Positions 1 through 64,000 of a DNA stretch of 64,000 bases are shown here, one piece after another. The notes beneath the pieces are model-generated. The model searched no databases. It had not been told where the DNA came from and saw nothing but the letters and a program-made list of their open reading frames with translations. The translations under genes and the position numbers were made by a program. Within the stretch, counting starts at the first letter, position 1. The number at the start of each line of letters is the position of its first letter. Source of the stretch: Prochlorococcus marinus str. MIT 0918 (GTDB lineage Bacteria; Cyanobacteriota; Cyanobacteriia; PCC-6307; Cyanobiaceae); the NCBI RefSeq assembly GCF_027359415.1, contig NZ_CP114780.1, positions 806,001 through 870,000 on the forward strand. Direction: 5' to 3'.

Positions 1-274
1 CAAAAAGCCAACCCATGACACCCCATCTAGATCCAGCAGCTTTAGCTGGAGCAACTAGAGAACTCGACCCAGTGCTTCGACCAAGTACCATCTCAGCTAC
101 CAGTACTGGCAAGCAAACAACTAAGACAATTAATATGTAAAGAAGCAAGAAAGCAGCCCCCCCTCCTTCAGAAGCTCTATAAGCAAAGCCCCAAAGGTTT
201 CCTAATCCAACTGCACTCCCTGCAGCTGCAAAGACAAAACCCCATCTAGAGCGCCATTGTTCACGTATTGGCAT
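1..274 (-). CDS. Na+-dependent transporter, neurotransmitter:sodium symporter (SNF) family, N-terminal part
   Basis: This gene is cut by the left window edge, so only about the first 91 residues are visible. They start MPIREQWRSRWGF and contain the family hallmark GSAVGLGNLWGF, the TM1 segment that binds Na+ and substrate in LeuT-fold transporters. A glycine-rich stretch (EGGGAAFLLLY) opening TM2 follows. Family members import amino acids or similar solutes with sodium across the plasma membrane. The ATG at 274 directly precedes the conserved WRSRWGF block, so the start is reliable. The substrate cannot be inferred. The recognition rests on TM1 and TM2 only. Confidence 0.85.
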   Translation of the reverse strand, partial: MPIREQWRSRWGFVFAAAGSAVGLGNLWGFAYRASEGGGAAFLLLYILIVLVVCLPVLVAEMVLGRSTGSSSLVAPAKAAGSRWGVMGWLF

Positions 275-398
275 AAAAATTCTTTGAGAGTGTTTTCATT
301 TCTAATAATCAATTATGAAAACCTCTATCGTTTTAAACAAAAATATTTAGCTGTTGTAGGAATTTAATTCTAAAAGCTATATAGCAATGAGTTAGATC

Positions 399-686
399 TT
401 AACCAAAAATTGATAAACTCAAATCAGAAGACAACCTTCGAAGATCAATATATTCCTGAAAAACGCTGGAATCAAAAGCTTTTTGAGCTGCAGCTCTAGA
501 TTCAAATTCTACAACTACACCTAATTGGCCTCCATCCCATTCATTTAAGTCAGAATTTTGCTTTATATCTTTAGCTATCACTATCCCACCTACTGAAAGC
601 AGCCAAGGAATAACAGTTTGGATGTATTCAATAAATAAATCCGTACTTTGTATTGTTACTTGCTTGACCCAATAGCCTTTAGCCAC
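399..686 (-). CDS. DUF1330-like small protein
   Basis: About 95 residues beginning AKGYWVKQVTIQ, with a central GGIVIAKD and a VVEFESRAAAQKAF segment. This is the layout of DUF1330 proteins, small dimeric alpha+beta barrels of unknown function. I prefer the GTG at 686, because family members begin with (M)xKGYW. A longer ATG start at 719 would add eleven hydrophobic residues unlike the family. No good Shine-Dalgarno is visible. It is divergent from the micro-ORF at 919. Confidence 0.65.
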   Translation of the reverse strand: MAKGYWVKQVTIQSTDLFIEYIQTVIPWLLSVGGIVIAKDIKQNSDLNEWDGGQLGVVVEFESRAAAQKAFDSSVFQEYIDLRRLSSDLSLSIFG

Positions 687-904
687 GAAAGATAAAGAAA
701 TTTGGAAGAAGTATCGCACAAGATCTGATCTATAGACTCAACAAAAGTCCTTAAAACTTACTAATTCATGAATAGTTATAATTTAATCCGTCTAAAGATA
801 GTATTTATCAAGCTAGTTCCAAAACTAAGGAAGAGGTAGATGGTTTTTTTTATTTAAAGTTGATCAACACATATAGTCCTGATAGTCTAATTACAATTGT
901 AATT

Positions 905-917
905 AAGGAGGTGATCC
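905..917 (+). promoter_or_regulatory. Extended Shine-Dalgarno, full complement of the 16S 3' tail
   Basis: The 13 bases AAGGAGGTGATCC are the exact complement of the conserved end of bacterial 16S rRNA (GGATCACCTCCTT). Normal ribosome binding sites use 4-6 of these bases. Two TTG codons follow 1 and 4 nt after the motif, and the GGAGG core lies about 7 nt from the first, a workable spacing. The surrounding bases do not resemble 16S rRNA, so it is not an rRNA fragment. Confidence 0.5.
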
Positions 918-918
918 A

Positions 919-975
919 TTGTTGTATCCAAGATGCAGGCAGGAGTCAACGCTAAAACAAGCATTTAACTGCTAA
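919..975 (+). CDS. Possible 18-residue peptide behind an extended ribosome binding site
   Basis: The frame starts with tandem TTG codons directly after the extended Shine-Dalgarno and reads LLYPRCRQESTLKQAFNC before TAA. It has two cysteines and a basic centre. I do not recognise it. An ATG at 933 in another frame gives only 11 residues. The only support is the ribosome binding site, so this may be a leader peptide or a ribosome-binding RNA rather than a protein gene. Confidence 0.35.
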   Translation: MLYPRCRQESTLKQAFNC

Positions 976-1061
976 TTGTCTCCTGTCTCTTTCTATAACT
1001 AGAAAATTTTCAAATTTCTTACTTAAAAATCTTATAAAAGTAATAAAGATCTTAAGTTTGA

Positions 1062-1229
1062 TTATATAGATTCTCTTTTCCTAATCGCCTGAGAAACTTT
1101 TCCTGCAATGAAAGGAACTCTCATTGAATATTTATTGAGCTGGATTCTTTCTTCTAAACTAACTAATCCACCAACAGACAATCGATTGATAATTTCTTCC
1201 AAACGCAAACGTGTTTCAGTTGAAAGCAT
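1062..1229 (-). CDS. Conserved-looking 55-residue hypothetical protein
   Basis: The frame runs from ATG 1229 to TAA 1062 and encodes a soluble, helical, basic peptide starting MLSTETRLRLEEIINRL and containing VSLEERIQLNKY. The regular charged/hydrophobic alternation suggests a helix-turn-helix-sized bundle, but no known family is recognised. It stands alone with non-coding DNA on both sides. Composition and codon use look like a real small picocyanobacterial gene. Function unknown. Confidence 0.55.
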   Translation of the reverse strand: MLSTETRLRLEEIINRLSVGGLVSLEERIQLNKYSMRVPFIAGKVSQAIRKRESI

Positions 1230-1665
1230 AAGTCAAAATCAACAATAGCTTGGTTGAATTGATAATACTAGGGTTCCTAAAAATAACCAGTAGAAAGGAT
1301 AAGCAATTTATTAAAACTTTTAAATTCAATATAAAGCAATTAAAAGAGTTTATCCAAGATAAAAATAGCTTACTAAAATTGATCATCATTTTTTTATTGG
1401 TTCAAATCAATAACTAAATCGAGCTAATCTTTGTTATAAGAAAGATATCATTTACCCAGTCATAAAATGTTTAATTTCTTAGGTTCTATTTGAAAGGCGA
1501 CTTTATTATCTGAAAAATATTAGAGAAAGTACCTAAAAATATATTTTATGGAAATCCAGAAAACTGCTTGTATTGTGGTATGAAAAAATAAAATACAAAT
1601 ATCTTGTAAGCCTTCACAAAAAGCGATCACAGCCCTTTAGAATCTCAGTCAGTGATATAAATTCG

Positions 1666-1800
1666 ATGACTGACAAAAAAGGAAAGGAATTGGCAACAGT
1701 CTCCGTATATCTCAACACAGGCATAGTCGCGGTACTGGTTGGGCTTGGGTTTGTAGGGGCAGCCCTTGTTTTTGGGGTTATAACTTTGGTCATAAGATAA
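1666..1800 (+). CDS. Short single-span membrane protein sharing a C-terminal tail with the repeat protein at 6209-7528
   Basis: From ATG 1666 the product is 44 residues: a charged MTDKKGKELATVSVYLNTG, then one transmembrane span rich in Val/Gly, ending LVIR. A TTG at 1573 would add 31 basic residues in the same frame; neither start has a clear ribosome binding site. The segment VSVYLNTGIVAVLVGLG matches VSLYLDTGKVLGLVGIG at the end of the protein at 6209-7528, and both proteins end with an Arg after the span. Likely a tail-anchored inner-membrane peptide of unknown role. Confidence 0.55.
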   Translation: MTDKKGKELATVSVYLNTGIVAVLVGLGFVGAALVFGVITLVIR

Positions 1801-1895
1801 CTGATGAAACAAGGCTCAAAAAACCTATCCATATAAAAGGCATTCGCGAATTCAAAACTAATCAACTACAATCTCTAAAATTTTTAATTTTAATT

Positions 1896-2057
1896 TTGGA
1901 GTCAGATTTAATAACTATTCTTTTTTCCGCTCTGTTTTCACTAGGTGGCTTTATAGCACTTATCTCAGGATTTGAAAGTGATGATGATGATGACCAAGAT
2001 GGAGGTGGTACAGCAGAGCCTGTTTATTCAATGGTTTATGCAAAAGGAATGGCATAA
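1896..2057 (+). CDS. 53-residue membrane peptide with an acidic Asp stretch
   Basis: The reading frame from TTG 1896 to TAA 2055-2057 encodes a hydrophobic span (ITILFSALFSLGGFIALIS) followed by a run of five aspartates, DQDGGG, and a tail ending YAKGMA. The only usable start is TTG; a GGAG lies just inside the frame, which leaves the true start uncertain. No known family. It lies 95 bp after the preceding membrane peptide on the same strand and may be co-transcribed. Confidence 0.45.
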   Translation: MESDLITILFSALFSLGGFIALISGFESDDDDDQDGGGTAEPVYSMVYAKGMA

Positions 2058-2215
2058 AACAAACTTGATAAATCTAATTTCAGCAAGACTTTTCTCTTAG
2101 TATTTTTTATATTATACCCTTAAACAAATCAGAACTATTTGAATATCAAAGATTATTAATACCTTATAAAGAAAATAAAACTAAATGATTTTCTATTTAA
2201 TTTTTTCTACTCTGA

Positions 2216-2617
2216 TCAATTAAGTCCAGAAAACAACTCCTTATGAACTGCAAGAATGTCATATAAGGCTGTACCCGCTTCTGGCGTCAACAGTATTCCA
2301 TCAATATTTTTAGTGGCACTGCATACAAGGTCACCATCCCATTTAACTCCATGCTCATTTATTGATTTAGACCACTCACGTACCAACCCAAAGTGATCTG
2401 GCATATACTTGCCAATTTTTCTACAAACCACACAAAGAGTAGATAGTACAGGAGGCTTAGTCTTAAGCCTTAGCTCTTTAACGATAGTTGGCTGTGAAAA
2501 AACACCTTTATATCTGATGTATTCAATTAATTCCTTATCACTTTCAGATAATTCTGCAAGTTCTAAAGCCTTTTCAAACTCTTCTAAAGGCGTAATAGGT
2601 CTTTGAATTATTTTCAT
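2216..2617 (-). CDS. Hypothetical protein, 133 aa
   Basis: Soluble protein starting MKIIQRPITPLEEFEKALEL. An N-terminal helical region (residues 10-50) includes SDKELIEYIRYKGVFSQPTIVKELRL, which has the feel of a small winged-helix. A middle part carries two cysteines (CVVCRKIG, about 79-86). The end holds LTPEAGTALYDILAVHKELF. I cannot place it in a named family. Alone on this strand, with intergenic DNA on both sides. The antisense frame at 2409 is a shadow. Confidence 0.55.
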   Translation of the reverse strand: MKIIQRPITPLEEFEKALELAELSESDKELIEYIRYKGVFSQPTIVKELRLKTKPPVLSTLCVVCRKIGKYMPDHFGLVREWSKSINEHGVKWDGDLVCSATKNIDGILLTPEAGTALYDILAVHKELFSGLN

Positions 2618-2979
2618 GGAAAACTTTTCTGTATAAGAAATGTACTATTTTTTGAATCTAGCTAGATCATCTTTTGTTGATTATTCAATGGCTTAAGCCA
2701 GCGTTGTTTTTCTACCTAATAACCCAAGCAGAAAGGTTCAACAGATATAAGACTTATAGCCTTTCAAAAAAGTGAGTGCAGAATCTACTATTAAAATTGA
2801 GATTTAGCCTGTGATCATAAAATCTGCTAAGAATTAATCGATCACTTAGAAGATTGGTAATGACTTGGGGGGAAAGTCAAAAATCCAACTAAATAAGAAG
2901 ATATTCCATGATTCAGTCATCTTTGAACGGTAAGTTATTATGCTCATAAGATTTTCATGCCAAGTATTGGCTCTTTTTT

Positions 2980-3111
2980 ATGAATCTTCTAGCTACTTTT
3001 GCAATAGGTGGATTTAACCCCTCAGCAGCCGCAGTTGGAGTACTCTCCATAGTTCTCTTTGCAGTGGTTGGTGTCATTGCAGGACCTAATCTTTCTAAAT
3101 TTGACGTCTAA
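2980..3111 (+). CDS. 43-residue single-span membrane protein
   Basis: ATG 2980 to TAA 3109-3111. The sequence starts MNLLATFAIGGFNPSAAAVG, followed by a Val/Leu-rich span and a tail GPNLSKFDV. The size and one-span layout resemble low-molecular-weight thylakoid subunits, but it does not match PsbX, PsbY, PsaI, PsaM or PetN as I know them. A strong Rho-independent terminator lies 43 bp downstream, indicating a short, well-defined transcript. Confidence 0.6.
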   Translation: MNLLATFAIGGFNPSAAAVGVLSIVLFAVVGVIAGPNLSKFDV

Positions 3112-3154
3112 GCGAACAGAATCCTCAAAAAGGAATTTTGTCTTAATTAGTTTT

Positions 3155-3187
3155 AGAAAAGGCCTAGGTTATTCCCTAGGCCTTTTC
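3155..3187 (+). terminator. Rho-independent terminator
   Basis: Arms AAAAGGCCTAGG and CCTAGGCCTTTT form a perfect 12-bp stem with a short TTATTC loop, followed by CTCTTTG. It sits 43 bp after the stop of the 43-residue membrane peptide and ends its transcript. It is nearly symmetrical, but the T-rich side suits the + strand. Confidence 0.85.
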
Positions 3188-3430
3188 TCTTTGCTTAATG
3201 TTGTAAATAAATTTTTCTTTATAGAGCTTATCTGGAAACCATAGAATTTCTAACAATTCACATCAGACATCAATACTACTTTAGTAATTTCTCATTTTAA
3301 AAGGGATAAAATAAAACTGATTTGCTAATAATAATTACCTAATTGATTTTAAATTGAAATATATAACATATAAATAAAAGTCATAAAGTCAAATTAATTA
3401 TTAATTAAAAATGACATTCCATCAACGTTT

Positions 3431-3976
3431 TCAATTGATTTTCTTAGCATTTATACAGAATGGCTTTAAAATAGTTTTGTTTTGGACATAGAGGGGATGT
3501 CGTGGATATCCATCTTTTGTTATACCAATCGCATAGGGTTGAGAAGCTTTAGGGAAATTCCGAACTCTCTTATTATAATAATTTTGGATTTTTCTTAAAA
3601 CAACCTTATCCCTATTCAAATAACTTCCATTTACACCCCAACCAAGCCATAAGTCACATAGTTCTTTTTCAGACCATGCCTTAATTTTATTGTTTAATTC
3701 CTTATTATTAGAATTACCAATAGGGTCAGCAAATGATTTAAGATCTAAAGAATTATTAGAAATAATAGCAAACAAATTAACAACTGATAATGATCCGTAA
3801 CCCCATAAATTAGAAAAGTTAATTAGCCTAATTAGTGTTCGGTCATTAACAAAAGAATTAGCCTTAGATGGATTTAAACCAATAAATATAATTTCCTTTT
3901 TACAAGAATTAAACCTTCTATTCAAATTCCATCGATACCTACCACACAGACTAAATTGAGCATTTGATTGATTCAT
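3431..3976 (-). CDS. DUF1643 family protein
   Basis: 181 residues with the family landmarks in order: CGRYRWNL at residues 11-18, IFIGLNPSKANSFVNDRTL at about 30-48, LWGYGSLSVVNLFA at about 57-70, and a C-terminal YPRHPLYV. DUF1643 proteins are widespread in bacteria and phages; their activity is not known. The very low GC of the gene and the sporadic distribution of the family make horizontal transfer plausible, which is inference. It is divergent from the DUF1824 gene, with an inverted repeat between them. Confidence 0.8.
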   Translation of the reverse strand: MNQSNAQFSLCGRYRWNLNRRFNSCKKEIIFIGLNPSKANSFVNDRTLIRLINFSNLWGYGSLSVVNLFAIISNNSLDLKSFADPIGNSNNKELNNKIKAWSEKELCDLWLGWGVNGSYLNRDKVVLRKIQNYYNKRVRNFPKASQPYAIGITKDGYPRHPLYVQNKTILKPFCINAKKIN

Positions 3977-4116
3977 ATTAAAATAGTAATGTAATCATAA
4001 GAAGAAGAATCTGTTTTTAAGTGATCTAAAATTTTATTTTCTAATACGCCTCTAGCAGGCACTCCGATTCTGTTGATTATAATAAAAGTTAATGTCAAAT
4101 CACTTTTGTTCAATTA

Positions 4117-4148
4117 ATCTATATTAGCAAATAGGCGCTAATATAGAT
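4117..4148. repeat. Perfect 12-bp inverted repeat in a divergent intergenic region
   Basis: ATCTATATTAGC and GCTAATATAGAT flank an 8-base loop. No T-run follows on either strand, so it is not an ordinary terminator. It lies between the divergent starts at 3976 (-) and 4301 (+) and could be an operator or an RNA structure in either 5' leader. The rest of 3977-4300 shows no gene. Confidence 0.6.
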
Positions 4149-4300
4149 ATAAATATATTGAGAGATAGATTAGTTTATTGATTACAATAAGTAAAAAATA
4201 CGAATAACAACCTAACTCCTATTTAACTTTTCTTCTTAATATATCAACAATATTTATTCTAAGATATTATTAAGAAATAACATTATAAGTTCTAAGTTAA

Positions 4301-4699
4301 ATGAATGAGCCAGAAATTCAAACCTTAAATGATCTCGAAAAGCTTCGTTCTGCTCCTAATCTTAGTCACAATCAGAAAAAAGCTTTACACAAAGAGCTTA
4401 ATGAATATATTGCAGATGCCGATTGGTTCACTATTGGCATAATGGCATCCTCATCTAATCTTGCCATATTAACCTTAAAAGAAATGGAAAATCATTTTAA
4501 TTGGTTAGCAATGAAGGTAGTAGAAAAACCTCAAAAAAATGGCCCAGTATTCCTTAAAGCAAATCAAAAGACTGGGGATATTTATATACGCATCGAATAT
4601 GGCTTGGGAGAAGGTATTCTCTTAAGCTGTCAACATAATGATCAATTAAAGAGTACTCAAACTCTAGGCCCTTTGCCATTGAACTTTTTTAAGAAATAG
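4301..4699 (+). CDS. DUF1824 family protein
   Basis: 132 residues. The family's recognisable middle is present: DADWFTIGIMASSSNLAILTL (about 39-59) followed by EMENHFNW and VFLKANQKTGDIYIR. The C-terminus LGPLPLNFF is also typical. DUF1824 is essentially cyanobacterial, soluble, and of unknown function. The length agrees with the family. Single gene, convergent with the rubredoxin gene 52 bp downstream. Confidence 0.8.
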   Translation: MNEPEIQTLNDLEKLRSAPNLSHNQKKALHKELNEYIADADWFTIGIMASSSNLAILTLKEMENHFNWLAMKVVEKPQKNGPVFLKANQKTGDIYIRIEYGLGEGILLSCQHNDQLKSTQTLGPLPLNFFKK

Positions 4700-4751
4700 A
4701 TTCTTATTTATAAGTTAATAGTTACTAGTAAAATTTTATCCAAAGAAAGAA

Positions 4752-4982
4752 TTAAAAGAGCTTCCTGAACCTTGCTTTACTTGCTTTACACAAAGGGCAA
4801 ATCCATCCATCGGGCAAATCTTCAAATGCAGTTCCAGGAGGAATTCCTTGAGAAGGGTCACCTGTTTTTGGGTTGTAAGCATATATGCAATCTTTGCATT
4901 GATATTTTTGTTTGGTGGCTGTGGTCTCCACAAATTTAAAGTTCTCTAGATTCAAAATGGCAAGAATTCTTCTTTTTGACAA
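4752..4982 (-). CDS. Rubredoxin-type iron protein
   Basis: 76 residues. The rubredoxin domain covers about 26-75: [16 protein letters not shown] with the first Cys pair, then [18 protein letters not shown] with the second CPxC pair, both arms of the Fe(Cys)4 site. Rubredoxins carry single electrons. The usual Gly after the first CxxC is Ile here. The cyanobacterial photosystem-assembly rubredoxin RubA has a C-terminal membrane anchor, which this protein lacks, so it is a soluble form. The first 25 residues are not conserved, so a later start is possible. Confidence 0.85.
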
Positions 4983-5095
4983 TTAACTGCTGCTATTTCC
5001 TAAACAAAGTCAGGGAAAGACATTTTAAATAAAAGAACGATTTTTGAGTATTTCTTTCAGTTGGTATTAAATGCTAAAAGAAGCGAAGCTGGAAT

Positions 5096-5296
5096 ATGAC
5101 TAATTTTCACTTCCTCCTTGCCCTTTCTCAAACATGGAAACCCTCTGAGGGATTTATTCATGGTTTGTTTCTGATAGGTGCTTTCCTAATTGCAGGAGTT
5201 GCTCTTTCAATTTTCACCTTCTATGAAGATTGTTATTGGGGGGATAAGGTATATAGAAAATATCTTAAAGATGGTAAAAAATCTGCAAAGGTTTAG
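5096..5296 (+). CDS. 66-residue single-span membrane protein
   Basis: Starts MTNFHFLLALSQTWKPSEGF, then a span (HGLFLIGAFLIAGVALSIFTF) and a charged tail with YEDCYWGDKVYRKYLKDGKK. ATG 5096 is the only convenient start. No family recognised. The aromatic/charged juxtamembrane region looks conserved rather than random. Confidence 0.55.
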   Translation: MTNFHFLLALSQTWKPSEGFIHGLFLIGAFLIAGVALSIFTFYEDCYWGDKVYRKYLKDGKKSAKV

Positions 5297-5412
5297 GTTT
5301 TAACTATTTCCAATTACAACCAATTTTTCTAGTTTTTCCTTTCCTGCTGATTTTTAATATTTTGCACCAAAAAATTTTTTTATAATATAATTTTGTTATT
5401 TAACAATCAATT

Positions 5413-5595
5413 ATGGAACTATTTGCAACATCAGGGTTTTTGGGGATATCACCTAGCACTGATCAGCTTATTGTAATTAATCTTTCAGCAATACTTGTAG
5501 GGACAACATTTAATTCTCCACAAAAAGCTATCAAATGGGGTGGATTAATAATTGCAGTGGTTACTACTACATGTGCAATATGGTGTAAGCACTAA
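5413..5595 (+). CDS. 60-residue membrane protein of the KWGGL type
   Basis: Two hydrophobic segments (about 19-32 and 42-57) joined by FNSPQKAIKWGGL. The pattern AILVGTT...QKAIKWGGLIIAVV closely parallels AILLAST...QPVIKWGGLVVAVG in the 46-residue gene at 18254-18394, so the two are paralogues of one micro-protein family. Function unknown. It overlaps the convergent next gene by four bases. Confidence 0.55.
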   Translation: MELFATSGFLGISPSTDQLIVINLSAILVGTTFNSPQKAIKWGGLIIAVVTTTCAIWCKH

Positions 5596-6110
5596 AATCT
5601 CAAAGTTAAACCTACGTTATTACTTTTCTCGCGTGGAGAGAAAATAGTTGTTGATTCTCCCTCTTTCTTATCTTGTTTAGTGGGAGAAGAAATTATTTTA
5701 CTTTGAGTTTTTACATCATTGATTGTTTCTTCTTTTGAAAATTCTTGAGTATTTAGATCAAGAGATTTGCTCTCAGTTGGAATTGAAGTTTTCTGCACCT
5801 GAGTAGTTGAATTTAAAGAGACAATATTCAAGTGAAGTTTCCCATGAGCTAAAGCAAAAGGAGTGAATGCAAAAAGTGTCGCCAAAAATATTGCACAAAG
5901 CAATGAAAAAGCTATTTGAACTATTGGTTGCCAAAGAACAGAAATTTTTACTACTTGATCAAACTTTTTTGCGTTTTGATCAGTGCCAGATCCTCTCTCC
6001 AGAAAAATATTATTAGTTAACCATCCTTTGTTTGCAGAACGATAAGGTGATTCCGTCTTGGCAAAATCGACAACCTCTTGGATTCTCTCTCTAATCACTG
6101 ATAAAACCAT
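5592..6110 (-). CDS. Hypothetical bitopic membrane protein, 172 aa
   Basis: A cytoplasmic N-terminus (about 60 residues, beginning MVLSVIRERIQEVVDFAK), one transmembrane segment around 64-90 (IVQIAFSLLCAIFLATLF) and a hydrophilic, Ser/Thr/Lys-rich and probably disordered tail ending NNVGLTLRF. No family recognised. It lies directly downstream of the long repeat protein on the same strand with about 100 bp between, and may belong to the same transcript. Confidence 0.55.
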   Translation of the reverse strand: MVLSVIRERIQEVVDFAKTESPYRSANKGWLTNNIFLERGSGTDQNAKKFDQVVKISVLWQPIVQIAFSLLCAIFLATLFAFTPFALAHGKLHLNIVSLNSTTQVQKTSIPTESKSLDLNTQEFSKEETINDVKTQSKIISSPTKQDKKEGESTTIFSPREKSNNVGLTLRF

Positions 6111-6208
6111 TGAAATCGTACTCTATTCAAGCACTGAAAAAGTACTAGGCATTTAACAAACACCAACTCAACTAAAAACCGAAGGAAATTGAAGCAGTTT
6201 TACTTGGG

Positions 6209-7528
6209 TTATCTTAGGAAGAAAACCATAGTGGTCATCAATACTGAAGCTGCGAAAACACCAATACCAACAAGTCCTAAAACTTTTCCTGTATCAAGAT
6301 AAAGAGAGACTTTAAAGAGCTCAATTCTGCCTTCTCTTTTCTGTTCTGAAACTGTTTTAGCTCTTTTTACTAAAGCGACTTTATTTAAAGGTTCCGTCTT
6401 CTTTTTAGCTACTGCTTTCTTTTGCGCTGCTGCTTTCTTATCTGCCTCTAGCTTCCTTTGCGCTGCTGCTTTCTTTTCTGCCTCTGCTTTCTTTTGCGCT
6501 GCTGCTTTCTTATCTACCTCTAGCTTCCTTTGCGCTGCTGCTTGCTTATCTACCTCTAGCTTCCTTTGAGCTGCTGCTTTCTTATCTGCCTCTAGCTTCC
6601 TTTGAGCTGCTGCTTTCTTATCTGCCTCTAGCTTCCTTTGCGCTGCTGCTTTCTTTTCTGACTCTGCTTTCTTTTGCGCTGCTGCTTGCTTATCTACCTC
6701 TAGCTTCCTTTGAGCTGCTGCTTTCTTTTCTGCCTCTGCTTTCTTTTGCGCTGCTGCTTGCTTTTCTGCCTCTAGCTTCCTTTGAGTTGCTGCTTTCTTA
6801 TCTGCCTCTGCTTTCTTTTGCGCTGCTGCTTTCTTTTCTGCCTCTAGCTTCCTTTGAGCTGCTGCTTTCTTTTCTGCCTCTAGCTTCCTTTGAGTTGCTG
6901 CTTTCTTTTCTGCCTCTGCTTTCTTTTGAGCTGCTGCTTTCTTTTCTGCCTCTGCTTTCTTTTGCGCTGCTGCTTTCTTTTCTGCCTCTAGCTTCCTTTG
7001 AGCTGCTGCTTTCTTTTCTGCCTCTAGCTTCCTTTGAGTTGCTGCTTTCTTATCTGCCTCTGCTTTCTTTTGCGCTGCTGCTTTCTTTTCTGCCTCTAGC
7101 TTCCTTTGAGCTGCTGCTTTCTTTTCTGCCTCTAGCTTCCTTTGAGTTGCTGCTTTCTTTTCTGCCTCTGCTTTCTTTTGAGCTGCTGCTTTCTTTTCTG
7201 CCTCTGCTTTCTTTTGCGCTGCTGCTTTCTTTTCTGCCTCTAGCTTCCTTTGAGCTGCTGCTTTCTTTTCTGCCTCTGCTTTCTTTTGAGCTGCTGCTTT
7301 CTTTTCTGCCTCTAGCTTCCTTTGAGCTGCTGCTTTCTTTTCTGCCTCTGCTTTCTTTTGCGCTGCTGCTTTCTTTTCTGCCTCTAGCTTCCTTTGAGCT
7401 GCTGCTTTCTTTTCTGCCTCTGCTTTCTTTTGTGCTGCTGCTTTCTTTTCTGCCTCTAGCTTCCTTTGAGCTGCTGCTTTCTTTTCTGCCTCTAGCTTCC
7501 TTTGAGCTGCTGCTTGCTTTTCTGCCAC
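6209..7528 (-). CDS. TolA-like Ala/Lys/Glu repeat protein with a C-terminal membrane anchor
   Basis: 439 residues from GTG 7528; an upstream in-frame stop and the lack of any Met leave this as the start. Residues about 1-375 are some thirty tandem 12-residue units alternating AEKKAAAQRKLE and AEKKAAAQKKAE, predicted as one long charged helix like the stalk of TolA. A short linker (KVALVKRAKTVSEQKREG) leads to a single span at the C-terminus ending FFLR. So it is a helical rod anchored at its end, possibly spanning periplasm or cytoplasm. The tail is shared with the peptide at 1666-1800. Substrate or partner unknown. Confidence 0.6.
   Translation of the reverse strand: MAEKQAAAQRKLEAEKKAAAQRKLEAEKKAAAQKKAEAEKKAAAQRKLEAEKKAAAQKKAEAEKKAAAQRKLEAEKKAAAQKKAEAEKKAAAQRKLEAEKKAAAQKKAEAEKKAAAQKKAEAEKKAATQRKLEAEKKAAAQRKLEAEKKAAAQKKAEADKKAATQRKLEAEKKAAAQRKLEAEKKAAAQKKAEAEKKAAAQKKAEAEKKAATQRKLEAEKKAAAQRKLEAEKKAAAQKKAEADKKAATQRKLEAEKQAAAQKKAEAEKKAAAQRKLEVDKQAAAQKKAESEKKAAAQRKLEADKKAAAQRKLEADKKAAAQRKLEVDKQAAAQRKLEVDKKAAAQKKAEAEKKAAAQRKLEADKKAAAQKKAVAKKKTEPLNKVALVKRAKTVSEQKREGRIELFKVSLYLDTGKVLGLVGIGVFAASVLMTTMVFFLR
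6400..7525. repeat. 36-bp coding minisatellite
   Basis: About thirty near-identical 36-bp units encode the 12-residue repeats. Two alternating versions (…QRKLE and …QKKAE) form a 72-bp higher-order unit, and blocks of several units recur almost unchanged, indicating recent slippage or unequal exchange. The length stays a multiple of three, keeping the frame open. Not a CRISPR array: there are no spacers. Confidence 0.9.
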
Positions 7529-7772
7529 TTTTTCATCCGAAAGACATAAATATATTCAAGCACTCTTATACGTATTTCGAATGCTAAAACTTTTAAAGAT
7601 AAATCAAATGCATTGAACCTAAGCACTCCGTTTTGCCTAACTAATCCATCCAAAAAGATTAATATGAAGTATTAAATTCTATATAAGTGTTTATTCTCTA
7701 ATTCAAAAAACAACTCCATATTAGTTCAATTATTAATCAATATAAAAGTAATTATTGTAAAAGCTCCATCTT

Positions 7773-8438
7773 TTACCAAGGCAATATTTCTCCATTGGCA
7801 TGCCAAAATGTTCCTGAATTTTGAATTGATAAGGAATCGATTCTTCTAATAAGTCCTTCTACAGATTTTTCTGGAGTAATCCCATTATTTACAAAACCAG
7901 TCATTCTTGTACTCACCAATCCAGGATGCAAAATTGCCACAGATATGCCATTAGGTTTCAAATCAATTGCCAAAGATTTACCAACCATACAAAGAGCTAC
8001 CTTAGACATCCTATATCCATAAGAACTTCCAGAGGAATTATCATCAATAGAACCCATTCTACTAGTCATAAGAACAATTTTTGAACCTCTTTTAAGAGAG
8101 CCAAGAAACGATTGAGTAAAGCACAAAGGACTTAATGCATTAACTTCAAACTGTCGAAGAATACTATCTGGATCTAAATTTGATAAAGAATTGAATTCCG
8201 CTATTCCTGCATTATGAATTAAAACATCTATTTGTTTTCCTTGTAATTTATTTCTTAAGTTTAATACTGACTGACCTGAAGCCACATCAACACCAGCCTC
8301 AACTCTTACACCAATAGCATCTAATTCAGAAGAAGATGATCTACATGAAGCAATAACCTCATCTCCTCTTTGATTTAACTGTTTACAGTATTCCAAACCT
8401 ATTCCTCGGTTGGAACCCGTAATGAGATAAGTAGCCAA
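7773..8438 (-). CDS. Short-chain dehydrogenase/reductase
   Basis: 221 residues with a classical SDR Rossmann fold: TGSNRGIG at about 7-14 for NAD(P) binding, a shortened HNAGIAEF at about 75-82, Ser in LMTSRMGS, and the catalytic YRMSK (YxxxK). C-terminal HPGLVSTRMTGF is typical of the CsgA/C-factor-like subgroup of SDRs. It reduces or oxidises an unknown carbonyl/alcohol. Alone on this strand. Length is slightly short for the family, but all motifs are present. Confidence 0.85.
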   Translation of the reverse strand: MATYLITGSNRGIGLEYCKQLNQRGDEVIASCRSSSSELDAIGVRVEAGVDVASGQSVLNLRNKLQGKQIDVLIHNAGIAEFNSLSNLDPDSILRQFEVNALSPLCFTQSFLGSLKRGSKIVLMTSRMGSIDDNSSGSSYGYRMSKVALCMVGKSLAIDLKPNGISVAILHPGLVSTRMTGFVNNGITPEKSVEGLIRRIDSLSIQNSGTFWHANGEILPW

Positions 8439-8720
8439 AACAATCTTAATGCTAAATAAATCTTATATCTTTAAAGAGTTATTAATTAAACTTTTATCTT
8501 TAAAATATATATCAAGTAATAAGATTATACTCAAATAAAAAATTAATAATCATTAACGATAACCAACCCATGCTCAAGAAAGTTTCAAAGGAGACCTACT
8601 GTAAGCATTAATACTTAAACGAGAAGGTTGCCTGCTTTGCTTGACTTAATGTAATTTGTATATCTTTTATTGATTATGTTGGTTGTTTTAGAAAAAGCAG
8701 TTAGCTTAAATAAGTTAACG

Positions 8721-8888
8721 ATGGAGACTAAAGAAATGGAAGAGTCATTAACAACCAAACTAAAAGGATGGATTAAAAATGTCATGAAAGCAATGGGCGA
8801 TGCAATCTTTTCAGAAAAACCTGATTCTGAGCCTCCTGCTACTGGGGAACAACCATATAAAGACAAACCAAGAAAAGGCCTTTTGTAA
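8721..8888 (+). CDS. 55-residue hypothetical protein
   Basis: From ATG 8721 the peptide has an amphipathic helix (ESLTTKLKGWIKNVMKAMGD) and a polar tail EPPATGEQPYKDKPRKG. An upstream ATG at 8670 would add 17 hydrophobic residues and is less likely. The Pro-rich tail looks conserved, but I know no function. Soluble or membrane-surface located. Confidence 0.5.
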   Translation: METKEMEESLTTKLKGWIKNVMKAMGDAIFSEKPDSEPPATGEQPYKDKPRKGLL

Positions 8889-9172
8889 ATAAATAGCTAG
8901 CTAGATTATATAATTAAGTTCTAGCAACTATAAATATTAGAGAGCTTACAATTACTAAAGATTTTCCATACTTACGTATCCATATTATCTCTTATAAGGC
9001 AAATCTGAGAAAAATCGTTTAAAAGCAAATTAATAATACTCCAGAATAAAGAAAATTACCAAAAAATGTTTTCTACTGCATCCTTGGATTTTCACATGCT
9101 GTAAAGTCTAACTATTTAGCACTTTCAATTATTGAATAGATTAGTTACAACATAGGTAACTACATTAAAGAA

Positions 9173-9649
9173 ATGATTCTATCGACTGGTTTACAAAGAA
9201 ATCAGAATCAAATTTACTCAAAATATCAAAGGTTTAGAAAGCAGCTAGAGTCATCCTACGAAAGAATACAAGGCAATCTAATATCCAAATTTCATAGAGG
9301 AAGTGACATCGGAATGCAAAAACAAAAGTCAAATACAATTAACTTAAAAAAAGTTATAGATAAATCTCCAGCTTTTAAAGAAAATAAAAACACACTTCGT
9401 ATATCGCTCTCATTCCAAAACACAGTCACTGAGATGCGTGATAAAGAAAAAAAACTAACCTCATCTATAGACTGGACCCGAGGAAGATTTACAGGGGAAG
9501 TTGAAAAAATTATAATGAAGGAAGGCATAATCTATGAAAAAATATTCTTAACTCCAAAGGGGGCAATAGTTACGGTAAAGAGAAGTGAACTTGGCTTATT
9601 GCTGATGATTCAAGAAAAGCTAATGCTAATTAAAAGAAATAAGCTTTGA
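9173..9649 (+). CDS. Hypothetical basic protein, 158 aa
   Basis: Very basic, begins MILSTGLQRNQNQIYSKYQR. The first 90 residues are charged and helical; the last 60 contain a possible small beta domain (DWTRGRFTGEVEKIIMKEG … IFLTPKGAIVTVKRSELGLL). No named family. The coherent C-terminal part argues for a real gene. No neighbour within 150 bp on this strand. Confidence 0.5.
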   Translation: MILSTGLQRNQNQIYSKYQRFRKQLESSYERIQGNLISKFHRGSDIGMQKQKSNTINLKKVIDKSPAFKENKNTLRISLSFQNTVTEMRDKEKKLTSSIDWTRGRFTGEVEKIIMKEGIIYEKIFLTPKGAIVTVKRSELGLLLMIQEKLMLIKRNKL

Positions 9650-9798
9650 TAAACAAAGTTAGCCTATTTAATTAAACATGCAGAGGCTGCCAGAGAAAAC
9701 AAACCAAAGGGGCTTGACTTTATAGCAGTACAAAAGTACTATTAAGTGGTATGGCTTGAGATTGCTATGTAAGCATCCCAAGGATATTTAAAAAAACT

Positions 9799-9900
9799 AT
9801 GCGTATTCAACAATTTCTTATACTCCTATTGAAAGCCAATATTATTACCGCCTGGGAGTCCAGAATATTAGAACTTTGTAATAATGGAGAAAGAGCATGA
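9799..9900 (+). CDS. 33-residue micro-ORF, first of an overlapping pair
   Basis: ATG 9799 to TGA 9898-9900; MRIQQFLILLLKANIITAWE opens the peptide. Its stop overlaps the next start as ATGA, the arrangement used for translational coupling. No family recognised; support comes from the overlap and the hydrophobic N-terminus. Confidence 0.35.
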   Translation: MRIQQFLILLLKANIITAWESRILELCNNGERA

Positions 9901-9983
9901 TTGGATTCATATTTATATTTACTTGGCTATCTCTTATCATTCTAATAGCAACTTTTAGGCAAGAAGTGTCTTTAAAAAAATAA
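9897..9983 (+). CDS. 28-residue single-span peptide coupled to the preceding micro-ORF
   Basis: Starts MIGFIFIFTWLSLIILIATF, a perfect transmembrane helix, and ends RQEVSLKK. The start overlaps the upstream stop (ATGA at 9897-9900). Such one-span peptides are common subunits or regulators of membrane complexes; the partner is unknown. The following 9984-10299 shows no gene. Confidence 0.4.
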   Translation: MIGFIFIFTWLSLIILIATFRQEVSLKK

Positions 9984-10299
9984 ATAATTAATTAGCAAAA
10001 AAAAATTTCTTGCCTTTCATTACAATAAGAAAATAAAGAGGTTAATACAAAGAATCTGGTTAAATTGTTTTATCTCCTAATTAGTCTTGCAATACCAAGG
10101 ACACACCAGCATTTTCTAGCTAAGCCTTCGTTTACCTTTATTTCTAAAGCATTTCTAGACTACCCCCTCCCAAGCCCAATAACCATTGACACTTAAGTTA
10201 TTAACCTTTCAACAGGTTTATTATTTTTAAATTGAATTTGAATAGAGGTTTTAGCCTAATTCGCTATACACATTAACCACAAAATTGTAATCATAATGC

Positions 10300-10482
10300 T
10301 TAGCAAAAACCAAACAACCCTCCTGGGCGCAAAATAAACTTTGAGCAAGCGCCTGTGCTTATATTTGTCTTTGATTTACCTTGAGAACCCCACTGAGTTA
10401 GAAGCTTGGCAGAAATTATTCCATAAGTAGTCGTAATTTGTATATCACTCACAAATGATTCAAAGAAACAATCTCTTTTCAC
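10300..10482 (-). CDS. Doubtful 60-residue ORF
   Basis: Reads MKRDCFFESFVSDIQI … ILRPGGLFGFC. It has a normal ATG start but no ribosome binding site and no recognisable domain. Kept because the region is otherwise empty and the start and length are reasonable. Confidence 0.3.
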   Translation of the reverse strand: MKRDCFFESFVSDIQITTTYGIISAKLLTQWGSQGKSKTNISTGACSKFILRPGGLFGFC

Positions 10483-10533
10483 AAAAAAGCCCCTAAAGAT
10501 ATAGAGGCATAAGGTTAGATTTTCTAAACAGAA

Positions 10534-10704
10534 TTATTTAGAATACTTGCTCCCTCTATAAGCAAGAGTTGAATGAACCTCGGACTTAGCAGTGTCTCTA
10601 CAAGTATTATAATGCTCTCGCCTATAAGTCAGCTCAGTGCAGTTTTTTGCAACAGGTTTTTTGTGCTGAACGTAATCAAGTCCGCGATAAAGAAGAGTAG
10701 TCAT
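10534..10704 (-). CDS. DUF4278 family protein (YRG repeat)
   Basis: 56 residues with the DUF4278 signature at both ends: LLYRGLDYVQ near the start and LAYRGSKYSK at the end. This family of tiny cyanobacterial proteins typically carries L-x-YRG-x-x-Y motifs; the function is unknown. A GGAG precedes the ATG by 11 nt. A hairpin (CTCGCT…AGCGAG, 10763-10778) lies in its 5' region and could affect expression. The plus-strand frame over the same DNA is a shadow. Confidence 0.7.
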   Translation of the reverse strand: MTTLLYRGLDYVQHKKPVAKNCTELTYRREHYNTCRDTAKSEVHSTLAYRGSKYSK

Positions 10705-10861
10705 TTAATCAAGCTCCAAAATAAACTTAAGTCCCCGTTCCATGGCTTAAGCTGTTATGCGGCTCGCTTTGTAGCGAGTTGAACGTTTTGTAGTCGTTGC
10801 TACATTATTTATAATATATATTTTATAGGGACTATGTTGTTCATCCCGATACAAGTTCACA

Positions 10862-10957
10862 ATGAATCCTATTAAGCTTAAAGTGAAAGGTATTTCTATT
10901 CATAAAAAGAGGCGTATAGAGCTGCTGCTGAAAAAACTAAATAATGGGGCTCTTTAA
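10862..10957 (+). CDS. Doubtful 31-residue basic micro-ORF
   Basis: MNPIKLKVKGISIHKKRR… is a highly basic peptide with a helical second half. The codon pattern is plausible, but there is no ribosome binding site or context. A second frame starts inside its end (ATG 10943). Low support. Confidence 0.25.
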   Translation: MNPIKLKVKGISIHKKRRIELLLKKLNNGAL

Positions 10958-11128
10958 TTTAATTGCTGCAGGATGGCTTGAATTACATATTCTTCTTCCT
11001 TTAGTATTATGGTGAACAACCAGTACAAAATTTACTTCTATCATCAGATAAATCGCTACCTTTTAATATTCCATAAATTATTTAATTGATGACAAACAAT
11101 CACCATAAATACTCAAGGTTTCATTCAA

Positions 11129-11404
11129 ATGGGTAATCCAAAATCAAGCAGCTGGTCAATCTTCAAGGTTTTTGTCAAAAGAAAATTAATGCAAATTTTT
11201 TCTAAGGACTTAGATCTGAACCTAAATCAAGAGCCTCTAAAAGATTGGGAGCAAAAGGTTCAAGAAAGAGAGCTGAAAAGACAAGCAGCCAAAAAAGCCT
11301 GGGAAGAAAGACAAAAGCAATTGGAATTGAAATCAGCTCAAGAAATTCAAGCCAATCAAGAATCTAAAGAAATCAATGAAACTCCTCAAGAAAATATTGA
11401 ATAA
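11129..11404 (+). CDS. Hypothetical coiled-coil protein, 91 aa
   Basis: A basic N-terminus (SIFKVFVKRKLMQIFSKD) is followed by a long charged helix, about 40-75 (DWEQKVQERELKRQAAKKAW), and a Gln/Glu-rich tail. Its first 30 residues could lie on a membrane surface. It ends three bases before the convergent gene at 11408. Unknown function. Confidence 0.5.
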   Translation: MGNPKSSSWSIFKVFVKRKLMQIFSKDLDLNLNQEPLKDWEQKVQERELKRQAAKKAWEERQKQLELKSAQEIQANQESKEINETPQENIE

Positions 11405-11407
11405 CAA

Positions 11408-11596
11408 TTATTCAATACATGGTTCTATTCGACACCCAAGTTGAATAAGTCCTCTATCAAATAATCTACCTAGCTTAAGTGCAGTTGCTTCTTCCAGTCT
11501 TGAAAAATACCGCTGATTAGCTGTTATCCAATTCATCTCATCACTGGTGATTATTCCAGTTGAAACAGATTGAAGAAAAAGAGATCCTAGATTCAT
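11408..11596 (-). CDS. Conserved-looking small cyanobacterial protein, about 62 aa
   Basis: The likely product starts MNLGSLFLQSVSTGIIT and continues with DEMNWITANQRYFSRLEE and ALKLGRLFDRGLIQLGCR, a compact helical protein. I recall this general pattern (EEATALxLGRLxDxGxIxLGCR) from picocyanobacterial genomes, though no role is known. An upstream start at 11632 adds twelve hydrophobic residues and seems less likely. Confidence 0.6.
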   Translation of the reverse strand: MNLGSLFLQSVSTGIITSDEMNWITANQRYFSRLEEATALKLGRLFDRGLIQLGCRIEPCIE

Positions 11597-11899
11597 AGCA
11601 TTTGATCTAATGAGAAGTAAAAAAGCTATCAATTAAGAAATGAAAGCTTTAATCAATTGAACAAAGGCTGACTAATCCCCATCACCCAGCCATTTGGCAA
11701 GATTAACTAGCTTTGATCCAGTAATACAGTTTTCGTAATAAGATATTCAGATTTAACTTAATCAAACTTAAAACTATGGGGAAATAAATGGCATTTATTT
11801 CATAGCTTCAAATAACGCAAAATTACTCGAGGAAGATTAAGACGCTATTATATAAATAGAAAATAATAAAAAGCCCTTCCCTTTTAAGGCAAGGTGAGT

Positions 11900-12310
11900 A
11901 TGACAAGAATCAATTTAATTGATCCAAGTGAGCTTTCTGATCAACATTTAATTGCAGAGTATAGAGAAATTTTCATGGTGGGTTCTGCACTAGCAAGATC
12001 TCTAAAGTCAAAGAATTGGCTCAAAACAAAAAATACTCTTCCGAAAAAATTCACCTTAAATAAGGGTCATATAAAATTTTTTTATAATAAAGGCAAGTAT
12101 CTTCACAAAAGATATATCAAACTTACACATGAAATGAAAAGAAGAGAAATGAATCCTAATCCAAATCGAAAGTTTAAAAAAGAGCAATGGCCAGATGAAT
12201 TATATAATGACTGGGAACCGGAGCATAATGATTTGAAGCTTATAAATGAGAGAATTAAAACTAAAATTGATCTAAAGCCTGATTGGTATAGATGGACAAA
12301 TAAAAAATAA
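11900..12310 (+). CDS. denV: Pyrimidine-dimer DNA glycosylase / AP lyase (T4 endonuclease V type)
   Basis: 136 residues that align with T4 endonuclease V through MTRINLIDPSELSDQH (T4: MTRINLTLVSELADQH) and AEYRE. This enzyme flips bases at UV cyclobutane dimers, cuts the glycosylic bond through a Schiff base formed by the amino group of Thr2, and nicks the backbone. Thr2 and catalytic Glu23 are both in place. That chemistry fixes the start at ATG 11900, because Thr must become N-terminal; an in-frame GTG at 11894 would block activity. AAGG lies just upstream. Single gene with no repair neighbours; the family is phage-associated, suggesting acquisition from a virus (inference). Confidence 0.9.
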   Translation: MTRINLIDPSELSDQHLIAEYREIFMVGSALARSLKSKNWLKTKNTLPKKFTLNKGHIKFFYNKGKYLHKRYIKLTHEMKRREMNPNPNRKFKKEQWPDELYNDWEPEHNDLKLINERIKTKIDLKPDWYRWTNKK

Positions 12311-12569
12311 GGTTATTCTAGTCGAAAAAATTTCACAACCTTTTCTACGAAACAATCATATGAGATTTCCTAAGCAAATAAAGATTCATGGCTTCATATC
12401 TTTTCTAAATCTAAATTATTTGGATTTACATCTCTTCTAAATTTTTAATTGTCCTACATTTTCTTAGCTAATAAAATCTTGATCACACTAATGGAGAATA
12501 GCTACATTCATATGCTAATCACCATAGTACTATATAATCAAGAATTCTTGCAGTTAAAATCCAACTCCA

Positions 12570-12665
12570 ATGAATAAAGATTTATTGAAAAACTTAATTC
12601 CTTCCTTATACATGATTAGTGTTGGAGTCGCAGCAATATTATGGATAATTAGTTTTTTTAAATAA
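12570..12665 (+). CDS. 31-residue single-span membrane peptide
   Basis: MNKDLLKNLIPSLYMISVG… followed by AAILWIIS and a FFK end: a short basic N-terminus and one transmembrane helix, the shape of a small membrane subunit. No ribosome binding site of note. The flanks 12311-12569 and 12666-13130 show no other gene. Confidence 0.4.
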   Translation: MNKDLLKNLIPSLYMISVGVAAILWIISFFK

Positions 12666-13130
12666 GGTTTAAAAAGACTTTGCTTAACTCATTGAAGGAA
12701 AAATGTAATTATACGAGCAAAATAGTGGTTAACCAAACTTGCATTGTCATCGAGGCCAATAAAACATAATTCTTTTTTCACTTTATCAACTGTTACAACA
12801 AGAAAGAATTTTCTCAAACAAAATAGACACACTATTCCAACTCTATTAAAAAAATCGTTTTTTTCTAGTAGCTATTTCCTAGAAATATAACCCTAAACAT
12901 TTGGCTTTGATGCATGCAAGACAAACAACCAATTAAATTCAGATTCTAGACTTACTCCAAATCAATTTTGCTTGAAATAACAAAAGCTGGAGAATGTAAA
13001 GTGATGTATTTTTTCCTAATAGAACCTGATGAGATTGATGAAGTATTTCAATGAGAAAAAGATCTAGAACCTTTCCCAAAAAGGTTTAACTCATGAGGAA
13101 TAGCTAACTAAAAGTTTTTTTCTAAAAAAA

Positions 13131-13161
13131 TTGCCAGCAATCTTAAAAAGATTGCTGGCAA
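13131..13161 (-). terminator. Rho-independent terminator of the cyAbrB gene
   Basis: Arms TTGCCAGCAATCTT and AAGATTGCTGGCAA form a perfect 14-bp stem with a three-base loop. Read on the minus strand, seven T residues follow. It lies 31 bp beyond the stop of the gene at 13192-13548. Confidence 0.9.
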
Positions 13162-13191
13162 AATAAAATTCGAAATGGAAGGAATAAATTT

Positions 13192-13548
13192 TTAACCTTC
13201 GCCTTCTGGTACTAAGCGGAATCCTTTTCGCCCCATTTTAATTTCAAAATTATCACCAGGCTTAAGATCTAAAAGAGCTGTGTAGGCTTTACCAATTAAT
13301 AGGTTTCCATTCCCTTGAACAGTTGCCACATAACTCAGCTTCCTTCCTCCTTTACCAATACCGCCTGCGCTTTCAGAAGCAAGATTTACTCCTTTAGCTT
13401 CAAGTAGTGCTTCATAAAAAGCAGTGAAGTTAAGACGTTCACCGCCTCCCTTCTTGGTGGATACATATCCACAAGCCTTAACAAGATCAGACTTTGAGAC
13501 ATCACCCAAGTCTTTTACTTTGGCTAATAAATCCTTACCCGTAAGCAT
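13192..13548 (-). CDS. cyAbrB-family transcriptional regulator
   Basis: 118 residues from ATG 13548: MLTGKDLLAKVKDLGD, SDLVKACGYVST, LNFTAFYEALLEAKG, then the C-terminal AbrB-like part with KLSYVATVQGNGNLLIG and KPGDNFEIKMGRKGFRL. CyAbrB proteins are cyanobacterial regulators that bind DNA broadly and tune carbon/nitrogen balance and nucleoid state. Their AbrB-like domain is C-terminal, as here. A GTG six codons upstream is less likely because the family starts at MLTGxDLL. Has its own terminator. Confidence 0.9.
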   Translation of the reverse strand: MLTGKDLLAKVKDLGDVSKSDLVKACGYVSTKKGGGERLNFTAFYEALLEAKGVNLASESAGGIGKGGRKLSYVATVQGNGNLLIGKAYTALLDLKPGDNFEIKMGRKGFRLVPEGEG

Positions 13549-14410
13549 GAAAATAATTATAAACACTACTAGACTAACTTATAATTAAGCAGGAGACAAT
13601 ATGTATATTAGTCTTAACATCTAAAAACAATACCTTCCCCAAGATCAAGAACTTACGAAAACTTTTTTCAAATCCCTATTGTTGCTTTACCTAAACCAAT
13701 ATTTTCCTAGTCAATCAATCTTGTCTTTTTTAGCTGATATCAAGGATTAACTATCTTATTAAGAGCTTCTATTGAAAGTGATTAGAAGATGATTCAAGCT
13801 TGTCCCATGAAAATTCTTTTAAATTTCTTGCCAAAGCATCTTATCTTTAAATGTTTTGGACACTAATAATAGGACACCTTTTCACAAAAAAATCTTTCAC
13901 ATTTATTCTCCCTTAAAGTTGGATTCTTCTTCTAGGTTGTACAAACGCCTGACATTGCTAACAATATATAAGGTCTCGCCTCTCAAACCATTCCATTAAA
14001 ACTGATATACAGAAAAACAACCCCATGCTTTTCTATAAGATCACTTGGCATAACAGTATATAGACCTCCAGTGATAAAAATTTAGAATTGGAATCTAAGT
14101 CAATTTTTGAGCTATTTAAATAAATCAATTCACAATTGTCATCTCCAAGCTTTTCGAAAAATGAAACTTCAAATAGAAAAAGCCTTAATCTAGAGAAATC
14201 ATCATATTCTCATAGAAATAGTTTTGTTTATGAGAATTGATAATTGATTTTATCTACATTATATGAACGTTTTTTAACTAATTTCAGACTTGGGTCTTGA
14301 AGTTAGTAATGCAATTTCTAATAAAGGTTAGATCGCTAGAGATGTTTTGAAGACATATTGATTGTTAATTTTTTATTATGGCATTACGTCACTTTAATTA
14401 AAAGGGGATA
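13549..14410. other. Gene-poor intergenic stretch
   Basis: About 860 bp without a convincing gene. Only micro-frames of 17-25 codons occur on either strand (for example ATG 13789 +), with no ribosome binding sites. No hairpin longer than 7 bp was noticed. Confidence 0.5.
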
Positions 14411-14536
14411 ATGGCAGAAATGTTATGGTGGGAAAAAATGAGTAATGCTTTTTTAAGTCCTTGGCATATAGGCTTCGATTTAATAGTACTAATGAGTTTC
14501 ATGATTTATGTACAAATTGCTAAAAGTAGAAAATAA
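14411..14536 (+). CDS. 41-residue membrane peptide
   Basis: A good AAGGGG ribosome binding site lies directly upstream of ATG 14411. The peptide starts MAEMLWWEKMSNAF and has one span in FDLIVLMSFMIYVQIA before a basic SRK end. Unknown family; the ribosome binding site and composition support a real micro-protein. Confidence 0.5.
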   Translation: MAEMLWWEKMSNAFLSPWHIGFDLIVLMSFMIYVQIAKSRK

Positions 14537-14713
14537 AACTTTGATTACACCAAGAAGAAAACCAAACTTAAGGCCCTGAAATCCTGAAATCTCGTTTAAT
14601 CTTTAATTAAAGGAAAGTCGATACCTCTCTAAATTTTTTAAATGGTATAAGTAAATCTTCTCTTTCCAATCTATGTTGTAAAAGCTATTAATAGTAGTAG
14701 CAATAAAATCTTC

Positions 14714-14845
14714 ATGATGGTTGAATATTTAATTGTTCCAATTTTGGGAATATTGTTTTGCCCTTTCACATTGATTTTCCTTTGGGAAAATAGAGATGAC
14801 CTCAAACTGAAGGTGCGTAACAATATTACTTCTAAGACTGCTTAA
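14714..14845 (+). CDS. 43-residue single-span membrane peptide
   Basis: Starts with tandem ATGs (14714, 14717), then VEYLIVPILGILFCPFTLIF as a membrane span, WENRDDLKLKVRNN as a charged tail. A Cys-Pro sits in the middle of the span. No family recognised. Confidence 0.45.
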   Translation: MMVEYLIVPILGILFCPFTLIFLWENRDDLKLKVRNNITSKTA

Positions 14846-15054
14846 TTAAAAATATCAATTTTGCCCCTAAAGCATTTGATTATCTAATACCATAATGTGT
14901 TGACTGACTTAATAAAACACACTGTCCATTAGGTTTTTAAACAACCTTCGTTTATATCCCAATTTTGATAAGGTCCATGCAAACGTTACTCAGGCGCCAC
15001 ATACTGCATATGGTATTTCCTAATGAGAAATCTTAAAAACAATCATTATTCTAG

Positions 15055-15273
15055 TTTTTACTTTTAACAGGTAATACAAATTCCAATGCTATCAATTCCA
15101 TAAAGGCTCTCAATTTTTCTTCTATTTTTTCACCAAAAATAATCCAGGCTTTTTATGCAAAACTATATGGCGATGAAATTGACTTCATCATAGCTATTAC
15201 CAAAGATGGATATTGGAATAATACATCAATATCTAATAAGAAAAGAATACCTGTTTCAATAAGACTGAGATGA
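15055..15273 (+). pseudogene. Possible gene remnant without a start codon
   Basis: An open frame of about 72 codons after a TAG, containing IKALNFSSIFSPKIIQAFY and GDEIDFIIAITKDGYW. The composition looks protein-like, but no ATG, GTG or TTG lies near its beginning. It may be the 3' end of a truncated gene or simply chance. Confidence 0.25.
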
Positions 15274-15373
15274 TCACAAGTATCGTTTATTTTTCCATTT
15301 AAGATAATTAGACCATATAACTAAAAAAACAAATCTTATTTTTGAACAAAAGTAGAAAAGTCCTTTAATCAAG

Positions 15374-15676
15374 ATGAATAAGTTTTCACCTCGCATAATT
15401 AGTTCCAAAAAGCTTAAAGCCCTTAATAAGAACTCAAAGGGATAGTCAAGACGAAATTATCTTGAGCAGTACAGGAAGAGGGCTAAAACTAGAATGTTTC
15501 ACTCTGGTTCTTATAAAAACACTCTACCCCTCCCTAAGGTTGTAGCTTCAAATAACCCATGCTATTGATGTACTCTGGTGATCAATGGTGAAAGAAAGAA
15601 TCTAACTTCGAAGATTTTCACTAGTAATCTGCTTCAGAAGAGTGACCGTTTCTATATTGAAACTTTGAATAAATAA
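15374..15676 (+). pseudogene. Possible decayed small gene with two in-frame stops
   Basis: One frame of 100 codons from ATG 15374 to TAA 15674-15676 is broken only by TAG at 15443 and TGA at 15566. Segments such as SRRNYLEQYRKRAKTRMFH and LVINGERKNLTSKIF read like a basic protein. Far fewer stops occur than expected by chance in such AT-rich DNA. No family recognised. Confidence 0.3.
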
Positions 15677-15922
15677 TTGTCTCTGTAAATCTATTATTAA
15701 AAAATGATCTCTATAAGAGTGGCATGTTGCCTATATATACAAAAATCACTTGATTACATAAATCCATAGTAGATGTTTGAAATAGAATGCCTACTCAAAA
15801 TGCTTTGATTATCAAGAAGTTAGCGAATTGACTATGGATCAACAATGAAAATACTCTCATAATAAAATCGAAGTATTCATCAATCTGTTATAGATATAAT
15901 CTTTCAATAGATTCTCATTGAA

Positions 15923-16291
15923 TTAAAATTTACCAGGTTCAATCTCTTTTATTTCGCCTGACTCAATCTCCCTTAATAAACCTTTGACCACTCCCCACAT
16001 TGGGATTCCTGAACTAAAAGCAAGTATCAAGGATGAAATAAATGAATTAAGTGGGGAAAAAGTAAATGTTTCCAAAACACCAGTAAACATAAGTGTTAAG
16101 CCTGTCAAAGCAGATATGTAGCTAGTAATTGATAAAAAACCTTCTAAAGGCAATGGTGAAATTCTCTCTTCTTTCCACTTTTGAATTTTGACCTGAAGCA
16201 CATACACAAAAACAAATAAGAAAAACACAAGTACTCCCCCACCAAGCCAAGCAATCGATTTAGTATCAATCATGTTATTTGTAAGTTCCAT
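15923..16291 (-). CDS. Hypothetical membrane protein, about 122 aa
   Basis: Three hydrophobic segments: AWLGGGVLVFFLFVFVYVLQ near the N-terminus, SITSYISALTGLTLMFTG and FISSLILAFSSGIPMWGVV. A short acidic tail EIESGEIKEIEPGKF follows. A start at 16342 is possible but adds Cys/Arg-rich residues unlike a membrane protein start; ATG 16291 or 16273 is preferred. Divergent from the methyltransferase gene at 16411. Confidence 0.55.
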   Translation of the reverse strand: MELTNNMIDTKSIAWLGGGVLVFFLFVFVYVLQVKIQKWKEERISPLPLEGFLSITSYISALTGLTLMFTGVLETFTFSPLNSFISSLILAFSSGIPMWGVVKGLLREIESGEIKEIEPGKF

Positions 16292-16410
16292 TGAATTACG
16301 GGACAAACATTTTATAAAATGTTTGCGACTGCAGAATACCAAAAAGGCTTCCCTTTCTTAAAGCATGAGAAAGGCATTAATCTTTCAATTAGTAAAACTA
16401 GAAAATTGAA

Positions 16411-17028
16411 ATGGACGAAAGATTATTCTTTCCAGCAACTGAAAGAAATAAAGATTATATAGGAGATGTCCTCGCACAATTGCTCCCAAAAAAAGGATCT
16501 ATACTCGAAATAGCAAGTGGCAGTGGCCAGCATGGAGTTACATTTCAAAAACGTTTCTCCTCTCTTACCTGGCACACAAGTGATCCAAACCCTGAATATA
16601 GAAAAAGTATTAATGCCTGGATTAATCACGAAGGTTTGTCCACGAAAATGCCAGGTCCGATCAATTTAGACGTAGCAAAACCACCTTGGCCATTAAATAA
16701 AAAGACTCTCTACAGCTTGAAAGCAATCGTATGCATAAATATGATTCATATAGCTCCTTTAAAGTGTGCAATAGCATTATTTCAAGAAGCTAAAGAAGTT
16801 TTAGGCTCCGATAGTTTACTAATTCTCTATGGACCATTTAAACGAAATGGCAAGCACACCAGTTCAAGTAATGAGCTGTTTGATCAATCATTACAAGTAC
16901 AAAATCCAAGTTGGGGAGTTAGAGATTTAGAAGAGATTAGTGAGCTAGGAGAAATAAATAGATTCAAGAAGTATAAAGTTTTTGAAATGCCTGCCAATAA
17001 TTTGTTAGTAACTTTTCAACATGAATAA
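16411..17028 (+). CDS. DUF938 family SAM-dependent methyltransferase
   Basis: 205 residues matching DUF938: FFPATERNKDYIGDVL at 6-21, the SAM-binding motif ILEIASGSGQHGVTF (about 34-48), HTSDPNPEYRKSINAW (about 55-70) and IVCINMIHIAPL (about 107-118). These class I methyltransferases act on unknown small molecules. Length fits the family. Single gene with its own short upstream region. Confidence 0.85.
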   Translation: MDERLFFPATERNKDYIGDVLAQLLPKKGSILEIASGSGQHGVTFQKRFSSLTWHTSDPNPEYRKSINAWINHEGLSTKMPGPINLDVAKPPWPLNKKTLYSLKAIVCINMIHIAPLKCAIALFQEAKEVLGSDSLLILYGPFKRNGKHTSSSNELFDQSLQVQNPSWGVRDLEEISELGEINRFKKYKVFEMPANNLLVTFQHE

Positions 17029-17183
17029 TCTATTGTAAACTCAACGACAATTAAACGCTTAAGAGTACTTCTAAATCTCTTGAAGAATATATTGAGTATG
17101 AATAAGTTCAATGAAAATCGAAACGCCTAAACCTGGCAATTTCCCAACTATATATTACTCTTGGTTTAAAAGTTTCTTTGAAA

Positions 17184-17552
17184 ATGGAAACACATGCATA
17201 TAGCAACTCCTCTGAAAGGAGTGCAATGGGGTCATCTCTTAAGATTTTAAAGGACTCGGGAGATAATTTCTTTGGAAAGATATATAAAATGCAAATACCT
17301 AAATCAGGTAATGCAATGGGTTCATCTCTTGATGGACTAAAAGACTCAAGGCAACAACTTAGAGAATCAATAAACAAAGTCTCTACTGTTATGGACTCAT
17401 CCATAAAAGCTTTCCAAAAGTCTGGGAGACAAATAATTAGTGTTTTACCGAAAATATCTAAGTCCAATCATGCCATGGGCACATCCCTTAAAACGATGAA
17501 GAATTCAGGCAAAGAAATCTTTGACAAAATCTCGAACGCAGCCAAGCCTTAA
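17184..17552 (+). CDS. Four-repeat protein with AMGSSLK motifs
   Basis: From ATG 17184 the 122-residue product contains four degenerate units of about 30 residues: SAMGSSLKILKDSGDNFFGK, NAMGSSLDGLKDSRQQLRES, TVMDSSIKAFQKSGRQIISV and HAMGTSLKTMKNSGKEIFDK. Each is an amphipathic helix ending in a glycine/serine turn, resembling alpha-helical surface or membrane-shaping repeats. I know no named family. The antisense frame at 17108-17467 lacks such order and is rejected. Confidence 0.6.
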   Translation: METHAYSNSSERSAMGSSLKILKDSGDNFFGKIYKMQIPKSGNAMGSSLDGLKDSRQQLRESINKVSTVMDSSIKAFQKSGRQIISVLPKISKSNHAMGTSLKTMKNSGKEIFDKISNAAKP

Positions 17553-17673
17553 AATAGCTAATAAAATTATCATTTACAAAAGATACCTGATTAGACTCTG
17601 ATAAAACAAATTGTCCCTCTAACAATTCTTATAACTATCGAATACTATTTATTAAAAAGTTTTTTCATGATCA

Positions 17674-17775
17674 ATGAGACTAGAGAATGATAGGCTAAGA
17701 AAATTAGCCGATAATTTTGGAATGACTATCATATATAGACTTGTTCTACACCTAAAGATATATTATAGAAATTAA
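17674..17775 (+). CDS. Doubtful 33-residue micro-ORF
   Basis: MRLENDRLRKLADNFGMTII… is protein-like, with a charged helical start and a hydrophobic end, but lacks a ribosome binding site and known relatives. The rest of 17553-18253 shows no gene; a short hairpin (AGACAC/GTGTCT) lies near 18165-18190. Confidence 0.25.
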   Translation: MRLENDRLRKLADNFGMTIIYRLVLHLKIYYRN

Positions 17776-18253
17776 AGATCTAATCGCATTCAGATTATTC
17801 ATATCCAAGGTCTAATTTATTCGACTGCCGTCAAAAAGACTCCAAGCCATAGTCATTAATCAACCTCTCCTCCACACTAATTATTAGAATGATAATTCAA
17901 ATTTGCAAACCGCATCAGTATTAATTGTACGCTCAAAAAATAAGTCTTTTAGTTCACTAACTTCATATAAGTAAGAAATGGCTCTCACTAAAACAATATT
18001 TAAATTAGGTCCTCAAAAAGATTTTCAGTAAAACTGCTATTCAATAAGATTTCTGGTGACCTTAACTTATATACCACATACTAATTTATTGAAGTGGTTG
18101 TAAAGCTAATGAGAGTCTCCCTTATAGAGAAACTTCAAGCTGACAATTAAAAACCACTTAAAGATAGACACCTCATAAAGCAAGAGTGTCTTCTCTCTAA
18201 ATGGTTAATAATTGAATAGAAAAAATCAGTAAGTAAATTTAAGGATTAAATCT

Positions 18254-18394
18254 CTAACCACCAAATAGGGCTGATACAACTGCGCCAACAGCAACCACTA
18301 AACCACCCCACTTAATCACAGGCTGATCTTTATCATAAGTTGATGCAAGGAGAATTGCAGCTAAGAGGATCTCTGTGATGTTGCTATTAATCAT
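18254..18394 (-). CDS. 46-residue membrane protein of the KWGGL type
   Basis: Starts MINSNITEILLAAILLAS and continues TYDKDQPVIKWGGLVVAVG to a Gly-rich end. Two short spans are separated by a charged turn. Clearly related to the 60-residue gene at 5413-5595 by the QxxIKWGGL core. Unknown function. Confidence 0.6.
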   Translation of the reverse strand: MINSNITEILLAAILLASTYDKDQPVIKWGGLVVAVGAVVSALFGG

Positions 18395-18672
18395 GAGAAA
18401 AATGTATTAGATATTACTTTTACAATTAGCAGGGCTGCAATGACAAGTCCATCAAATATTAAGAATACAACTAAATTAATAAGTTAACTTGGACAATTAA
18501 TCTATGAAATAAATATTTATTCACACAAAATCAAATAATACCATAATTTAAGATACTAGTGATTTAAACTGGGACTTCTGAACTGATTTAAATATTAAGA
18601 GGCTTAAAAAGACTAAATAAATAATTAATAAGCTTTGGAAATAATTAAAGATTTATCTTCAAAGCCTTTTTA

Positions 18673-19104
18673 TTACTCTAATACATCAATAAGTCCCTCA
18701 GTGATATATCTTGCCATAGGCATTACATGCTTCTCTATCTCACCTTTAGATTTATCCCACTTTAATATAAGGCTTTCACCCATTTTATTATCCTTGAAAT
18801 AATTTATCATCGTATTTGCTAAGTGAACTGGAAGATCACCATTTTTTTCTTTTGAGAAAACATCCCACTCTTCTTTAGATAACTGGCCAATAAATTTAAA
18901 ATCATCCGAGTTTGTATACTTGAATATTTCCTCAACTCCGACACACAAAAAGGTCTGACCTAATTCATGTAAGAAGCTTTCTGCTGTTTCGGTAGTTTTG
19001 AAATCACTCAAAATTTTATCGAGAGATCCTTTCTTACTTTCATCTCCTTCCTTAATTGCATGGAGGAGTTTGAAAACCTCACTAAATTCTAGTTCTGTTG
19101 TCAT
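18673..19104 (-). CDS. Hypothetical acidic protein, 143 aa
   Basis: Soluble and acidic, starting MTTELEFSEVFKLLHAIKEG. It includes ESFLHELGQTFLCVGVEEIF, a QLSKEEWDVFSKE helix and a C-terminal MPMARYITEGLIDVLE. Predicted all-helical. No family recognised; codon use and length indicate a genuine gene. Isolated on the strand. Confidence 0.55.
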   Translation of the reverse strand: MTTELEFSEVFKLLHAIKEGDESKKGSLDKILSDFKTTETAESFLHELGQTFLCVGVEEIFKYTNSDDFKFIGQLSKEEWDVFSKEKNGDLPVHLANTMINYFKDNKMGESLILKWDKSKGEIEKHVMPMARYITEGLIDVLE

Positions 19105-19387
19105 TTATCGATGACTGAAAGACAGAATACAAACTAAATTGTATTTTAATCTTCAGCCTAAAAGTAAATTTTACCATTAAAAAGCAATTTTTTGGATCTA
19201 CTTATTAAATTTAAAAGGGATTATTGAATAGAAGATTAGTTAAGACATGATTAATAAGTTTATCAATATTAAGCTATCTGTAATGGTAAAGACATCTTAA
19301 TATATTTATAAATGAGAGGCTGAGCCTCAGGTAAATTATAAATCAAAAAATTTTTAACTGACTACGTACATAAGAAATGAAAGTAAT

Positions 19388-19546
19388 TTAAGCAGCCTTA
19401 ATTTCCGTATCACCTTTTTTATTGATTTCGTCAATTATTTTGACTGCTCTATCATTAGTTCTACCTTCATATTTCCTTGCAATAAATCTTGCAGCACCAT
19501 TTAAAAAATAATCATCAATAATTGCATCAAAGTCTGTGACAGGCAT
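19388..19546 (-). CDS. 52-residue hypothetical protein
   Basis: ATG 19546 to TAA 19388. Sequence begins MPVTDFDAIIDDYFLNGAAR and includes ARKYEGRTNDRAVKIIDEIN. Compact, charged and helical with well-spaced hydrophobics, so likely a folded micro-protein. No family known. Confidence 0.5.
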   Translation of the reverse strand: MPVTDFDAIIDDYFLNGAARFIARKYEGRTNDRAVKIIDEINKKGDTEIKAA

Positions 19547-19718
19547 TAATAATAAAGCAATTATACAACAGTAACTTTTATATAAAATCTTTCAAGTACG
19601 CCTTTACAAGTATTTACTTTGCTAATCTTTTAAGCAACAGTGTTGAGATAGAAAAACATAACAAGTCGATCTATATTTATTCAACTTTAATTTATGAAAA
19701 GATTGAATTCAAGCATAT

Positions 19719-19898
19719 TTAGTGGTTATGATTACCCAATAATTCTTCTGTTTGAATAGCTTCATGGTATTCAGATAACTCCTTTAAAGATTGAGAGCCG
19801 CATATTGCTGACAATGCAATTACAACTAGCGATAGGGTACTGATCAATTGCAATAGAATTGGAAGATGAGCATTTAGTCTTTCTCTAAAGTTTGACAT
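19719..19898 (-). CDS. 59-residue single-span membrane protein
   Basis: MSNFRERLNAHLPILLQLIS opens the protein; the span continues TLSLVVIALSAICGS, then an acidic SLKELSEYHEAIQTEELL tail. Basic N-terminus and acidic C-terminus suggest N-in topology. Divergent from the gene at 20004. Function unknown. Confidence 0.55.
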   Translation of the reverse strand: MSNFRERLNAHLPILLQLISTLSLVVIALSAICGSQSLKELSEYHEAIQTEELLGNHNH

Positions 19899-20003
19899 AA
19901 AGTAAATTTAATTTTTCTTATTTAATCAAGCGTTAATTATAAATCAATAGGGATTGCTAATTTTGTAACTACTATTAAGATGTAAAAGCCTTTTGCAACT
20001 CAA

Positions 20004-20207
20004 ATGGCAATTGACCCTGAAGTAATTCCTCCCACTAGCCATAAAGCTAAGGAGGGTTTTAAGCGTTTACCCAGATGGGCTATTTTTAGCATTGGTAGCC
20101 TTGGGGTCTTTTTTTTTATTAGCTTCTTACAATCTTTATTGCCCCTTATAGGGATGGTGTTCTTACTAGCTTTTATTTGGAATCAAGCAAATAAGAAAAT
20201 CAGTTAA
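20004..20207 (+). CDS. 67-residue membrane protein
   Basis: A 26-residue soluble start (MAIDPEVIPPTSHKAKEGFK) leads into one or two closely spaced hydrophobic helices, AIFSIGSLGVFFFISFL and LLPLIGMVFLLAFIW, ending NQANKKIS. A typical picocyanobacterial two-helix micro-protein. No named family. Confidence 0.6.
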   Translation: MAIDPEVIPPTSHKAKEGFKRLPRWAIFSIGSLGVFFFISFLQSLLPLIGMVFLLAFIWNQANKKIS

Positions 20208-20225
20208 AGAAGGATTAGGATTGTC

Positions 20226-20308
20226 AGGAATTATCCTACTAAGAAAGCGAAAATTAATCAGGAATTAGATTACTGATTTTATCTATAAAAGTAGCGTAGG
20301 ATAATCCT
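20226..20308 (+). other. Possible stem-loop in the leader of the 20345 gene
   Basis: AGGAATTATCCTAC (20226-20239) pairs with GTAGGATAATCCT (20296-20308) with one unpaired base. The 56-nt loop contains another pair (AATCAG/CTGATT). AGGAGG follows directly at the 3' foot, 30 nt ahead of ATG 20345. It could be a structured 5' leader. Confidence 0.4.
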
Positions 20309-20344
20309 AGGAGGTTTAAACTGTTTTTACATAATCAATTCAAA

Positions 20345-20515
20345 ATGGAAAAACGAAATCTTAAAAGAATTATTCAGGATTTTGAGCTCTTACTAAATGA
20401 ATTAAAGAGTGAAGTTTACTCTGATAAAGAAGCTTACGTTCACCCCTGGTACGAACAAGCAGGAAATACCCCTCTAAGAGTTCATTCTCAAGATGACGAT
20501 GGATATGCTGATTAA
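20345..20515 (+). CDS. 56-residue soluble hypothetical protein
   Basis: Starts MEKRNLKRIIQDFELLLNEL, a coiled or helical segment, then VYSDKEAYVHPWYEQAG and an acidic HSQDDDGYAD end. The ordered charge pattern and the HPWY core suggest a conserved family, but I cannot name it. Preceded by the stem-loop leader and an AGGAGG sequence that is rather distant (about 30 nt) from the ATG. Confidence 0.55.
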   Translation: MEKRNLKRIIQDFELLLNELKSEVYSDKEAYVHPWYEQAGNTPLRVHSQDDDGYAD

Positions 20516-20637
20516 AATAGAGTAAATATATTTTTGTTATCTTCGACTTTCAAGTCCCAGATTAAATTGTAAATAGGTGGGGTAAAAACTTAGTTTTTGA
20601 AGTCAATTAATTAGTCCGTATTAATTCTCTAAAGAAC

Positions 20638-20871
20638 TTATCTGCCTAGCTTATAACCATTTTCTATCAGTTTTCTATAGGTAGCTCTAGCTTGAAAAGA
20701 CTGAATAGTAAGAATGCGTTCTTTATCTTTCTGAATAGTAAAAGAACTATTGTCCATAGGACACCTGCTAAATCTAACTTGTTCTGTACCATTCTTTAAA
20801 AGCCATGACTTTCGAGTGTCTTTAATTGAATCCCAAGGCACTTCGATCAATTTTGATTGCTTTTTTGGCAA
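20638..20871 (-). CDS. Hypothetical basic protein, 77 aa
   Basis: From TTG 20871: PKKQSKLIEVPWDSIKDTRK, SWLLKNGTEQVRFSRCPMD and ILTIQSFQARATYRKLIENGY. Probably a small beta-sheet domain followed by a helix. No family recognised. Isolated; its upstream region is non-coding. Confidence 0.5.
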   Translation of the reverse strand: MPKKQSKLIEVPWDSIKDTRKSWLLKNGTEQVRFSRCPMDNSSFTIQKDKERILTIQSFQARATYRKLIENGYKLGR

Positions 20872-21561
20872 CTTTTAAATGTATATGCTGCTACAAAGGT
20901 ACGCTGAGGGAACTAATTAGGCAAGGGGTAGAGTCCAGAAAAACTTTACTCTCAACAAGCCAAAATTCCAAAAATCTTAATCATATCAATGGATTGAGCA
21001 TGATTGAGAGATTCTAAACTTGTTCTGAATTGTTCTGAGTCGTTTAAAAAACTTCAATATTTTCAAACTCTGAAACAAATATAAAATTCATCGAATATAA
21101 AAAATGTCTAATTGAGTGCTAAATCTATAAAACAAGACGCTACTATTCTCTTAATTGAAGCCATTGCTAGCTTAATAAAGTCTAAGCTCATTAAGAATCC
21201 ATTTTGGGCGTTCTTTCTTTGTTTTTTTCCAAATCACAGAAAGCAGAAATGCTACTGCTTCTGGCTTCCTGGGCAATTTGCAACTCAGGTAATTAGTGAC
21301 ATGTGTAGAAGTCATATCGAAATCATCACTACACCATTTATAGCCCTTAAATAAAAAGAAGAAATTAGTATTTATTCCTGAGTGTAACCACTGATTCTTA
21401 AAGTCTCGTATCCAAGAAATTAGTCAAATGCAAGAATTTATATGAGAGGGTTTTAGAATAATGCTCTACAAGGCAAAATTCGAAGGCTAGAAATACAAAT
21501 AACATATTTACCCATCAAATCCTATGCAAAATAAAGTTCCTGAGTAGCTTTAGATCTTGCA

Positions 21562-21684
21562 ATGAGGTCTATTAATACAAATGGGCTTTGCGATAAAAGA
21601 AGCTGTCAATCCGTTAAAAGATCTACCTATTACGCCTTAAACTTTTTTGGATATTTTAAGTCCACCTGCCCTGGCAATCTGTAA
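21562..21684 (+). CDS. Possible 40-residue Cys-containing peptide
   Basis: ATG 21562 to TAA 21682-21684, reading MRSINTNGLCDKRSCQSVKR then STYYALNFFGYFKSTCPG. Three cysteines and an aromatic segment give it a folded look. No ribosome binding site. The rest of 20872-22101 shows only doubtful frames, such as GTG/TTG-started ones at 21112, and nothing else that I can support. Confidence 0.35.
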   Translation: MRSINTNGLCDKRSCQSVKRSTYYALNFFGYFKSTCPGNL

Positions 21685-22101
21685 TTGAAAAGCATTCCAC
21701 TATATAGAGCAAGTCTAAAGACAAGCTTAATCCAGGATTTAGCAACGTTGAGATACTTCATTAAAGGCAACCACCTAATCAATTACTAGCTGCGATTGAT
21801 TTTAAAAAACTTTTTCTTCACATATTTGTGATATAAAAACTACTTTCTTAAAAAGCTACTGCTGCTAACAAGATACAAATCTAATTATGAGGTAAACCAA
21901 CCAACTCCCAAAATCATATTTTACAAAGTTTTTGATGACTATTCTTAAAAAAAGAATGTAGGGCCAGTAGGCATAGTTGACAAAATATCAACATTATATA
22001 GATATTGTATCTTGTATGTCATAAAAAGGTTTCGATATTTTTAAAATTGGACTCATCCCAATGGTAATCAGTGATATCTTTATTTTACCTTTCACTAAAT
22101 A

Positions 22102-22599
22102 ATGAATCTTTATCTTGTACTACTAGGCGGGAAGATTCCTGGAGGACACGTTGAGATGCATGATGTTCGTTGGGTCATAGGTGAGACAATTGAATCAACT
22201 GTTCCGCAACTGAAATCGGAATGGATGGGCAACTCTAAAGGCTTGCATATTGATAGTTATAAATTGATTAGGTTTGTTGATGGCTATCAGGTCACATTAG
22301 TACAAGAAAATATACCTTATGCAAGCCAATCCAATAAACTTTGGTTCGTAAATCTGGGCGGCTATCAAGCAGGTGAAATGCTTGAAAAGCACCACATTGA
22401 ACTTGTTGTAGCTCCATCAGCTCAAAAAGCAAAGCAGAAAGCATTTACTAAATGGACTGAACTAATTAATCAAATTCATCAAGATGATAAAGCAAAAATC
22501 ATTAAATTAAAAGGCTATTCAATTCTGCTAAAGCCAGATCCATATTGCAGAGATGAAGGTATGAAGCCCGATTGGGTTGGATATTGGGTTATTAGTTAA
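22102..22599 (+). CDS. DUF1543 family protein
   Basis: 165 residues starting MNLYLVLLGGKIPGGHVEMHD, the usual DUF1543 opening (LYLVxLGG…IExHDVRW). A second half-domain repeats the layout: KLWFVNLGGYQAGEMLEKHH (about 81-100), ending YIG-like VGYWVIS. The family is known from many proteobacteria and cyanobacteria, with no biochemical function assigned. Length is normal. Alone, convergent with the big operon that ends at 22725. Confidence 0.85.
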   Translation: MNLYLVLLGGKIPGGHVEMHDVRWVIGETIESTVPQLKSEWMGNSKGLHIDSYKLIRFVDGYQVTLVQENIPYASQSNKLWFVNLGGYQAGEMLEKHHIELVVAPSAQKAKQKAFTKWTELINQIHQDDKAKIIKLKGYSILLKPDPYCRDEGMKPDWVGYWVIS

Positions 22600-22724
22600 A
22601 TAGATTCTCTAACCATTTGTTTAGTTGATATAATAGTAGCCAATAAAAAATATATTTTTAATCTATATATCTCATTGTAATAGTAGTTTTATAATTTCTA
22701 AACTAAAAATATGACCACAATAAT

Positions 22725-23648
22725 TCATATAAATGCATACCCCAATCCTGTACGACCATAACCATTACCATTAAAAAATAAATATTTATAATCACCTAAT
22801 TTCAAAGGGAATGCATACTCTTGGGTTTCACTTATCCAAAAATCAGATTTAAAGGTCAAATTATCTAATCTTGTGAGCCTATTTAAAGATTTCCCAACTG
22901 CTCTACCAATTTGATATGCATTTCCTCTACATGAAAACCATAAACAGTAATCATTTTTACTAAATTCTAATACAGGCTTACCATGTATATGTTCTCCATG
23001 TTGATACTTAAGGACTGTAGTCCCATCTCTTTTCCAATTAATAAGATCGTCAGATGTAGCAATTTTTAAATTATAGCTAGGTTGAGAATGAGGGTGGGAG
23101 TCAGTTATGAAGCTTTCTCCTTTCCATGGCAAAAAAGATGTATATATCATTTTCCATTGGTTACCCTCTTGAAAAACGCAACAAGAGCCTGTTCCATAGG
23201 GTTCTTCATTTGTCCTATCAAGGATAGGCACTTTATTGATTCTTAGATATTCTGAATTATGATGATGATCTAATTTTTTGATTGCTAAGCCTAAGAAATT
23301 TTGGAACCTATTCTTCCCACCATTAACCCATCCAACATAATATAAATACTCTTTACCATTATTTTGGACTATCCATGGGTAGGAGACACCACTTTCATCA
23401 AAACAACCAGTCTCTCCTACAGTAAAAATTGGATCTTTATCTAAAGATAAAAGTTGTAAGTGTCCATTAGATTTTTGTTGTATTATAGCTTTTCCTATTT
23501 GTGAAATTCCATCAGCATCTCTACCAGTAATAAAAGCTTCTATTGTATGTTCATTAACAACTCTGAAAAAACTAGGACCAACAGATGATCTGCACCAATG
23601 ATTTCCTGTATTTGGTTTTATAAGTAAATAGGATTCTAAATTAGGCAT
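22725..23648 (-). CDS. Five-bladed beta-propeller glycosidase-like protein
   Basis: 307 residues with repeated beta-propeller blades seen in GH43/GH32/GH130-like proteins: GRDADGISQIGKA (42-54), CFDESGVSYPWIV (82-94) followed by YLYYVGWVNGG, EPYGTGSCCVF with KMIYTSF, and IATSDDLINWKRDG. These folds cleave or phosphorolyse sugars with acidic residues; Asp84 and Glu-Pro after blade 3 are candidates. No signal peptide, so cytoplasmic. Last gene of the seven-gene operon, 32 bp after the amidohydrolase gene. Substrate unknown; it may act as a sugar-handling enzyme in assembling the operon's product. Confidence 0.6.
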   Translation of the reverse strand: MPNLESYLLIKPNTGNHWCRSSVGPSFFRVVNEHTIEAFITGRDADGISQIGKAIIQQKSNGHLQLLSLDKDPIFTVGETGCFDESGVSYPWIVQNNGKEYLYYVGWVNGGKNRFQNFLGLAIKKLDHHHNSEYLRINKVPILDRTNEEPYGTGSCCVFQEGNQWKMIYTSFLPWKGESFITDSHPHSQPSYNLKIATSDDLINWKRDGTTVLKYQHGEHIHGKPVLEFSKNDYCLWFSCRGNAYQIGRAVGKSLNRLTRLDNLTFKSDFWISETQEYAFPLKLGDYKYLFFNGNGYGRTGLGYAFI

Positions 23649-23680
23649 AAAAATATTGAATGCTTGATATCAAGAAAAAA

Positions 23681-24532
23681 TCAAAATCTAATTATATTTT
23701 CCATATTACTTATCATAACATTCGACATTTTTTGAATTACTAAATCATTTTTCATAGTTCTCAAAAGCCTCATTTCAATAATTGATAGTACCTTTCGAAG
23801 GTATAAATAGTCATATTCTGGGTGATCAGATCCAATAACTAACTTTTTATCCAATTGACTAAATAAATAGACAAAGTCATAAAGTAAAGAAGAATCTATA
23901 TATCTGCATAAAGTAAAAGATAGGTCAAGATAAATATTATTGAAGTGCTGTGCATATTGCGAATATCTCAAAATATCAACAGTACCTCCATGAAGAAGAA
24001 TAATTTTATAATCGGGATTTGAAATAATTAATTCATCAATTAATTTAAATACATTCTCTCGACGCATTGTTGGAGAACATTGGAATGGATAAGTACATAT
24101 ATAAAGGATTAATTTTTTCCCTATAATTTTATATATAGAATGTATACATTTAATGATATTTTTATAATCAGCAAATGACGTATAAGATGCATTTATCTTA
24201 ATTATAATTGGGAATTCAATTGGAATAATAGTAATTATATTTTCAATAAATATATCAGGATTATTTATAACGGATTGATCAATTATTAGGCATGGGTATA
24301 ATTTTAACTTATTAGAGTTAATAATACAATTATGTACAAAGTCTTTGATTGGAATGTTTTCATTTAAAGTATAATTACATGCAACAGCAGCCTCTATATT
24401 ATTATCTGCCATAGAAGCTATTAAAGTACTAAATTTTGAATCTGAAAACATCGTCTTCCCGATCCAATTTCCAGAAAATGAAGGATGCGTAAGCGAATCA
24501 AAAATAGGCGCTCCATTAGAAAAATTCTCCAT
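23681..24532 (-). CDS. Amidohydrolase-2-like TIM-barrel protein
   Basis: 283 residues. The layout resembles amidohydrolase family 2: IFDSLTHPSFSGNW at 10-23 in place of the usual DxHxH strand, VIGSDHPEYD at about 232-241 at the barrel end, and ILLHGGTVD around 178-186 with a metal-ligand candidate His181. The first motif keeps only one His, so metal binding may be altered. Such enzymes hydrolyse C-N bonds or decarboxylate rings. Starts one base after the stop of the 692-residue gene, so it is translated from the same message. Confidence 0.55.
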   Translation of the reverse strand: MENFSNGAPIFDSLTHPSFSGNWIGKTMFSDSKFSTLIASMADNNIEAAVACNYTLNENIPIKDFVHNCIINSNKLKLYPCLIIDQSVINNPDIFIENIITIIPIEFPIIIKINASYTSFADYKNIIKCIHSIYKIIGKKLILYICTYPFQCSPTMRRENVFKLIDELIISNPDYKIILLHGGTVDILRYSQYAQHFNNIYLDLSFTLCRYIDSSLLYDFVYLFSQLDKKLVIGSDHPEYDYLYLRKVLSIIEMRLLRTMKNDLVIQKMSNVMISNMENIIRF

Positions 24533-24533
24533 A

Positions 24534-26612
24534 TTATGTAAAATAACCTAATATTTTATTAAATACTGATTGTTTATTCATATAAGAATACCTTGGAATA
24601 TCTTCTAAGGCATTTAAAGATTGATTTAAGATAATCTGTTCTCTTAATTTATTTGAAGGTTGCTCAGTATTATCGCCAGTCATATATATATAGTAAATGT
24701 AATTTTCTAACAACATAAAGCTAGATTTTTTTAACTTTGATCTATTTTTCTTAGAAATCCTACTTTCCTCTAAATAATATTTTCTAAGTTCTTCAGTTTC
24801 ATATTGTAATAAATTTAAAATATTAGCTGCTAAATTCCCCATAAATGGTCCCTCCTCAAAAGCAAGCTGAATAAATGAATCCTTTCCTTCTTGAGATGGA
24901 CTAAAGTTAGTAAAAGAAAGGAAGCATGAAGTTGTATAGCCATATATCTTTAACAAAAATGCAATTTCATAAATGCTTAGAAGACTATGATCCAGTAAAT
25001 AAAGAAGGTAGCCAGCCAATGCTGCAGCTCCTGCAGGTTCTGGTTTTATAAATTTAATACTATTGTTATTATTTAGCTTTTCAAGGTAAATTCCTTCACC
25101 GTAGATAATAGCTTGTGAAAAATAATTAAGGGTATGTGTTGCAGGATGAAAACTTGAACCTCCTTTAAAAGATCCAGAATTTTTTGCAGAGTCATTTAAA
25201 ATATCAAAACAAAGATTGCCATTCGAATAAGATGATGAACCAAGGCCTACAAAAGCTGTACCCCTTCCAGAGGTGTGTCTAAGAACAACTACCCCAAGCA
25301 ATTGAGCTAATGATTGAATATTAGCCAAGTCAAATAAGCCATGAATATGTGAACTAACAGTAATTTTTTTTACTTTATTCCAGTTATCTGAAATAAATTT
25401 AAACCGCTTATTAAATTCTTCTAAGGTTCCTTTTTTAAGGAGACTATTATTTTGTAAAACTTGATCTGCTATGACAGTAGCTGCTAAAGCTGCTCCAATA
25501 GATGCTTGATTCCATGTGGAAGTCTTATATTTACCCTTAAAGAACCTTAAATGTTCTTCTATCATTATAAAATATGGAAGCATTAATCCTCCTATGCCTC
25601 CTTCTACACCTCTAGTTACAATCACCTGGCTTTCTTTAACATAAGCACAAAGTGAATCAAGTAATTTTGTGACATTATCATCAAAGAGCAATTGGTCAAT
25701 ATTACATTTTTGTTTCTCTGCTAATTCTTTTAACCCAACAAATAATAAATTCTGAATTTCCTCTTCAGATTGGGGATTAGTTGGAAAGAAATAACCTCCA
25801 CTAGATAAAGCTTCACTTAAAGCACCAGGGTCTCTTTGTTGTCTATTAATATATGTCTTAAGTGTTGTAGATTTTGGGTGTTCCTCTTGAAGACTGTGCA
25901 ACATATTAGACTTTTCATTATTCATAAAATCAGCCTTTTCATCTGGGCACCAAATCCTTAATGAACCTTCGTCTGGATTAAGCATGACATATTCCTTATC
26001 ATTAATAATTATTGGCTTGCTTTGAAAGGCTCTTATACATTCATGCAAAGATATGCCCATATTCGATGATGTGGAGCATATAATTGGTCTTTTATGTAGC
26101 GTTTTCCATATAGCCAATGGTAAGATTGCTTGGGAATTTGATGGTTTAGCTTTTAATTTATGATAGTATTTTTGAATATCAGGATAACAACTTTCCACTT
26201 CAGTTAATAAATACCTTGAAGATAAGAATATTTCTTTATCTTTATAATATTCTTCTTGAGATTCTTGATATTTTTGCAATGTAGTAATTACTTGTTCTGC
26301 TATTAAACCAAGTGAATTAAACCCTTTTACACAACTCTGAAAATAATCCCATCCTTTTAGAGAAAAGACTTTTGAACCTATTGCTGAAGATAATTTATCT
26401 AGAGGAATGGTTAACCTTTCATAATCATTTTCAGGCGAAAAGTAATTACATTTAATTCCACATAATGTAGCTATATCATAGGTTAATAAACATATATTGG
26501 TTAACTTATCATATCTATTTTGATTATCTTTAGCTATAGCTACTCTATTATTAATAGAATAAGCATAAGGTAATGTATTTTTGTGAGAGTATGTTGATTG
26601 ACTAGATGCCAT
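24534..26612 (-). CDS. Large protein of unrecognised family, operon core
   Basis: 692 residues from ATG 26612 (a TTG at 26639 overlaps RidA and is less likely). I cannot assign it to a family. Distinctive stretches are VTRGVEGGIGGLMLPYF (about 334-350), NQASIGAALAATVIADQVL (about 370-388), VSSHIHGLFDLANIQSL, RHTSGRGTAFVGLGSSSYS and FKGGSSFHPATHTLNYF. The small-residue-rich, His- and Gly-containing motifs in the second half suggest an enzyme active site; the first 300 residues are helical and poorly ordered in motif terms. No signal peptide. It lies between ridA and the amidohydrolase gene with 5 and 1 bp spacing, so it is central to the operon. Confidence 0.7.
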   Translation of the reverse strand: MASSQSTYSHKNTLPYAYSINNRVAIAKDNQNRYDKLTNICLLTYDIATLCGIKCNYFSPENDYERLTIPLDKLSSAIGSKVFSLKGWDYFQSCVKGFNSLGLIAEQVITTLQKYQESQEEYYKDKEIFLSSRYLLTEVESCYPDIQKYYHKLKAKPSNSQAILPLAIWKTLHKRPIICSTSSNMGISLHECIRAFQSKPIIINDKEYVMLNPDEGSLRIWCPDEKADFMNNEKSNMLHSLQEEHPKSTTLKTYINRQQRDPGALSEALSSGGYFFPTNPQSEEEIQNLLFVGLKELAEKQKCNIDQLLFDDNVTKLLDSLCAYVKESQVIVTRGVEGGIGGLMLPYFIMIEEHLRFFKGKYKTSTWNQASIGAALAATVIADQVLQNNSLLKKGTLEEFNKRFKFISDNWNKVKKITVSSHIHGLFDLANIQSLAQLLGVVVLRHTSGRGTAFVGLGSSSYSNGNLCFDILNDSAKNSGSFKGGSSFHPATHTLNYFSQAIIYGEGIYLEKLNNNNSIKFIKPEPAGAAALAGYLLYLLDHSLLSIYEIAFLLKIYGYTTSCFLSFTNFSPSQEGKDSFIQLAFEEGPFMGNLAANILNLLQYETEELRKYYLEESRISKKNRSKLKKSSFMLLENYIYYIYMTGDNTEQPSNKLREQIILNQSLNALEDIPRYSYMNKQSVFNKILGYFT

Positions 26613-26617
26613 GTTTT

Positions 26618-27058
26618 TTATTGGGCAATTACAAAGCAAGCTTCTATCACTACGTTAGAAGGTAAAGAATAAACTCCAATAGTTGTTCTTGCAGGGAAAC
26701 TAGTCAAACCATTCATCCAGGATTTGTACTCATCATTAAAATCAGTAAAATATTTTTTTAAGTCTACTATAAATATTCTAGATTCAATAATATGGTTTCT
26801 GATATTATCTTTATCTATTCCTATATTAGATCCTATTAATTCTAATTGATAAACAATACTTTTAAATTGTTCTTTTACAGAATGGGTATATTCGCTATTT
26901 TTACTGTTGCTGTATACGCCTACATTTAATCCTGTAGTATTGTCTTTAAGAGATACAATACCTGAAGTGACATAAATCCCATTTGTCCCAGAAGCATGGC
27001 TATGACAAAAAGGCAATGGGGATGGCAATTGCTTTATAATTGAATGGTCTATCATCAT
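26618..27058 (-). CDS. RidA/YjgF-family imine deaminase
   Basis: 146 residues: HSHASGTNGIYVTSGIV at about 19-35, a central helix NIGIDKDNIRNHIIESRIF, and the signature PARTTIGVYSLP followed by VVIEACFVI. Canonical RidA hydrolyses reactive enamine/imine intermediates such as 2-aminoacrylate; the substrate-binding Arg (in ART) and the Glu (VIEA) are both present. A dedicated RidA within a biosynthetic operon usually processes or protects an imine made by a PLP enzyme or oxidase. Longer than housekeeping RidA (about 128 aa), with an extended N-terminus. Confidence 0.85.
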   Translation of the reverse strand: MMIDHSIIKQLPSPLPFCHSHASGTNGIYVTSGIVSLKDNTTGLNVGVYSNSKNSEYTHSVKEQFKSIVYQLELIGSNIGIDKDNIRNHIIESRIFIVDLKKYFTDFNDEYKSWMNGLTSFPARTTIGVYSLPSNVVIEACFVIAQ

Positions 27059-27061
27059 GGT

Positions 27062-28267
27062 TTAATTGTATTTAATTGACTCTAATAGATAAGCCTCATC
27101 TTCTAACAACTTCTTTTTTGAATCGCTACCAATTACAAAATATCCTAACCTATCTGAGCTATTTCTTACTAACTGAGAAGAACCCTCGCCGTTTGGTAAC
27201 TCTAAATGGATTAATTCTGAACTATTTGGTTTCCCAATAGAGATCTTACTATATTTAATATTTCTATCAGGTAAAAATCGCATAATAACATACTTATTTT
27301 GTTTATCTAATATATCAAGATTTGGTTTTTTTAAATCATAATTCAATGCCCTATTTAATAGAAATTCTGAAGTTGAATAATTTGTAATATATGGAATAAT
27401 TTTACTAGAGATAGAGCCTCCCCCACCTCTCGGGGAAATCTCAATTAAATACGGTAAGCCAGTGGAACTTTCTATTATCAATTCTGCATGTATTAAGGTA
27501 AAGTTATAATTTAGTGCGTTTGCTGAATTAGAAGCAGAATTAATTAAATCTGACTTTATGTCTATTGAAATATCATCAAGGAAAGTGTTTCTCTCATCTA
27601 TACATGGATTAGAAGAGTAATGAAACTTTCTTGCAATAACTAATGGATATAATTTATTATCTAACACCACTCCGTCGACACTATATTCTACGCCATCAAT
27701 AAAATCCTGAATTAAAATCATTCCACTTCTCGAGTAACTAAAAGCAGAACTAATGGATTTATTTAATGAGGACCTATCGGTAACAAGAGAAACTCCTTTG
27801 GAACCTTGAGCATCAGCTGGCTTAATAATAATATTGATTTTATCGTCCAATTTATTAGAAGCTTCATTAATAAGTCTAATCTCTTCACCAATTGAACCTT
27901 GTATAGTGGCAGGGACACAAACATTATTAGTTTTCAAAATTTTATTCTGAGACATTTTATTAATGCCATTTTTTATGGTATCCAAACTCATGTGCACTAA
28001 TGAGAATTCTCTACAGACTATTGAAACAGTTTCTAAAGCTGCATCCGACTGATCTGAAACAACACCATCAATTTGTAATTCCTCCTGAATAATTTCATCT
28101 ACAATGTCAAGAGAGTGTCTTATATCCTTAACTATATGTTTACTAGCTAAGAAGGCGCAGGGTGAATCTTCATATGGATCTACAAGGATAAGATTATATC
28201 CTGAATCATAGATGTATTGAGCTAATGGGAGCTGATTAGAGCCTCCTGCTATAAGAACTATATTCAT
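27062..28267 (-). CDS. ATP-grasp ligase
   Basis: 401 residues. N-terminal Rossmann-like pre-grasp domain (MNIVLIAGGSNQLPLAQYIY), ATP-grasp lid IIIKPADAQGSKGVSLV (146-162), the substrate-side VEYSVDGVVLD, Glu262 in HAELIIE, and the metal-binding LIEISPRGGGGS (274-285). This type (BL00235/PurK/carbamoyl-phosphate-like) joins a carboxylate, through an acyl phosphate, to an amine or thiol. Overlaps the methyltransferase stop by four bases and ends three bases before ridA. It is the likely bond-forming step of the pathway (amide/peptide). Confidence 0.85.
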   Translation of the reverse strand: MNIVLIAGGSNQLPLAQYIYDSGYNLILVDPYEDSPCAFLASKHIVKDIRHSLDIVDEIIQEELQIDGVVSDQSDAALETVSIVCREFSLVHMSLDTIKNGINKMSQNKILKTNNVCVPATIQGSIGEEIRLINEASNKLDDKINIIIKPADAQGSKGVSLVTDRSSLNKSISSAFSYSRSGMILIQDFIDGVEYSVDGVVLDNKLYPLVIARKFHYSSNPCIDERNTFLDDISIDIKSDLINSASNSANALNYNFTLIHAELIIESSTGLPYLIEISPRGGGGSISSKIIPYITNYSTSEFLLNRALNYDLKKPNLDILDKQNKYVIMRFLPDRNIKYSKISIGKPNSSELIHLELPNGEGSSQLVRNSSDRLGYFVIGSDSKKKLLEDEAYLLESIKYN

Positions 28268-28968
28268 TTTAAATATTGGATCCTTTTATCATTGAAAACA
28301 GGGTAATTTTCATCAAAAGATTGATCTTTAAGTATAGCTAAGCTGAATTCAAATGGGAAATAGCTATGGTCAATAACAAATCTGCGAGAAATATTGTAGG
28401 CAATATCTATAATGCGAGCGGGGTCAGCATTGAAGATTATTTCATCTAAATAATCAACCCTATTTGTAATAAAATTAGCTGCTATTCCAATTGAAGATGT
28501 ATTGAAAGATGCCTTCAAGACAGATTCTATATATTCATAATTACTACCATTTTTAATTTTAAAATTAAATATTCCAGACATTAAGGAGTAATCTTGAGTA
28601 TTAATCTTTTCATTAGTATATTTTTCTAGGAAATCTCCCTCAAATAACTTGAAGTTTTTTCTAGACCCATAAGCTAAATTACCTTGCTCACAAAGTTCTT
28701 TGACTAATTCATAGCCCTGGTATGACTTAATATTATAACCTTGTTCAATAAGGAAATTATAAAGGTCGCCGAATCCAGCTCCAATATCATTAATTGAGAA
28801 TAAATGCCTTTTTGAAATATTTAAAATCTCAATTAAAATTTTAAACCTCTCTAATTGCCTTCCTTTCTCTCCCCAGCCTAGGGACTTCTGATCATGACCA
28901 AAAGAGCTTAGGTTCTTTAGATATCTTGCTTTTACTAGTTTTATATCCTTAAGTGGTAACTCATCCAT
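28264..28968 (-). CDS. SAM-dependent methyltransferase
   Basis: 234 residues. KSLGWGEKGRQLERFKIL at 28-45 precedes the SAM motif NDIGAGFGDLYNFL (60-73), and GYELVKELCEQG fits the acidic loop. The SLGWG…RF lead-in is characteristic of a group of small-molecule methyltransferases. Its start lies 47 bp after the oxygenase-like gene and its stop overlaps the ATP-grasp start (28264-28267). Probably O- or N-methylates the product. Confidence 0.75.
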   Translation of the reverse strand: MDELPLKDIKLVKARYLKNLSSFGHDQKSLGWGEKGRQLERFKILIEILNISKRHLFSINDIGAGFGDLYNFLIEQGYNIKSYQGYELVKELCEQGNLAYGSRKNFKLFEGDFLEKYTNEKINTQDYSLMSGIFNFKIKNGSNYEYIESVLKASFNTSSIGIAANFITNRVDYLDEIIFNADPARIIDIAYNISRRFVIDHSYFPFEFSLAILKDQSFDENYPVFNDKRIQYLK

Positions 28969-29015
28969 ACTTAATCAGTTCTTTATTCTATAACTTAATA
29001 ATAATTATAGACGCT

Positions 29016-29762
29016 TTATGTAATTGATGAAGTTGTAGCAAACCCCATCCACCTACCATGTGTATCTATAAGTTCTTGGTCACAAATCAAATTAGACCTT
29101 ACTAATTCCACTCCATGATTAAGTCTTGGGTTAAAAAAAATCATATCTCCTATATCAGTATAATCTTCTGGATAAATATAGGTTCCATCATTCATTATAT
29201 AGAAAAATCCACCTGAAATAAAATCATGACCTTTTTTTGACATTAATATAGTGGGTACGACATATTGGTTGCTCCCTACTATATCGCTATGATCACTTAA
29301 ATAACCTTTATTAATTGGGTAAAATTGATAACCTACTCTAGAAATGTAATTATGCGGTGGCTTTTTAAGACTATTATATAGATAGTCATTATTTGAGATT
29401 AATGCAGATATCTTATCTTTAGCCTCAAATACCATTCTATAGACATTAAAAGTATTTAAAAGATCCTGATTATGAGGGAAGAAATTAAATTGATAGAAAA
29501 AGCCTTTCACACTAGCCCTATCATCTTCTAAATTAATCCTGAAATGATTAGGGCTATTATTACTTATTGGATAATAATTGGGAAATGTATTAGAAGATAT
29601 ATTATTCAAATAACTCCTAACTCTCTTACAATATTCTTTGGTAAAAGCTGATTTGAGAATAATACATTTACCATCCTGCAGACTATTCGCTACAGTCTCT
29701 AGATTTAAAAATATATCCTCCCAAGCATCGAACTGCAATATATTTTTTGCTAAATATTGCAT
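29016..29762 (-). CDS. 2-oxoglutarate/Fe(II) oxygenase-like protein, first operon gene
   Basis: 248 residues. A jelly-roll with the 2-His-1-carboxylate triad is visible: HSD at 158-160, His216 in NPRLNHGVEL, and a basic residue (Arg237, in GRWMG) in position to bind 2-oxoglutarate. GGFFYIMNDG supplies the conserved strand. Such enzymes hydroxylate or desaturate unactivated carbon. First of the tight seven-gene operon; its promoter must lie in 29763-29948, shared divergently with the membrane protein gene at 29949. The family call rests on triad spacing rather than overall similarity. Confidence 0.65.
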   Translation of the reverse strand: MQYLAKNILQFDAWEDIFLNLETVANSLQDGKCIILKSAFTKEYCKRVRSYLNNISSNTFPNYYPISNNSPNHFRINLEDDRASVKGFFYQFNFFPHNQDLLNTFNVYRMVFEAKDKISALISNNDYLYNSLKKPPHNYISRVGYQFYPINKGYLSDHSDIVGSNQYVVPTILMSKKGHDFISGGFFYIMNDGTYIYPEDYTDIGDMIFFNPRLNHGVELVRSNLICDQELIDTHGRWMGFATTSSIT

Positions 29763-29948
29763 GAAATCATATCTAAATCAGTTCAATGCTAGCACTAAAT
29801 GTTAATTTAATCAAAATCAATATTTTATTAACTCTGAATTAATTAATGAAGGACTTGAAAAATGTTTTTCATAATATTTTAAACAAGTTTTACTTATTCT
29901 CAGGAATTTAGTAAAATAAAAGAACCCAATAGACATTTTACTATTATT

Positions 29949-30305
29949 GTGATACTTATTTTATTAACATCTTTTTTTGTATCTCTGGGAAGTTATTTAA
30001 TTAGAAAAGGAAGTATAGTTGATTTATTACTTTCTTTAATTAACAAAGCAAGCTTACATCCAGGAGAGTTCTGGTATACCATTTTAGGTATAATTTTAAA
30101 TATAATAGGAATTATACTTTGGCAAATAGGTTCAAAATCAAATATACCTTTTTCAGTTGCCTGGCCTATATACCTTTCAACCCTACTTCTTTTTGGAAGT
30201 ATCATTTCTTTTTATCTTGACAAGATAAAACTAGAAGGGAACTTTTATATTGGCTTCTCATTTATCTTAATAGGTGTTTTAATCTTAACTCGCATAAAAA
30301 CTTAA
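29949..30305 (+). CDS. Small four-helix membrane transporter, SMR/ArnE-F type
   Basis: 118 residues, four transmembrane helices: ILLTSFFVSLGSYLIRKG, WYTILGIILNIIGIILWQ, VAWPIYLSTLLLFGSIISF and GFSFILIGVLILTRI. The internal GxxLNxxxxxxWxxG pattern and size match the small multidrug resistance fold, which includes ArnE/ArnF, flippases for lipid-linked aminoarabinose. Starts at GTG 29949. Next to a formyltransferase and an ArnC-type transferase, so a lipid-linked-sugar flippase is the favoured role (inference). Confidence 0.65.
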   Translation: MILILLTSFFVSLGSYLIRKGSIVDLLLSLINKASLHPGEFWYTILGIILNIIGIILWQIGSKSNIPFSVAWPIYLSTLLLFGSIISFYLDKIKLEGNFYIGFSFILIGVLILTRIKT

Positions 30306-30373
30306 TAATGCTTGCAATTATTTTCATGAAATGGTTATATTTATGGTGGATTAAATAGTTAATAGTGAGTTAA

Positions 30374-31117
30374 TTGAATAGTATTTTCCTTTTTACTGGT
30401 TATGATCGCTCAGACTTGATAGATTTTTTTCTATCTAAGAGCATAAAGATTTACGGTTTAGTGGTCCCAAGTAATATTAAGTACACAAGAAATATGACAA
30501 AGATATTTAACCTTGCAATCAAACATTTGATTCCAATATTTACAGCTAAGTCTTTGCAAAAATCTCAATTATTTCATAGTTACTCCAAAGGTTCATGCTT
30601 ATATTCATCTGGATATCCTCTTCTAATAAATGAAAGCCTTTATTCAAGATTTAAATATGCATTAAATTGCCACCCTTCACTTTTACCTAGGAATCGAGGA
30701 AGGTATCTTGAATATATTTTAATTAATAATGATTATAAAAGCGGAACCACTATTCATCATATTAAATCTGGATGCGATAACGGACCTATAATAATGCAAC
30801 AAGAGTATGATGTGAGTTTTACAGATAATGTTTCAGATCTACTGGAAAAATCTTATAGATTGGAAATAAATATGTTGAAAGATATTATCCAAGACCCATT
30901 AAAACTAGAGATCGAAATTCATCAAGATGAATCAAAAGCCACAACATATACAGCACAAAGAACACCTCAAGACTCTGAATTATCTAATGAGACATCTCTT
31001 TTAGACGCATATCTAGCCTCAAGAGCTTTTGATGAAAACTTATACCCAGGATATTTTAAATATAAAAACTATCGAATTTACTTTAGAATGAATGTTGTAG
31101 AAGATTCAAATAATTAG
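30374..31117 (+). CDS. 10-formyltetrahydrofolate-dependent formyltransferase
   Basis: 247 residues from TTG 30374. The catalytic triad of the formyltransferase fold is complete: Asn98 and His100 in LNCHPSLLPRNRG (97-109), and Asp135 in KSGCDNGPII (131-140). These enzymes place a formyl group on an amine, as in GAR transformylase, Met-tRNA formyltransferase and ArnA. The active-site loop SLLPRNRGRYLEYIL resembles the sugar-nucleotide N-formyltransferases. There is no C-terminal OB fold, which argues against fmt. Follows the SMR-like gene by 68 bp on the same strand. Confidence 0.85.
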   Translation: MNSIFLFTGYDRSDLIDFFLSKSIKIYGLVVPSNIKYTRNMTKIFNLAIKHLIPIFTAKSLQKSQLFHSYSKGSCLYSSGYPLLINESLYSRFKYALNCHPSLLPRNRGRYLEYILINNDYKSGTTIHHIKSGCDNGPIIMQQEYDVSFTDNVSDLLEKSYRLEINMLKDIIQDPLKLEIEIHQDESKATTYTAQRTPQDSELSNETSLLDAYLASRAFDENLYPGYFKYKNYRIYFRMNVVEDSNN

Positions 31118-31217
31118 TATTAGACTGCATATAATCTTTATTTGTATAAAAACTTTACTGAAGTAACTTAATTAAATATTACAATCTAAATGCGATATTT
31201 CTTTAATTTGATAGTAA

Positions 31218-32144
31218 CTACTTACTTTTCCCATATATTTCTTTCACAATAGAATAAGGTCTTCGTTTGGTTTCAATAAATATTCTGCTTACATATATGC
31301 CTATTAATCCTAATGATGATATTAGTAATCCAGTAGAAAGCCAAATAGAAATTATAATAGAAGCCCATCCTGGCACAGGGTTCAATAATACTAATATATT
31401 AATAGCTAATGCTATTGATAAGAAAAGTGAAAGTATAAATATAATAATACCTAAATAGAACATTCCTACTAAGGGGGCAGAGGTTGAACTCGTGATGCTA
31501 TCCACAAAGGCATGAATTTTTTTACTAAGGGTATACGAGGTAGGTGATGTACTTAGTTTCTCAACTTCTATTGCTTTTTGATCATATCCTGTCAATAAAG
31601 TTAGGTAGTTCAATACAGGATGAGATTCCGTAAATTTGCATAAAGATTCTTTATACCTACTAGTCATAAGTCTTGCTGTAACAATATTACGAGGAAACTC
31701 CATTCCAATAAGCATATTAATTAAGCTGTAAAAGAGACTGCCAGTAATTTTTTCAAAAGCATTTCCTTTTCGACTGGATTGAACCCCATAAACACAATCA
31801 ACATTTTCATTATTCAAAACTTCACGGAATTCTGTGAGCCATTCTGGCTGTTCTTCTAGATCAATATCAATTAACCATATAAGATCACCTTGAGCATATT
31901 TCAACCCTGTCATCATTGCTTTATGGTGACCAAAATTTCTTGATAAATTAATTACATTAACTCTAAAATCTTTTTCAGATAAAGATGTTGCTACATTTAT
32001 AGATTTATCAGGAGAGCCATCATTAACTAAAATAAACTCAATATCATGAAAGACATCTTCAGAAACTAATAAAGACCTTTGATAAAAGTCTTCTATATAT
32101 TTTTGGGAATTATATAGAGTACTTACAATTGAGAGGGTAGTCAT
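31218..32144 (-). CDS. ArnC/GtrB/DPM1-type polyprenyl-phosphate glycosyltransferase
   Basis: 308 residues. GT2 fold: VSTLYNSQKYI, VNDGSPDKSINVA (40-52), FGHHKAMMTGLKYAQGD (71-87) and the metal-binding LIDIDLEEQPEWL (91-103). Two C-terminal transmembrane helices (about 230-255 and 265-290) are the hallmark of enzymes that load sugar onto undecaprenyl or dolichyl phosphate. ArnC transfers formylated aminoarabinose. Convergent with the formyltransferase gene; the two genes lie 100 bp apart. Confidence 0.85.
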   Translation of the reverse strand: MTTLSIVSTLYNSQKYIEDFYQRSLLVSEDVFHDIEFILVNDGSPDKSINVATSLSEKDFRVNVINLSRNFGHHKAMMTGLKYAQGDLIWLIDIDLEEQPEWLTEFREVLNNENVDCVYGVQSSRKGNAFEKITGSLFYSLINMLIGMEFPRNIVTARLMTSRYKESLCKFTESHPVLNYLTLLTGYDQKAIEVEKLSTSPTSYTLSKKIHAFVDSITSSTSAPLVGMFYLGIIIFILSLFLSIALAINILVLLNPVPGWASIIISIWLSTGLLISSLGLIGIYVSRIFIETKRRPYSIVKEIYGKSK

Positions 32145-32362
32145 TTTATTATGATGTTCAAGGCAAAAGGTTTGAGTAACATCATCAAGATTACATAAAT
32201 AATTCTATTATGCCTATTCAAACATGTCTTTGAGAGCACAAAATTAATTTCTTTGATAGTAATATTATTATTAATTAAAGGTATTAAATTTCCTTTAGAA
32301 ATATCAATATCTCATTTACTTAGCTTAAGTCTGATTTGCAAACAAACTAAATAACAAATTTA

Positions 32363-33211
32363 CTAATAGGTCTCAAAAGAAGGACTAAAAGGTCCACCTG
32401 CAAAACCTTGCATGCCTCCGGAGCCATCAGGAATAATTGTCATCCCTCTATTAGTAATACTAAATGTTACTTCCAAGCCTTGAGTGGTATCCTTAATAGT
32501 TACTGGTGTTGTAGGAGCAAAACTGCCAAATAATCTTGTTGAACTACCACAGGAACTATCTCCTACATAAGTACCACTACTAACTTGAGCAACTACTGCT
32601 TTCATCGTTCCAGTGATACCTGTTGTAAATACCTCTGCACCTGCTAGCTCTGGGTTGCTTCCACAAGTAGCGCCATTGTTAAAATCCATAAGATCTTCAT
32701 CCCATTCAGCATTGAGACTAGAATTTTGAGTTTTTGCTCCACTAGCCATTGAATAATAATTAGTACCTGCTAATTGATAAGAACCTTTTAATCCAAAAGT
32801 ATTTTTTATTTTGATGTAAGCATGTGGATAAGTGCCTGATGCTGGCCTAAAGTTTGTCCCACTCAGCGTGGCGGTAGCTCCTCCTCCAAGATTTACTTGA
32901 CTCCCTGTTGAAGACTGAAAGGTAGCCGTACATGTTGACTCATCAATTGTATTATCAGTAACTACATCATCACTAGAGTTAATAGAAGTACCAGCAAGAG
33001 GGTCTGATGTACATAAACCCATTTCATAAACAGTAATTCTATATGTTTCTGGAGTTATATAACAAGAATTATTAATGCTGGATGGATTGCTACCAAATAA
33101 GCTTTCGCATGAGTTTGCCTTAGCTTCTGTTCCAGAAAAAACTAAAGATGTTGCTAGGCAAAACCCTAGGCCAGATGATGCTTTTAAAAGTTTCTTTTGA
33201 AAAGAGTTCAT
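32363..33211 (-). CDS. Secreted Cys-containing protein, probable partner of the barrel protein
   Basis: 282 residues with a clear signal peptide (MNSFQKKLLKASSGLGFCLA then SLVFSGTEAKA, cleavage near residue 32). The mature part is Ser/Thr/Gly-rich, has six to eight cysteines (e.g. SCESLFG, MGLCTSDP, ESTCTATF, GDSSCGSS) and ends GGPFSPSFETY. No family recognised. It is encoded 50 bp downstream of the inverse-autotransporter barrel and is the only candidate passenger. Probably periplasmic or exposed at the surface. Confidence 0.6.
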   Translation of the reverse strand: MNSFQKKLLKASSGLGFCLATSLVFSGTEAKANSCESLFGSNPSSINNSCYITPETYRITVYEMGLCTSDPLAGTSINSSDDVVTDNTIDESTCTATFQSSTGSQVNLGGGATATLSGTNFRPASGTYPHAYIKIKNTFGLKGSYQLAGTNYYSMASGAKTQNSSLNAEWDEDLMDFNNGATCGSNPELAGAEVFTTGITGTMKAVVAQVSSGTYVGDSSCGSSTRLFGSFAPTTPVTIKDTTQGLEVTFSITNRGMTIIPDGSGGMQGFAGGPFSPSFETY

Positions 33212-33261
33212 TGTTTTTGTAAGTTGTTTTTAAATTGAATAATGAGACAGAGTTTTAATGT

Positions 33262-34494
33262 CTATGAGCCCTTAGCTCTATTTGCAAATCCACCAGCTGA
33301 TCGCTCAAGTAAAACATCATATTTACGTCTAACAGGTTGAGTCATTTGGGTTAACAAATTTTGCTTGATATTCTGCTTTTCGAATTTAACTGGACGCGCA
33401 GTCCATTTAAATCTCAAACCAACATATCTTTCATCAGTATTTGGCAACTTTGAATTAACAACTGTTTTCCCAGCGAAAAGTTCATTAGAAGCCCAGAATT
33501 CTAAGTTCACATGTGGTGTTGCCTGCCAATTAAACGAGCCTTCTACCCCACTATTGTCTTGTGTGTGTGTGTAATCCCAACTGAAACCTTTTACAAAGAC
33601 AGCCATATCTGGACGATTTGGGAATCTATAACCGGCTTCCACATCCCACCCAGGGACAACCTTCTCTGTAAATTCACTACCATCTACAGTTACAGTCTTT
33701 TTGTCGGTGATCGACATATACCAGTTATTTCTGAGTTCCCAACCTTGATTGAAATATTCTCCACCTAAACCAAGTCGGCTATGTGCATCACTATAATTTG
33801 TCATGCGATAATCCCAAAATGCATTACCACCAAACATTGACAAATCATTAGGACGATGACGAATACCTAACCCCAAATTGGTTGTTGAACTATCACTTGA
33901 AGAAGCCCGAGATAACTTAGCCTGTGAAAACAATAATGTTTTAAGATCACCTTCAGAATCAACTGCCATCTCTTTAAGCTTCATCAAGCTGTCTACAGAA
34001 AAATTTGTTAGCGAATCACTTGTTCCGCTAACAGTAACAGTTGTTTGTGCAAAGAAAGGAATCTTTTGAATCTGATCATTGCTAAAGTTGTTAACTAATT
34101 TATATCCAGCATCTGAAATAAGTTGTCTACCATCATCAATTACGATGTTGGTATAAGCACTGCCTTCAGCATTACTATTTAAAAGAGGCACAAAGCGACC
34201 AGCATATTCTGCTGTTTTAATAACAAGGCGATCTAACCTATCTTGTGGTTGATAGGAATAATCATCTGGCCCCAAACACGCAACTGATCTTGGATTAACA
34301 AAAAGATTACAATCTGTGGGATGCATTACTCCTTTTGGTCGTTGAATATAGATCTCATTCTCTATACTTTTGTCTTCAAGAATAATAGAAGAAAGTTGTT
34401 GAGTACCTAATTGTTCTGCCTGGGCCAATGGGATGCAGAAAGCTGCTAAAAATACAGACGCAAAGGTTTTCTTTTTTAGATTTGAAAAGTTCAA
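33262..34494 (-). CDS. Inverse autotransporter (intimin/invasin-type) beta-barrel protein without a passenger
   Basis: 410 residues. Signal peptide MNFSNLKKKTFASVFLAAFC … AQA. Beta-domain landmarks of inverse autotransporters follow in order: NLGLGIRHRPNDLSMFGGNA (about 205-224) and FWDYRMTNYSDAHSRLGLGG (about 225-244), then amphipathic strands with WELRNNWYMS, GWDVEAGYRFP and LEFWASNELF, and a C-terminal RYVGLRFKWT. In intimin and invasin the outer-membrane barrel is N-terminal and exports Ig-like domains that follow it. Here the protein ends about 45 residues after the last strand (PVRRKYDVLLERSAGGF), so no passenger is attached. The next gene encodes a secreted protein. Confidence 0.75.
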   Translation of the reverse strand: MNFSNLKKKTFASVFLAAFCIPLAQAEQLGTQQLSSIILEDKSIENEIYIQRPKGVMHPTDCNLFVNPRSVACLGPDDYSYQPQDRLDRLVIKTAEYAGRFVPLLNSNAEGSAYTNIVIDDGRQLISDAGYKLVNNFSNDQIQKIPFFAQTTVTVSGTSDSLTNFSVDSLMKLKEMAVDSEGDLKTLLFSQAKLSRASSSDSSTTNLGLGIRHRPNDLSMFGGNAFWDYRMTNYSDAHSRLGLGGEYFNQGWELRNNWYMSITDKKTVTVDGSEFTEKVVPGWDVEAGYRFPNRPDMAVFVKGFSWDYTHTQDNSGVEGSFNWQATPHVNLEFWASNELFAGKTVVNSKLPNTDERYVGLRFKWTARPVKFEKQNIKQNLLTQMTQPVRRKYDVLLERSAGGFANRAKGS

Positions 34495-34774
34495 TTATTC
34501 ATTTATTAAATCAGAGCATATATTAATCACTTCAAAAAAATAATCACTACCTAAATAGACAGATTTCAACCTGGAAAGCTTTAAAAGCCAAGATTTATTG
34601 ATCGCAATTACGTAAAAGGCCTAGTCCCTCTAGACTTACTAGAGAAGGTTAATGCCCTAAACTCAAGACCTACACTGAAGCTAATACTCAAGATGCTTCA
34701 AATATTTTCAAAGAACAAAATTATAATAAATTAATTAACAAATTAGTACATGCTATCGATACCATAGAAAGAAA

Positions 34775-35296
34775 TTATTTCGTAACATCAATAGAACCTG
34801 CTGGGGCAAGAAAATTGACTATTGCAGGTATCAAAAAAAGAACTGTGATCAATCTCACTGCATGCAAAGCAGCAACAGCGGCCCCAACCCCAAACTCTGC
34901 TCCAACTAGGCTCATACCTATAGTTCCACCAGGGGCTGCTCCTAACAAGGCCACAGTCTGATCTACCCCAAGTAACTTGCTAATCAATAATCCAACTAGA
35001 ATCCCAGCTATCAAAAGGGTAAACGTAATAATCAATGCAGGTTTCCAAAGTAATTGTAATTCTCCTAATGTCTCTCTATTAATACCAGTACCAATAACTG
35101 TTCCTATCGCTATCCCCAGTATTGTCTTTGTTCCGAGAGGCCAAGCAGCTACTTCTAGCTGACCACTTATACTTAGCAATCCAGCACCTAATATTGATCC
35201 TAGAAGTGGAGCCGCAGGAATTCCAGTCAAGAGCATGATGCACCCTAAGGCTGCTCCTCCAAGCATGTATAAGAACAAAGTTACCAAAGAAGTCAT
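34775..35296 (-). CDS. AbrB-type membrane protein, single domain
   Basis: 173 residues, six hydrophobic segments. Gly-rich elements characteristic of the membrane AbrB domain family: MLGGAALGCIMLLTGIPAAP and LLGAAPGGTIGMSLVGAEFG. E. coli AbrB (unrelated to the DNA-binding AbrB) has two copies and about 350 residues; this is one copy and would have to dimerise. The substrate is unknown. 34495-34774 upstream of the barrel gene holds a short CTCTAG/CTAGAG hairpin and no gene. Confidence 0.75.
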   Translation of the reverse strand: MTSLVTLFLYMLGGAALGCIMLLTGIPAAPLLGSILGAGLLSISGQLEVAAWPLGTKTILGIAIGTVIGTGINRETLGELQLLWKPALIITFTLLIAGILVGLLISKLLGVDQTVALLGAAPGGTIGMSLVGAEFGVGAAVAALHAVRLITVLFLIPAIVNFLAPAGSIDVTK

Positions 35297-35502
35297 TTCA
35301 ATTAATTGATCTATATAATCAAGTTTCTCTCTTTTAGGATTGATTTATCAAGGCAAACAAATAGAAATGATTAAGAATCAACGAAAAATTTATTAGCTAT
35401 CTAAAAATGATATGAAGGTACTTAACAATCGACCCTAAAAGTTGCAATATAAAATTAGTGAGGGCAATGCACTCCTTACTAAATTAATCCCTTTCAACTT
35501 TA

Positions 35503-35730
35503 ATGACTGATTCTAACGACAGAGAAAGTTTTAATTGGAAAAAAATTTTCACTAGTCTTACTTTTTTCTTATGTGCTCTTAGCCTTGTTTTTATTGCAAT
35601 TAGCTTGCGTCCTGTAGCTCAATGGGCTCAATATCAAAATATTTGCGTTGATCAAGAAAGCCAAAAATCACCAATTGAATGGTCAGTTCGAAAGTGCAAC
35701 GGCAGATCAAAGGTCTATCAAGTGAAATGA
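35503..35730 (+). CDS. Small membrane protein of the CNG type
   Basis: 75 residues: a polar N-terminus, one span (SLTFFLCALSLVFIAIS), then WAQYQNICVDQ and a second cysteine in VRKCNGRSKVYQ. The layout span + Cys + (variable) + CNG recurs in the genes at 43174 and 61401, suggesting a family of membrane-anchored proteins with one disulfide on the far side. Function unknown. Confidence 0.6.
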   Translation: MTDSNDRESFNWKKIFTSLTFFLCALSLVFIAISLRPVAQWAQYQNICVDQESQKSPIEWSVRKCNGRSKVYQVK

Positions 35731-35770
35731 GATTGAGGAAGAAATACAATCTACAAGCAAAGTGATTATT

Positions 35771-36001
35771 TTATTTAAGATTCTTCTTTCTTTCTTCTCG
35801 TCTGAGTTCATCATTTTTCAAGGTGGTTTCAATTAAATCCTGATAACCACCTTTAAAAGAGCTATATCCAAACATCAATAAAAAACCTAATCCAGCAAAC
35901 AAAGTGAGACCTATTTCAACAGGTCCTAAAGCCAGAGCGACTGAAAAAAAGTATTCATAGACAAATAAAAAATTCACTGACTGTGATTCCCAGTAGGTCA
36001 A
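35771..36001 (-). CDS. Hypothetical bitopic membrane protein, 76 aa
   Basis: From TTG 36001: TYWESQSVNFLFVYEYFFS, a span ALGPVEIGLTLFAGLGFLLM, then a charged helix DLIETTLKNDELRREERKK. Single N-out or N-in helix; unknown family. Confidence 0.5.
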   Translation of the reverse strand: MTYWESQSVNFLFVYEYFFSVALALGPVEIGLTLFAGLGFLLMFGYSSFKGGYQDLIETTLKNDELRREERKKNLK

Positions 36002-36068
36002 TCGTAGTTCTTACCTATGGCGGATAATAAATAAGTTGATATAACAAACACAAGTTGCAAGGTTTTAA

Positions 36069-36254
36069 ATGACCACCTTCGCTCAAATGTTTAGGCCAAA
36101 AATTATTGCTAGGGATAATAAGAAAATGGCAGAGTTAACTTCTGATCTATACAAAGAATTACTCAGATACAAAACTCAAGACAATAATTACTTTCGGCAG
36201 CCTATTGATTTGTTTAATTATAAGATGAAACTTAACAATACAAAAGCTGCATAA
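36069..36254 (+). CDS. 61-residue basic hypothetical protein
   Basis: MTTFAQMFRPKIIARDNKKM then TSDLYKELLRYKTQDNNYFR and a basic tail. Soluble, helical, rich in Lys/Asn. No known family. Good ATG start with no neighbours on its strand. Confidence 0.5.
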   Translation: MTTFAQMFRPKIIARDNKKMAELTSDLYKELLRYKTQDNNYFRQPIDLFNYKMKLNNTKAA

Positions 36255-36376
36255 ATAAATCTGTAAAACTTGATCATCAGCTCAAGCAATTAATTAGATT
36301 TAAAAAAAAATTCATAGCTACATCTTAAAATAATTGTCTATATAAAAAACTATCAGCTTTTAGGAAATAGTTTGAC

Positions 36377-36670
36377 TTAACCAATCCCAAATAATGAAGT
36401 CATAAAAGCTGGGATTGGAAGTTTAGAAGTAATATTAGCTAACAAAGCCATATCGAATTCATGGACTGCTGGAATAGTTTTATCTAAAGCAAAAATTGCA
36501 AGATATGGAATATTCATTGCAATTTGCCAACGCCATTTGTATGTAATCACTCCCAATATTCTTTTTGCATAAATTTTTTGAGTAGCAGGAAGGCTTTCCC
36601 ATTTATCAAAAGCAAATTGTTTTATACGTTCCTGAAGCTGAGACTCAGACAAGCCACCTTGTGATTGCAT
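36377..36670 (-). CDS. Hypothetical membrane-associated protein, about 97 aa
   Basis: From ATG 36670: MQSQGGLSESQLQERIKQFA, KWESLPATQKIYAKRILG and one hydrophobic helix IAMNIPYLAIFAL, ending PIPAFMTSLFGIG. An upstream ATG at 36682 adds four residues. The gap 36683-37067 shows no gene. Confidence 0.5.
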   Translation of the reverse strand: MQSQGGLSESQLQERIKQFAFDKWESLPATQKIYAKRILGVITYKWRWQIAMNIPYLAIFALDKTIPAVHEFDMALLANITSKLPIPAFMTSLFGIG

Positions 36671-37067
36671 TCCTAAAACCAAATAAGGAAACCTTTATAA
36701 CGCACATAGGCATTAATCTGCATGGGGTTAGAGTACAGTTTTCAGACTGTTGGAAATCTATACCGAAAAAAAGCTCACTAGGTCCTTAAGAAAAAGCCTT
36801 CTATTATTAAAAATTATTTAAATCAATAGATTATTATTTATAATGATCAAATTGTTAATTAATTACCAGAGAATTAATTATTTTTAGGCCTATAAATATT
36901 TGGCAATAAAAAAGAATACAATCTTACGCATCATAAAAGTTATAACTGCTATTTGTTTGTTTCAAAGGGTTTTCTAGTGCTTGGGCGAGATTGACTGGAT
37001 CCACAAAAGAATGGACTAATGATTAATATTCAATGAGAGAGTCTTGTTACAGTAATAGTTAGCATAA

Positions 37068-37370
37068 TTAAGACTGAAGATATCCATTCCTAAACAGTTC
37101 ATCAAACACCTTTGCTCCTCGTGATTTCTGTCCTAATGAAGGTGGGGATAATTGGTCTAAGACTGCAGCTAAACAAGTTATCCAAAGACTACCTTCACAA
37201 ACAAGTGCTTTTTTGCAAATATGTTTTGGAGCCTCTGCAATACAACCTTGTGAGGAAGATAATTTAATGCTTTCAACTTGAGAATAAAGTTCTAAGTCCA
37301 ATAACTCAGCTTCTTGTCGAGTAATTTCTGACCCTTCGGCATAATATTCTAGCAAAAGTTGATAGTTCAT
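37068..37370 (-). CDS. Hypothetical protein, 100 aa
   Basis: Begins MNYQLLLEYYAEGSEITRQE, with acidic LLDLELYSQVESIKL, then CIAEAPKHICKKALVCEGSLW (three cysteines) and DQLSPPSLGQKSRGAKVFD. Composition suggests a soluble protein with a possible disulfide or metal site. No family recognised. Confidence 0.5.
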   Translation of the reverse strand: MNYQLLLEYYAEGSEITRQEAELLDLELYSQVESIKLSSSQGCIAEAPKHICKKALVCEGSLWITCLAAVLDQLSPPSLGQKSRGAKVFDELFRNGYLQS

Positions 37371-37429
37371 TCTAATAATCAGAGTGAAGAAGCTTGATTT
37401 CTATAGAGGTTAATGAGCTAAATGGAGAT

Positions 37430-38377
37430 CTATTTCTTTTTTTTCAAAAATTCCTTACTTCTAGGAATATTAATGAAATCGCCAATTAGGTTTTCGCTCA
37501 TTTCCCATAATTGTTCTCTTTGAGCACTGTTTAAAGCAGGTGGGGCTACTCTGCAAAGAACAGGATAGCCTCTAAAATTAAATTGAGGTCCATACTGTTC
37601 TCCACTTTTAGCCTTTAAATCAGTTGCTGCGCGCAACTGAGGAAGAGATCCCATACGAGCACTCTGAAACATCGGATTCATTAATTTATAAGCGATATCC
37701 TCTTGCCACGAACCGTTAGCCATTACTGACTGAGGCTGCAAATTTGTTCTAGCCAAACCTGGATGAGCACTAAGAGAAGCAATATCTACATTAGATTCCT
37801 TTAGTTTCTTGCTTAGTTGTAAAGCAAACATGACATTCGCAAGTTTACTTTGAGAATAAGATGCCCAACGGTTATAGTTTCTTTCACCTTGCAGATCATC
37901 CCAATTAATTTTTCCCATATATTGAGCGCCAGAAGAGACTGTTACAACACGACCTCCACTCTGTTTAGAAAGCAATGGCAACATCTTAAGAGTTAATGCC
38001 ATATGACTAAGATGATTTACTGCAAATTGAAGCTCAAGACCTTGCTTCGTATATGTTTGAGGTGGAGCCATTACACCAGCATTATTAATTAAGAGGTTTA
38101 TGGATTGATATTTAGCAATAACTTGATCTGACGCCTTATTTACTTTCTCTAAATCAGCAAGGTCTATTTCTAATACTTCAATATTTCCATGACTAACTTT
38201 ACTAAGGAGTTCTTGCCGTGCTCTTTCAGCATTTTCGATAGAACGACAACCAAGAATCACTCTTGCACCCTTTGAAAGCAAAGCTAATGCTGTTTGGAAC
38301 CCCAAGCCACTATTTGCACCAGTGACAAGTACTGTTTTATCTTTTTGGTTAGGGATTGAATCAATAGACCAAAGCAT
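37430..38377 (-). CDS. SDR oxidoreductase, WWOX/retinol-dehydrogenase-like
   Basis: About 315 residues with all classical SDR motifs: VLVTGANSGLGFQTA for NADP binding, DLADLEKV, NNAGVMAPP, VVTVSSGAQYMG with the catalytic Ser, and the active-site SYSQSKLAN (YxxxK). A long C-terminal loop after HPGLARTNL is typical of the WWOX/protochlorophyllide-reductase-like group. Light-dependent POR has different signatures, so this is not por. Substrate unknown. ATG 38377 preferred to GTG 38392. Confidence 0.85.
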   Translation of the reverse strand: MLWSIDSIPNQKDKTVLVTGANSGLGFQTALALLSKGARVILGCRSIENAERARQELLSKVSHGNIEVLEIDLADLEKVNKASDQVIAKYQSINLLINNAGVMAPPQTYTKQGLELQFAVNHLSHMALTLKMLPLLSKQSGGRVVTVSSGAQYMGKINWDDLQGERNYNRWASYSQSKLANVMFALQLSKKLKESNVDIASLSAHPGLARTNLQPQSVMANGSWQEDIAYKLMNPMFQSARMGSLPQLRAATDLKAKSGEQYGPQFNFRGYPVLCRVAPPALNSAQREQLWEMSENLIGDFINIPRSKEFLKKKK

Positions 38378-38518
38378 GTGATGTTCTAACACGTTGCCAT
38401 ATGGAAGAAATTTATAGACCCTTTGTAAAAAAGTCTACTTGAATAAAGTTAAGGGAGTAGTAGTGATAGATAACAACAGATTGAGCATAAAGATTTTTAT
38501 AATACGATCAGATGCAAA

Positions 38519-39481
38519 CTAACTACTTTGAAATGGGTTGTCAGGCATTCGAACTTTACAATGTTGGCTAACTATATCTAATCTATTCTTTTCTCTAGAT
38601 GTCAGTTTCCATTTCATAGCATTAGCAGCATCGATGGCTTGCATTGGGTCTCGAAGTCCAGCTATTGGGATTGAGCCATGAGATCTGCACCAGTTCAAAG
38701 CAACCTGTGCTTGGGAAGTGCCACGCTTAACAGCTATTTTATATAGTTCTTCCCTAACTTTAAGGCTCGCAGGAAGAAGGCGATAAAACAAATTACTCCT
38801 AAGAAAGGTTGTCTTAGGGATAGTAAAATTTGAAGGTCTGACAGACAAAACGCCTAGTGCCAATGGGCTATAAGCTAAAAGTTGAATATTCAATTCCTTA
38901 CAAACATCAAAAATCCTGAAATAGCTTTTTAATTCTAAAGATAATAAAGAAAACTGAATTTGTAAGCTCGTCAAGGGAATTCCTCTTTTTTGGAATCTGT
39001 TATGAAACCATCTCAATCTATTTGGTCCCATATTTGAAATGCCTATTTGAGATATAACCCCTCTGTCAAAAAGGTCACAAAGTCCATCCATCAATTGCAC
39101 TTCTTGCCATGGTGCATATCTTGAAGTACTCCAATGTAGTTGTACGCGATCAAGCTTTCCTCCCAACCTTGCTTTACTTGCTTTAAAAGCATCTCTAAAA
39201 CCTTGTCTGCCAATTCGCCATGGATATGGCGCTAATTTTGTCGCAACAGTTATTTTTTTATGTTTAGCAAGTGGCAGCTTTCTTAAAAATTTACCTAGCA
39301 ATTCCTCACTTCGGCCATTGAGTTGGCCTGTACCATAAGAATCTGCTGTATCAATAAAATAAAGACCTCTATTAACTGCCTCATTAAATGTTTTTTCTAA
39401 AAAATCATCATCTGTCTCTGGTCGATATCCCCAAAGGAACCTATTTCCCCAAGCCCAAGTTCCAACTCCAATAGAAGACAA
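38519..39481 (-). CDS. Aldo/keto reductase
   Basis: 320 residues. The catalytic tetrad is visible: Asp in YFIDTADSYG with Tyr, Lys in VATKLAPYPW, His in QLHWSTSRYAPW. LLAYSPLALGVLS and GISNMGPNRLRWF mark the barrel and the NADP-binding end. Such enzymes reduce carbonyls with NADPH. Starts at TTG 39481 because there is no earlier start in frame before a stop. Adjacent to the SDR but 126 bp apart; separate units are possible. Confidence 0.85.
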   Translation of the reverse strand: MSSIGVGTWAWGNRFLWGYRPETDDDFLEKTFNEAVNRGLYFIDTADSYGTGQLNGRSEELLGKFLRKLPLAKHKKITVATKLAPYPWRIGRQGFRDAFKASKARLGGKLDRVQLHWSTSRYAPWQEVQLMDGLCDLFDRGVISQIGISNMGPNRLRWFHNRFQKRGIPLTSLQIQFSLLSLELKSYFRIFDVCKELNIQLLAYSPLALGVLSVRPSNFTIPKTTFLRSNLFYRLLPASLKVREELYKIAVKRGTSQAQVALNWCRSHGSIPIAGLRDPMQAIDAANAMKWKLTSREKNRLDIVSQHCKVRMPDNPFQSS

Positions 39482-39788
39482 TCTTTTGAGAGCATTACAT
39501 TAATGATGACTTTACAACTTATCTTTGATAGAAATTAGTTTTTACTGCAGAGAATATAAAAATCAAAACGTAGTCAATACAAGCAAAAGGTTTTACCAAT
39601 TAAGCATAATATTTTCTCCTGTTAATTCGTTAAAAACTCCTCTTTTAATCATCAAAAACTTCTAAAATTACTCTACAAACAGAAGTTGGACATTTTTCAG
39701 AACTTAATGAAAAGACTGAAATGTTTGTTAGATCTCCATGCTCCGTTTTAAAGTAGAAATCACTTTCTACAGCCACAATTTCAACTCC

Positions 39789-40115
39789 ATGGCTCCGTAT
39801 CGGCCACCTTCCAATAATCCAATTGATAGTCAATTGTCTTTAACTCCTTCCAGGAAGGAAGTGCCCACAGCCTTGTCAATGATGGTTGATTCAATGGCGA
39901 GCATGGCTCAAAGAGCCAAAACTGACCTAGAACGAGTTGATCAAAGGGCTAGAGCTGACCTAGAACGAGTTGATCAAAGGGCTAGAGCTGACCTAGAACG
40001 AGTTGATCAAAGGGCTAGAGCTGATCTAGAACGAGTTGATCAAAGGGCTAGAGCTGATCTAGAGCGTCTTGATCAAAGAGCTAGAGCTGATCATCAACGT
40101 CTAAAAAAGGATTAA
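39789..40115 (+). CDS. Hendecad-repeat coiled-coil protein
   Basis: From ATG 39789 (MAPYRPPSNNP) the 108-residue protein has a Ser/Pro-rich head, then ALSMMVDSMASMAQRAKTDL and five tandem 11-residue units of type ERVDQRARADL, ending DHQRLKKD. An 11-residue period gives a right-handed coiled coil, as in some membrane-surface helices (LEA-like, apolipoprotein-like). The 33-bp DNA units are nearly identical. A minus-strand frame at 39645-39833 is less convincing. Confidence 0.65.
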   Translation: MAPYRPPSNNPIDSQLSLTPSRKEVPTALSMMVDSMASMAQRAKTDLERVDQRARADLERVDQRARADLERVDQRARADLERVDQRARADLERLDQRARADHQRLKKD

Positions 40116-40173
40116 GGCCTAAACAAAAACTTTCAATATTCATAAGCTAATTAAAAAAATAAAAGATTATTTT

Positions 40174-40373
40174 CTAAAAGCATCTCAGAGGAAAACTAGT
40201 GATTTGGATCAAATCTAAAATTTCTTCTGTATCGTAAGAAGACAAAGGTTTTACCCCACTACCTTCTTGTAACCTTTCTGCTTTCATTTTTTCTCTAATT
40301 AAAGCTTTCCCACAAAACTACTCATATCTTTGAAGTGTTTTTTTCTTTCTTCTGGTGTTTCTTTATAAGCCAT
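40174..40373 (-). pseudogene. Small gene broken by one frameshift
   Basis: From ATG 40373 the frame reads MAYKETPEERKKHFKDMSS and FVGKL, then stops. A shift by one base near the GGGAAA at about 40305-40312 joins it to KALIREKMKAERLQEGSGV and YDTEEILDLIQ, giving a continuous charged helical protein of about 66 residues. One lost base would explain it; programmed frameshifting or a sequencing error are alternatives. Confidence 0.45.
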
Positions 40374-40594
40374 AAATCACTTAAAAGTTTGTTTTGTTAC
40401 CAAGGCCCTTAAAATCCAAGACTTACTTATACAATGCATCTATTTTCTCAATTTTAGCTTTATAACTTTCTCTTATTATAAGAATAAGCATTAAATTTTT
40501 CCCATTATCAGGCCAAAAAAAAAAAACCTCGTAATTTCAAAATTCTTCTCACTATGAATTTAAAATCACAACGATTAAAAAATGAAATAACGTA

Positions 40595-41014
40595 TTAACC
40601 CTCTTTATTTAGAACCTCTCTTCTCGCACAAAGTTCATTTAAAGATGGGCGAAAAGTAAAAACAAAACGCCATTGTGCCCAAAACTCATAAAGTTTATCA
40701 ACAAAAGGGGCTAATAATGGACAAGTTGTTGGAGCATAAATCCACCCCAGTCCTACTAAGCGGTAAGCCTCGCGGAAAACTCGAACATCCTTCAAGATTT
40801 CTCCTGAAGGAGTTATCGCATGAATCCTACCCATCGCTTCACGATAACTTATCCCTTTATAAAAAATTGGTTCATAATTAGGCGAATCAATATCTACAAA
40901 TGAAATACATCGTCGACTATCTCGAGAACTAAGAAAAGAGACCTCTCTTTGACAAAGAGGGCAACCACCATCAAATAAAATAATGAGCTTTCTCTGATTC
41001 ACACTAGAAATCAT
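40595..41014 (-). CDS. Thiol-disulfide oxidoreductase of the DCC family (DUF393)
   Basis: 139 residues. The signature DGGCPLCQREVSFL at 15-28 carries the redox CxxC; GRIHAITPSGEILKDVRVFR (about 62-81) is the family's central strand set, with APTTCPLLAPFVDKLYEFWA behind. DCC-family proteins have a thioredoxin-like fold and unknown partners. Length matches. The upstream 41015-41365 region shows no gene. Confidence 0.85.
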   Translation of the reverse strand: MISSVNQRKLIILFDGGCPLCQREVSFLSSRDSRRCISFVDIDSPNYEPIFYKGISYREAMGRIHAITPSGEILKDVRVFREAYRLVGLGWIYAPTTCPLLAPFVDKLYEFWAQWRFVFTFRPSLNELCARREVLNKEG

Positions 41015-41365
41015 AAAATTGATAGAACAAGTAGTTCTTAAAACTAATCTTACTCTTAAGATTAGAAATTATACATAAAATCAATTTGTTCTAAGAATCT
41101 ATTTAAAAGATATGATATAAACACTTAATAAAGGCTATCATTTAATGCTGTCCTAGTTCAATTCTTTATGGTAATATCACTAAGTCTTATCACTTAAGCT
41201 CTTAACTTTATATAGTTTAATTTTTAAATTTTAATATGAATTAAAGTTATTAAAGCTAAAAAGCTATAAGTACATCTTTGAAAAGAAATATGTGTTTTTG
41301 AAACGCTAGAAGTTTATATATTTATTATTTATCCCTATAGAGGGTTTAACAGTGCTCAATGCCAC

Positions 41366-41542
41366 CTAACGGCTGTAATATTTAATCAAGTCAAATATCA
41401 AATAAATTATGCCTAAAAGCACAAGGATATAAGGCAAACGAGGGTATTTAACAAAAAGATTTTGGGAACCATCTTTTTTTTTTGATTTCTTTGGACCTTT
41501 AGGTGCCAATCCCTGCTCTTTTCTTCTTCTAGCTTCGCCCAT
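41366..41542 (-). CDS. DUF2839-like basic protein with C-terminal span
   Basis: 58 residues starting MGEARRRKEQGLAPKGPKK, the typical opening of cyanobacterial DUF2839 proteins (MGEA+RR+xLGL), followed by a Lys-rich stretch and one span YILVLLGIIYLIFDLI. The basic head probably contacts nucleic acid or membrane phospholipid; function unknown. Confidence 0.7.
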   Translation of the reverse strand: MGEARRRKEQGLAPKGPKKSKKKDGSQNLFVKYPRLPYILVLLGIIYLIFDLIKYYSR

Positions 41543-41718
41543 AGAAATATCTTGATAGTTTAATCATTCTATGATGACTCTTTAAAAGAAGAAAATACTC
41601 AGGACATTTATTGAATATTGCGAAATCAATAGGAGCAGGTGACGCAATTAAGTTATATCAACTATTGATTAATGAAGAATTACCTAGACTTTTCAATGGG
41701 TTTGACAGATGAAAACCA

Positions 41719-41838
41719 CTAGTAAATACCAGGAATAATCCAGCCAAAAAATCCATAATTAATGATTAATGCAAATAAACCAATCATCGCTAAGCGACCG
41801 TTAGTTTTCTCAGCGACTTGCCAATAGTTGTTGTTCAT
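41719..41838 (-). CDS. hli: High-light-inducible protein, 39 aa (operon 1, last gene)
   Basis: One-helix member of the Lhc superfamily: VAEKTNGRLAMIGLFAL carries the chlorophyll-binding ExxNGRxAM motif, and the end GWIIPGIY is the hli tail. Hlips bind chlorophyll/carotenoid and protect the photosystems under light stress. Start overlaps the upstream stop as TAATG, which couples translation. Protein identical to the one encoded at 60697-60816. Confidence 0.9.
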   Translation of the reverse strand: MNNNYWQVAEKTNGRLAMIGLFALIINYGFFGWIIPGIY

Positions 41839-41940
41839 TAATAGATGCCTGGAATTATTTGGCTAGTAGAAATATAGGAGCCTAATAAGGCTATGAAGCC
41901 AATCATTGCCCAGCGGCCATTAGCTTTTTCAGCTTCTTCT
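41732..41940 (-). repeat. Left copy of an identical 209-bp inverted repeat
   Basis: Compared by eye base by base, the reverse complement of 41732-41940 equals 60595-60803. It covers the C-terminal half of one hli gene, the TAATG overlap and most of the next. The outer sequences diverge at once. Copies are inverted, 18.65 kb apart. Confidence 0.9.
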
Positions 41941-42041
41941 ATATATCCTGAATAATTTTCGATTAGTTCAGGTTTAGCCTCAACAGGGAATACATTTTGA
42001 CGTTCACCTGCTTCTGTAGTGACGTAAGGAGATGAGGGCAT
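41838..42041 (-). CDS. hli: High-light-inducible protein, 67 aa (operon 1)
   Basis: A variable N-terminal 35 residues (MPSSPYVTTEAGERQNVF) followed by EEAEKANGRWAMIGFIALLG and SQIIPGIY. The Lhc motif ExxNGRWAM binds chlorophyll. The C-terminal half is identical in protein and DNA to that of 60473-60697, whereas the N-terminus differs. Sixteen bases after the next upstream hli. Confidence 0.9.
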   Translation of the reverse strand: MPSSPYVTTEAGERQNVFPVEAKPELIENYSGYIEEAEKANGRWAMIGFIALLGSYISTSQIIPGIY

Positions 42042-42056
42042 TTTACAAAAAGTTAT

Positions 42057-42164
42057 TTAAAAAATCCCAGGGATAATTTGGCCTGTAGTGGCATAAGCAC
42101 CAAACGCGGCAACAAAACCAAGCATTGCTGCCCAGCCATTAAACTTTTCTGCTTCAGGAGTCAT
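42057..42164 (-). CDS. hli: High-light-inducible protein, 35 aa (operon 1)
   Basis: MTPEAEKFNGWAAMLGFVAA … TGQIIPGIF. A truncated Lhc helix with ExxNGWxAM in place of NGR. The DNA differs from 60350-60457 at two of 108 positions (one Glu/Lys change). TGQIIPGxF is the tail shared with cyanophage hli genes. Confidence 0.9.
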   Translation of the reverse strand: MTPEAEKFNGWAAMLGFVAAFGAYATTGQIIPGIF

Positions 42165-42478
42165 GACAAAATAAAAAAATTGATTGGTAATTGGTGGTTA
42201 ATTTTCAGGACAAGCTAGGAACAAGATTTAACTTCCCACTATCGAACAAAATAAACATTAGAAAGGCCTAAGATTGCTCATAATAAAAAGAGTTAAATAA
42301 TTTCCAACTATCTATTGCTATGGAAAGTAGATAATAATTCCGCAGAAATAGATGTAAGAGATATTCTGGCCATTCCTGGCAAAAAGCTCTAAGACAACTA
42401 ATTTAGTTAGCAGAGATTTTTTTGTAAACAGCTTGAACAAGCTGCTGTAAAGGCTTGAAAGGATTGAGTTCCATTGAT

Positions 42479-42622
42479 CTAAACAATTCCAGGAATGATT
42501 TGACCTGTAGTTAGATATGCGCCAACAGCAGCCCAAAATCCCATCATTGCAGCCCATCCATTAATGCGTTCTGCAAGAAGCTTTTCAGGCTCAACTTTTG
42601 ACTTTTGCGTTAGTTTGTTCAT
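42479..42622 (-). CDS. hli: High-light-inducible protein, 47 aa (operon 1, first gene)
   Basis: MNKLTQKSKVEPEKLLAERI leads into NGWAAMMGFWAAVGAYLTTG and QIIPGIV. Counterpart of the 47-residue gene at 60171-60314 in the second operon. The 314 bp before the next hli are unlike the other operon and contain a small palindrome (42429-42444) and a 23-codon frame, MELNPFKPLQQLVQ. 42623-43173 upstream shows no gene; it must hold the operon promoter. Confidence 0.9.
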   Translation of the reverse strand: MNKLTQKSKVEPEKLLAERINGWAAMMGFWAAVGAYLTTGQIIPGIV

Positions 42623-43173
42623 CTTGATAAAATTCATTTAGTGCTGAAGTGAGCCGAATCAGCTCGCCTGTAAAGAACTATAACAGATTATATTACGGAA
42701 TGTGAAGCCTTGTCTCTTTTTTAGGCAAATAAATAAAGATCCATACCTCTAAATCAACTGTGAGAAAAGAGTTATTTCTATTATAAAAATTTTTTATATC
42801 AAACTTTTATTAGTCTAATCTTACTTATTGAGGAGCAATTAAAAGGATTACTATAAATTAGTCCTAAAAACTAATTATACTAATTAAAATTTAATTTTCT
42901 AATTATATCAACATGAATCCTTTTAACCTTTAAAGACTAAAGTGAGCTAAAAAACAACTAAGCACTTTTGGCAATTTGAATAATCTATGGGTAGATTCAT
43001 AAATTACTAGAACATATTTTGATTTTGGAAGGTATTAATATATGAATTATGATTATTACATCTAAGATTATTTCTAAATGTTTTAACGAGATGGTTCAGG
43101 TAAAACACAACTCAGGCTATATATAGTTACAAGCCATATCCACCCTCTTCTCCATTCTCCTAGACCAACCTTA

Positions 43174-43425
43174 TTAATTGGTTTGTAATTTGGGTTCATA
43201 TACAGCTCCATTACAAACCCCTACAGCGAGAGATTCTTTAGCATTTTGATTCCATTCCTTTAAATCTTGTGCCTCGTTAATCCATGAAACTGTGCTATCA
43301 AAACAACGATTCCAATAAGTAGCCTGTCTAGACAGAGGTATTAATTCTATTGCAATGCAAGACACTCCTAGAGCCAGGACGCCAAAAAATGCTTTCTGTA
43401 ATGAGCTTTCTATTCCACTATGCAT
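43174..43425 (-). CDS. Small membrane protein of the CNG type
   Basis: 83 residues; one span (AFFGVLALGVSCIAIELI), then RQATYWNRCFDSTVSWIN and the second cysteine in LAVGVCNGAVYEP. Shares the span–Cys–CNG layout with the proteins at 35503 and 61401. Function unknown; presumably outside the cytoplasm, where a disulfide can form. Confidence 0.6.
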   Translation of the reverse strand: MHSGIESSLQKAFFGVLALGVSCIAIELIPLSRQATYWNRCFDSTVSWINEAQDLKEWNQNAKESLAVGVCNGAVYEPKLQTN

Positions 43426-43572
43426 GAATTTAGCCTTTATAAAAATATGTTTTGAGGTAATCTACAATCCTATCTCTTATGTGTAAAAAAATCTTTCTAA
43501 ATGGGCTTACTATTTAGAAAAACTGGTTTAAATAGTTTTAACACTTAAACCAGTCTTCTTGCAAAAAAATAA

Positions 43573-43746
43573 CTAACCCGTTGGAATCTGTTGTAAGAGC
43601 TTGATAATATTCTGCTGATGAGCTTTGTACTCCTTGTCAAATTGAGTTCGATAGTCGCCAATTAATTCTTCCATAGTAGGTATTGATACTGAGTCGACAA
43701 AATCTTGGACATAGTCCGATGTAAAAAGTCTCCAGAATTGAGTCAT
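43573..43746 (-). CDS. 57-residue hypothetical protein
   Basis: ATG 43746 to TAG 43573. Starts MTQFWRLFTSDYVQDFVDSV, then a charged helix ELIGDYRTQFDKEYKAHQQN. Soluble with aromatic residues at the front; no family. The next 43747-44143 shows no gene. Confidence 0.55.
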   Translation of the reverse strand: MTQFWRLFTSDYVQDFVDSVSIPTMEELIGDYRTQFDKEYKAHQQNIIKLLQQIPTG

Positions 43747-44143
43747 AGCAAATTAAAATCATGTAATTATTTCTAATGTCACACTTAAATTATAAATAAT
43801 CAATAGGAATGGCCTTTCATTGTCTTGGCTAGTAATAATTTATAAATTTCGATATGAGAACCCATAAAGACTAGAGACCCTATTAAAGTTTTAAACAAAC
43901 TTGCTTAAGTAAAAAGGCCAATCAAAAGGAAAGTCATAATTTAGATAAAACCTCTAAGCATGTGAATTATAATTATAAGACTCTCTATCACTTAAAAAGA
44001 ATCCATGAATGCTAGCCTAACTTGCTAGTTTTTACCAAATATCTTATAAACATATCCGAGCCAAGGTATAACTTCTGGTTATTATCAAGTAGAGGAAAAG
44101 TTATCCATAAAAATTGATTAGTTTTTTCATTATTTGTCACTTC

Positions 44144-46066
44144 TCAATCAGACAAGTCACTTAATTCAATCCACCTATCCTCAGAAAATTTAATAGTTTC
44201 AACAAGTGATGCTAGTTGATAACTAATTTCTGAAATATTACCATCACTTTCAGATATTCTTTTTTCTAATTGCTTTTTCTTTTCTTCTAACTGAGGTAAT
44301 TCTTCATTTAATCTTTTTAATTCCCTTAACTGTTTAAAGTTAAGTCGCTTTGAAATATTTTTAGATTTTATTTTATAACTTAGATCATTCTTTATGTTTG
44401 ATTTATCATCTGTGTGATTTCGCACCTGTCTTTCTATTTCAAGCCCCTTTTCAGCTTTTAGTTCCAAAAAGCGAGTATAATTGCCTTCATATCTTTCCAA
44501 TTTTCCGTTTTCAAAGTTAAATATTCGATCAATAGTTCGATCAAGAAAATATCGATCGTGAGAAACAACTACAACACACCCTTTAAAATCTTCTAGAAAA
44601 TCTTCTAACACACTAAGTGTTTGTATGTCTAAATCATTTGTAGGCTCATCAAGTAGCAATATATTAGGTGCTTGTATAAGTAATTTGCATAGAGTTAGTC
44701 TCCTTTTTTCTCCTCCTGAAAGTTTTGATAAAGGGCTATGTTGTTGACTTGGTGGGAAAAGAAATTTTTCTAAAAGTTGTGATGCTGTTATTTCTTTACC
44801 GCCGTGATCGATTCTAAGCGCAGCTTCCTCTACAAAGTCAATAACTTTACGCTTTAAACCTTTACCTTGATTTAAATCACTTGTATGTTGATCAAGGTAA
44901 CCAATGTGAACTGTTTGTCCAAGTTTGATCTTTCCACTAGTAGGTGATCGTTTACCAGCAATCAGATCTAAAAGCGTTGATTTACCACTTCCATTTGGAC
45001 CGATAATGCCTATTCGATCCTCTGGGCTGAAGCTATAGGTAAAGTCATCTAAAAGAGTCGAGCTATTATTATTGTCATAATTCAAGAGACATACACCTTC
45101 AGCTTCAATTGCTATTTTCCCTATTCTTCTACTAAGTGAATTCATTTCTAATGGGTCTTTGACTTGATCTTTAGGTTTGGCTTGCATTTCAGCAATTCTT
45201 TGAAGCCTTGCTTTCTGTTTAGTACTTCTTGCTTTAGGTCCTTGCCTTAGCCAAAGTAATTCTTTTCTTAAAATGCCTTGATTTTTTTTCTTGGTCGACA
45301 ATTCAGATTGTTCTTGTTCAACTTTCTGTTTAAGAAATTCTCGATAATTTCCTGAGTATTTACGAACTTCTCCATTATTAATTTCTAACATCCGATTAGT
45401 GACACGATCGAGAAAATATCTGTCATGAGTAATTAAGACAAGGGCACCTTGGTAATTATCTAGCCAATTTTGAAGCCATTCCACGGCAGCAGCATCTAAG
45501 TGATTGGTCGGCTCATCAAGTAATAAAACATCAGGTTGAGATACCAATGCAGAGGCCAGGCCCACTCTTTTGCGATACCCACCAGAAAGTTCCTTAACAG
45601 GTTTATCCAAATCTGCAATTCCGAGTCGTCGCAGAATCTCCTGACATTGCTGCTCTAAATTCCATGCTCCAACAACATCCATTAGTTCACTTACTTGACC
45701 AAGTTTTTTTAAAAGTTTTTTATCTTGGGGTTTTTGAGCTATTTGCCTACTTAGTTCACTAAACTCGAGTAATATTTCTCTTTTTTTGCCACATCCATCA
45801 AGTACTTGTTCCAAAATACTTTTCTCATTGTCATAGATTGTTTCTTGCCCTACTAAAGATATCCTCAAAGAGGATAAACATTGTCTTTCCCCTGCCAACA
45901 AAGATTCCGCTCCAGCGAGAACTTTTAATAGAGTTGATTTGCCAGCGCCATTCGGGCCAACAAGACCAAGCCTTTCCCCTTTATTAATATATAAATTAAG
46001 GTTTTTAAAAAGATTCTTTATACCAAAATCTTTTGAAGCATTCACAAGGCTTATTAACACAGTCAC
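44144..46066 (-). CDS. uup: ABC-F family ATPase, Uup type
   Basis: 640 residues, no membrane segment. Two ABC domains: Walker A GPNGAGKSTLLKVL with LSGGYRKRVGLASAL and LLLDEPTNHLD in the first, GPNGSGKSTLLDLI with LSGGEKRRLTLCKLL and LLLDEPTNDLD in the second. A charged inter-domain linker (LLWLRQGPKARSTKQKARLQ) and a C-terminal coiled coil (about 545-625, LKRLNEELPQLEEKKKQLEK) point to Uup, which binds ribosomes and branched DNA. ABC-F proteins act on translation, not transport. Single gene. Confidence 0.9.
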   Translation of the reverse strand: MTVLISLVNASKDFGIKNLFKNLNLYINKGERLGLVGPNGAGKSTLLKVLAGAESLLAGERQCLSSLRISLVGQETIYDNEKSILEQVLDGCGKKREILLEFSELSRQIAQKPQDKKLLKKLGQVSELMDVVGAWNLEQQCQEILRRLGIADLDKPVKELSGGYRKRVGLASALVSQPDVLLLDEPTNHLDAAAVEWLQNWLDNYQGALVLITHDRYFLDRVTNRMLEINNGEVRKYSGNYREFLKQKVEQEQSELSTKKKNQGILRKELLWLRQGPKARSTKQKARLQRIAEMQAKPKDQVKDPLEMNSLSRRIGKIAIEAEGVCLLNYDNNNSSTLLDDFTYSFSPEDRIGIIGPNGSGKSTLLDLIAGKRSPTSGKIKLGQTVHIGYLDQHTSDLNQGKGLKRKVIDFVEEAALRIDHGGKEITASQLLEKFLFPPSQQHSPLSKLSGGEKRRLTLCKLLIQAPNILLLDEPTNDLDIQTLSVLEDFLEDFKGCVVVVSHDRYFLDRTIDRIFNFENGKLERYEGNYTRFLELKAEKGLEIERQVRNHTDDKSNIKNDLSYKIKSKNISKRLNFKQLRELKRLNEELPQLEEKKKQLEKRISESDGNISEISYQLASLVETIKFSEDRWIELSDLSD

Positions 46067-46253
46067 GTCCTCAAAGACACTTATACATATATCGACCTAT
46101 GCTGTTTATTAGAAAATGTTTCTTAAATGTGTACATACAAGTCTTAGGTAAAGATCTGAAAGTCCCTGTTATTGAGATATTAGTTTTGACATATTCTAAC
46201 AAGAAGTATTGATATATGGACAAGCTTAAAGGTTGCCACCAGCAATAGTAATT

Positions 46254-46535
46254 TCACTTAGTTAGCGTTCCTTTCTCAAATTTCTTATATGCAAAATAAA
46301 TGCATATCAAAACTATAAGCGCTAAAGAATTTTGATTTATAAACACAAAGACGAAATAAGCAACTATTGGCATAAAGAAAAGCCTTTTAGCAAAGAGCTT
46401 TTCTTCTTTAGTTAAACCTTTCCATTCTATATACCTACGCAATTGAAATACTCTTTTCATTTCTCTACCTTTGTATCCTCCTTTATTTTTAAAAGAATTA
46501 AATAATCTCTTTAAGGCATCATCTATTGCATTCAT
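46254..46535 (-). CDS. Hypothetical membrane protein, 93 aa
   Basis: Basic first half (KRLFNSFKNKGGYKGREMKR) followed by two closely spaced helices, AKRLFFMPIVAYFVFVF and SLALIVLICIYFAY. Hairpin topology with both ends inside. No named family. Confidence 0.5.
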   Translation of the reverse strand: MNAIDDALKRLFNSFKNKGGYKGREMKRVFQLRRYIEWKGLTKEEKLFAKRLFFMPIVAYFVFVFINQNSLALIVLICIYFAYKKFEKGTLTK

Positions 46536-46638
46536 CTAAGAAAGATCCTGTGATTACTATAGATAATATAAGAAAAAACATATTATTTCTATCTTGCTAG
46601 CTCCAAACAAATCATTTGTTATGAACGATAGTTAACAT

Positions 46639-46803
46639 ATGGTTGTTCTTAATCAAATTTTTAATGAGTTTCAAGAGGAGTTTAAGTCTGAACACCTACC
46701 ACAAGCATTTTCGTCCCTTTAGCTATTAAGAGATGTACAGTAGCTGGATACAGATCTTGAAGACATTCCCACAGAAAAGGTGATTTCAATGTCTACTCAT
46801 TAG
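46639..46803 (+). pseudogene. Decayed small gene with two amber stops
   Basis: A single frame from ATG 46639 reads MVVLNQIFNEFQEEFKSEHL then PQAFSSL, TAG (46720), LLRDVQ, TAG (46741), LDTDLEDIPTEKVISMSTH, TAG (46801). The pieces read as one charged helical protein of about 54 residues. Both internal stops can arise by one base change each (for example CAG to TAG). No ribosome binding site remains. Confidence 0.45.
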
Positions 46804-46873
46804 AAAAGAAACCCCAGATAACACCTAATACGGCTACACATGCTGAGAGTTCAATAATTTGCAATTCATTCAT
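46793..46873 (-). CDS. 26-residue single-span peptide
   Basis: MNELQIIELSACVAVLGVIW ends GFFSNE: a complete one-helix membrane peptide of the size of small photosynthetic subunits, though matching none I know. It overlaps the end of the decayed plus-strand gene by a few bases. Confidence 0.35.
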   Translation of the reverse strand: MNELQIIELSACVAVLGVIWGFFSNE

Positions 46874-47093
46874 TATTCTAGAATCAAAATTACAGGTCAC
46901 AGATGTTATAGATCAAAGAATAGATAAATTCATCCTAATGACATTCTTTCCTCATGAAGAAGTTGCTAAATAAATAAAAGAGAATATTGGTCAATGGTTT
47001 TTAAAGTTTTAATCGTCTCATAAATTTAAGAGTTGTTTATACAAACCCTAGGCATGTAAGAGAGGAATCACTTATGAGAACTATCAAATTCAA

Positions 47094-47456
47094 TCAACTA
47101 TTACGAGCATCAAACTCCTTTAAAGTATTTAGATCAATTATTGACAAAGTACTTTCTTCAGTAGCCTCAAGGTTGATCAAAGGAGCCATGCCATCCTCAT
47201 AAGCTTGCTTCCACCGTGGAGCACAAAGACACCAGTTGTCTCCTGACTTTAATCCTGGGAATCCCATCTGAGGAGTTGATAAATCATTCCCTTGAGCCTT
47301 GCTATACGAAAGAAATTGCTCTGTCATTACTGCACAAACAGTATGCATACCCATATCAGTTTCATCTGTTTTGCATAAACCATCTCTATACCAACCAGTC
47401 ATTGGGTGACAACTACAAGATTGGAGTTCAGTGCCTAAAACATTTTTGGATTCCAT
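47094..47456 (-). CDS. DUF2237 family protein
   Basis: 120 residues matching DUF2237 throughout: NVLGTELQSCSCHPMTGWYR at 5-24, HTVCAVMTEQFLSYSKAQGN, LSTPQMGFPGLKSGDNWCLC and APRWKQAYEDGMAP. Four cysteines lie in conserved positions and may bind metal. The family is found in many bacteria with unknown biochemical activity. Length is standard. Confidence 0.9.
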   Translation of the reverse strand: MESKNVLGTELQSCSCHPMTGWYRDGLCKTDETDMGMHTVCAVMTEQFLSYSKAQGNDLSTPQMGFPGLKSGDNWCLCAPRWKQAYEDGMAPLINLEATEESTLSIIDLNTLKEFDARNS

Positions 47457-47489
47457 AGTTCTTCAGTCACCCCTATCTAATTAATATCA

Positions 47490-47777
47490 TCATGAATTTT
47501 GGCAGGAGAAATTTGTAAGGTTTGGATTTTGAGGATTTGCAACCATTCGCATTTCATTTTCTACCTTTCGTCTAATGATTATTCCCTTGAGATTTAAATA
47601 AACTTTCTCTACAAGACTTCTATCGATTTCATCCAGACTATCTTCATTTTCAGAATCTCCTTGATGAACATCAATCCTAACAAGCCCCTTGTGGCTACCA
47701 ATAGAACAGATAGAACAGCAAGAGCTACACATATCGAACAGTGAGGAAATCCCATAGACAAATTTCAATCCCTTCAT
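47490..47777 (-). CDS. Hypothetical Cys-rich protein, 95 aa
   Basis: MKGLKFVYGISSLFDMCSSC then CSICSIG: four cysteines in ten residues near residues 17-24, suggesting a metal cluster or disulfides. An acidic SENEDSLDEIDRSLVEKVY and a basic IIIRRKVENEMR follow. Lies 33 bp upstream of DUF2237 on the same strand and is likely co-transcribed with it. Confidence 0.5.
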   Translation of the reverse strand: MKGLKFVYGISSLFDMCSSCCSICSIGSHKGLVRIDVHQGDSENEDSLDEIDRSLVEKVYLNLKGIIIRRKVENEMRMVANPQNPNLTNFSCQNS

Positions 47778-47946
47778 TCTGTTCTACTTCTTTTAAGGCC
47801 AAAACTATACTTTTAATAAAATTGTTCATAAGGAATATTAATGATTTTTGTCGCTTCAAAGATTTAACACAAATCCAAATATCAATGCTTATTTAATCGA
47901 ATGGCAAGACCACAGTAATTTAGATTTACTCATTTAATCTTTCTAA

Positions 47947-48189
47947 CTACTGAATTTTACGATTCGACTGTTTGTCTTTAAGGCATCTTTCCAACTACAC
48001 CCAAAATATCTGCCAAAAGAAGTAACCCTAGACCGAAAGGAAATTCGAGAAGTGGTCAAAAAAATTAGTCTCCAAAAGAAACCAGCACCAAAAGAATTGC
48101 CGGAGTGTTTACATATCAATAAAAAGACTTCTCCTCTAAATCTTCTGAGGCCTTTTACCCTAATCGTCAAGATGAAATTTAACTACTGA
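47947..48189 (+). pseudogene. Possible start-less gene remnant
   Basis: An open frame of 80 codons to TGA 48187-48189 with segments SFQLHPKYLPKEVTLDRKE and IREVVKKISLQKKPAP, protein-like in charge distribution, but without ATG/GTG/TTG in its first 40 codons. An antisense frame (48170-47943) has a start but an unlikely composition. Either may be wrong. Confidence 0.25.
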
Positions 48190-48288
48190 CTAATGAAAAC
48201 TAGAATATAGAAGCTGGCAAAGCCAAAGTTAATAATATTCCATCAAATTACTTATAAAGGAAAATAAACAACTGATACCTTGATTGCA

Positions 48289-48320
48289 TCTATACTAATC
48301 TTTTTAAACATTAGTATAGA
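48289..48320 (+). promoter_or_regulatory. Perfect 11-bp inverted repeat at the start of a thiol-redox operon
   Basis: TCTATACTAAT and ATTAGTATAGA flank a 10-base loop; the right arm ends two bases before ATG 48323. Position and symmetry suit an operator for a dimeric repressor or an RNA hairpin that hides the start codon. TATACT in the left arm could be a -10 element. Confidence 0.55.
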
Positions 48321-48322
48321 GA

Positions 48323-48493
48323 ATGCGGAAAATAATTGACTGGCATAAATCTCTTGTTGAGCGTGCTCAAAAAGAATTGGGATTGACGGGATATCAAATG
48401 TACTTATCTGGTTTACTAGAAGGTGCTCTAATCTTTTGGGTAATTATGAAAGTTGCTTCGTTGTTTAAACCTAGTCCTGAGTTCCCTTTTTAA
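48323..48493 (+). CDS. 56-residue hypothetical protein, operon first gene
   Basis: MRKIIDWHKSLVERAQKELG has an amphipathic helix, followed by YQMYLSGLLEGALIFWVIMK as a membrane span and FKPSPEFPF. No family. Two bases separate its stop from the ATG of the thioredoxin-like gene, so both are made from one message. The start is buried by the inverted repeat. Confidence 0.6.
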   Translation: MRKIIDWHKSLVERAQKELGLTGYQMYLSGLLEGALIFWVIMKVASLFKPSPEFPF

Positions 48494-48495
48494 TT

Positions 48496-48882
48496 ATGAA
48501 ACACTTAATACTCGCAATAGTCATAGCTCTTATATTCCCTTTAGCTGTTTTTGCAGAAAAGCCTCCTATTGTCAGTACAACAAGCACTCCATCTTCAATA
48601 GAATTAGCAAAGCATCTTAGAGCTACTGGAGCTGTTAAATATTCCGCCTATTGGTGCCCACATTGTCACGACCAAAATGAGCTATTCGGCAGAAAAGCAG
48701 CTGCCAAATTAAATAATATTGAATGCGCTCCTGATGGCGAGAATAATCAAGCTGAACTTTGTAGAACAAAAGGAATTACTGGGTTCCCTTCATGGGAAAT
48801 CAATGGAATTATTGATTCAGGAGTGAAAACCTTAGATGAATTAGCAACCTTAAGTGGGTACTCAGGACCAAAAGATTTTTAG
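48496..48882 (+). CDS. Exported thioredoxin-fold protein with a CPHC active site
   Basis: 128 residues. Signal peptide MKHLILAIVIALIFPLAVFA, then VKYSAYWCPHCHDQNELFGR with the redox CPHC at about 54-57 and a second pair, ECAPDGENNQAELCRTKGIT, typical of the thioredoxin domain fused to VKOR in cyanobacteria. GFPSWEING provides the cis-Pro loop. It likely oxidises or isomerises disulfides in the periplasm or thylakoid lumen, working with a VKOR/DsbB partner encoded elsewhere. Confidence 0.8.
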   Translation: MKHLILAIVIALIFPLAVFAEKPPIVSTTSTPSSIELAKHLRATGAVKYSAYWCPHCHDQNELFGRKAAAKLNNIECAPDGENNQAELCRTKGITGFPSWEINGIIDSGVKTLDELATLSGYSGPKDF

Positions 48883-48890
48883 TTAAATAG

Positions 48891-49082
48891 ATGAAGCAAC
48901 TCTTACTATCAGTAGTTGATATTTACCAAAACCAAATGGAGGCTAGATATCAAGAGAAGTCAATGCTCACTGACTTATTCGTTGAGAATAAGTTTTGGGG
49001 GTGGATGGGATTAACATCGATTGTTATTTGTCTTGGAATATTTTTCTGGACCTTTTACCCACAAGATGACAGTAACCAATGA
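48891..49082 (+). CDS. 63-residue single-span membrane protein, operon third gene
   Basis: Charged head (MKQLLLSVVDIYQNQMEARY, then QEKSMLTDLFVENKF) and one span WMGLTSIVICLGIFFWTFY with an acidic end. Starts eight bases after the thioredoxin-like gene. No family recognised. 49083-49439 has no gene. Confidence 0.6.
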   Translation: MKQLLLSVVDIYQNQMEARYQEKSMLTDLFVENKFWGWMGLTSIVICLGIFFWTFYPQDDSNQ

Positions 49083-49439
49083 CAGGCAATCAACTTAATT
49101 CCCAGAATATGTTAATGCTCTTTCAGGAGGTTCTATTGCCAAACAACATCTAAAAAACATGAGGGTCTAACTATACTAATCAAATCCTATACTCGACCAA
49201 AAGTTAGAAGAGGAGGAATAAGAAGCCAATTAGAAGCCCATTGAATAAAACCTTTTATCAATCAAGCTGCTGCTTGTACCAAAACAAAATTTGCTTAATG
49301 TATTTATCTTTTTTTCTATTGGACTAAAAAACAAATTTCACCGGTTGCATTGAAGAATGTAGAATCGTCTTATTACTGTGAATGGCAATTAAAATGGTAA
49401 TCCTAAAAAATAGGGTTCACATATAACTGTCAGTCTCCA

Positions 49440-49952
49440 ATGAGCTTACAAATGGAACCAATATATATTGACAAATCTGCAAATGTATCAGATGACGCTG
49501 TTATTGGAGAAGGAACAAAAGTTTGGATAAATGTTCAAGTTCGTGAAAATTCAATAATTGGCTCCTATTGCAATATAGGGAAAGATTCCTATATTGATAC
49601 CCTAGTTAAGATCGGTGATCGTTGTAAAATACAAAATAGTGTCAATCTCTATAGTGGAGTAGATATTGAAGACGATGTTTTCATAGGGCCTGGTGCTACA
49701 TTTTGTAATGATAAAGTTCCACGTGCTTTCGTAAAAGATTGGGAAGTTGCTCCAACAAAAATATGCAAAGGAGTGAGCATAGGAGCAAATGCAACGATAT
49801 TATGTGGTATAAAAATCGGAGAATATTCAATGGTAGGTGCTGGAAGCACAGTAACTAAGGATGTACCTCCATATACTCTTGTCTTAGGCTCCCCTGCTAA
49901 ACCCATAGCATCAATAGATAAATATGGAAACAGAATTAGAAATTTTGATTAA
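49440..49952 (+). CDS. WbpD-like sugar N-acetyltransferase (left-handed beta-helix)
   Basis: 170 residues built of hexapeptide repeats (IGEGTKVWINVQVREN, IGSYCNIGKDSYI, IGDRCKIQNSVNLYSGV). The signature CNDKVPRAFVKDW is that of UDP-2-acetamido-3-amino-uronate acetyltransferases such as WbpD/WlbB. These acetylate the 3-amino group of UDP-GlcNAc3N-uronate, using acetyl-CoA. A 3-acetamido sugar is the substrate for the neighbouring WbpG-HisFH set, so they form one pathway. Convergent with it, 100 bp apart. Confidence 0.85.
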   Translation: MSLQMEPIYIDKSANVSDDAVIGEGTKVWINVQVRENSIIGSYCNIGKDSYIDTLVKIGDRCKIQNSVNLYSGVDIEDDVFIGPGATFCNDKVPRAFVKDWEVAPTKICKGVSIGANATILCGIKIGEYSMVGAGSTVTKDVPPYTLVLGSPAKPIASIDKYGNRIRNFD

Positions 49953-50051
49953 TAATAACAGGCAGTATTTCTCAAATACTGAAGAGATAACTGATATTAA
50001 ATTATAAGAATAACTTATATATTTATTAGAGAAACCAAAATCAATATTTTA

Positions 50052-51221
50052 CTAGCTACAATATTTTATATAAAAGGATTTGGGAACAAGGTTAAGTTTA
50101 GCTAATAAGTAAAAAAGCCCTTTTAATCTTTCAAAGCGTTTTTTATAAGTTGGATAATCTTTCCAAGATAAAGGCTGTTTATTCATTATATGTTCAAACT
50201 CGATGTCAGATATCTCTAATCTTTTTTTAACATAAGTAAGTAAATCTGGTTCTACAATAGGGGCCGTATTATATATACTCCATCCATCTTCCCTGGAACA
50301 ATTTCCAATTCTTACCTGTGAAGATATTGTATTATTTCTAAAATCAGAGTTAAATTTTCCTGGCAAATATATCGTATGAAAAAACGCTGCTGATCTATTT
50401 TCTAGGTGATGACCCCCATAATATTCCCATCCACATAATTGGTTTAAGTGTTCCTGAGCATCTTTTTTAGAATATGAAATATACCATAGAGGGCGAATAA
50501 ATTTAACCTGATCAAATATAATTGATGTAAGGAATCTGGTGAACGTCATTAGAGGGTATGTTTTCATTTTTCTTTTACCAAATTTTTGATGTATGCTTTT
50601 AATATATTTTCCATCAAAGTAATTTCTTCCGAGAGGAGTAATTCCTTCTTCAGTAAATGAATGACCTTCCAATATATACTTAATTGAATATTTTCTTGCT
50701 GCAATTCTTAGTAAATAAGCAAATCCAAGATCATTCGGGGCCTCACTTTCAGCGACTCCGGCAAGAATAAAAGATCGAATAATATCGTCCATTTCTTTAT
50801 TATCAACTACATAAGTATAGAGATCTATTTCTAAGTGATTTAATAATTTATGGATATTCATTGTTGCGATAGCTGTATTCCATGTGTTATCAAAATGGAC
50901 TGCTAATGGTCTTAATCCCCATTTTTTAGCTAAATATAGAAGGTATGAAGAATCTGTTCCACCACTCACTCCTACAATACAATCATATTTTTTGTTTGCA
51001 CCTTCAAGTTTTATTTTATCTAGAATTTTATTAAGTTGTAGAGTTCCTTTACTCTTTCCAGTTCCATATTCTTCTTTTAATTTATCTACTTGATGGCAAT
51101 AATTACATATTCCATTTGCATCAAAACTGATATTTGAAACTCTTTCATCATAAATACATCGACTACATACCTTAATCTGTACATTATTTATATCAGGATC
51201 TTGCAGGTCTAGCTTATTCAT
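50052..51221 (-). CDS. N-acetyl sugar amidotransferase, WbpG/PseA type
   Basis: About 389 residues. A zinc-type CSRCIYDERV and CNYCHQVDKLK pair at the N-terminus, and the adenylating PP-loop CIVGVSGGTDSSYLLYLA at about 83-100. The YGGHHLENR stretch is also shared with WbpG. These enzymes activate a sugar acetamido group with ATP and replace the oxygen by ammonia, giving an acetamidino group. The ammonia comes from the HisF/HisH-like partners encoded upstream. ATG 51221 chosen over TTG 51230. Confidence 0.85.
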   Translation of the reverse strand: MNKLDLQDPDINNVQIKVCSRCIYDERVSNISFDANGICNYCHQVDKLKEEYGTGKSKGTLQLNKILDKIKLEGANKKYDCIVGVSGGTDSSYLLYLAKKWGLRPLAVHFDNTWNTAIATMNIHKLLNHLEIDLYTYVVDNKEMDDIIRSFILAGVAESEAPNDLGFAYLLRIAARKYSIKYILEGHSFTEEGITPLGRNYFDGKYIKSIHQKFGKRKMKTYPLMTFTRFLTSIIFDQVKFIRPLWYISYSKKDAQEHLNQLCGWEYYGGHHLENRSAAFFHTIYLPGKFNSDFRNNTISSQVRIGNCSREDGWSIYNTAPIVEPDLLTYVKKRLEISDIEFEHIMNKQPLSWKDYPTYKKRFERLKGLFYLLAKLNLVPKSFYIKYCS

Positions 51222-51327
51222 ATATTTCAAGGGAAATAAATTCTTTAATTCTAAAAAATTAAGTGCGAAGAAAATTATTTTCGCTTCTAAAATAATAGCA
51301 CCTAAAATTTATAATCTTCATATACCA

Positions 51328-52077
51328 TTAATTGAAATTTTCTAGTTTAGGCATATGAATAAGTACTCCCATTCCTTTTTTTTGAAATGTAACCATACTA
51401 CCAAGACCTACAGCAGATGCACCTCCCTCATGGATAGCTTTTTTTATATGATCTAAATTACCTGCTCCTCCATGAGCAATTAATGGAATAGAAATGTTCT
51501 GGGAAATATTTTTTATTAAATCAAAGTCCATCCCTTGCCATGTTCCTTCATTATCTACAGAAGTTAGCAATAATTCACCAGCACCAAGTTCTTCTGCTTG
51601 CTTAGCCCAATCAATAGGGTCTAAATTTAAATAAGATTTAAATGTATTTGAAAATACATCTTTTTTTGCAAATCTTCTTTTGCGTATGTCAATCGAAACA
51701 ATAATCGCCTGGCTACCAAAATATGAAGATAGTTGAGAAATAAAAAGATGATTTTCAATGGCATATGTATTTAAAACTATCTTCTCAATTCCTAAATCAA
51801 AAAGTTTTTTTGCATGTTCAATAGTTCGTATGCCACCACCATAACTAAGTGGCATGAAGCATTCTGAACACATATCTTTAATCAAACTAAAGTTTGGTGA
51901 TTTCTTTTCTTTGCTTGCAGATATGTCTAATACCATTAATTCATCTACCTCGAGCTCATTGAATATTCTTAATGAATTGCACGGGTCACCTACATAAGTA
52001 AAGTTCTTAAATTTAATTGTCTTGACTAAACTCTCTCCCTTTAATAAAAGAACAGGAATAATTCGAGTACGCAACAT
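51328..52077 (-). CDS. HisF-like ammonia-channel subunit for the sugar amidotransferase
   Basis: 249-residue TIM barrel: MLRTRIIPVLLLKGESLVKT at the start, PLSYGGGIRTIEHAKKLF, LLLTSVDNEGTWQGMDFDL and PLIAHGGAGNLDHIKKA. In true HisF, catalytic Asp11 lies in IIPCLDVK; here this residue is Leu, so imidazole-glycerol-phosphate synthesis should be lost, whereas VSIDIRKR keeps the second Asp. This is what is seen in HisF2-type partners of WbpG. Two bases after the HisH-like gene, so co-translated. Confidence 0.85.
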   Translation of the reverse strand: MLRTRIIPVLLLKGESLVKTIKFKNFTYVGDPCNSLRIFNELEVDELMVLDISASKEKKSPNFSLIKDMCSECFMPLSYGGGIRTIEHAKKLFDLGIEKIVLNTYAIENHLFISQLSSYFGSQAIIVSIDIRKRRFAKKDVFSNTFKSYLNLDPIDWAKQAEELGAGELLLTSVDNEGTWQGMDFDLIKNISQNISIPLIAHGGAGNLDHIKKAIHEGGASAVGLGSMVTFQKKGMGVLIHMPKLENFN

Positions 52078-52079
52078 TA

Positions 52080-52688
52080 TTATATTTCTGAAAAGCTTTT
52101 GAGTATTTGCATACCGTACTTATGACTCTTTTCAGGGTGAAATTGAACCCCATAGATATTGTTTAAACAAATACCTGATTCAAATGTAATTCCATGATGT
52201 GTAGTAAATAAAGAATAACTCTTATCTATCAAGTCTACATAGTAAGAATGTACAAAATAAAAGCGTGATTGATTGTTAATCGAAGCACTCATCTTATTTC
52301 TTATATTTACATCTACAGAATTCCAGCCCATATGAGGTACTTTAATGTCTTTATAACTTGGGAAACGTTTTACCCTACCTGGAATCCATCCTAAACCGTT
52401 GAGTTTTCCTTCTTCACTAACATTTGTCATAAGTTGCATACCTAAGCAAATCCCTAATATAGGAACTTGTTCTTTTTGTGCTTTTCTATTTAGAACCTCC
52501 TTCATGCCAGCAATCTGATTAATCTTTGTCATGGCAATATCATAACTACCCACTCCAGGGAGTATTAACTTCCTAGCCATGCTAAGCTTTTCTGGATCAC
52601 TTTCTACATTCGCTTCCACACCAATATATCTCAACATATTTAACATAGATCCCATATTCCCAATCTCATAGTTAACAATACTAATCAC
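52080..52688 (-). CDS. HisH-like glutaminase subunit
   Basis: 202 residues, class I glutamine amidotransferase: oxyanion loop LPGVGSYDIAM, nucleophile Cys in LGICLGMQLM (about 78-87), catalytic His and Glu in QFHPEKSHKYG near the end. It frees ammonia from glutamine and passes it to the HisF-like barrel, and from there to the WbpG-like enzyme. First gene of the three-gene unit; the flippase gene lies 112 bp upstream. Confidence 0.85.
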   Translation of the reverse strand: MISIVNYEIGNMGSMLNMLRYIGVEANVESDPEKLSMARKLILPGVGSYDIAMTKINQIAGMKEVLNRKAQKEQVPILGICLGMQLMTNVSEEGKLNGLGWIPGRVKRFPSYKDIKVPHMGWNSVDVNIRNKMSASINNQSRFYFVHSYYVDLIDKSYSLFTTHHGITFESGICLNNIYGVQFHPEKSHKYGMQILKSFSEI

Positions 52689-52800
52689 CTGATGCTTTAA
52701 ACCGTATATTTAAAATTCTAGGAAAAAAAGTTAATTTCTGGTAAGAAGGAATGAATACTTGTAATAAATTAATATCTTAATTAAAATAAAGTAAATATTT

Positions 52801-54297
52801 TTATTTTCTAGAAAATATCCTAAAAAAACTAAGTTTTTCATAAGAACTAAGTGTAATTTTAAACAAATAACTGACTATAGAAATACTCACCATGAAAATA
52901 ATTAACTTAAGGCTATAATAACCAGATAAACTATTGATGGATATAAAAATTGAAACTAATAGTGTAAAAATTATTGGAAGCATAATTGACTGGAATTGCC
53001 AATTAACGCTATAAAATCTATTAGAAAAAATAGTATTAGTTGCTGCCTTCAATAGTTGGGCTAATACAATTGACCAGCCTATTGAGATTAGACCATAATA
53101 AGGTTTTAAAATTATGAATGCACTAGTGAATACAAAGATAAATAATAAGTATGAAAAAAGAAAGTAGATATTATTTTTCTTTATAAACAAGCCAATTCCA
53201 GTAACATTGTCACAAATGTCAATACAAGCTGCTACAGATAAAGGAAGTAAAAGTTTGGTAGATGGTAGGAAATTATTCCCTGCAAAAAACCATACGATAT
53301 CTTGTGAATAAACTGACAATAAAATAACCGCAAAGCAAGAAAATAGAACAACGACTTTAAAAATTAATTTAAAACTTTTTTTTGCACTTGGATAATTATA
53401 GAAGCGAAGGCTATATGGGCCATATGCTGTTGCAAACGCTGCTCCAAAAAGAGTTATAAAGGAACAGATTCTTGCTGCCAAAGCAAACTGACCAAGATCA
53501 AATTCATTTAAATAAAATCTTACTAAAAACCTTTCTAACAATGGAGAAAATGTTTCTAATCCAACTACAAGGCCAAGGGGTAATGAAAATATAATAAGTC
53601 TTTTATATAGACTTAAATCTAAATCCTTAGGCCAGATGATTAAATTCCTTTTAAATGAAATATAAATTGCTATTATGGAAACTATTAATCGTGATAAAAG
53701 AAAGCAAATTAAAACACTTAAGAGATTAGTATCACCAAGTATAATGCTGGAAATTAAAATAACAGCTGGTATCACTGATGAAAGTATAGATATCAATATA
53801 TAGGATCGACGATGTATAGACCATTGCAAGAGACCTAGTGAAGCAAACGTAAGAACTTGGAATGGAACTTGGGCAAGCATTACATATATTATTAGCCTTG
53901 AATTAGAGGAATAGATAATGCCATTTAAATAGTCAATATTTTCTATTAATATAGAAATAAAAGTAATTATTAGTAAAGCATAAATTATTTGTATTAAAAA
54001 ACCGTGAAAAGCAATGTTATTTTTTTCTTCAGAACTTATTGGGTCATTAATTAGCCTACCAAGTGCCTGATCTTGTCCAAATATTGATAAATTTACTAGA
54101 AATACTACTCCGCTTAATAAGAAATCTATTTCTCCAAATATTTCAGGAGGTACTCTTCTTGCCAAGAGACTAAAGGCTAAGAAGGTAAAACCAAGGCTAA
54201 ATATTTTAGCCACAGTAAAAATGGCTGAGCTTTCAACTAATAAAAATTCAAAGCTTGAACTTTTTTCGATATTTGATCTATTAGTCAATATTTTCAA
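52801..54297 (-). CDS. Wzx-type polysaccharide flippase (MATE/MOP superfamily)
   Basis: 498 residues with 12-14 hydrophobic helices, e.g. TVAKIFSLGFTFLAFSLLAR and VPPEIFGEIDFLLSGVVFLV in the first, and GLVVGLETFSPLLERFLVRF in the middle. The RRVPPEIFGEIDF pattern (R-x-L/G-x-x-x-F/Y-G) is standard for RfbX/Wzx. Such proteins flip lipid-linked repeat units across the plasma membrane. Its start overlaps the glycosyltransferase stop by 17 bp. Confidence 0.85.
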   Translation of the reverse strand: MKILTNRSNIEKSSSFEFLLVESSAIFTVAKIFSLGFTFLAFSLLARRVPPEIFGEIDFLLSGVVFLVNLSIFGQDQALGRLINDPISSEEKNNIAFHGFLIQIIYALLIITFISILIENIDYLNGIIYSSNSRLIIYVMLAQVPFQVLTFASLGLLQWSIHRRSYILISILSSVIPAVILISSIILGDTNLLSVLICFLLSRLIVSIIAIYISFKRNLIIWPKDLDLSLYKRLIIFSLPLGLVVGLETFSPLLERFLVRFYLNEFDLGQFALAARICSFITLFGAAFATAYGPYSLRFYNYPSAKKSFKLIFKVVVLFSCFAVILLSVYSQDIVWFFAGNNFLPSTKLLLPLSVAACIDICDNVTGIGLFIKKNNIYFLFSYLLFIFVFTSAFIILKPYYGLISIGWSIVLAQLLKAATNTIFSNRFYSVNWQFQSIMLPIIFTLLVSIFISINSLSGYYSLKLIIFMVSISIVSYLFKITLSSYEKLSFFRIFSRK

Positions 54298-55573
54298 TTC
54301 TTTTTTTAAAGGTTATTTCCTCAAATAATTCGACCCATTTTTCAGTTAGTGAATGTGCATTATTGGCTTTAAACCAATCTTGATTTTTATAAGACCTAAG
54401 ACATGCATTATATGACTTTTTATAAATACTTTTCATATGATGTGTGACGTCTCTAGAGGATTTAACATTTAATATTTCAGGCGGGAGTCCATAATCCCAG
54501 AATTGCTTAAATGAAGCTTCAGTATAATTTACAGTTTGCAAGAATGGAACACCTAATGCTATACACTCCCATGCTGTAGAGCCCCAGTGCTCTTCGGAGG
54601 ATACTATAAACTCTCCTACAGCTAAATTCGCATAATTATTCAAAATATATGTAATTTGAGCCCTTGGCATTAGAGGCATCCACAAAACATTCTCTTCAAT
54701 GTTTAAATCTCTTACAAGTTGACGAGATTCCTCTAGGTCTTGCCCCCATGCTGAAAGAAATAATTTGCAATTTATATTATTAGATTCTTTAATAAATTCA
54801 CTAAATCCCTCTATAAGGAAATTATTATTTTTATTACATGTCATCCAGGTCTTTTTATCATTTCTTTTCTTATTAAAAACCCAATAATGACGCATAAACG
54901 AAAAGGTTTTAAAAGAGTCTTTATTAGTAATTTCTTTTATCAGACTATTATCTAAAGTTTTAAGAGCTTCAATTGGACTCTTGGTGCTTTGCTCAACATA
55001 ATAAGCAGGTACATGCATATACCTAGTAGGTATTGAGTGATTTTTGAAAACCTCAGCAGTAATTCCAGGCAGCCAACTTGTGACTATTCTAGTCTTTCTA
55101 AGACCTTGTAGTTGAAAGTAAGTTAATAATTTCCGAAATGGCCACTCTAAATTTAGCGTTTCTAATTTCTTCTTATTTTCATTATCAGCAACCCATTCAA
55201 GACCAATTCCATATGGAGTGAAAACATCTAAATGTTTATTCATTCTCAGGAAAATTGCTGGAGCAAGACCCGAACCTACACATATATCGTATTTAGATAA
55301 TGTTTTAGATAATTTAGATAAATTTAGCGGTAAGATGAATTTGTCTGGTCTACCTATTACCGAAGCTATTCCATTAGGGATATTCAAATATGATATCTTA
55401 TCTTGATATAAACTAGCACTATATGAATCCCATTCTGGTGCATGAATAGGGTTCTCTTCACCTTTTCCCTCATTGCTATATAAATATAAATGAGCATCTA
55501 TATCTAAATCCAGCAGGTATCTAAGAAACGCAAAATTATTATTGCAGGTATTTCCTAGCAAGGCAACCTTCAT
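54281..55573 (-). CDS. Glycosyltransferase, GT-B fold
   Basis: 430 residues from ATG 55573 (MKVALLGNTCNNNFAFLRYL). The C-terminal half has the GT4-like donor domain: LWMPLMPRAQITYILNNYAN, EEHWGSTAWECIALGVPFLQ with the Glu/Gly loop for the nucleotide sugar, and a final helical arm. The N-terminal half contains IFLRMNKHLDVFTPYGIG. It probably adds one sugar to the lipid-linked oligosaccharide. No signal peptide. 55574-55946 upstream shows no gene. Confidence 0.75.
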   Translation of the reverse strand: MKVALLGNTCNNNFAFLRYLLDLDIDAHLYLYSNEGKGEENPIHAPEWDSYSASLYQDKISYLNIPNGIASVIGRPDKFILPLNLSKLSKTLSKYDICVGSGLAPAIFLRMNKHLDVFTPYGIGLEWVADNENKKKLETLNLEWPFRKLLTYFQLQGLRKTRIVTSWLPGITAEVFKNHSIPTRYMHVPAYYVEQSTKSPIEALKTLDNSLIKEITNKDSFKTFSFMRHYWVFNKKRNDKKTWMTCNKNNNFLIEGFSEFIKESNNINCKLFLSAWGQDLEESRQLVRDLNIEENVLWMPLMPRAQITYILNNYANLAVGEFIVSSEEHWGSTAWECIALGVPFLQTVNYTEASFKQFWDYGLPPEILNVKSSRDVTHHMKSIYKKSYNACLRSYKNQDWFKANNAHSLTEKWVELFEEITFKKRIENID

Positions 55574-55946
55574 AAAATCCAATAACTATGATTTGAACTA
55601 TATCATCAGGATAAATAACATACAATAGAAGATATTAATATCTTAATAACTTAATAACTTAGATTTTTCTATAAAGTCAAAGGGAGAAAAGAATTTGGAG
55701 CGGTAATTATTTATATTAAATAGTAATTTTGGAATTCTCTTTTTTCAATTCTAGCAAACTAACCAATATGTAAAATTAGAAAATTATAGAAGTATTAAAA
55801 AATCCATATATATATAATGAAAAATAGATTTTTAATACAATTAAACTCAAGAACGGGCATAAATAATACGTAAACTTTAAGTTTTATATTTAACTACTAT
55901 CTGTTAAAACATAAATATTATAATTGATTCAGAACACTATCCTCTA

Positions 55947-56930
55947 TTATCTCATTAATAATTTATCCCAAAGTCTAAATGCTCCAGAAACTGTTCCTAA
56001 TACAAAAGACTTTTCATTAAAGTCAAGCATAGATGCTCTGCCTATAGATAAAGGATCTGATTCTTTTTTACTCAAAGAAGAAGTAGTCGTAAATGCATAT
56101 TTCACTCCATACTTTTTTAATACATCTTTTACATCTTTATTATATGAGCTTTTGTATCCATAAGGATATGCAAAAAAGCGGGTATCTCCTCCTAACTGTT
56201 GAATAATACTTGATGCTCTAGAAATCTCCCACTCCATCCACTCTGCTGGTAATTCTGATAAGACACTATGGCTCATAGTATGTGAAGCTACAATAAAATT
56301 ATTATTGTCTATAATTTTTTTAAGTTGCTCTAATGACATAAGCTTTCTTTCTAAAATAATAGTTTTTTCACTTCTGATGCTTTTTATTAAGCTATAAAAT
56401 CTATCTAAATCTCTAAAGTTAGAGTTAACTATATAATCAAAGTATTCCTTAGAGCTAATTAAATTTGGGTAATGCAAATTGATATCGGTCTTGTTTACAT
56501 ATTTATACATATGTAAACACCTACTTCTTAAACCATCAGAGTCATTTTGTGGAAGACATAACCCTACAGGAGCAAATAATATTAATGGTATATTATATTC
56601 CTCAAAAATAGGCAAGGCATTTAATATAGAAATATCAGCATCATCAATAGTAACTATTAGATTTTGCTTGTTTGATTGAAGTTTCCCATTGAACAAATCA
56701 TTTAAACTATCAATAGGTGAGCGTAACTTACAGTTTCTATTTATTATTTCCAATTGGTTTATTAAATTCTTATAATTGACTTCTAAACCATCATATTCTA
56801 CATCTTTATTTGTGAAATAATGATAATCTATAGCCACCAACCTCTTAGAGTAATCTGATAATAATCTTGGCGCAAGACCAATCTTATTGCAGATCATAGA
56901 AAAATATTTCCTAAGTTTTAATTGAGCCAT
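55947..56930 (-). CDS. Polysaccharide deacetylase (NodB homology, CE4)
   Basis: 327 residues. The NodB motifs are: LIVTIDDADISILNALPIF (around 107-125; the usual TFDDG is TIDDA here), IVASHTMSHSVLSEL with the His-x3-His zinc site, RFFAYPYGYKSSYN and YAFTTTSS. CE4 enzymes remove N-acetyl or O-acetyl groups from sugars. No signal peptide is seen, so it acts in the cytoplasm or before export. Ends directly after the methyltransferase gene, three bases apart. Confidence 0.8.
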   Translation of the reverse strand: MAQLKLRKYFSMICNKIGLAPRLLSDYSKRLVAIDYHYFTNKDVEYDGLEVNYKNLINQLEIINRNCKLRSPIDSLNDLFNGKLQSNKQNLIVTIDDADISILNALPIFEEYNIPLILFAPVGLCLPQNDSDGLRSRCLHMYKYVNKTDINLHYPNLISSKEYFDYIVNSNFRDLDRFYSLIKSIRSEKTIILERKLMSLEQLKKIIDNNNFIVASHTMSHSVLSELPAEWMEWEISRASSIIQQLGGDTRFFAYPYGYKSSYNKDVKDVLKKYGVKYAFTTTSSLSKKESDPLSIGRASMLDFNEKSFVLGTVSGAFRLWDKLLMR

Positions 56931-56933
56931 TAT

Positions 56934-57758
56934 TTAGGTCTTTTTTCTTAAGCAAACCAAGTAGCTAGCACCAAAAACCCTGAAACGAGTATCATTTAAT
57001 TTTTCCAGACTAACGGATTTTTTACCTATTAACTTGAGAAGTAGCTGGTCAAAAGGAGCTGGTAGAAGCGTAAATCCTTGGTAAATATCATCTACCAGAT
57101 CAAAGCCATGTCTAGAAGCGGTTCTCAAAAAATTACCAGGGATATGCTTCCTAGGTATAAATGTCAATCGTTTAGCTTTCGTCTTAGAGCCTAAAAGGCT
57201 AACCTTAACAAAGTTAGCTAATTTCATAACACCTGGGATTCCTTTAACGTAATGACTTAGACGATTAAGAACAGTTGAAATACCAAATGCATTCGTTACG
57301 TTGAGAATAAACAATCCATCTACCTTTAATACCCGATTAATTTCTTTAAGCAACTTATTATCTTCTGGCATATATTCAATAACTCCTGAAGCGATTACAC
57401 AATCAAATGACTGGGTTTGAAGTTTTGTATCTTCACAATCACCAAGCATAAACTCCCATGATTCATCAAATCCTTTTGCCTTAGCACGGTTTTGTGAGAT
57501 TTTGATCATCTGCTGTGAAATATCCATTCCAATACCCTTATAAGAAAGGTTAGACAAATCTTCTTCAAGCAATCCGGGGCCACAGCCTATATCAAGTATT
57601 TTGGTGTTTTGACTCTGAAGATATTTGGTAATCAAAAAAACAATTTCTTTTTGCCTAGCCCATTTAGGATGATCTTGCTGACTTAGGTAATAATCATTGG
57701 TGTATTCATCTGAGGTGGAATCAAAGTAATCAGCAGATAATGATTTAATATCTGGCAT
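56934..57758 (-). CDS. Class I SAM-dependent methyltransferase
   Basis: 274 residues. KILDIGCGPGLLEEDLS (about 54-70) binds SAM, with GIGMDISQQMIKISQNRAK next and CVIASGVIEYMPEDNKLLKE as motif IV. UbiE/Coq5-like front half, with a longer C-terminal part that may recognise the sugar chain (HYVKGIPGVMKLANF). First gene of the sugar cluster on this strand; likely caps or modifies the glycan. 57759-58394 shows no gene. Confidence 0.75.
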   Translation of the reverse strand: MPDIKSLSADYFDSTSDEYTNDYYLSQQDHPKWARQKEIVFLITKYLQSQNTKILDIGCGPGLLEEDLSNLSYKGIGMDISQQMIKISQNRAKAKGFDESWEFMLGDCEDTKLQTQSFDCVIASGVIEYMPEDNKLLKEINRVLKVDGLFILNVTNAFGISTVLNRLSHYVKGIPGVMKLANFVKVSLLGSKTKAKRLTFIPRKHIPGNFLRTASRHGFDLVDDIYQGFTLLPAPFDQLLLKLIGKKSVSLEKLNDTRFRVFGASYLVCLRKKT

Positions 57759-58394
57759 TAATTTTCTGAACCAAAGAATTAGAATTTTACATCAGGGAAC
57801 AATCACTGAAACAAATCTAAATTTATTGGAAATATTATTTCTACGAGAAGTACAGATTAAGCGGCAAAATAACTTAACCTTTGTCCTGAGTGATGAGAAT
57901 AAACATAATTAAGACTGCATAAGCATAAAAAACAGAAATTAAATAAATTATTCTGCAAACTTGCTTACAAACATCTAAGAATCTATTAAGAAAGAGAAAT
58001 ACATTAGATGATCGAATAAACATTTCAAGGGATTATGAAAATAGATTGAACTAATAATTAAATGATTACTATTCCACTATGCATCTTCTCTTAATTTAGT
58101 AAAAGAGCTCAACGATTATTTTTGATTAGAGTCGTGGCCTTGGGCTTAGAAATATTCTCAGCAACGCAATCATCTCATAGACAACTGAATGTCAACCTCA
58201 AGATATTTTTCGCCTGCAAAAAATCTTGCTAGAGGTTAATTAACATCTCTGTAAATTTTGAAGCCTTATCAAAACCATACAACTAATATAAATGACTGTA
58301 GCAATTACATCACCCAAAGAGAGATTCATTTCCAAAAAATGAATGTGGCCAGATTGATCAATCCGAAATCTCTACAAAGCAAGGAAACCTTTAA

Positions 58395-59306
58395 ATGTAT
58401 CCAAAAGATCTAAAAGAAAAGCCAACCTTGGGTTTTATAGGGCTAGGCGCAATAGGACTCCCTATAGCAGCAAACTTGATTAGAGCAGACTTCCCCTTGC
58501 AAGTTCATACACGGAGTAGGAAGGCTGAAAAAAGCCCTGAATTGAAAGGGGCGAAACCCTGTTCAACCCCAAAAGAGGTCGCCCAAGGTTGTGAAGTCTT
58601 GCTAATTTGTGTAAGTGATGACAAAGCTGTAGAAGAAGTTCTATTTGGTTTTCACGGTGCGGAAAGCAACCTTACTTCAGGTAAAACCGTAATTGATTTA
58701 TCAACAATTAGTCCTACTAAGGCAAAGTCGTTTGCGGCAAAATTAGCTAGAAAAAATGTTAAGTATATAGATGCACCAGTTACCGGAGGAACAGAAGGGG
58801 CCAAGAAAGGTACTCTTACAATTTTCCTAGGTACCAATGATGATTCTCTTAAAGAAGTCTCTTCTATTCTTCAACCGATAGGAAGTAGTTTTTATCCCTT
58901 CGGCACGGTTGGGAAAGGGCAAGAAGTCAAAGCAATTAACCAAATATTAGTTGCTGGAAGTTACGCAGCAGTTGCAGAAGCTATCTCTTTAGGAGAAGCA
59001 CTCAACCTACCAATGGATATAGTTGTCGAAGCACTACAAAAAGGAGCAGCTAGTTCATGGGCACTTTCTAATCGCTCCCAATCAATGCTGCAAGACAACT
59101 ATCCATTAGGTTTTAAATTACATCTACACCACAAAGATTTATGTATTGCATTAAAAACAGCTGAAGACTCTGGGTTAAAGCTACCAATAACATCCAATGT
59201 AAAAGAGTTAGAAGAAAGGTTAATAAAAGAAGGCTATAAAGACTTAGACGTATCTGTTTTAAAACGGTCAATCAAAAATCAGTTTAGGAACCCAACTGAT
59301 AATTAG
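58395..59306 (+). CDS. Beta-hydroxyacid dehydrogenase (6PGDH / 3-hydroxyisobutyrate dehydrogenase family)
   Basis: 303 residues. Rossmann motif LGFIGLGAIGLPIAANLIRA at 12-31, the substrate-binding DAPVTGGTEGAKKGTLTI (about 126-143) and catalytic Lys in GQEVKAINQILVAGSYAAV. The Arg after GFIGLG…HTRSRK favours NADP(H), so glyoxylate/succinic-semialdehyde reductase activity is plausible. Start at ATG 58395. Function in the cluster is not obvious; it may be a housekeeping gene at the island border. 59307-59704 shows no gene. Confidence 0.85.
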   Translation: MYPKDLKEKPTLGFIGLGAIGLPIAANLIRADFPLQVHTRSRKAEKSPELKGAKPCSTPKEVAQGCEVLLICVSDDKAVEEVLFGFHGAESNLTSGKTVIDLSTISPTKAKSFAAKLARKNVKYIDAPVTGGTEGAKKGTLTIFLGTNDDSLKEVSSILQPIGSSFYPFGTVGKGQEVKAINQILVAGSYAAVAEAISLGEALNLPMDIVVEALQKGAASSWALSNRSQSMLQDNYPLGFKLHLHHKDLCIALKTAEDSGLKLPITSNVKELEERLIKEGYKDLDVSVLKRSIKNQFRNPTDN

Positions 59307-59704
59307 TTGCAGATTGCTTATCTAATCTTTTGCTAGTTATTAATACATTTTATAATAGATAAAATGTTTACTGATAAAACTGCGTTTTCAAGGTGAAAGC
59401 ATTTGAGCAACAAAAGCTTAGTCAATCTCGGAAGATCAACATAATTAAAAGAGACCTAAGGGTTAACTACAAAGTTTGAGTTTTCTTGCCCTTGTCACCA
59501 TGGCAGAATCAAAAGACTTATCTTTAAAACTCGTTATCCTAAAGACTCTTTTTAATCATTGCTAAAGCTTCAAGAAAATGTATTGAGAAATGGAATGACT
59601 CACTCACAGATGCAATAAAGGTCAATTTAGAACAGATGTCTACTATTAATATGAAGGTTTTACTAATCAGCGATATTGTGAAAAGAAATGTTCCCAAAAA
59701 TTAC

Positions 59705-59872
59705 TTAGAAATTTTGCTGAATAGCTTTCCATTTCTCCTTATAAGGAAGCTCATAATCCTTTTTATCCATAGGGATCCAACTCCAATCAGTACAAATAGT
59801 TATTTGATAGCCAATCACATAAATAGCAATAATCACATTGAGCAAATTAACATGCATTACTGGGACATCCAT
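59705..59872 (-). CDS. 55-residue membrane protein
   Basis: ATG 59872 to TAA 59705. MDVPVMHVNLLNVIIAIYVI gives one span, then YQITICTDWSWIPMDKKDY and a charged ELPYKEKWKAIQQNF. The tidy WSWIPMDKKDYELP core looks conserved. The plus-strand frame over it is a shadow. Likely a photosynthetic-membrane micro-protein, unassigned. Confidence 0.55.
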   Translation of the reverse strand: MDVPVMHVNLLNVIIAIYVIGYQITICTDWSWIPMDKKDYELPYKEKWKAIQQNF

Positions 59873-60051
59873 GGGTATTCCTTAACTGGATAAAAATGCT
59901 AACCAAAATCAAAATCAAAAGAGCTGCAAATAACCGAACTAAGAAATTCTAGGGAAAGCCACATCCGCTCATATCGAACTAACTGAACAAACTTGCTTCA
60001 CACTCCTTAACAATATCTGTTATATTTCGTTACATCCATTCATTGTCCTAC

Positions 60052-60171
60052 ATGGGTCAATCCAACACTCCAGTTCTAGACATTGCTTTTGGGAGACCGG
60101 CAATGATTGCTTTCATGCTCATTTCAGGAACATACCTCGTGACTGGTCAAATCATCCCTGGCACTTTCTAA
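60052..60171 (+). CDS. hli: High-light-inducible-like protein, 39 aa (operon 2, first gene)
   Basis: MGQSNTPVLDIAFGRPAMIA then FMLISGTYLVTGQIIPGTF. A degenerate Lhc helix (FGRPAM in place of NGRxAM) with the full TGQIIPGxF tail. It has no counterpart in operon 1. Stop overlaps the next start as TAATG. Promoter must lie in 59873-60051. Confidence 0.85.
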   Translation: MGQSNTPVLDIAFGRPAMIAFMLISGTYLVTGQIIPGTF

Positions 60172-60314
60172 TGAAAAATTCCACACTTTCAACCAGAATC
60201 GAAACTAGCAAGGTTTTGGCAGAAAAAATCAATGGCAGAGCTGCACTCATTGGCGTAATTGCTCTTTTAGGCGCTTATTCATCAACAGGTCAAATCATTC
60301 CTGGTTATCTCTAA
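60171..60314 (+). CDS. hli: High-light-inducible protein, 47 aa (operon 2)
   Basis: MKNSTLSTRIETSKVLAEKI, then NGRAALIGVIALLGAYSSTG, QIIPGYL. Lhc motif ExxNGRAAL. Shares length and organisation with 42479-42622 but clearly diverged, unlike the downstream pair. Confidence 0.9.
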   Translation: MKNSTLSTRIETSKVLAEKINGRAALIGVIALLGAYSSTGQIIPGYL

Positions 60315-60349
60315 ACAACTCCACTTTTTCAACCTACTTTTAATTAAAA

Positions 60350-60457
60350 ATGACTCCTAAAGCAGAAAAGTTTAATGGCTGGGCAGCAATGCTTGGTTTT
60401 GTTGCCGCGTTTGGTGCTTATGCCACTACAGGCCAAATTATCCCTGGGATTTTCTAA
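60350..60457 (+). CDS. hli: High-light-inducible protein, 35 aa (operon 2)
   Basis: MTPKAEKFNGWAAMLGFVAA and FGAYATTGQIIPGIF. Near-identical to 42057-42164 (two base differences in 108). Such identity between distant copies points to recent duplication or gene conversion. Confidence 0.9.
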   Translation: MTPKAEKFNGWAAMLGFVAAFGAYATTGQIIPGIF

Positions 60458-60472
60458 CTATTAATTTATAAG

Positions 60473-60697
60473 ATGACAATCTCAAATCAATCCTTCACTA
60501 CTAAAAGTAGCTTAGTCGTTACAGAGTACGGCAAGCAAAATATTTTCCCCTTGGAAGCTCCAATGGAACTGGATGAGAATTACACTAGCTACCCAGAAGA
60601 AGCTGAAAAAGCTAATGGCCGCTGGGCAATGATTGGCTTCATAGCCTTATTAGGCTCCTATATTTCTACTAGCCAAATAATTCCAGGCATCTATTAA
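60473..60697 (+). CDS. hli: High-light-inducible protein, 74 aa (operon 2)
   Basis: N-terminal extension MTISNQSFTTKSSLVVTEYG, then EEAEKANGRWAMIGFIALLG and SQIIPGIY. From Glu40 onwards identical to 41838-42041; the N-terminus is only partly similar. The border of identity falls inside the gene at 60595, as expected of gene conversion. Confidence 0.9.
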   Translation: MTISNQSFTTKSSLVVTEYGKQNIFPLEAPMELDENYTSYPEEAEKANGRWAMIGFIALLGSYISTSQIIPGIY

Positions 60698-60803
60698 TGA
60701 ACAACAACTATTGGCAAGTCGCTGAGAAAACTAACGGTCGCTTAGCGATGATTGGTTTATTTGCATTAATCATTAATTATGGATTTTTTGGCTGGATTAT
60801 TCC
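60595..60803 (+). repeat. Right copy of the identical 209-bp inverted repeat
   Basis: Matches the reverse complement of 41732-41940 without mismatch. The pair could recombine and invert the 18.65 kb between them, or exchange sequence by conversion. Confidence 0.9.
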
Positions 60804-60816
60804 AGGCATTTATTAA
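60697..60816 (+). CDS. hli: High-light-inducible protein, 39 aa (operon 2, last gene)
   Basis: MNNNYWQVAEKTNGRLAMIG … GWIIPGIY, the same protein as 41719-41838. ATG overlaps the upstream stop (TAATG). The two DNA copies differ only in the last few codons. Confidence 0.9.
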   Translation: MNNNYWQVAEKTNGRLAMIGLFALIINYGFFGWIIPGIY

Positions 60817-60857
60817 GGTACTAACCACTAAATCTACGTTAAACAAAAAAAGTAGGC

Positions 60858-60944
60858 ATGGAAATTGTAAACCTATTACTGATGACATTCTATGCAGGAG
60901 GGATGCTTGTTGTCGTAGCAATAAGCATATTGGAAAAATTCTAA
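60858..60944 (+). CDS. 28-residue single-span peptide
   Basis: MEIVNLLLMTFYAGGMLVVV, AISILEKF: an acidic start and one membrane helix. It follows the last hli by 41 bp and may be part of the same transcript. Unassigned. Confidence 0.4.
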   Translation: MEIVNLLLMTFYAGGMLVVVAISILEKF

Positions 60945-60979
60945 CCAAGTCCATTTATAAAATCGACTCAAAATTCCAA

Positions 60980-61087
60980 ATGAATAGAAACATTTTTTAC
61001 TCTCTAAATTCACCTTTTCGAGAATTAATGGAAAATACTTTCTTATTCGTCATTATTTATCCTATATGGTTAACAAAAACAAAATGA
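60980..61087 (+). CDS. 35-residue peptide, first of an overlapping pair
   Basis: MNRNIFYSLNSPFRELMENT, then FLFVIIYPIWLTKTK, a short hydrophobic end. Its stop overlaps the next start as ATGA at 61084-61087. No family recognised. Confidence 0.35.
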   Translation: MNRNIFYSLNSPFRELMENTFLFVIIYPIWLTKTK

Positions 61088-61176
61088 ATTTCTCTTCATT
61101 AGTTTTTATTACTTCATGGGCTAGTTTATTTTATATTGGTGCTTTTCTTTGGAGAGACCTTTCACGAAATAAATAG
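61084..61176 (+). CDS. 30-residue single-span peptide, coupled to the preceding ORF
   Basis: MNFSSLVFITSWASLFYIGA and FLWRDLSRNK: a membrane helix and a basic end. Same overlap layout as the pair at 9799-9983. 61177-61400 shows no further gene apart from a small hairpin (AGGGA/TCCCT near 61355-61375). Confidence 0.4.
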   Translation: MNFSSLVFITSWASLFYIGAFLWRDLSRNK

Positions 61177-61400
61177 CTTAATCAAAAAGATTTATCTTCA
61201 AACCCTATTTATTAATTACTAGGCCCTTAGGATAGCTACAAGCATCTATAGAAGATCTTTCAACATTAAAAGCAATCCTTTGGTATTTTTATCAAATGCC
61301 AGTTCTTGTTGTACTTGAGTTTTTGCTAGAGGTTTTATTACGGTAATGATAAAGGTGGAAGGGAAATGCTCCCTCTCTTACAAGGTGCTAAATAACAGAG

Positions 61401-61640
61401 TTATCGTCCTCCATTGCAAAAGTAAACCGCCTGAGAAGCACTCTTTCCATTGCCTCTAACTTCTTCTACGCATTCTATAAAAAGCTTAGATTCGTTCTTG
61501 ACTGAGCAAAAACTAAGAGCAAGTGCAGCAAGAGATATGGCTGAAATAATACTAGTCCCTAACTGGAGTGAGCCATACGCAAGCATGACTCCTTTCTTTC
61601 TACCACAGTTTTTCGTTTCGCTTGTGTTCTCTATAGTCAT
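61401..61640 (-). CDS. Small membrane protein of the CNG type
   Basis: 79 residues: MTIENTSETKNCGRKKGVML then one span (TSIISAISLAALALSFC), LFIECVEEVRGNGKSASQA and the terminal VYFCNGGR. Same span–Cys–CNG layout as 35503 and 43174. 61641-61981 shows no gene. Confidence 0.6.
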   Translation of the reverse strand: MTIENTSETKNCGRKKGVMLAYGSLQLGTSIISAISLAALALSFCSVKNESKLFIECVEEVRGNGKSASQAVYFCNGGR

Positions 61641-61981
61641 TAGATTATAAAAGTATTTATAAGCATCTTACAAAAGGAATATATGACTTCGAAAGTAAGG
61701 GAATATAGTAAAAACCGTATGTGCTCAATATTTCCTTAATAGCAATAAGGAATTAAGAGTATTCAATGGAATTTATTTAAAGAATCTAATGAAAGAATGG
61801 CAATGAAAGTTAAATTAAAAGTCTATATATTTATTGAAACCACCAGTACTTACATCTAAAGAAAATATCCTTTTATACGATTAATATATTACTGTTAGAT
61901 TTATTGAACCTCTTAGACCCATAGAACTTATAGAAAAAAAGAAGAAATCAATAGTTTCAAAAGCATATATTTATTTTGAAA

Positions 61982-62410
61982 TTATTGAATACTAATCACA
62001 ATGCTTCTTTCCTTAGGTCCATCTAATTCAACCATAATTATATCTTGGTATTTCCCTAGCTGCAGCTTTCCATCTTTGAAAGGAACACTTACATGATTAC
62101 CTAACAACAAAGCTCTTAGATGAGAGTGAGCATTTTTAGGCTCATCTGCTGGAATATTCTCTCTAAGGTGTAAATCATCATGTTTATAACCTTGAGCTAT
62201 AGGTGCCATCTCTTCTAACCATTTACCAAGATCTAATATCAACCTTTCTTCCATCTCATTAACAATCATCCCAACGGTTGAATGCTGACAAAATGCACAA
62301 ACAACACCTTCGAGCTGTTGAGAGGTATCTAAGAAGTTTTGAATCTTCTCAGTAACAGGGTGACAACTAAACATCGATGAAGATTGAACCTTTATGACAT
62401 TAGTAAACAT
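61982..62410 (-). CDS. YjbQ family (UPF0047) protein
   Basis: 142 residues matching YjbQ: FCQHSTVGMIVNEMEERLIL (about 40-59), a His-rich NAHSHLRALLLGNHVSVP (about 93-110) and the end MVELDGPKERSIVISI. E. coli YjbQ has weak thiamine-phosphate synthase activity in vitro; the true role is unclear. It forms a trimer with metal-binding His/Asn residues, which are kept here. Single gene. Confidence 0.9.
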   Translation of the reverse strand: MFTNVIKVQSSSMFSCHPVTEKIQNFLDTSQQLEGVVCAFCQHSTVGMIVNEMEERLILDLGKWLEEMAPIAQGYKHDDLHLRENIPADEPKNAHSHLRALLLGNHVSVPFKDGKLQLGKYQDIIMVELDGPKERSIVISIQ

Positions 62411-62593
62411 TTTGATGAAAAGTCTTCATCCAGTAAAGCTCAAAACAGATCCATTGGCTGTTTTTTTAATAGACTTCAATCTAATTAGCAAAGTCTTAGA
62501 AGGAATCAATAACTAAAGTTAAGATCTAAAATCAATAGATGGTTCAACAACTATCTCTAGAGGGAAGGTTAATTCTCTAAGAGCTCGCATTAA

Positions 62594-63328
62594 CTACCCC
62601 CTATCTAAAATTAATTTGTAATGCCTAGTTTTTAATGGTTGAGAGGCCAACCTCTCTCCTGGAGCAGGATAAATGGCCTGCCATTGTTCCCCACAAATTT
62701 TATAGTCAGAGAAATCTTCAGAAATAGCAAATGATGAATTACATAATTGGTATTTAGACAAGGTTTCTACCTGTTTAACTCTTGAAACGTCTAAAGAATG
62801 AAAAACCTGTAAAACCAATTCATCTACAAAAAAAACCGATGCATTATCTAAGGATTGATTACGACCTATTACTTTTGTTTCAAGGAACTCTTGATCTTCA
62901 AATTTTGCTAACTGCCGATTGGGAGAGATTGGATCATCTTTTACATACAAAATTTTGTCCCCTAAAATTGCTTTTCCTAAAGACATCGCATTAAAAGAAC
63001 GTTCCCCAACTAACTCTTGAGAATTATTTATTTGAAATTTAGCTTGATATTCAATGGGCTGAGTTTCTGTTTGGTTGACATCTATACTTTTTACTATCCA
63101 AAAGCCATTAAACCAGGGTGGATAAACAATATCTTTTTTCAAAGCTGAGCGTTTAAAAGGTCCAGGGAGCTTCCATTCGGGCCATTCACTTTGTCGAGTT
63201 ACTAAAGATATATTGTGAGAATCTTCTATCAAAGCATCAACAGGAGCAGTTATAAAGAAGTTAAATGTACATAGAAGCGAAAGGATAATTACCTTTAAAA
63301 CCAACTTATATAAAAAAGAGATCTTCAT
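62594..63328 (-). CDS. Exported DUF6816-like protein
   Basis: 244 residues. Signal peptide in the first 33 (YKLVLKVIILSLLCTFNFFI then APVDALI). The mature protein opens EWPEWKLPGPFKRSALKKDI and has PPWFNGFWIVKSIDV, the (P)xWFxGxWxVxS pattern of cyanobacterial DUF6816, then mixed beta structure with two late cysteines (YQLCNSSF, DYKICGEQW). Probably in the periplasm or lumen as a small beta-barrel. Function unknown. Confidence 0.7.
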   Translation of the reverse strand: MKISFLYKLVLKVIILSLLCTFNFFITAPVDALIEDSHNISLVTRQSEWPEWKLPGPFKRSALKKDIVYPPWFNGFWIVKSIDVNQTETQPIEYQAKFQINNSQELVGERSFNAMSLGKAILGDKILYVKDDPISPNRQLAKFEDQEFLETKVIGRNQSLDNASVFFVDELVLQVFHSLDVSRVKQVETLSKYQLCNSSFAISEDFSDYKICGEQWQAIYPAPGERLASQPLKTRHYKLILDRG

Positions 63329-63640
63329 ATATATAGTCCTACTGCTTAATTAGAATTAGCATCAAATATAGAAATAAAAACTAATGGTTTGGCTAAGAAT
63401 AAATAAAAAGCATAAATTATCTATTCTTTATTCTCCGAATCGTTCTTAGATGAATCAATCATCTTAAAAATCTAACTATTTGGGTAGCCGTCTTCTAAAA
63501 CAAGGCTTTGTAGTAAGAGTTTCTTGCCCTCCATACTTGTCTTATCTCTACAAACTGCTCATCAGAAAATTGAAACTCGCTTATAGCAAACAAAAAGTAC
63601 AACGAGAGAGTCTCTCCAGAAAAAATTCATTCGAAAATTC

Positions 63641-64000
63641 TCAAAGAAACGAAGGGTTTAACAATGATGGTCGACAAGAAAGCCAAAAAAGTTCTCTGTC
63701 GCTTCTAACTACCGTTATTACATCTTCTCCAGTATGCCAAATCCATTGTTCTTGAAGAGATCTCCCGTCAACATCTATGCTTGTCCCCACTGGAGCTCCA
63801 TAACGATGCCTTAAGCCAGCCAATACTTCTGTCATATTTTTATATTCCATTTCATAAGCAAGTTGTTGTAATCCATCCTCCTCTTCAATGCGAACACGAA
63901 GATTATTCACAGGCAAACCACTAAAATTGACGTCTCTAACTTCAAAAACATCTCTGCTTACCTCTTTCTCTATAAGTGATAAGGAGGCTCCAAGATGTCT
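63641..64000 (-). CDS. Hypothetical protein, cut by the right window edge
   Basis: The frame is open from the window edge to TAG 63641, 119 codons visible. It includes LGASLSLIEKEVSRDVFEVR, VNFSGLPVNNLRVRIEEEDG, EYKNMTEVLAGLRHRYGAPV and QWIWHTGEDVITVVRSD, a soluble alpha/beta pattern typical of a small beta-sheet domain. A start at 63916 is only an internal codon. No family recognised. 63329-63640 shows no gene. Confidence 0.6.
   Translation of the reverse strand, partial: RHLGASLSLIEKEVSRDVFEVRDVNFSGLPVNNLRVRIEEEDGLQQLAYEMEYKNMTEVLAGLRHRYGAPVGTSIDVDGRSLQEQWIWHTGEDVITVVRSDRELFWLSCRPSLLNPSFL

Follow-up and report, generated by a model that had tools for sequence, protein, structure and literature searches.

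An inserted gene island in Prochlorococcus marinus MIT 0918 shares an enzyme set with distant bacteria and may decorate a surface sugar

We identified a conserved gene set within a 64-kb stretch of Prochlorococcus marinus str. MIT 0918 (the window), consisting of genes for a putative dioxygenase (Ox), a beta-propeller protein (GHp), an amidohydrolase-like protein (AmH) and an ATP-grasp ligase (ATPg), usually joined by those for a large protein (X701), a methyltransferase (MT) and an ArnC/GtrB-like glycosyltransferase. The co-occurrence of these partners is far beyond chance. The best explanation, to which we assign a probability of roughly 0.6, is that the island was acquired horizontally and serves to decorate a surface sugar, placing an amide-linked, hydroxylated and methylated acyl group on an amino-sugar loaded on undecaprenyl phosphate; we infer this chemistry. 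Which phages and grazers attack picocyanobacteria is thought to depend in part on surface sugars, yet little is known about the chemistry of their variable islands. A constant core with changing caps, common to distant bacteria, a plasmid and a viral contig, provides a concrete gene set.

Layout, insertion and distribution

All ten ORFs of the initial annotation were confirmed at their coordinates (Table 1), and with them its layout of seven minus-strand genes and a neighbouring trio. The seven close-packed genes occupy 22725-29762, with gaps of 32, 1, -22, 3, -4 and 47 bp from low to high coordinate; the -22 overlap between X701 and RidA rests on a TTG start, and an ATG nine codons downstream would abolish it. 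Their neighbours encode an SMR-like transporter and a formyltransferase (FT), both on the opposite strand, and the glycosyltransferase GT2.

Table 1. Features of the island and their positions in the window
Feature	Description	Position	Strand	Basis
GHp	307 aa, GH130/GH43-like five-bladed beta-propeller protein, core gene	22725..23648	-	profile and homologues
AmH	283 aa, amidohydrolase_2-like protein, core gene	23681..24532	-	profile match to 3cjp
X701	701 aa, outside catalogued families, putative PLP fold-type II-like enzyme	24534..26639	-	models, motifs
RidA	146 aa, RidA/L-PSP family enamine/imine deaminase	26618..27058	-	PF01042
ATPg	401 aa, ATP-grasp carboxylate-amine ligase, core gene	27062..28267	-	PF02655/PF13535
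MT	234 aa, SAM methyltransferase-like protein	28264..28968	-	DxGxGFGD motif, weak RsmA match
Ox	248 aa, 2-oxoglutarate/Fe(II) dioxygenase-like protein, core gene	29016..29762	-	invariant residues
SMR	118 aa, SMR/EamA-like small membrane protein, candidate lipid-sugar flippase subunit	29949..30305	+	weak ArnE, TMEM234/EamA matches
FT	247 aa, ArnA-N/QdtF-like formyltransferase	30374..31117	+	PF00551
GT2	308 aa, ArnC/GtrB/PgfS-like polyprenyl-phosphate glycosyltransferase	31218..32144	-	PF00535
Insertion	~13.9 kb interval missing at the same site in same-genus genomes	20902..34801	.	flank spacing

The island is an insertion, because several same-genus genomes (G011, G012, G006, G009, G004 and G002) have its flanks (~20.9 and ~34.8 kb) separated by just 0.25-0.8 kb. 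The island was found in 0 of the 399 other related genomes searched, and the comparison across picocyanobacteria that had been proposed with the initial annotation placed X701 in a single genome among 400 Cyanobiaceae, that of the window. X701 homologues (~40-46% identity) are present in five distant MAGs (L017-L021); they were returned by the contig profile search with an X701 alignment as query, the single sequence having returned nothing. Four of these five MAGs hold five to six of the same partner genes, such that six or seven of the island's protein families, X701 included, are grouped in four other genomes. The core set is not strictly obligatory, because L021 retains only X701, MT and a distant ATP-grasp gene.

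The four-gene core (Ox, GHp, AmH and ATP-grasp) also occurs without X701 on a Pseudoroseomonas plasmid (L079) and a virus-like contig (L078). Searches for X701 in phage records, plasmids and viral contigs gave no match, no further copy turned up in a scan of the small GTDB phylum to which the 'Nitrospira' MAG belongs, and no PADLOC defence model matched. Sequence searches of the X701-bearing relatives returned none of SMR, FT and RidA; in their place these relatives carry carbamoyl-, AAC(3)-like or hexapeptide acyltransferases. SMR, FT and RidA, previously taken as part of the island's own set, fall outside the shared core.

Predicted enzymes of the seven-gene run

X701 is large, strongly conserved and outside catalogued families, its sequence having no match in Pfam, NCBIfam, PHROGs or PDB sequences and its profile retrieving nothing credible from PDB sequences. 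It is probably a very divergent enzyme of PLP fold-type II-like structure, as suggested by two low-confidence models (pLDDT 57 and 62) for which all 50 matches listed (VIA) are fold-type II PLP enzymes. The best VIA matches of these two models reached Z 12.1 (rmsd 4.0, 232 aligned) and Z 11.2 (rmsd 4.2, 241 aligned); Foldseek E-values were above 0.04 and not significant. Candidate PLP motifs are a lysine (K105), an Asn loop (S191-S192-N193), a Gly-rich loop (345-352), EPAGA (534-538) and TGDN (654-657). The Lys, Asn loop, Gly-rich loop, EPAGA and SGxN motifs are conserved in order across six X701 sequences, by an assignment made by eye and post hoc, and the pattern EPA[GS]A...AG was restricted to X701, IlvA and ThrC in a scan of 194,000 aa of ORFs. 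The description of X701 as a protein of unknown family therefore holds as far as catalogued families go, while models and motifs now offer a specific prediction, PLP at K105.

Sequence homology of X701 to IlvA, CysK or ThrC was considered and set aside. Hmmscan gave no match to PF00291 (PALP), purpose-built PALP profiles did not rank X701 above shuffles, and hhalign against PLP-family alignments returned a probability of 3%. Because the hhalign and HMM tests gave no significance, we do not claim homology to PLP enzymes.

The family calls for RidA, ATP-grasp, FT and GT2 pass Pfam cut-offs, whereas MT, Ox, AmH and GHp, each searched as a single sequence, stay below all of them. RidA (PF01042, 40.1 bits against a cut-off of 27.3) has the PAR and IEA segments, which we take to bear the active-site Arg and Glu. 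ATPg scores above cut-off for PF02655 (44.6 vs 23.2 bits) and PF13535 (40.5 vs 27 bits), with homologues in L017-L021, L078 and L079; an NCBIfam match, DdaF (dapdiamide synthase), is below cut-off. MT shows a weak RsmA match and a conserved DxGxGFGD motif, and has homologues in L017, L019, L020 and L021 as well as L080 and L081. In Ox, a facial triad and distal Arg (H158-x-D160...H216...R237) are invariant in seven sequences from cyanobacteria, MAGs, the plasmid and the viral contig, and its profile found no credible relative in the PDB. GHp homologues occur in L017-L020 (38-43%) and L078-L083, and a profile built from the alignment of relatives matches GH130 1,2-beta-oligomannan phosphorylase (E 1.2e-12), a relation at profile level only, with 19 bits against the 450 cut-off of the phosphorylase equivalog NF052550. 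The corresponding AmH profile matches 3cjp (E 3e-5); AmH has a D-x-x-x-H motif (DSLTH) in place of the usual H-x-H, its D12, H16, H181 and D236 are invariant in seven sequences, and its plasmid homologue passes PF04909.

Surface-glycan context and possible functions

GT2 passes PF00535, with further matches to PgfS (137 bits, under cut-off) and the GtrB-like phrog_841 (E 4e-54); ArnC/GtrB-like GT2 genes also adjoin the cluster in four of the five X701 genomes (L017-L020) and in L080. The formyltransferase passes PF00551 (53.8 vs 26.1 bits). Matches of the SMR-like protein to ArnE (17 bits, cut-off 92) and TMEM234/EamA are weak, and an EamA gene adjoins GHp in L080. Four carriers have a gene for a dTDP-4-amino-4,6-dideoxygalactose transaminase of WecE type (NF008687, PRK11706; cut-off 375 bits), which scores 560 in the window genome, 573 in L020, 454 in L016 (N-terminal ORF) and 467 in L079. 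The equivalog adjoins ATPg or X701 in L016/L017 (N-terminal ORF) and L020 and lies near GHp in L079; in the window genome it is stand-alone, ~740 kb from the island. More broadly, L016/L017, L020, L078 and L079 have WecE-type or other DegT genes in linkage with the core. L020 has RmlB above cut-off and an RmlA-like gene, L018 a WbuX-like gene, and polysaccharide-type loci surround GHp in L080, L081 and L083.

We hypothesize that X701 uses PLP to form an unusual amino acid or a reactive enamine, that RidA would clear leaked enamine, and that Ox and MT would hydroxylate and methylate the X701 product. The ATP-grasp ligase might then form an amide between the carboxyl of this product and an amine, for which the 4-amino group of a 4-amino-4,6-dideoxyhexose and a second amino acid are the likeliest candidates. 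A cap that differs between carriers would be added next, formyl here and, in relatives, carbamoyl, AAC(3)-type acetyl or hexapeptide acetyl. GT2 could attach the sugar to undecaprenyl phosphate, and the SMR-like protein may help flip the lipid-linked sugar for transfer to a cell-surface glycan, with GHp and AmH possibly trimming or proof-reading intermediates.

We count against this reading the distance of WecE from the island in the window genome and the absence of most core genes from L021. The weak X701 models, the missing sequence homology to PLP families and the failure to find SMR, FT or RidA in X701 relatives are weighed likewise.

The cluster might instead make a free, secreted dipeptide-like small molecule (e.g. 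an antimetabolite, as with dapdiamide or D-cycloserine), the glycosyltransferase, transporter and formyltransferase being unrelated neighbours. A PLP-like X701, an ATP-grasp protein with L-amino acid ligase, BacD and, below cut-off, DdaF among its relatives, and an operon opposite in strand to SMR and FT would suit such a product, which we nevertheless consider unlikely given that relatives sit amid glycan genes, with GT2 genes beside the cluster and WecE-type or other DegT genes linked to its core, and that the seven-gene run has no obvious peptide exporter or self-resistance gene. The initial claim of a biosynthetic island is borne out by the conservation of the genes, by their amide-ligase, oxygenase and methyltransferase partners and by the lipid-carrier glycosyltransferase context. 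We favour a glycan-decoration module over a free-standing small-molecule pathway, and infer both product and lipid carrier.

It is improbable that the target is a surface glycan attached to protein instead of a polysaccharide sugar linked to undecaprenyl: the WecE-like sugar supply, and the similar mix of methyltransferase and ATP-grasp protein in sfmABCDE (PMC3765264), would be in keeping with modification like that by sfmABCDE or the flagellin viosamine island, but GT2 is of polyprenyl-phosphate type and no flagellin gene was seen in the cluster loci. Prochlorococcus is, moreover, non-flagellated. Least probable is a catabolic role, in which GHp, AmH and RidA would degrade an acquired sugar-amide and X701 would be a degradative ammonia-lyase; catabolism is a frequent role of GH130-like and amidohydrolase-like proteins and of RidA, but the ATP-grasp ligase, methyltransferase, GT2 and nucleotide-sugar transaminase indicate synthesis, the AmH metal motif is altered, and the seven-gene run holds no uptake system.

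Extending the surface-sugar reading, we raise the possibility, less likely than not, that X701 is the first member of a new PLP enzyme family and central to a pathway not described before. This pathway, which plasmids and perhaps phages could carry, would join a custom amino acid through an amide bond to a 4-amino-sugar on undecaprenyl phosphate. If true, this would be a new class of surface-glycan decoration, which might alter phage or grazer recognition in Prochlorococcus.

Comparison with known systems

The 'Arn-like trio' of the initial annotation is present in kind, as a formyltransferase, an SMR-like subunit and a polyprenyl-phosphate GT2 that the island shares with the Arn pathway (ArnA/ArnC/ArnE). 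The likeness is generic, because no Arn equivalog cut-off is reached (ArnA 68 of 777 bits, ArnC 106 of 529, ArnE 17 of 92), and the island lacks ArnB, ArnD and ArnT. The listed matches of the two low-confidence X701 models are to fold-type II PLP enzymes (PF00291), a group that includes threonine deaminase, serine racemase and diaminopropionate ammonia-lyase, and candidate PLP motifs come in the same order, but X701 has no sequence-level match, is about twice as long and carries large insertions. L-amino acid ligase and BacD are among the nearest solved relatives of the ATP-grasp profile, and dapdiamide synthase (DdaF) is an NCBIfam match below cut-off, whereas the ATP-grasp proteins of the cluster and the window share just 20-32% identity with one another.

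As initially supposed, searches of open-access literature turned up no described cluster with this composition, with an earlier mention possible in a 2009 comparative-genomics review of ATP-grasp amidoligases. In the flagellin modification operon sfmABCDE of Shewanella oneidensis, a SAM methyltransferase and an ATP-grasp protein alter a surface sugar, a pairing and target like those proposed here, and the mass shift is smaller when the ATP-grasp gene is lost than when the other genes are (PMC3765264). That operon has NeuB-, TPP- and 3-oxoacyl-ACP-reductase-like enzymes, and no dioxygenase, GH130-like protein, amidohydrolase-like protein or X701 is described for it (PMC3765264). The viosamine island of Pseudomonas syringae, which differs in taking its acyl group from ACP-dependent enzymes, in targeting flagellin and in listing no ATP-grasp, dioxygenase or GH130-like enzyme, is likewise a genomic island whose methyltransferase acts together with acyl-tailoring enzymes, here in the methylation and acylation of a dTDP-4-amino-4,6-dideoxy sugar used in a surface glycan (PMC3927599).

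Gene run and insertion site

The host genome is a single contig of 1,789,313 bp, with the window at 806001-870000. All ten ORFs that the initial annotation had grouped as an unrecognised biosynthetic island, a seven-gene operon plus an Arn-like trio, are present with their coordinates unchanged. The seven minus-strand genes almost abut (gaps of 32, 1, -22, 3, -4, and 47 bp), and their GC content (26-33%) is lower than that of host genes examined outside glycan regions (34-39%). Two segments flanking the island lie 253 to 804 bp apart in same-genus genomes, as read directly from sequence for G011, G006, and G002 and from coordinates for G009, G012, and G004, such that ~13.9 kb at this site is unique to the window genome. 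No tRNA was found within the 64-kb window.

Features of the window (nt)
Feature	Coordinates	Observation
Repeat protein	6209-7528	439 aa, mostly KKAAAQKKAEAE-type repeats; strong local AT skew
Left flanking segment	~20.65-20.93 kb	
165-aa gene	22102-22599	In relatives, past the right flanking segment; appears relocated to the island's left edge
Seven-gene run	22725-29762	Minus strand
X701	24534-26639	701 aa
Two genes	32363-34494	Separate island from conserved right flank; one encodes a 410-aa protein with relatives at other sites in same-genus genomes, at times multi-copy
Right flanking segment	34.80-35.73 kb	
Repeat protein	39738-40115	125 aa, RVDQRARADLE repeats
High-light-inducible-like proteins	41838-42041; 60473-60697	C-terminal >30 residues identical between both
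Second glycan-type cluster	49440-57758	WbuX-like N-acetyl sugar amidotransferase (218 vs cut-off 203 bits); by sequence recognition only, HisH/HisF-like genes, flippase-like protein, hexapeptide acetyltransferase

Distribution and neighbourhood of X701

Searches of Pfam, NCBIfam, PHROGs, PADLOC, and PDB sequences gave no match to X701, and carriers of the protein number 1 of 14 genus genomes and 1 of 400 family genomes. The phylum sample yielded a single strong homologue, from a different class, and the resulting two-sequence alignment recovered five loci from the genome collection: one in Caenarcanales, two in Melainabacteria, one in a MAG labelled Nitrospira, and one in an unclassified MAG. 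Within the Caenarcanales class, only 3 of 289 genomes encode X701. This rare and patchy occurrence fits the expectation for horizontal transfer. The Nitrospira label of that MAG (G810, locus L020) may be incorrect, given that the collection contains just 46 genomes of its phylum.

Blastp was run between the window's proteins and the ORFs at each of the five loci. L017, L019, and L020 each encode a GH130-like beta-propeller (GHp), an amidohydrolase-like protein (AmH), X701, an ATP-grasp ligase, a methyltransferase (MT), a dioxygenase-like protein (Ox), and an ArnC/GtrB-like glycosyltransferase (GT2); L018 has the same set with MT absent, and in L021 X701 and MT occur together with a distant ATP-grasp. 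The order of the genes is shuffled between loci, yet all lie within about 8-10 kb. RidA, the SMR-type membrane protein, and the formyltransferase had no blastp counterpart in these five loci. Other acyl-type transferases occur: a carbamoyltransferase (L016, same carrier as L017), an AAC(3)-family protein (L018, by model match; L019, by sequence recognition), and a hexapeptide acyltransferase (L020). We read these differing transferases as interchangeable caps.

A candidate PLP enzyme

In structure comparison against the PDB, all 50 chains listed per model were fold-type II PLP enzymes for AlphaFold2 models of both X701 (pLDDT 56.8) and its L021 homologue (pLDDT 61.7). The best matches were threonine deaminase for the former (Z 12.1, rmsd 4.0, 232 residues) and diaminopropionate ammonia-lyase for the latter (Z 11.2, rmsd 4.2, 241 residues); no Foldseek E-value was significant for either model. 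Conserved X701 residues follow the fold-type II motif order, with K105 starting a helix, SSN193 following a strand, and a Gly-rich turn preceding a helix, then PEPAGA-x-x-x-AG and TGDN. In a set of ORFs totalling 194,000 aa, the pattern EPA[GS]A...AG was confined to X701 proteins and IlvA/ThrC. Sequence-profile tests against fold-type II PLP families were unsuccessful, and X701 is not filed as a member. Judging from models and motifs, X701 is probably a PLP enzyme (roughly three in four). RidA is described as removing 2-aminoacrylate formed by serine/threonine dehydratase (PMC12188003), and a RidA gene adjoining a candidate enamine-releasing enzyme would be chemically apt.

Glycan setting

Four carriers encode a WecE-type transaminase (dTDP-4-amino-4,6-dideoxygalactose transaminase) that scores above the equivalog cut-off: the window genome, L020, the Pseudoroseomonas plasmid locus L079, and L016, where the N-terminal ORF is the one that passes. 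Because this gene adjoins X701 or ATP-grasp in L020 and L016/L017, our best guess for the decorated sugar is a 4-amino-4,6-dideoxyhexose; for the window itself this is still a guess, with WecE at 91.2-92.3 kb of the genome, ~740 kb from the island. In L016, WecE is split into two overlapping ORFs (12776-13964; frameshift or assembly error).

Ox retains HxD...H...R in 7/7 sequences. AmH has D-x-x-x-H in place of the usual H-x-H, implying an altered metal site and uncertain activity. No cluster of this make-up turned up in the open-access literature searched. Evidence is strong that the cluster is real, mobile, and conserved, fair for a glycan role, and weak for the exact product.

Four core genes (Ox, GHp, ATP-grasp, and AmH) also occur without X701. 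On L078 (IMGVR_UViG_3300029319_009046, virus-labelled) all four run head to tail with genes for a DegT-family protein and an epimerase, and UDP-glucose-dehydrogenase-like and RfaE-like genes are also present; on L079 the four are joined by WecE and an HMGL-like aldolase. Relatives of ATP-grasp with solved structures include L-amino acid ligase and BacD, and GT2 resembles PgfS, ArnC, and phage GtrB. Glycan loci on Peteryoungia, Bernardetia, and Devosia plasmids have GHp alone of the core, accompanied by an MT homologue in the first two and, in Peteryoungia, by a strongly similar GT2 and an EamA/SMR gene, which places GHp, MT, GT2, and the small transporter in surface-glycan synthesis.
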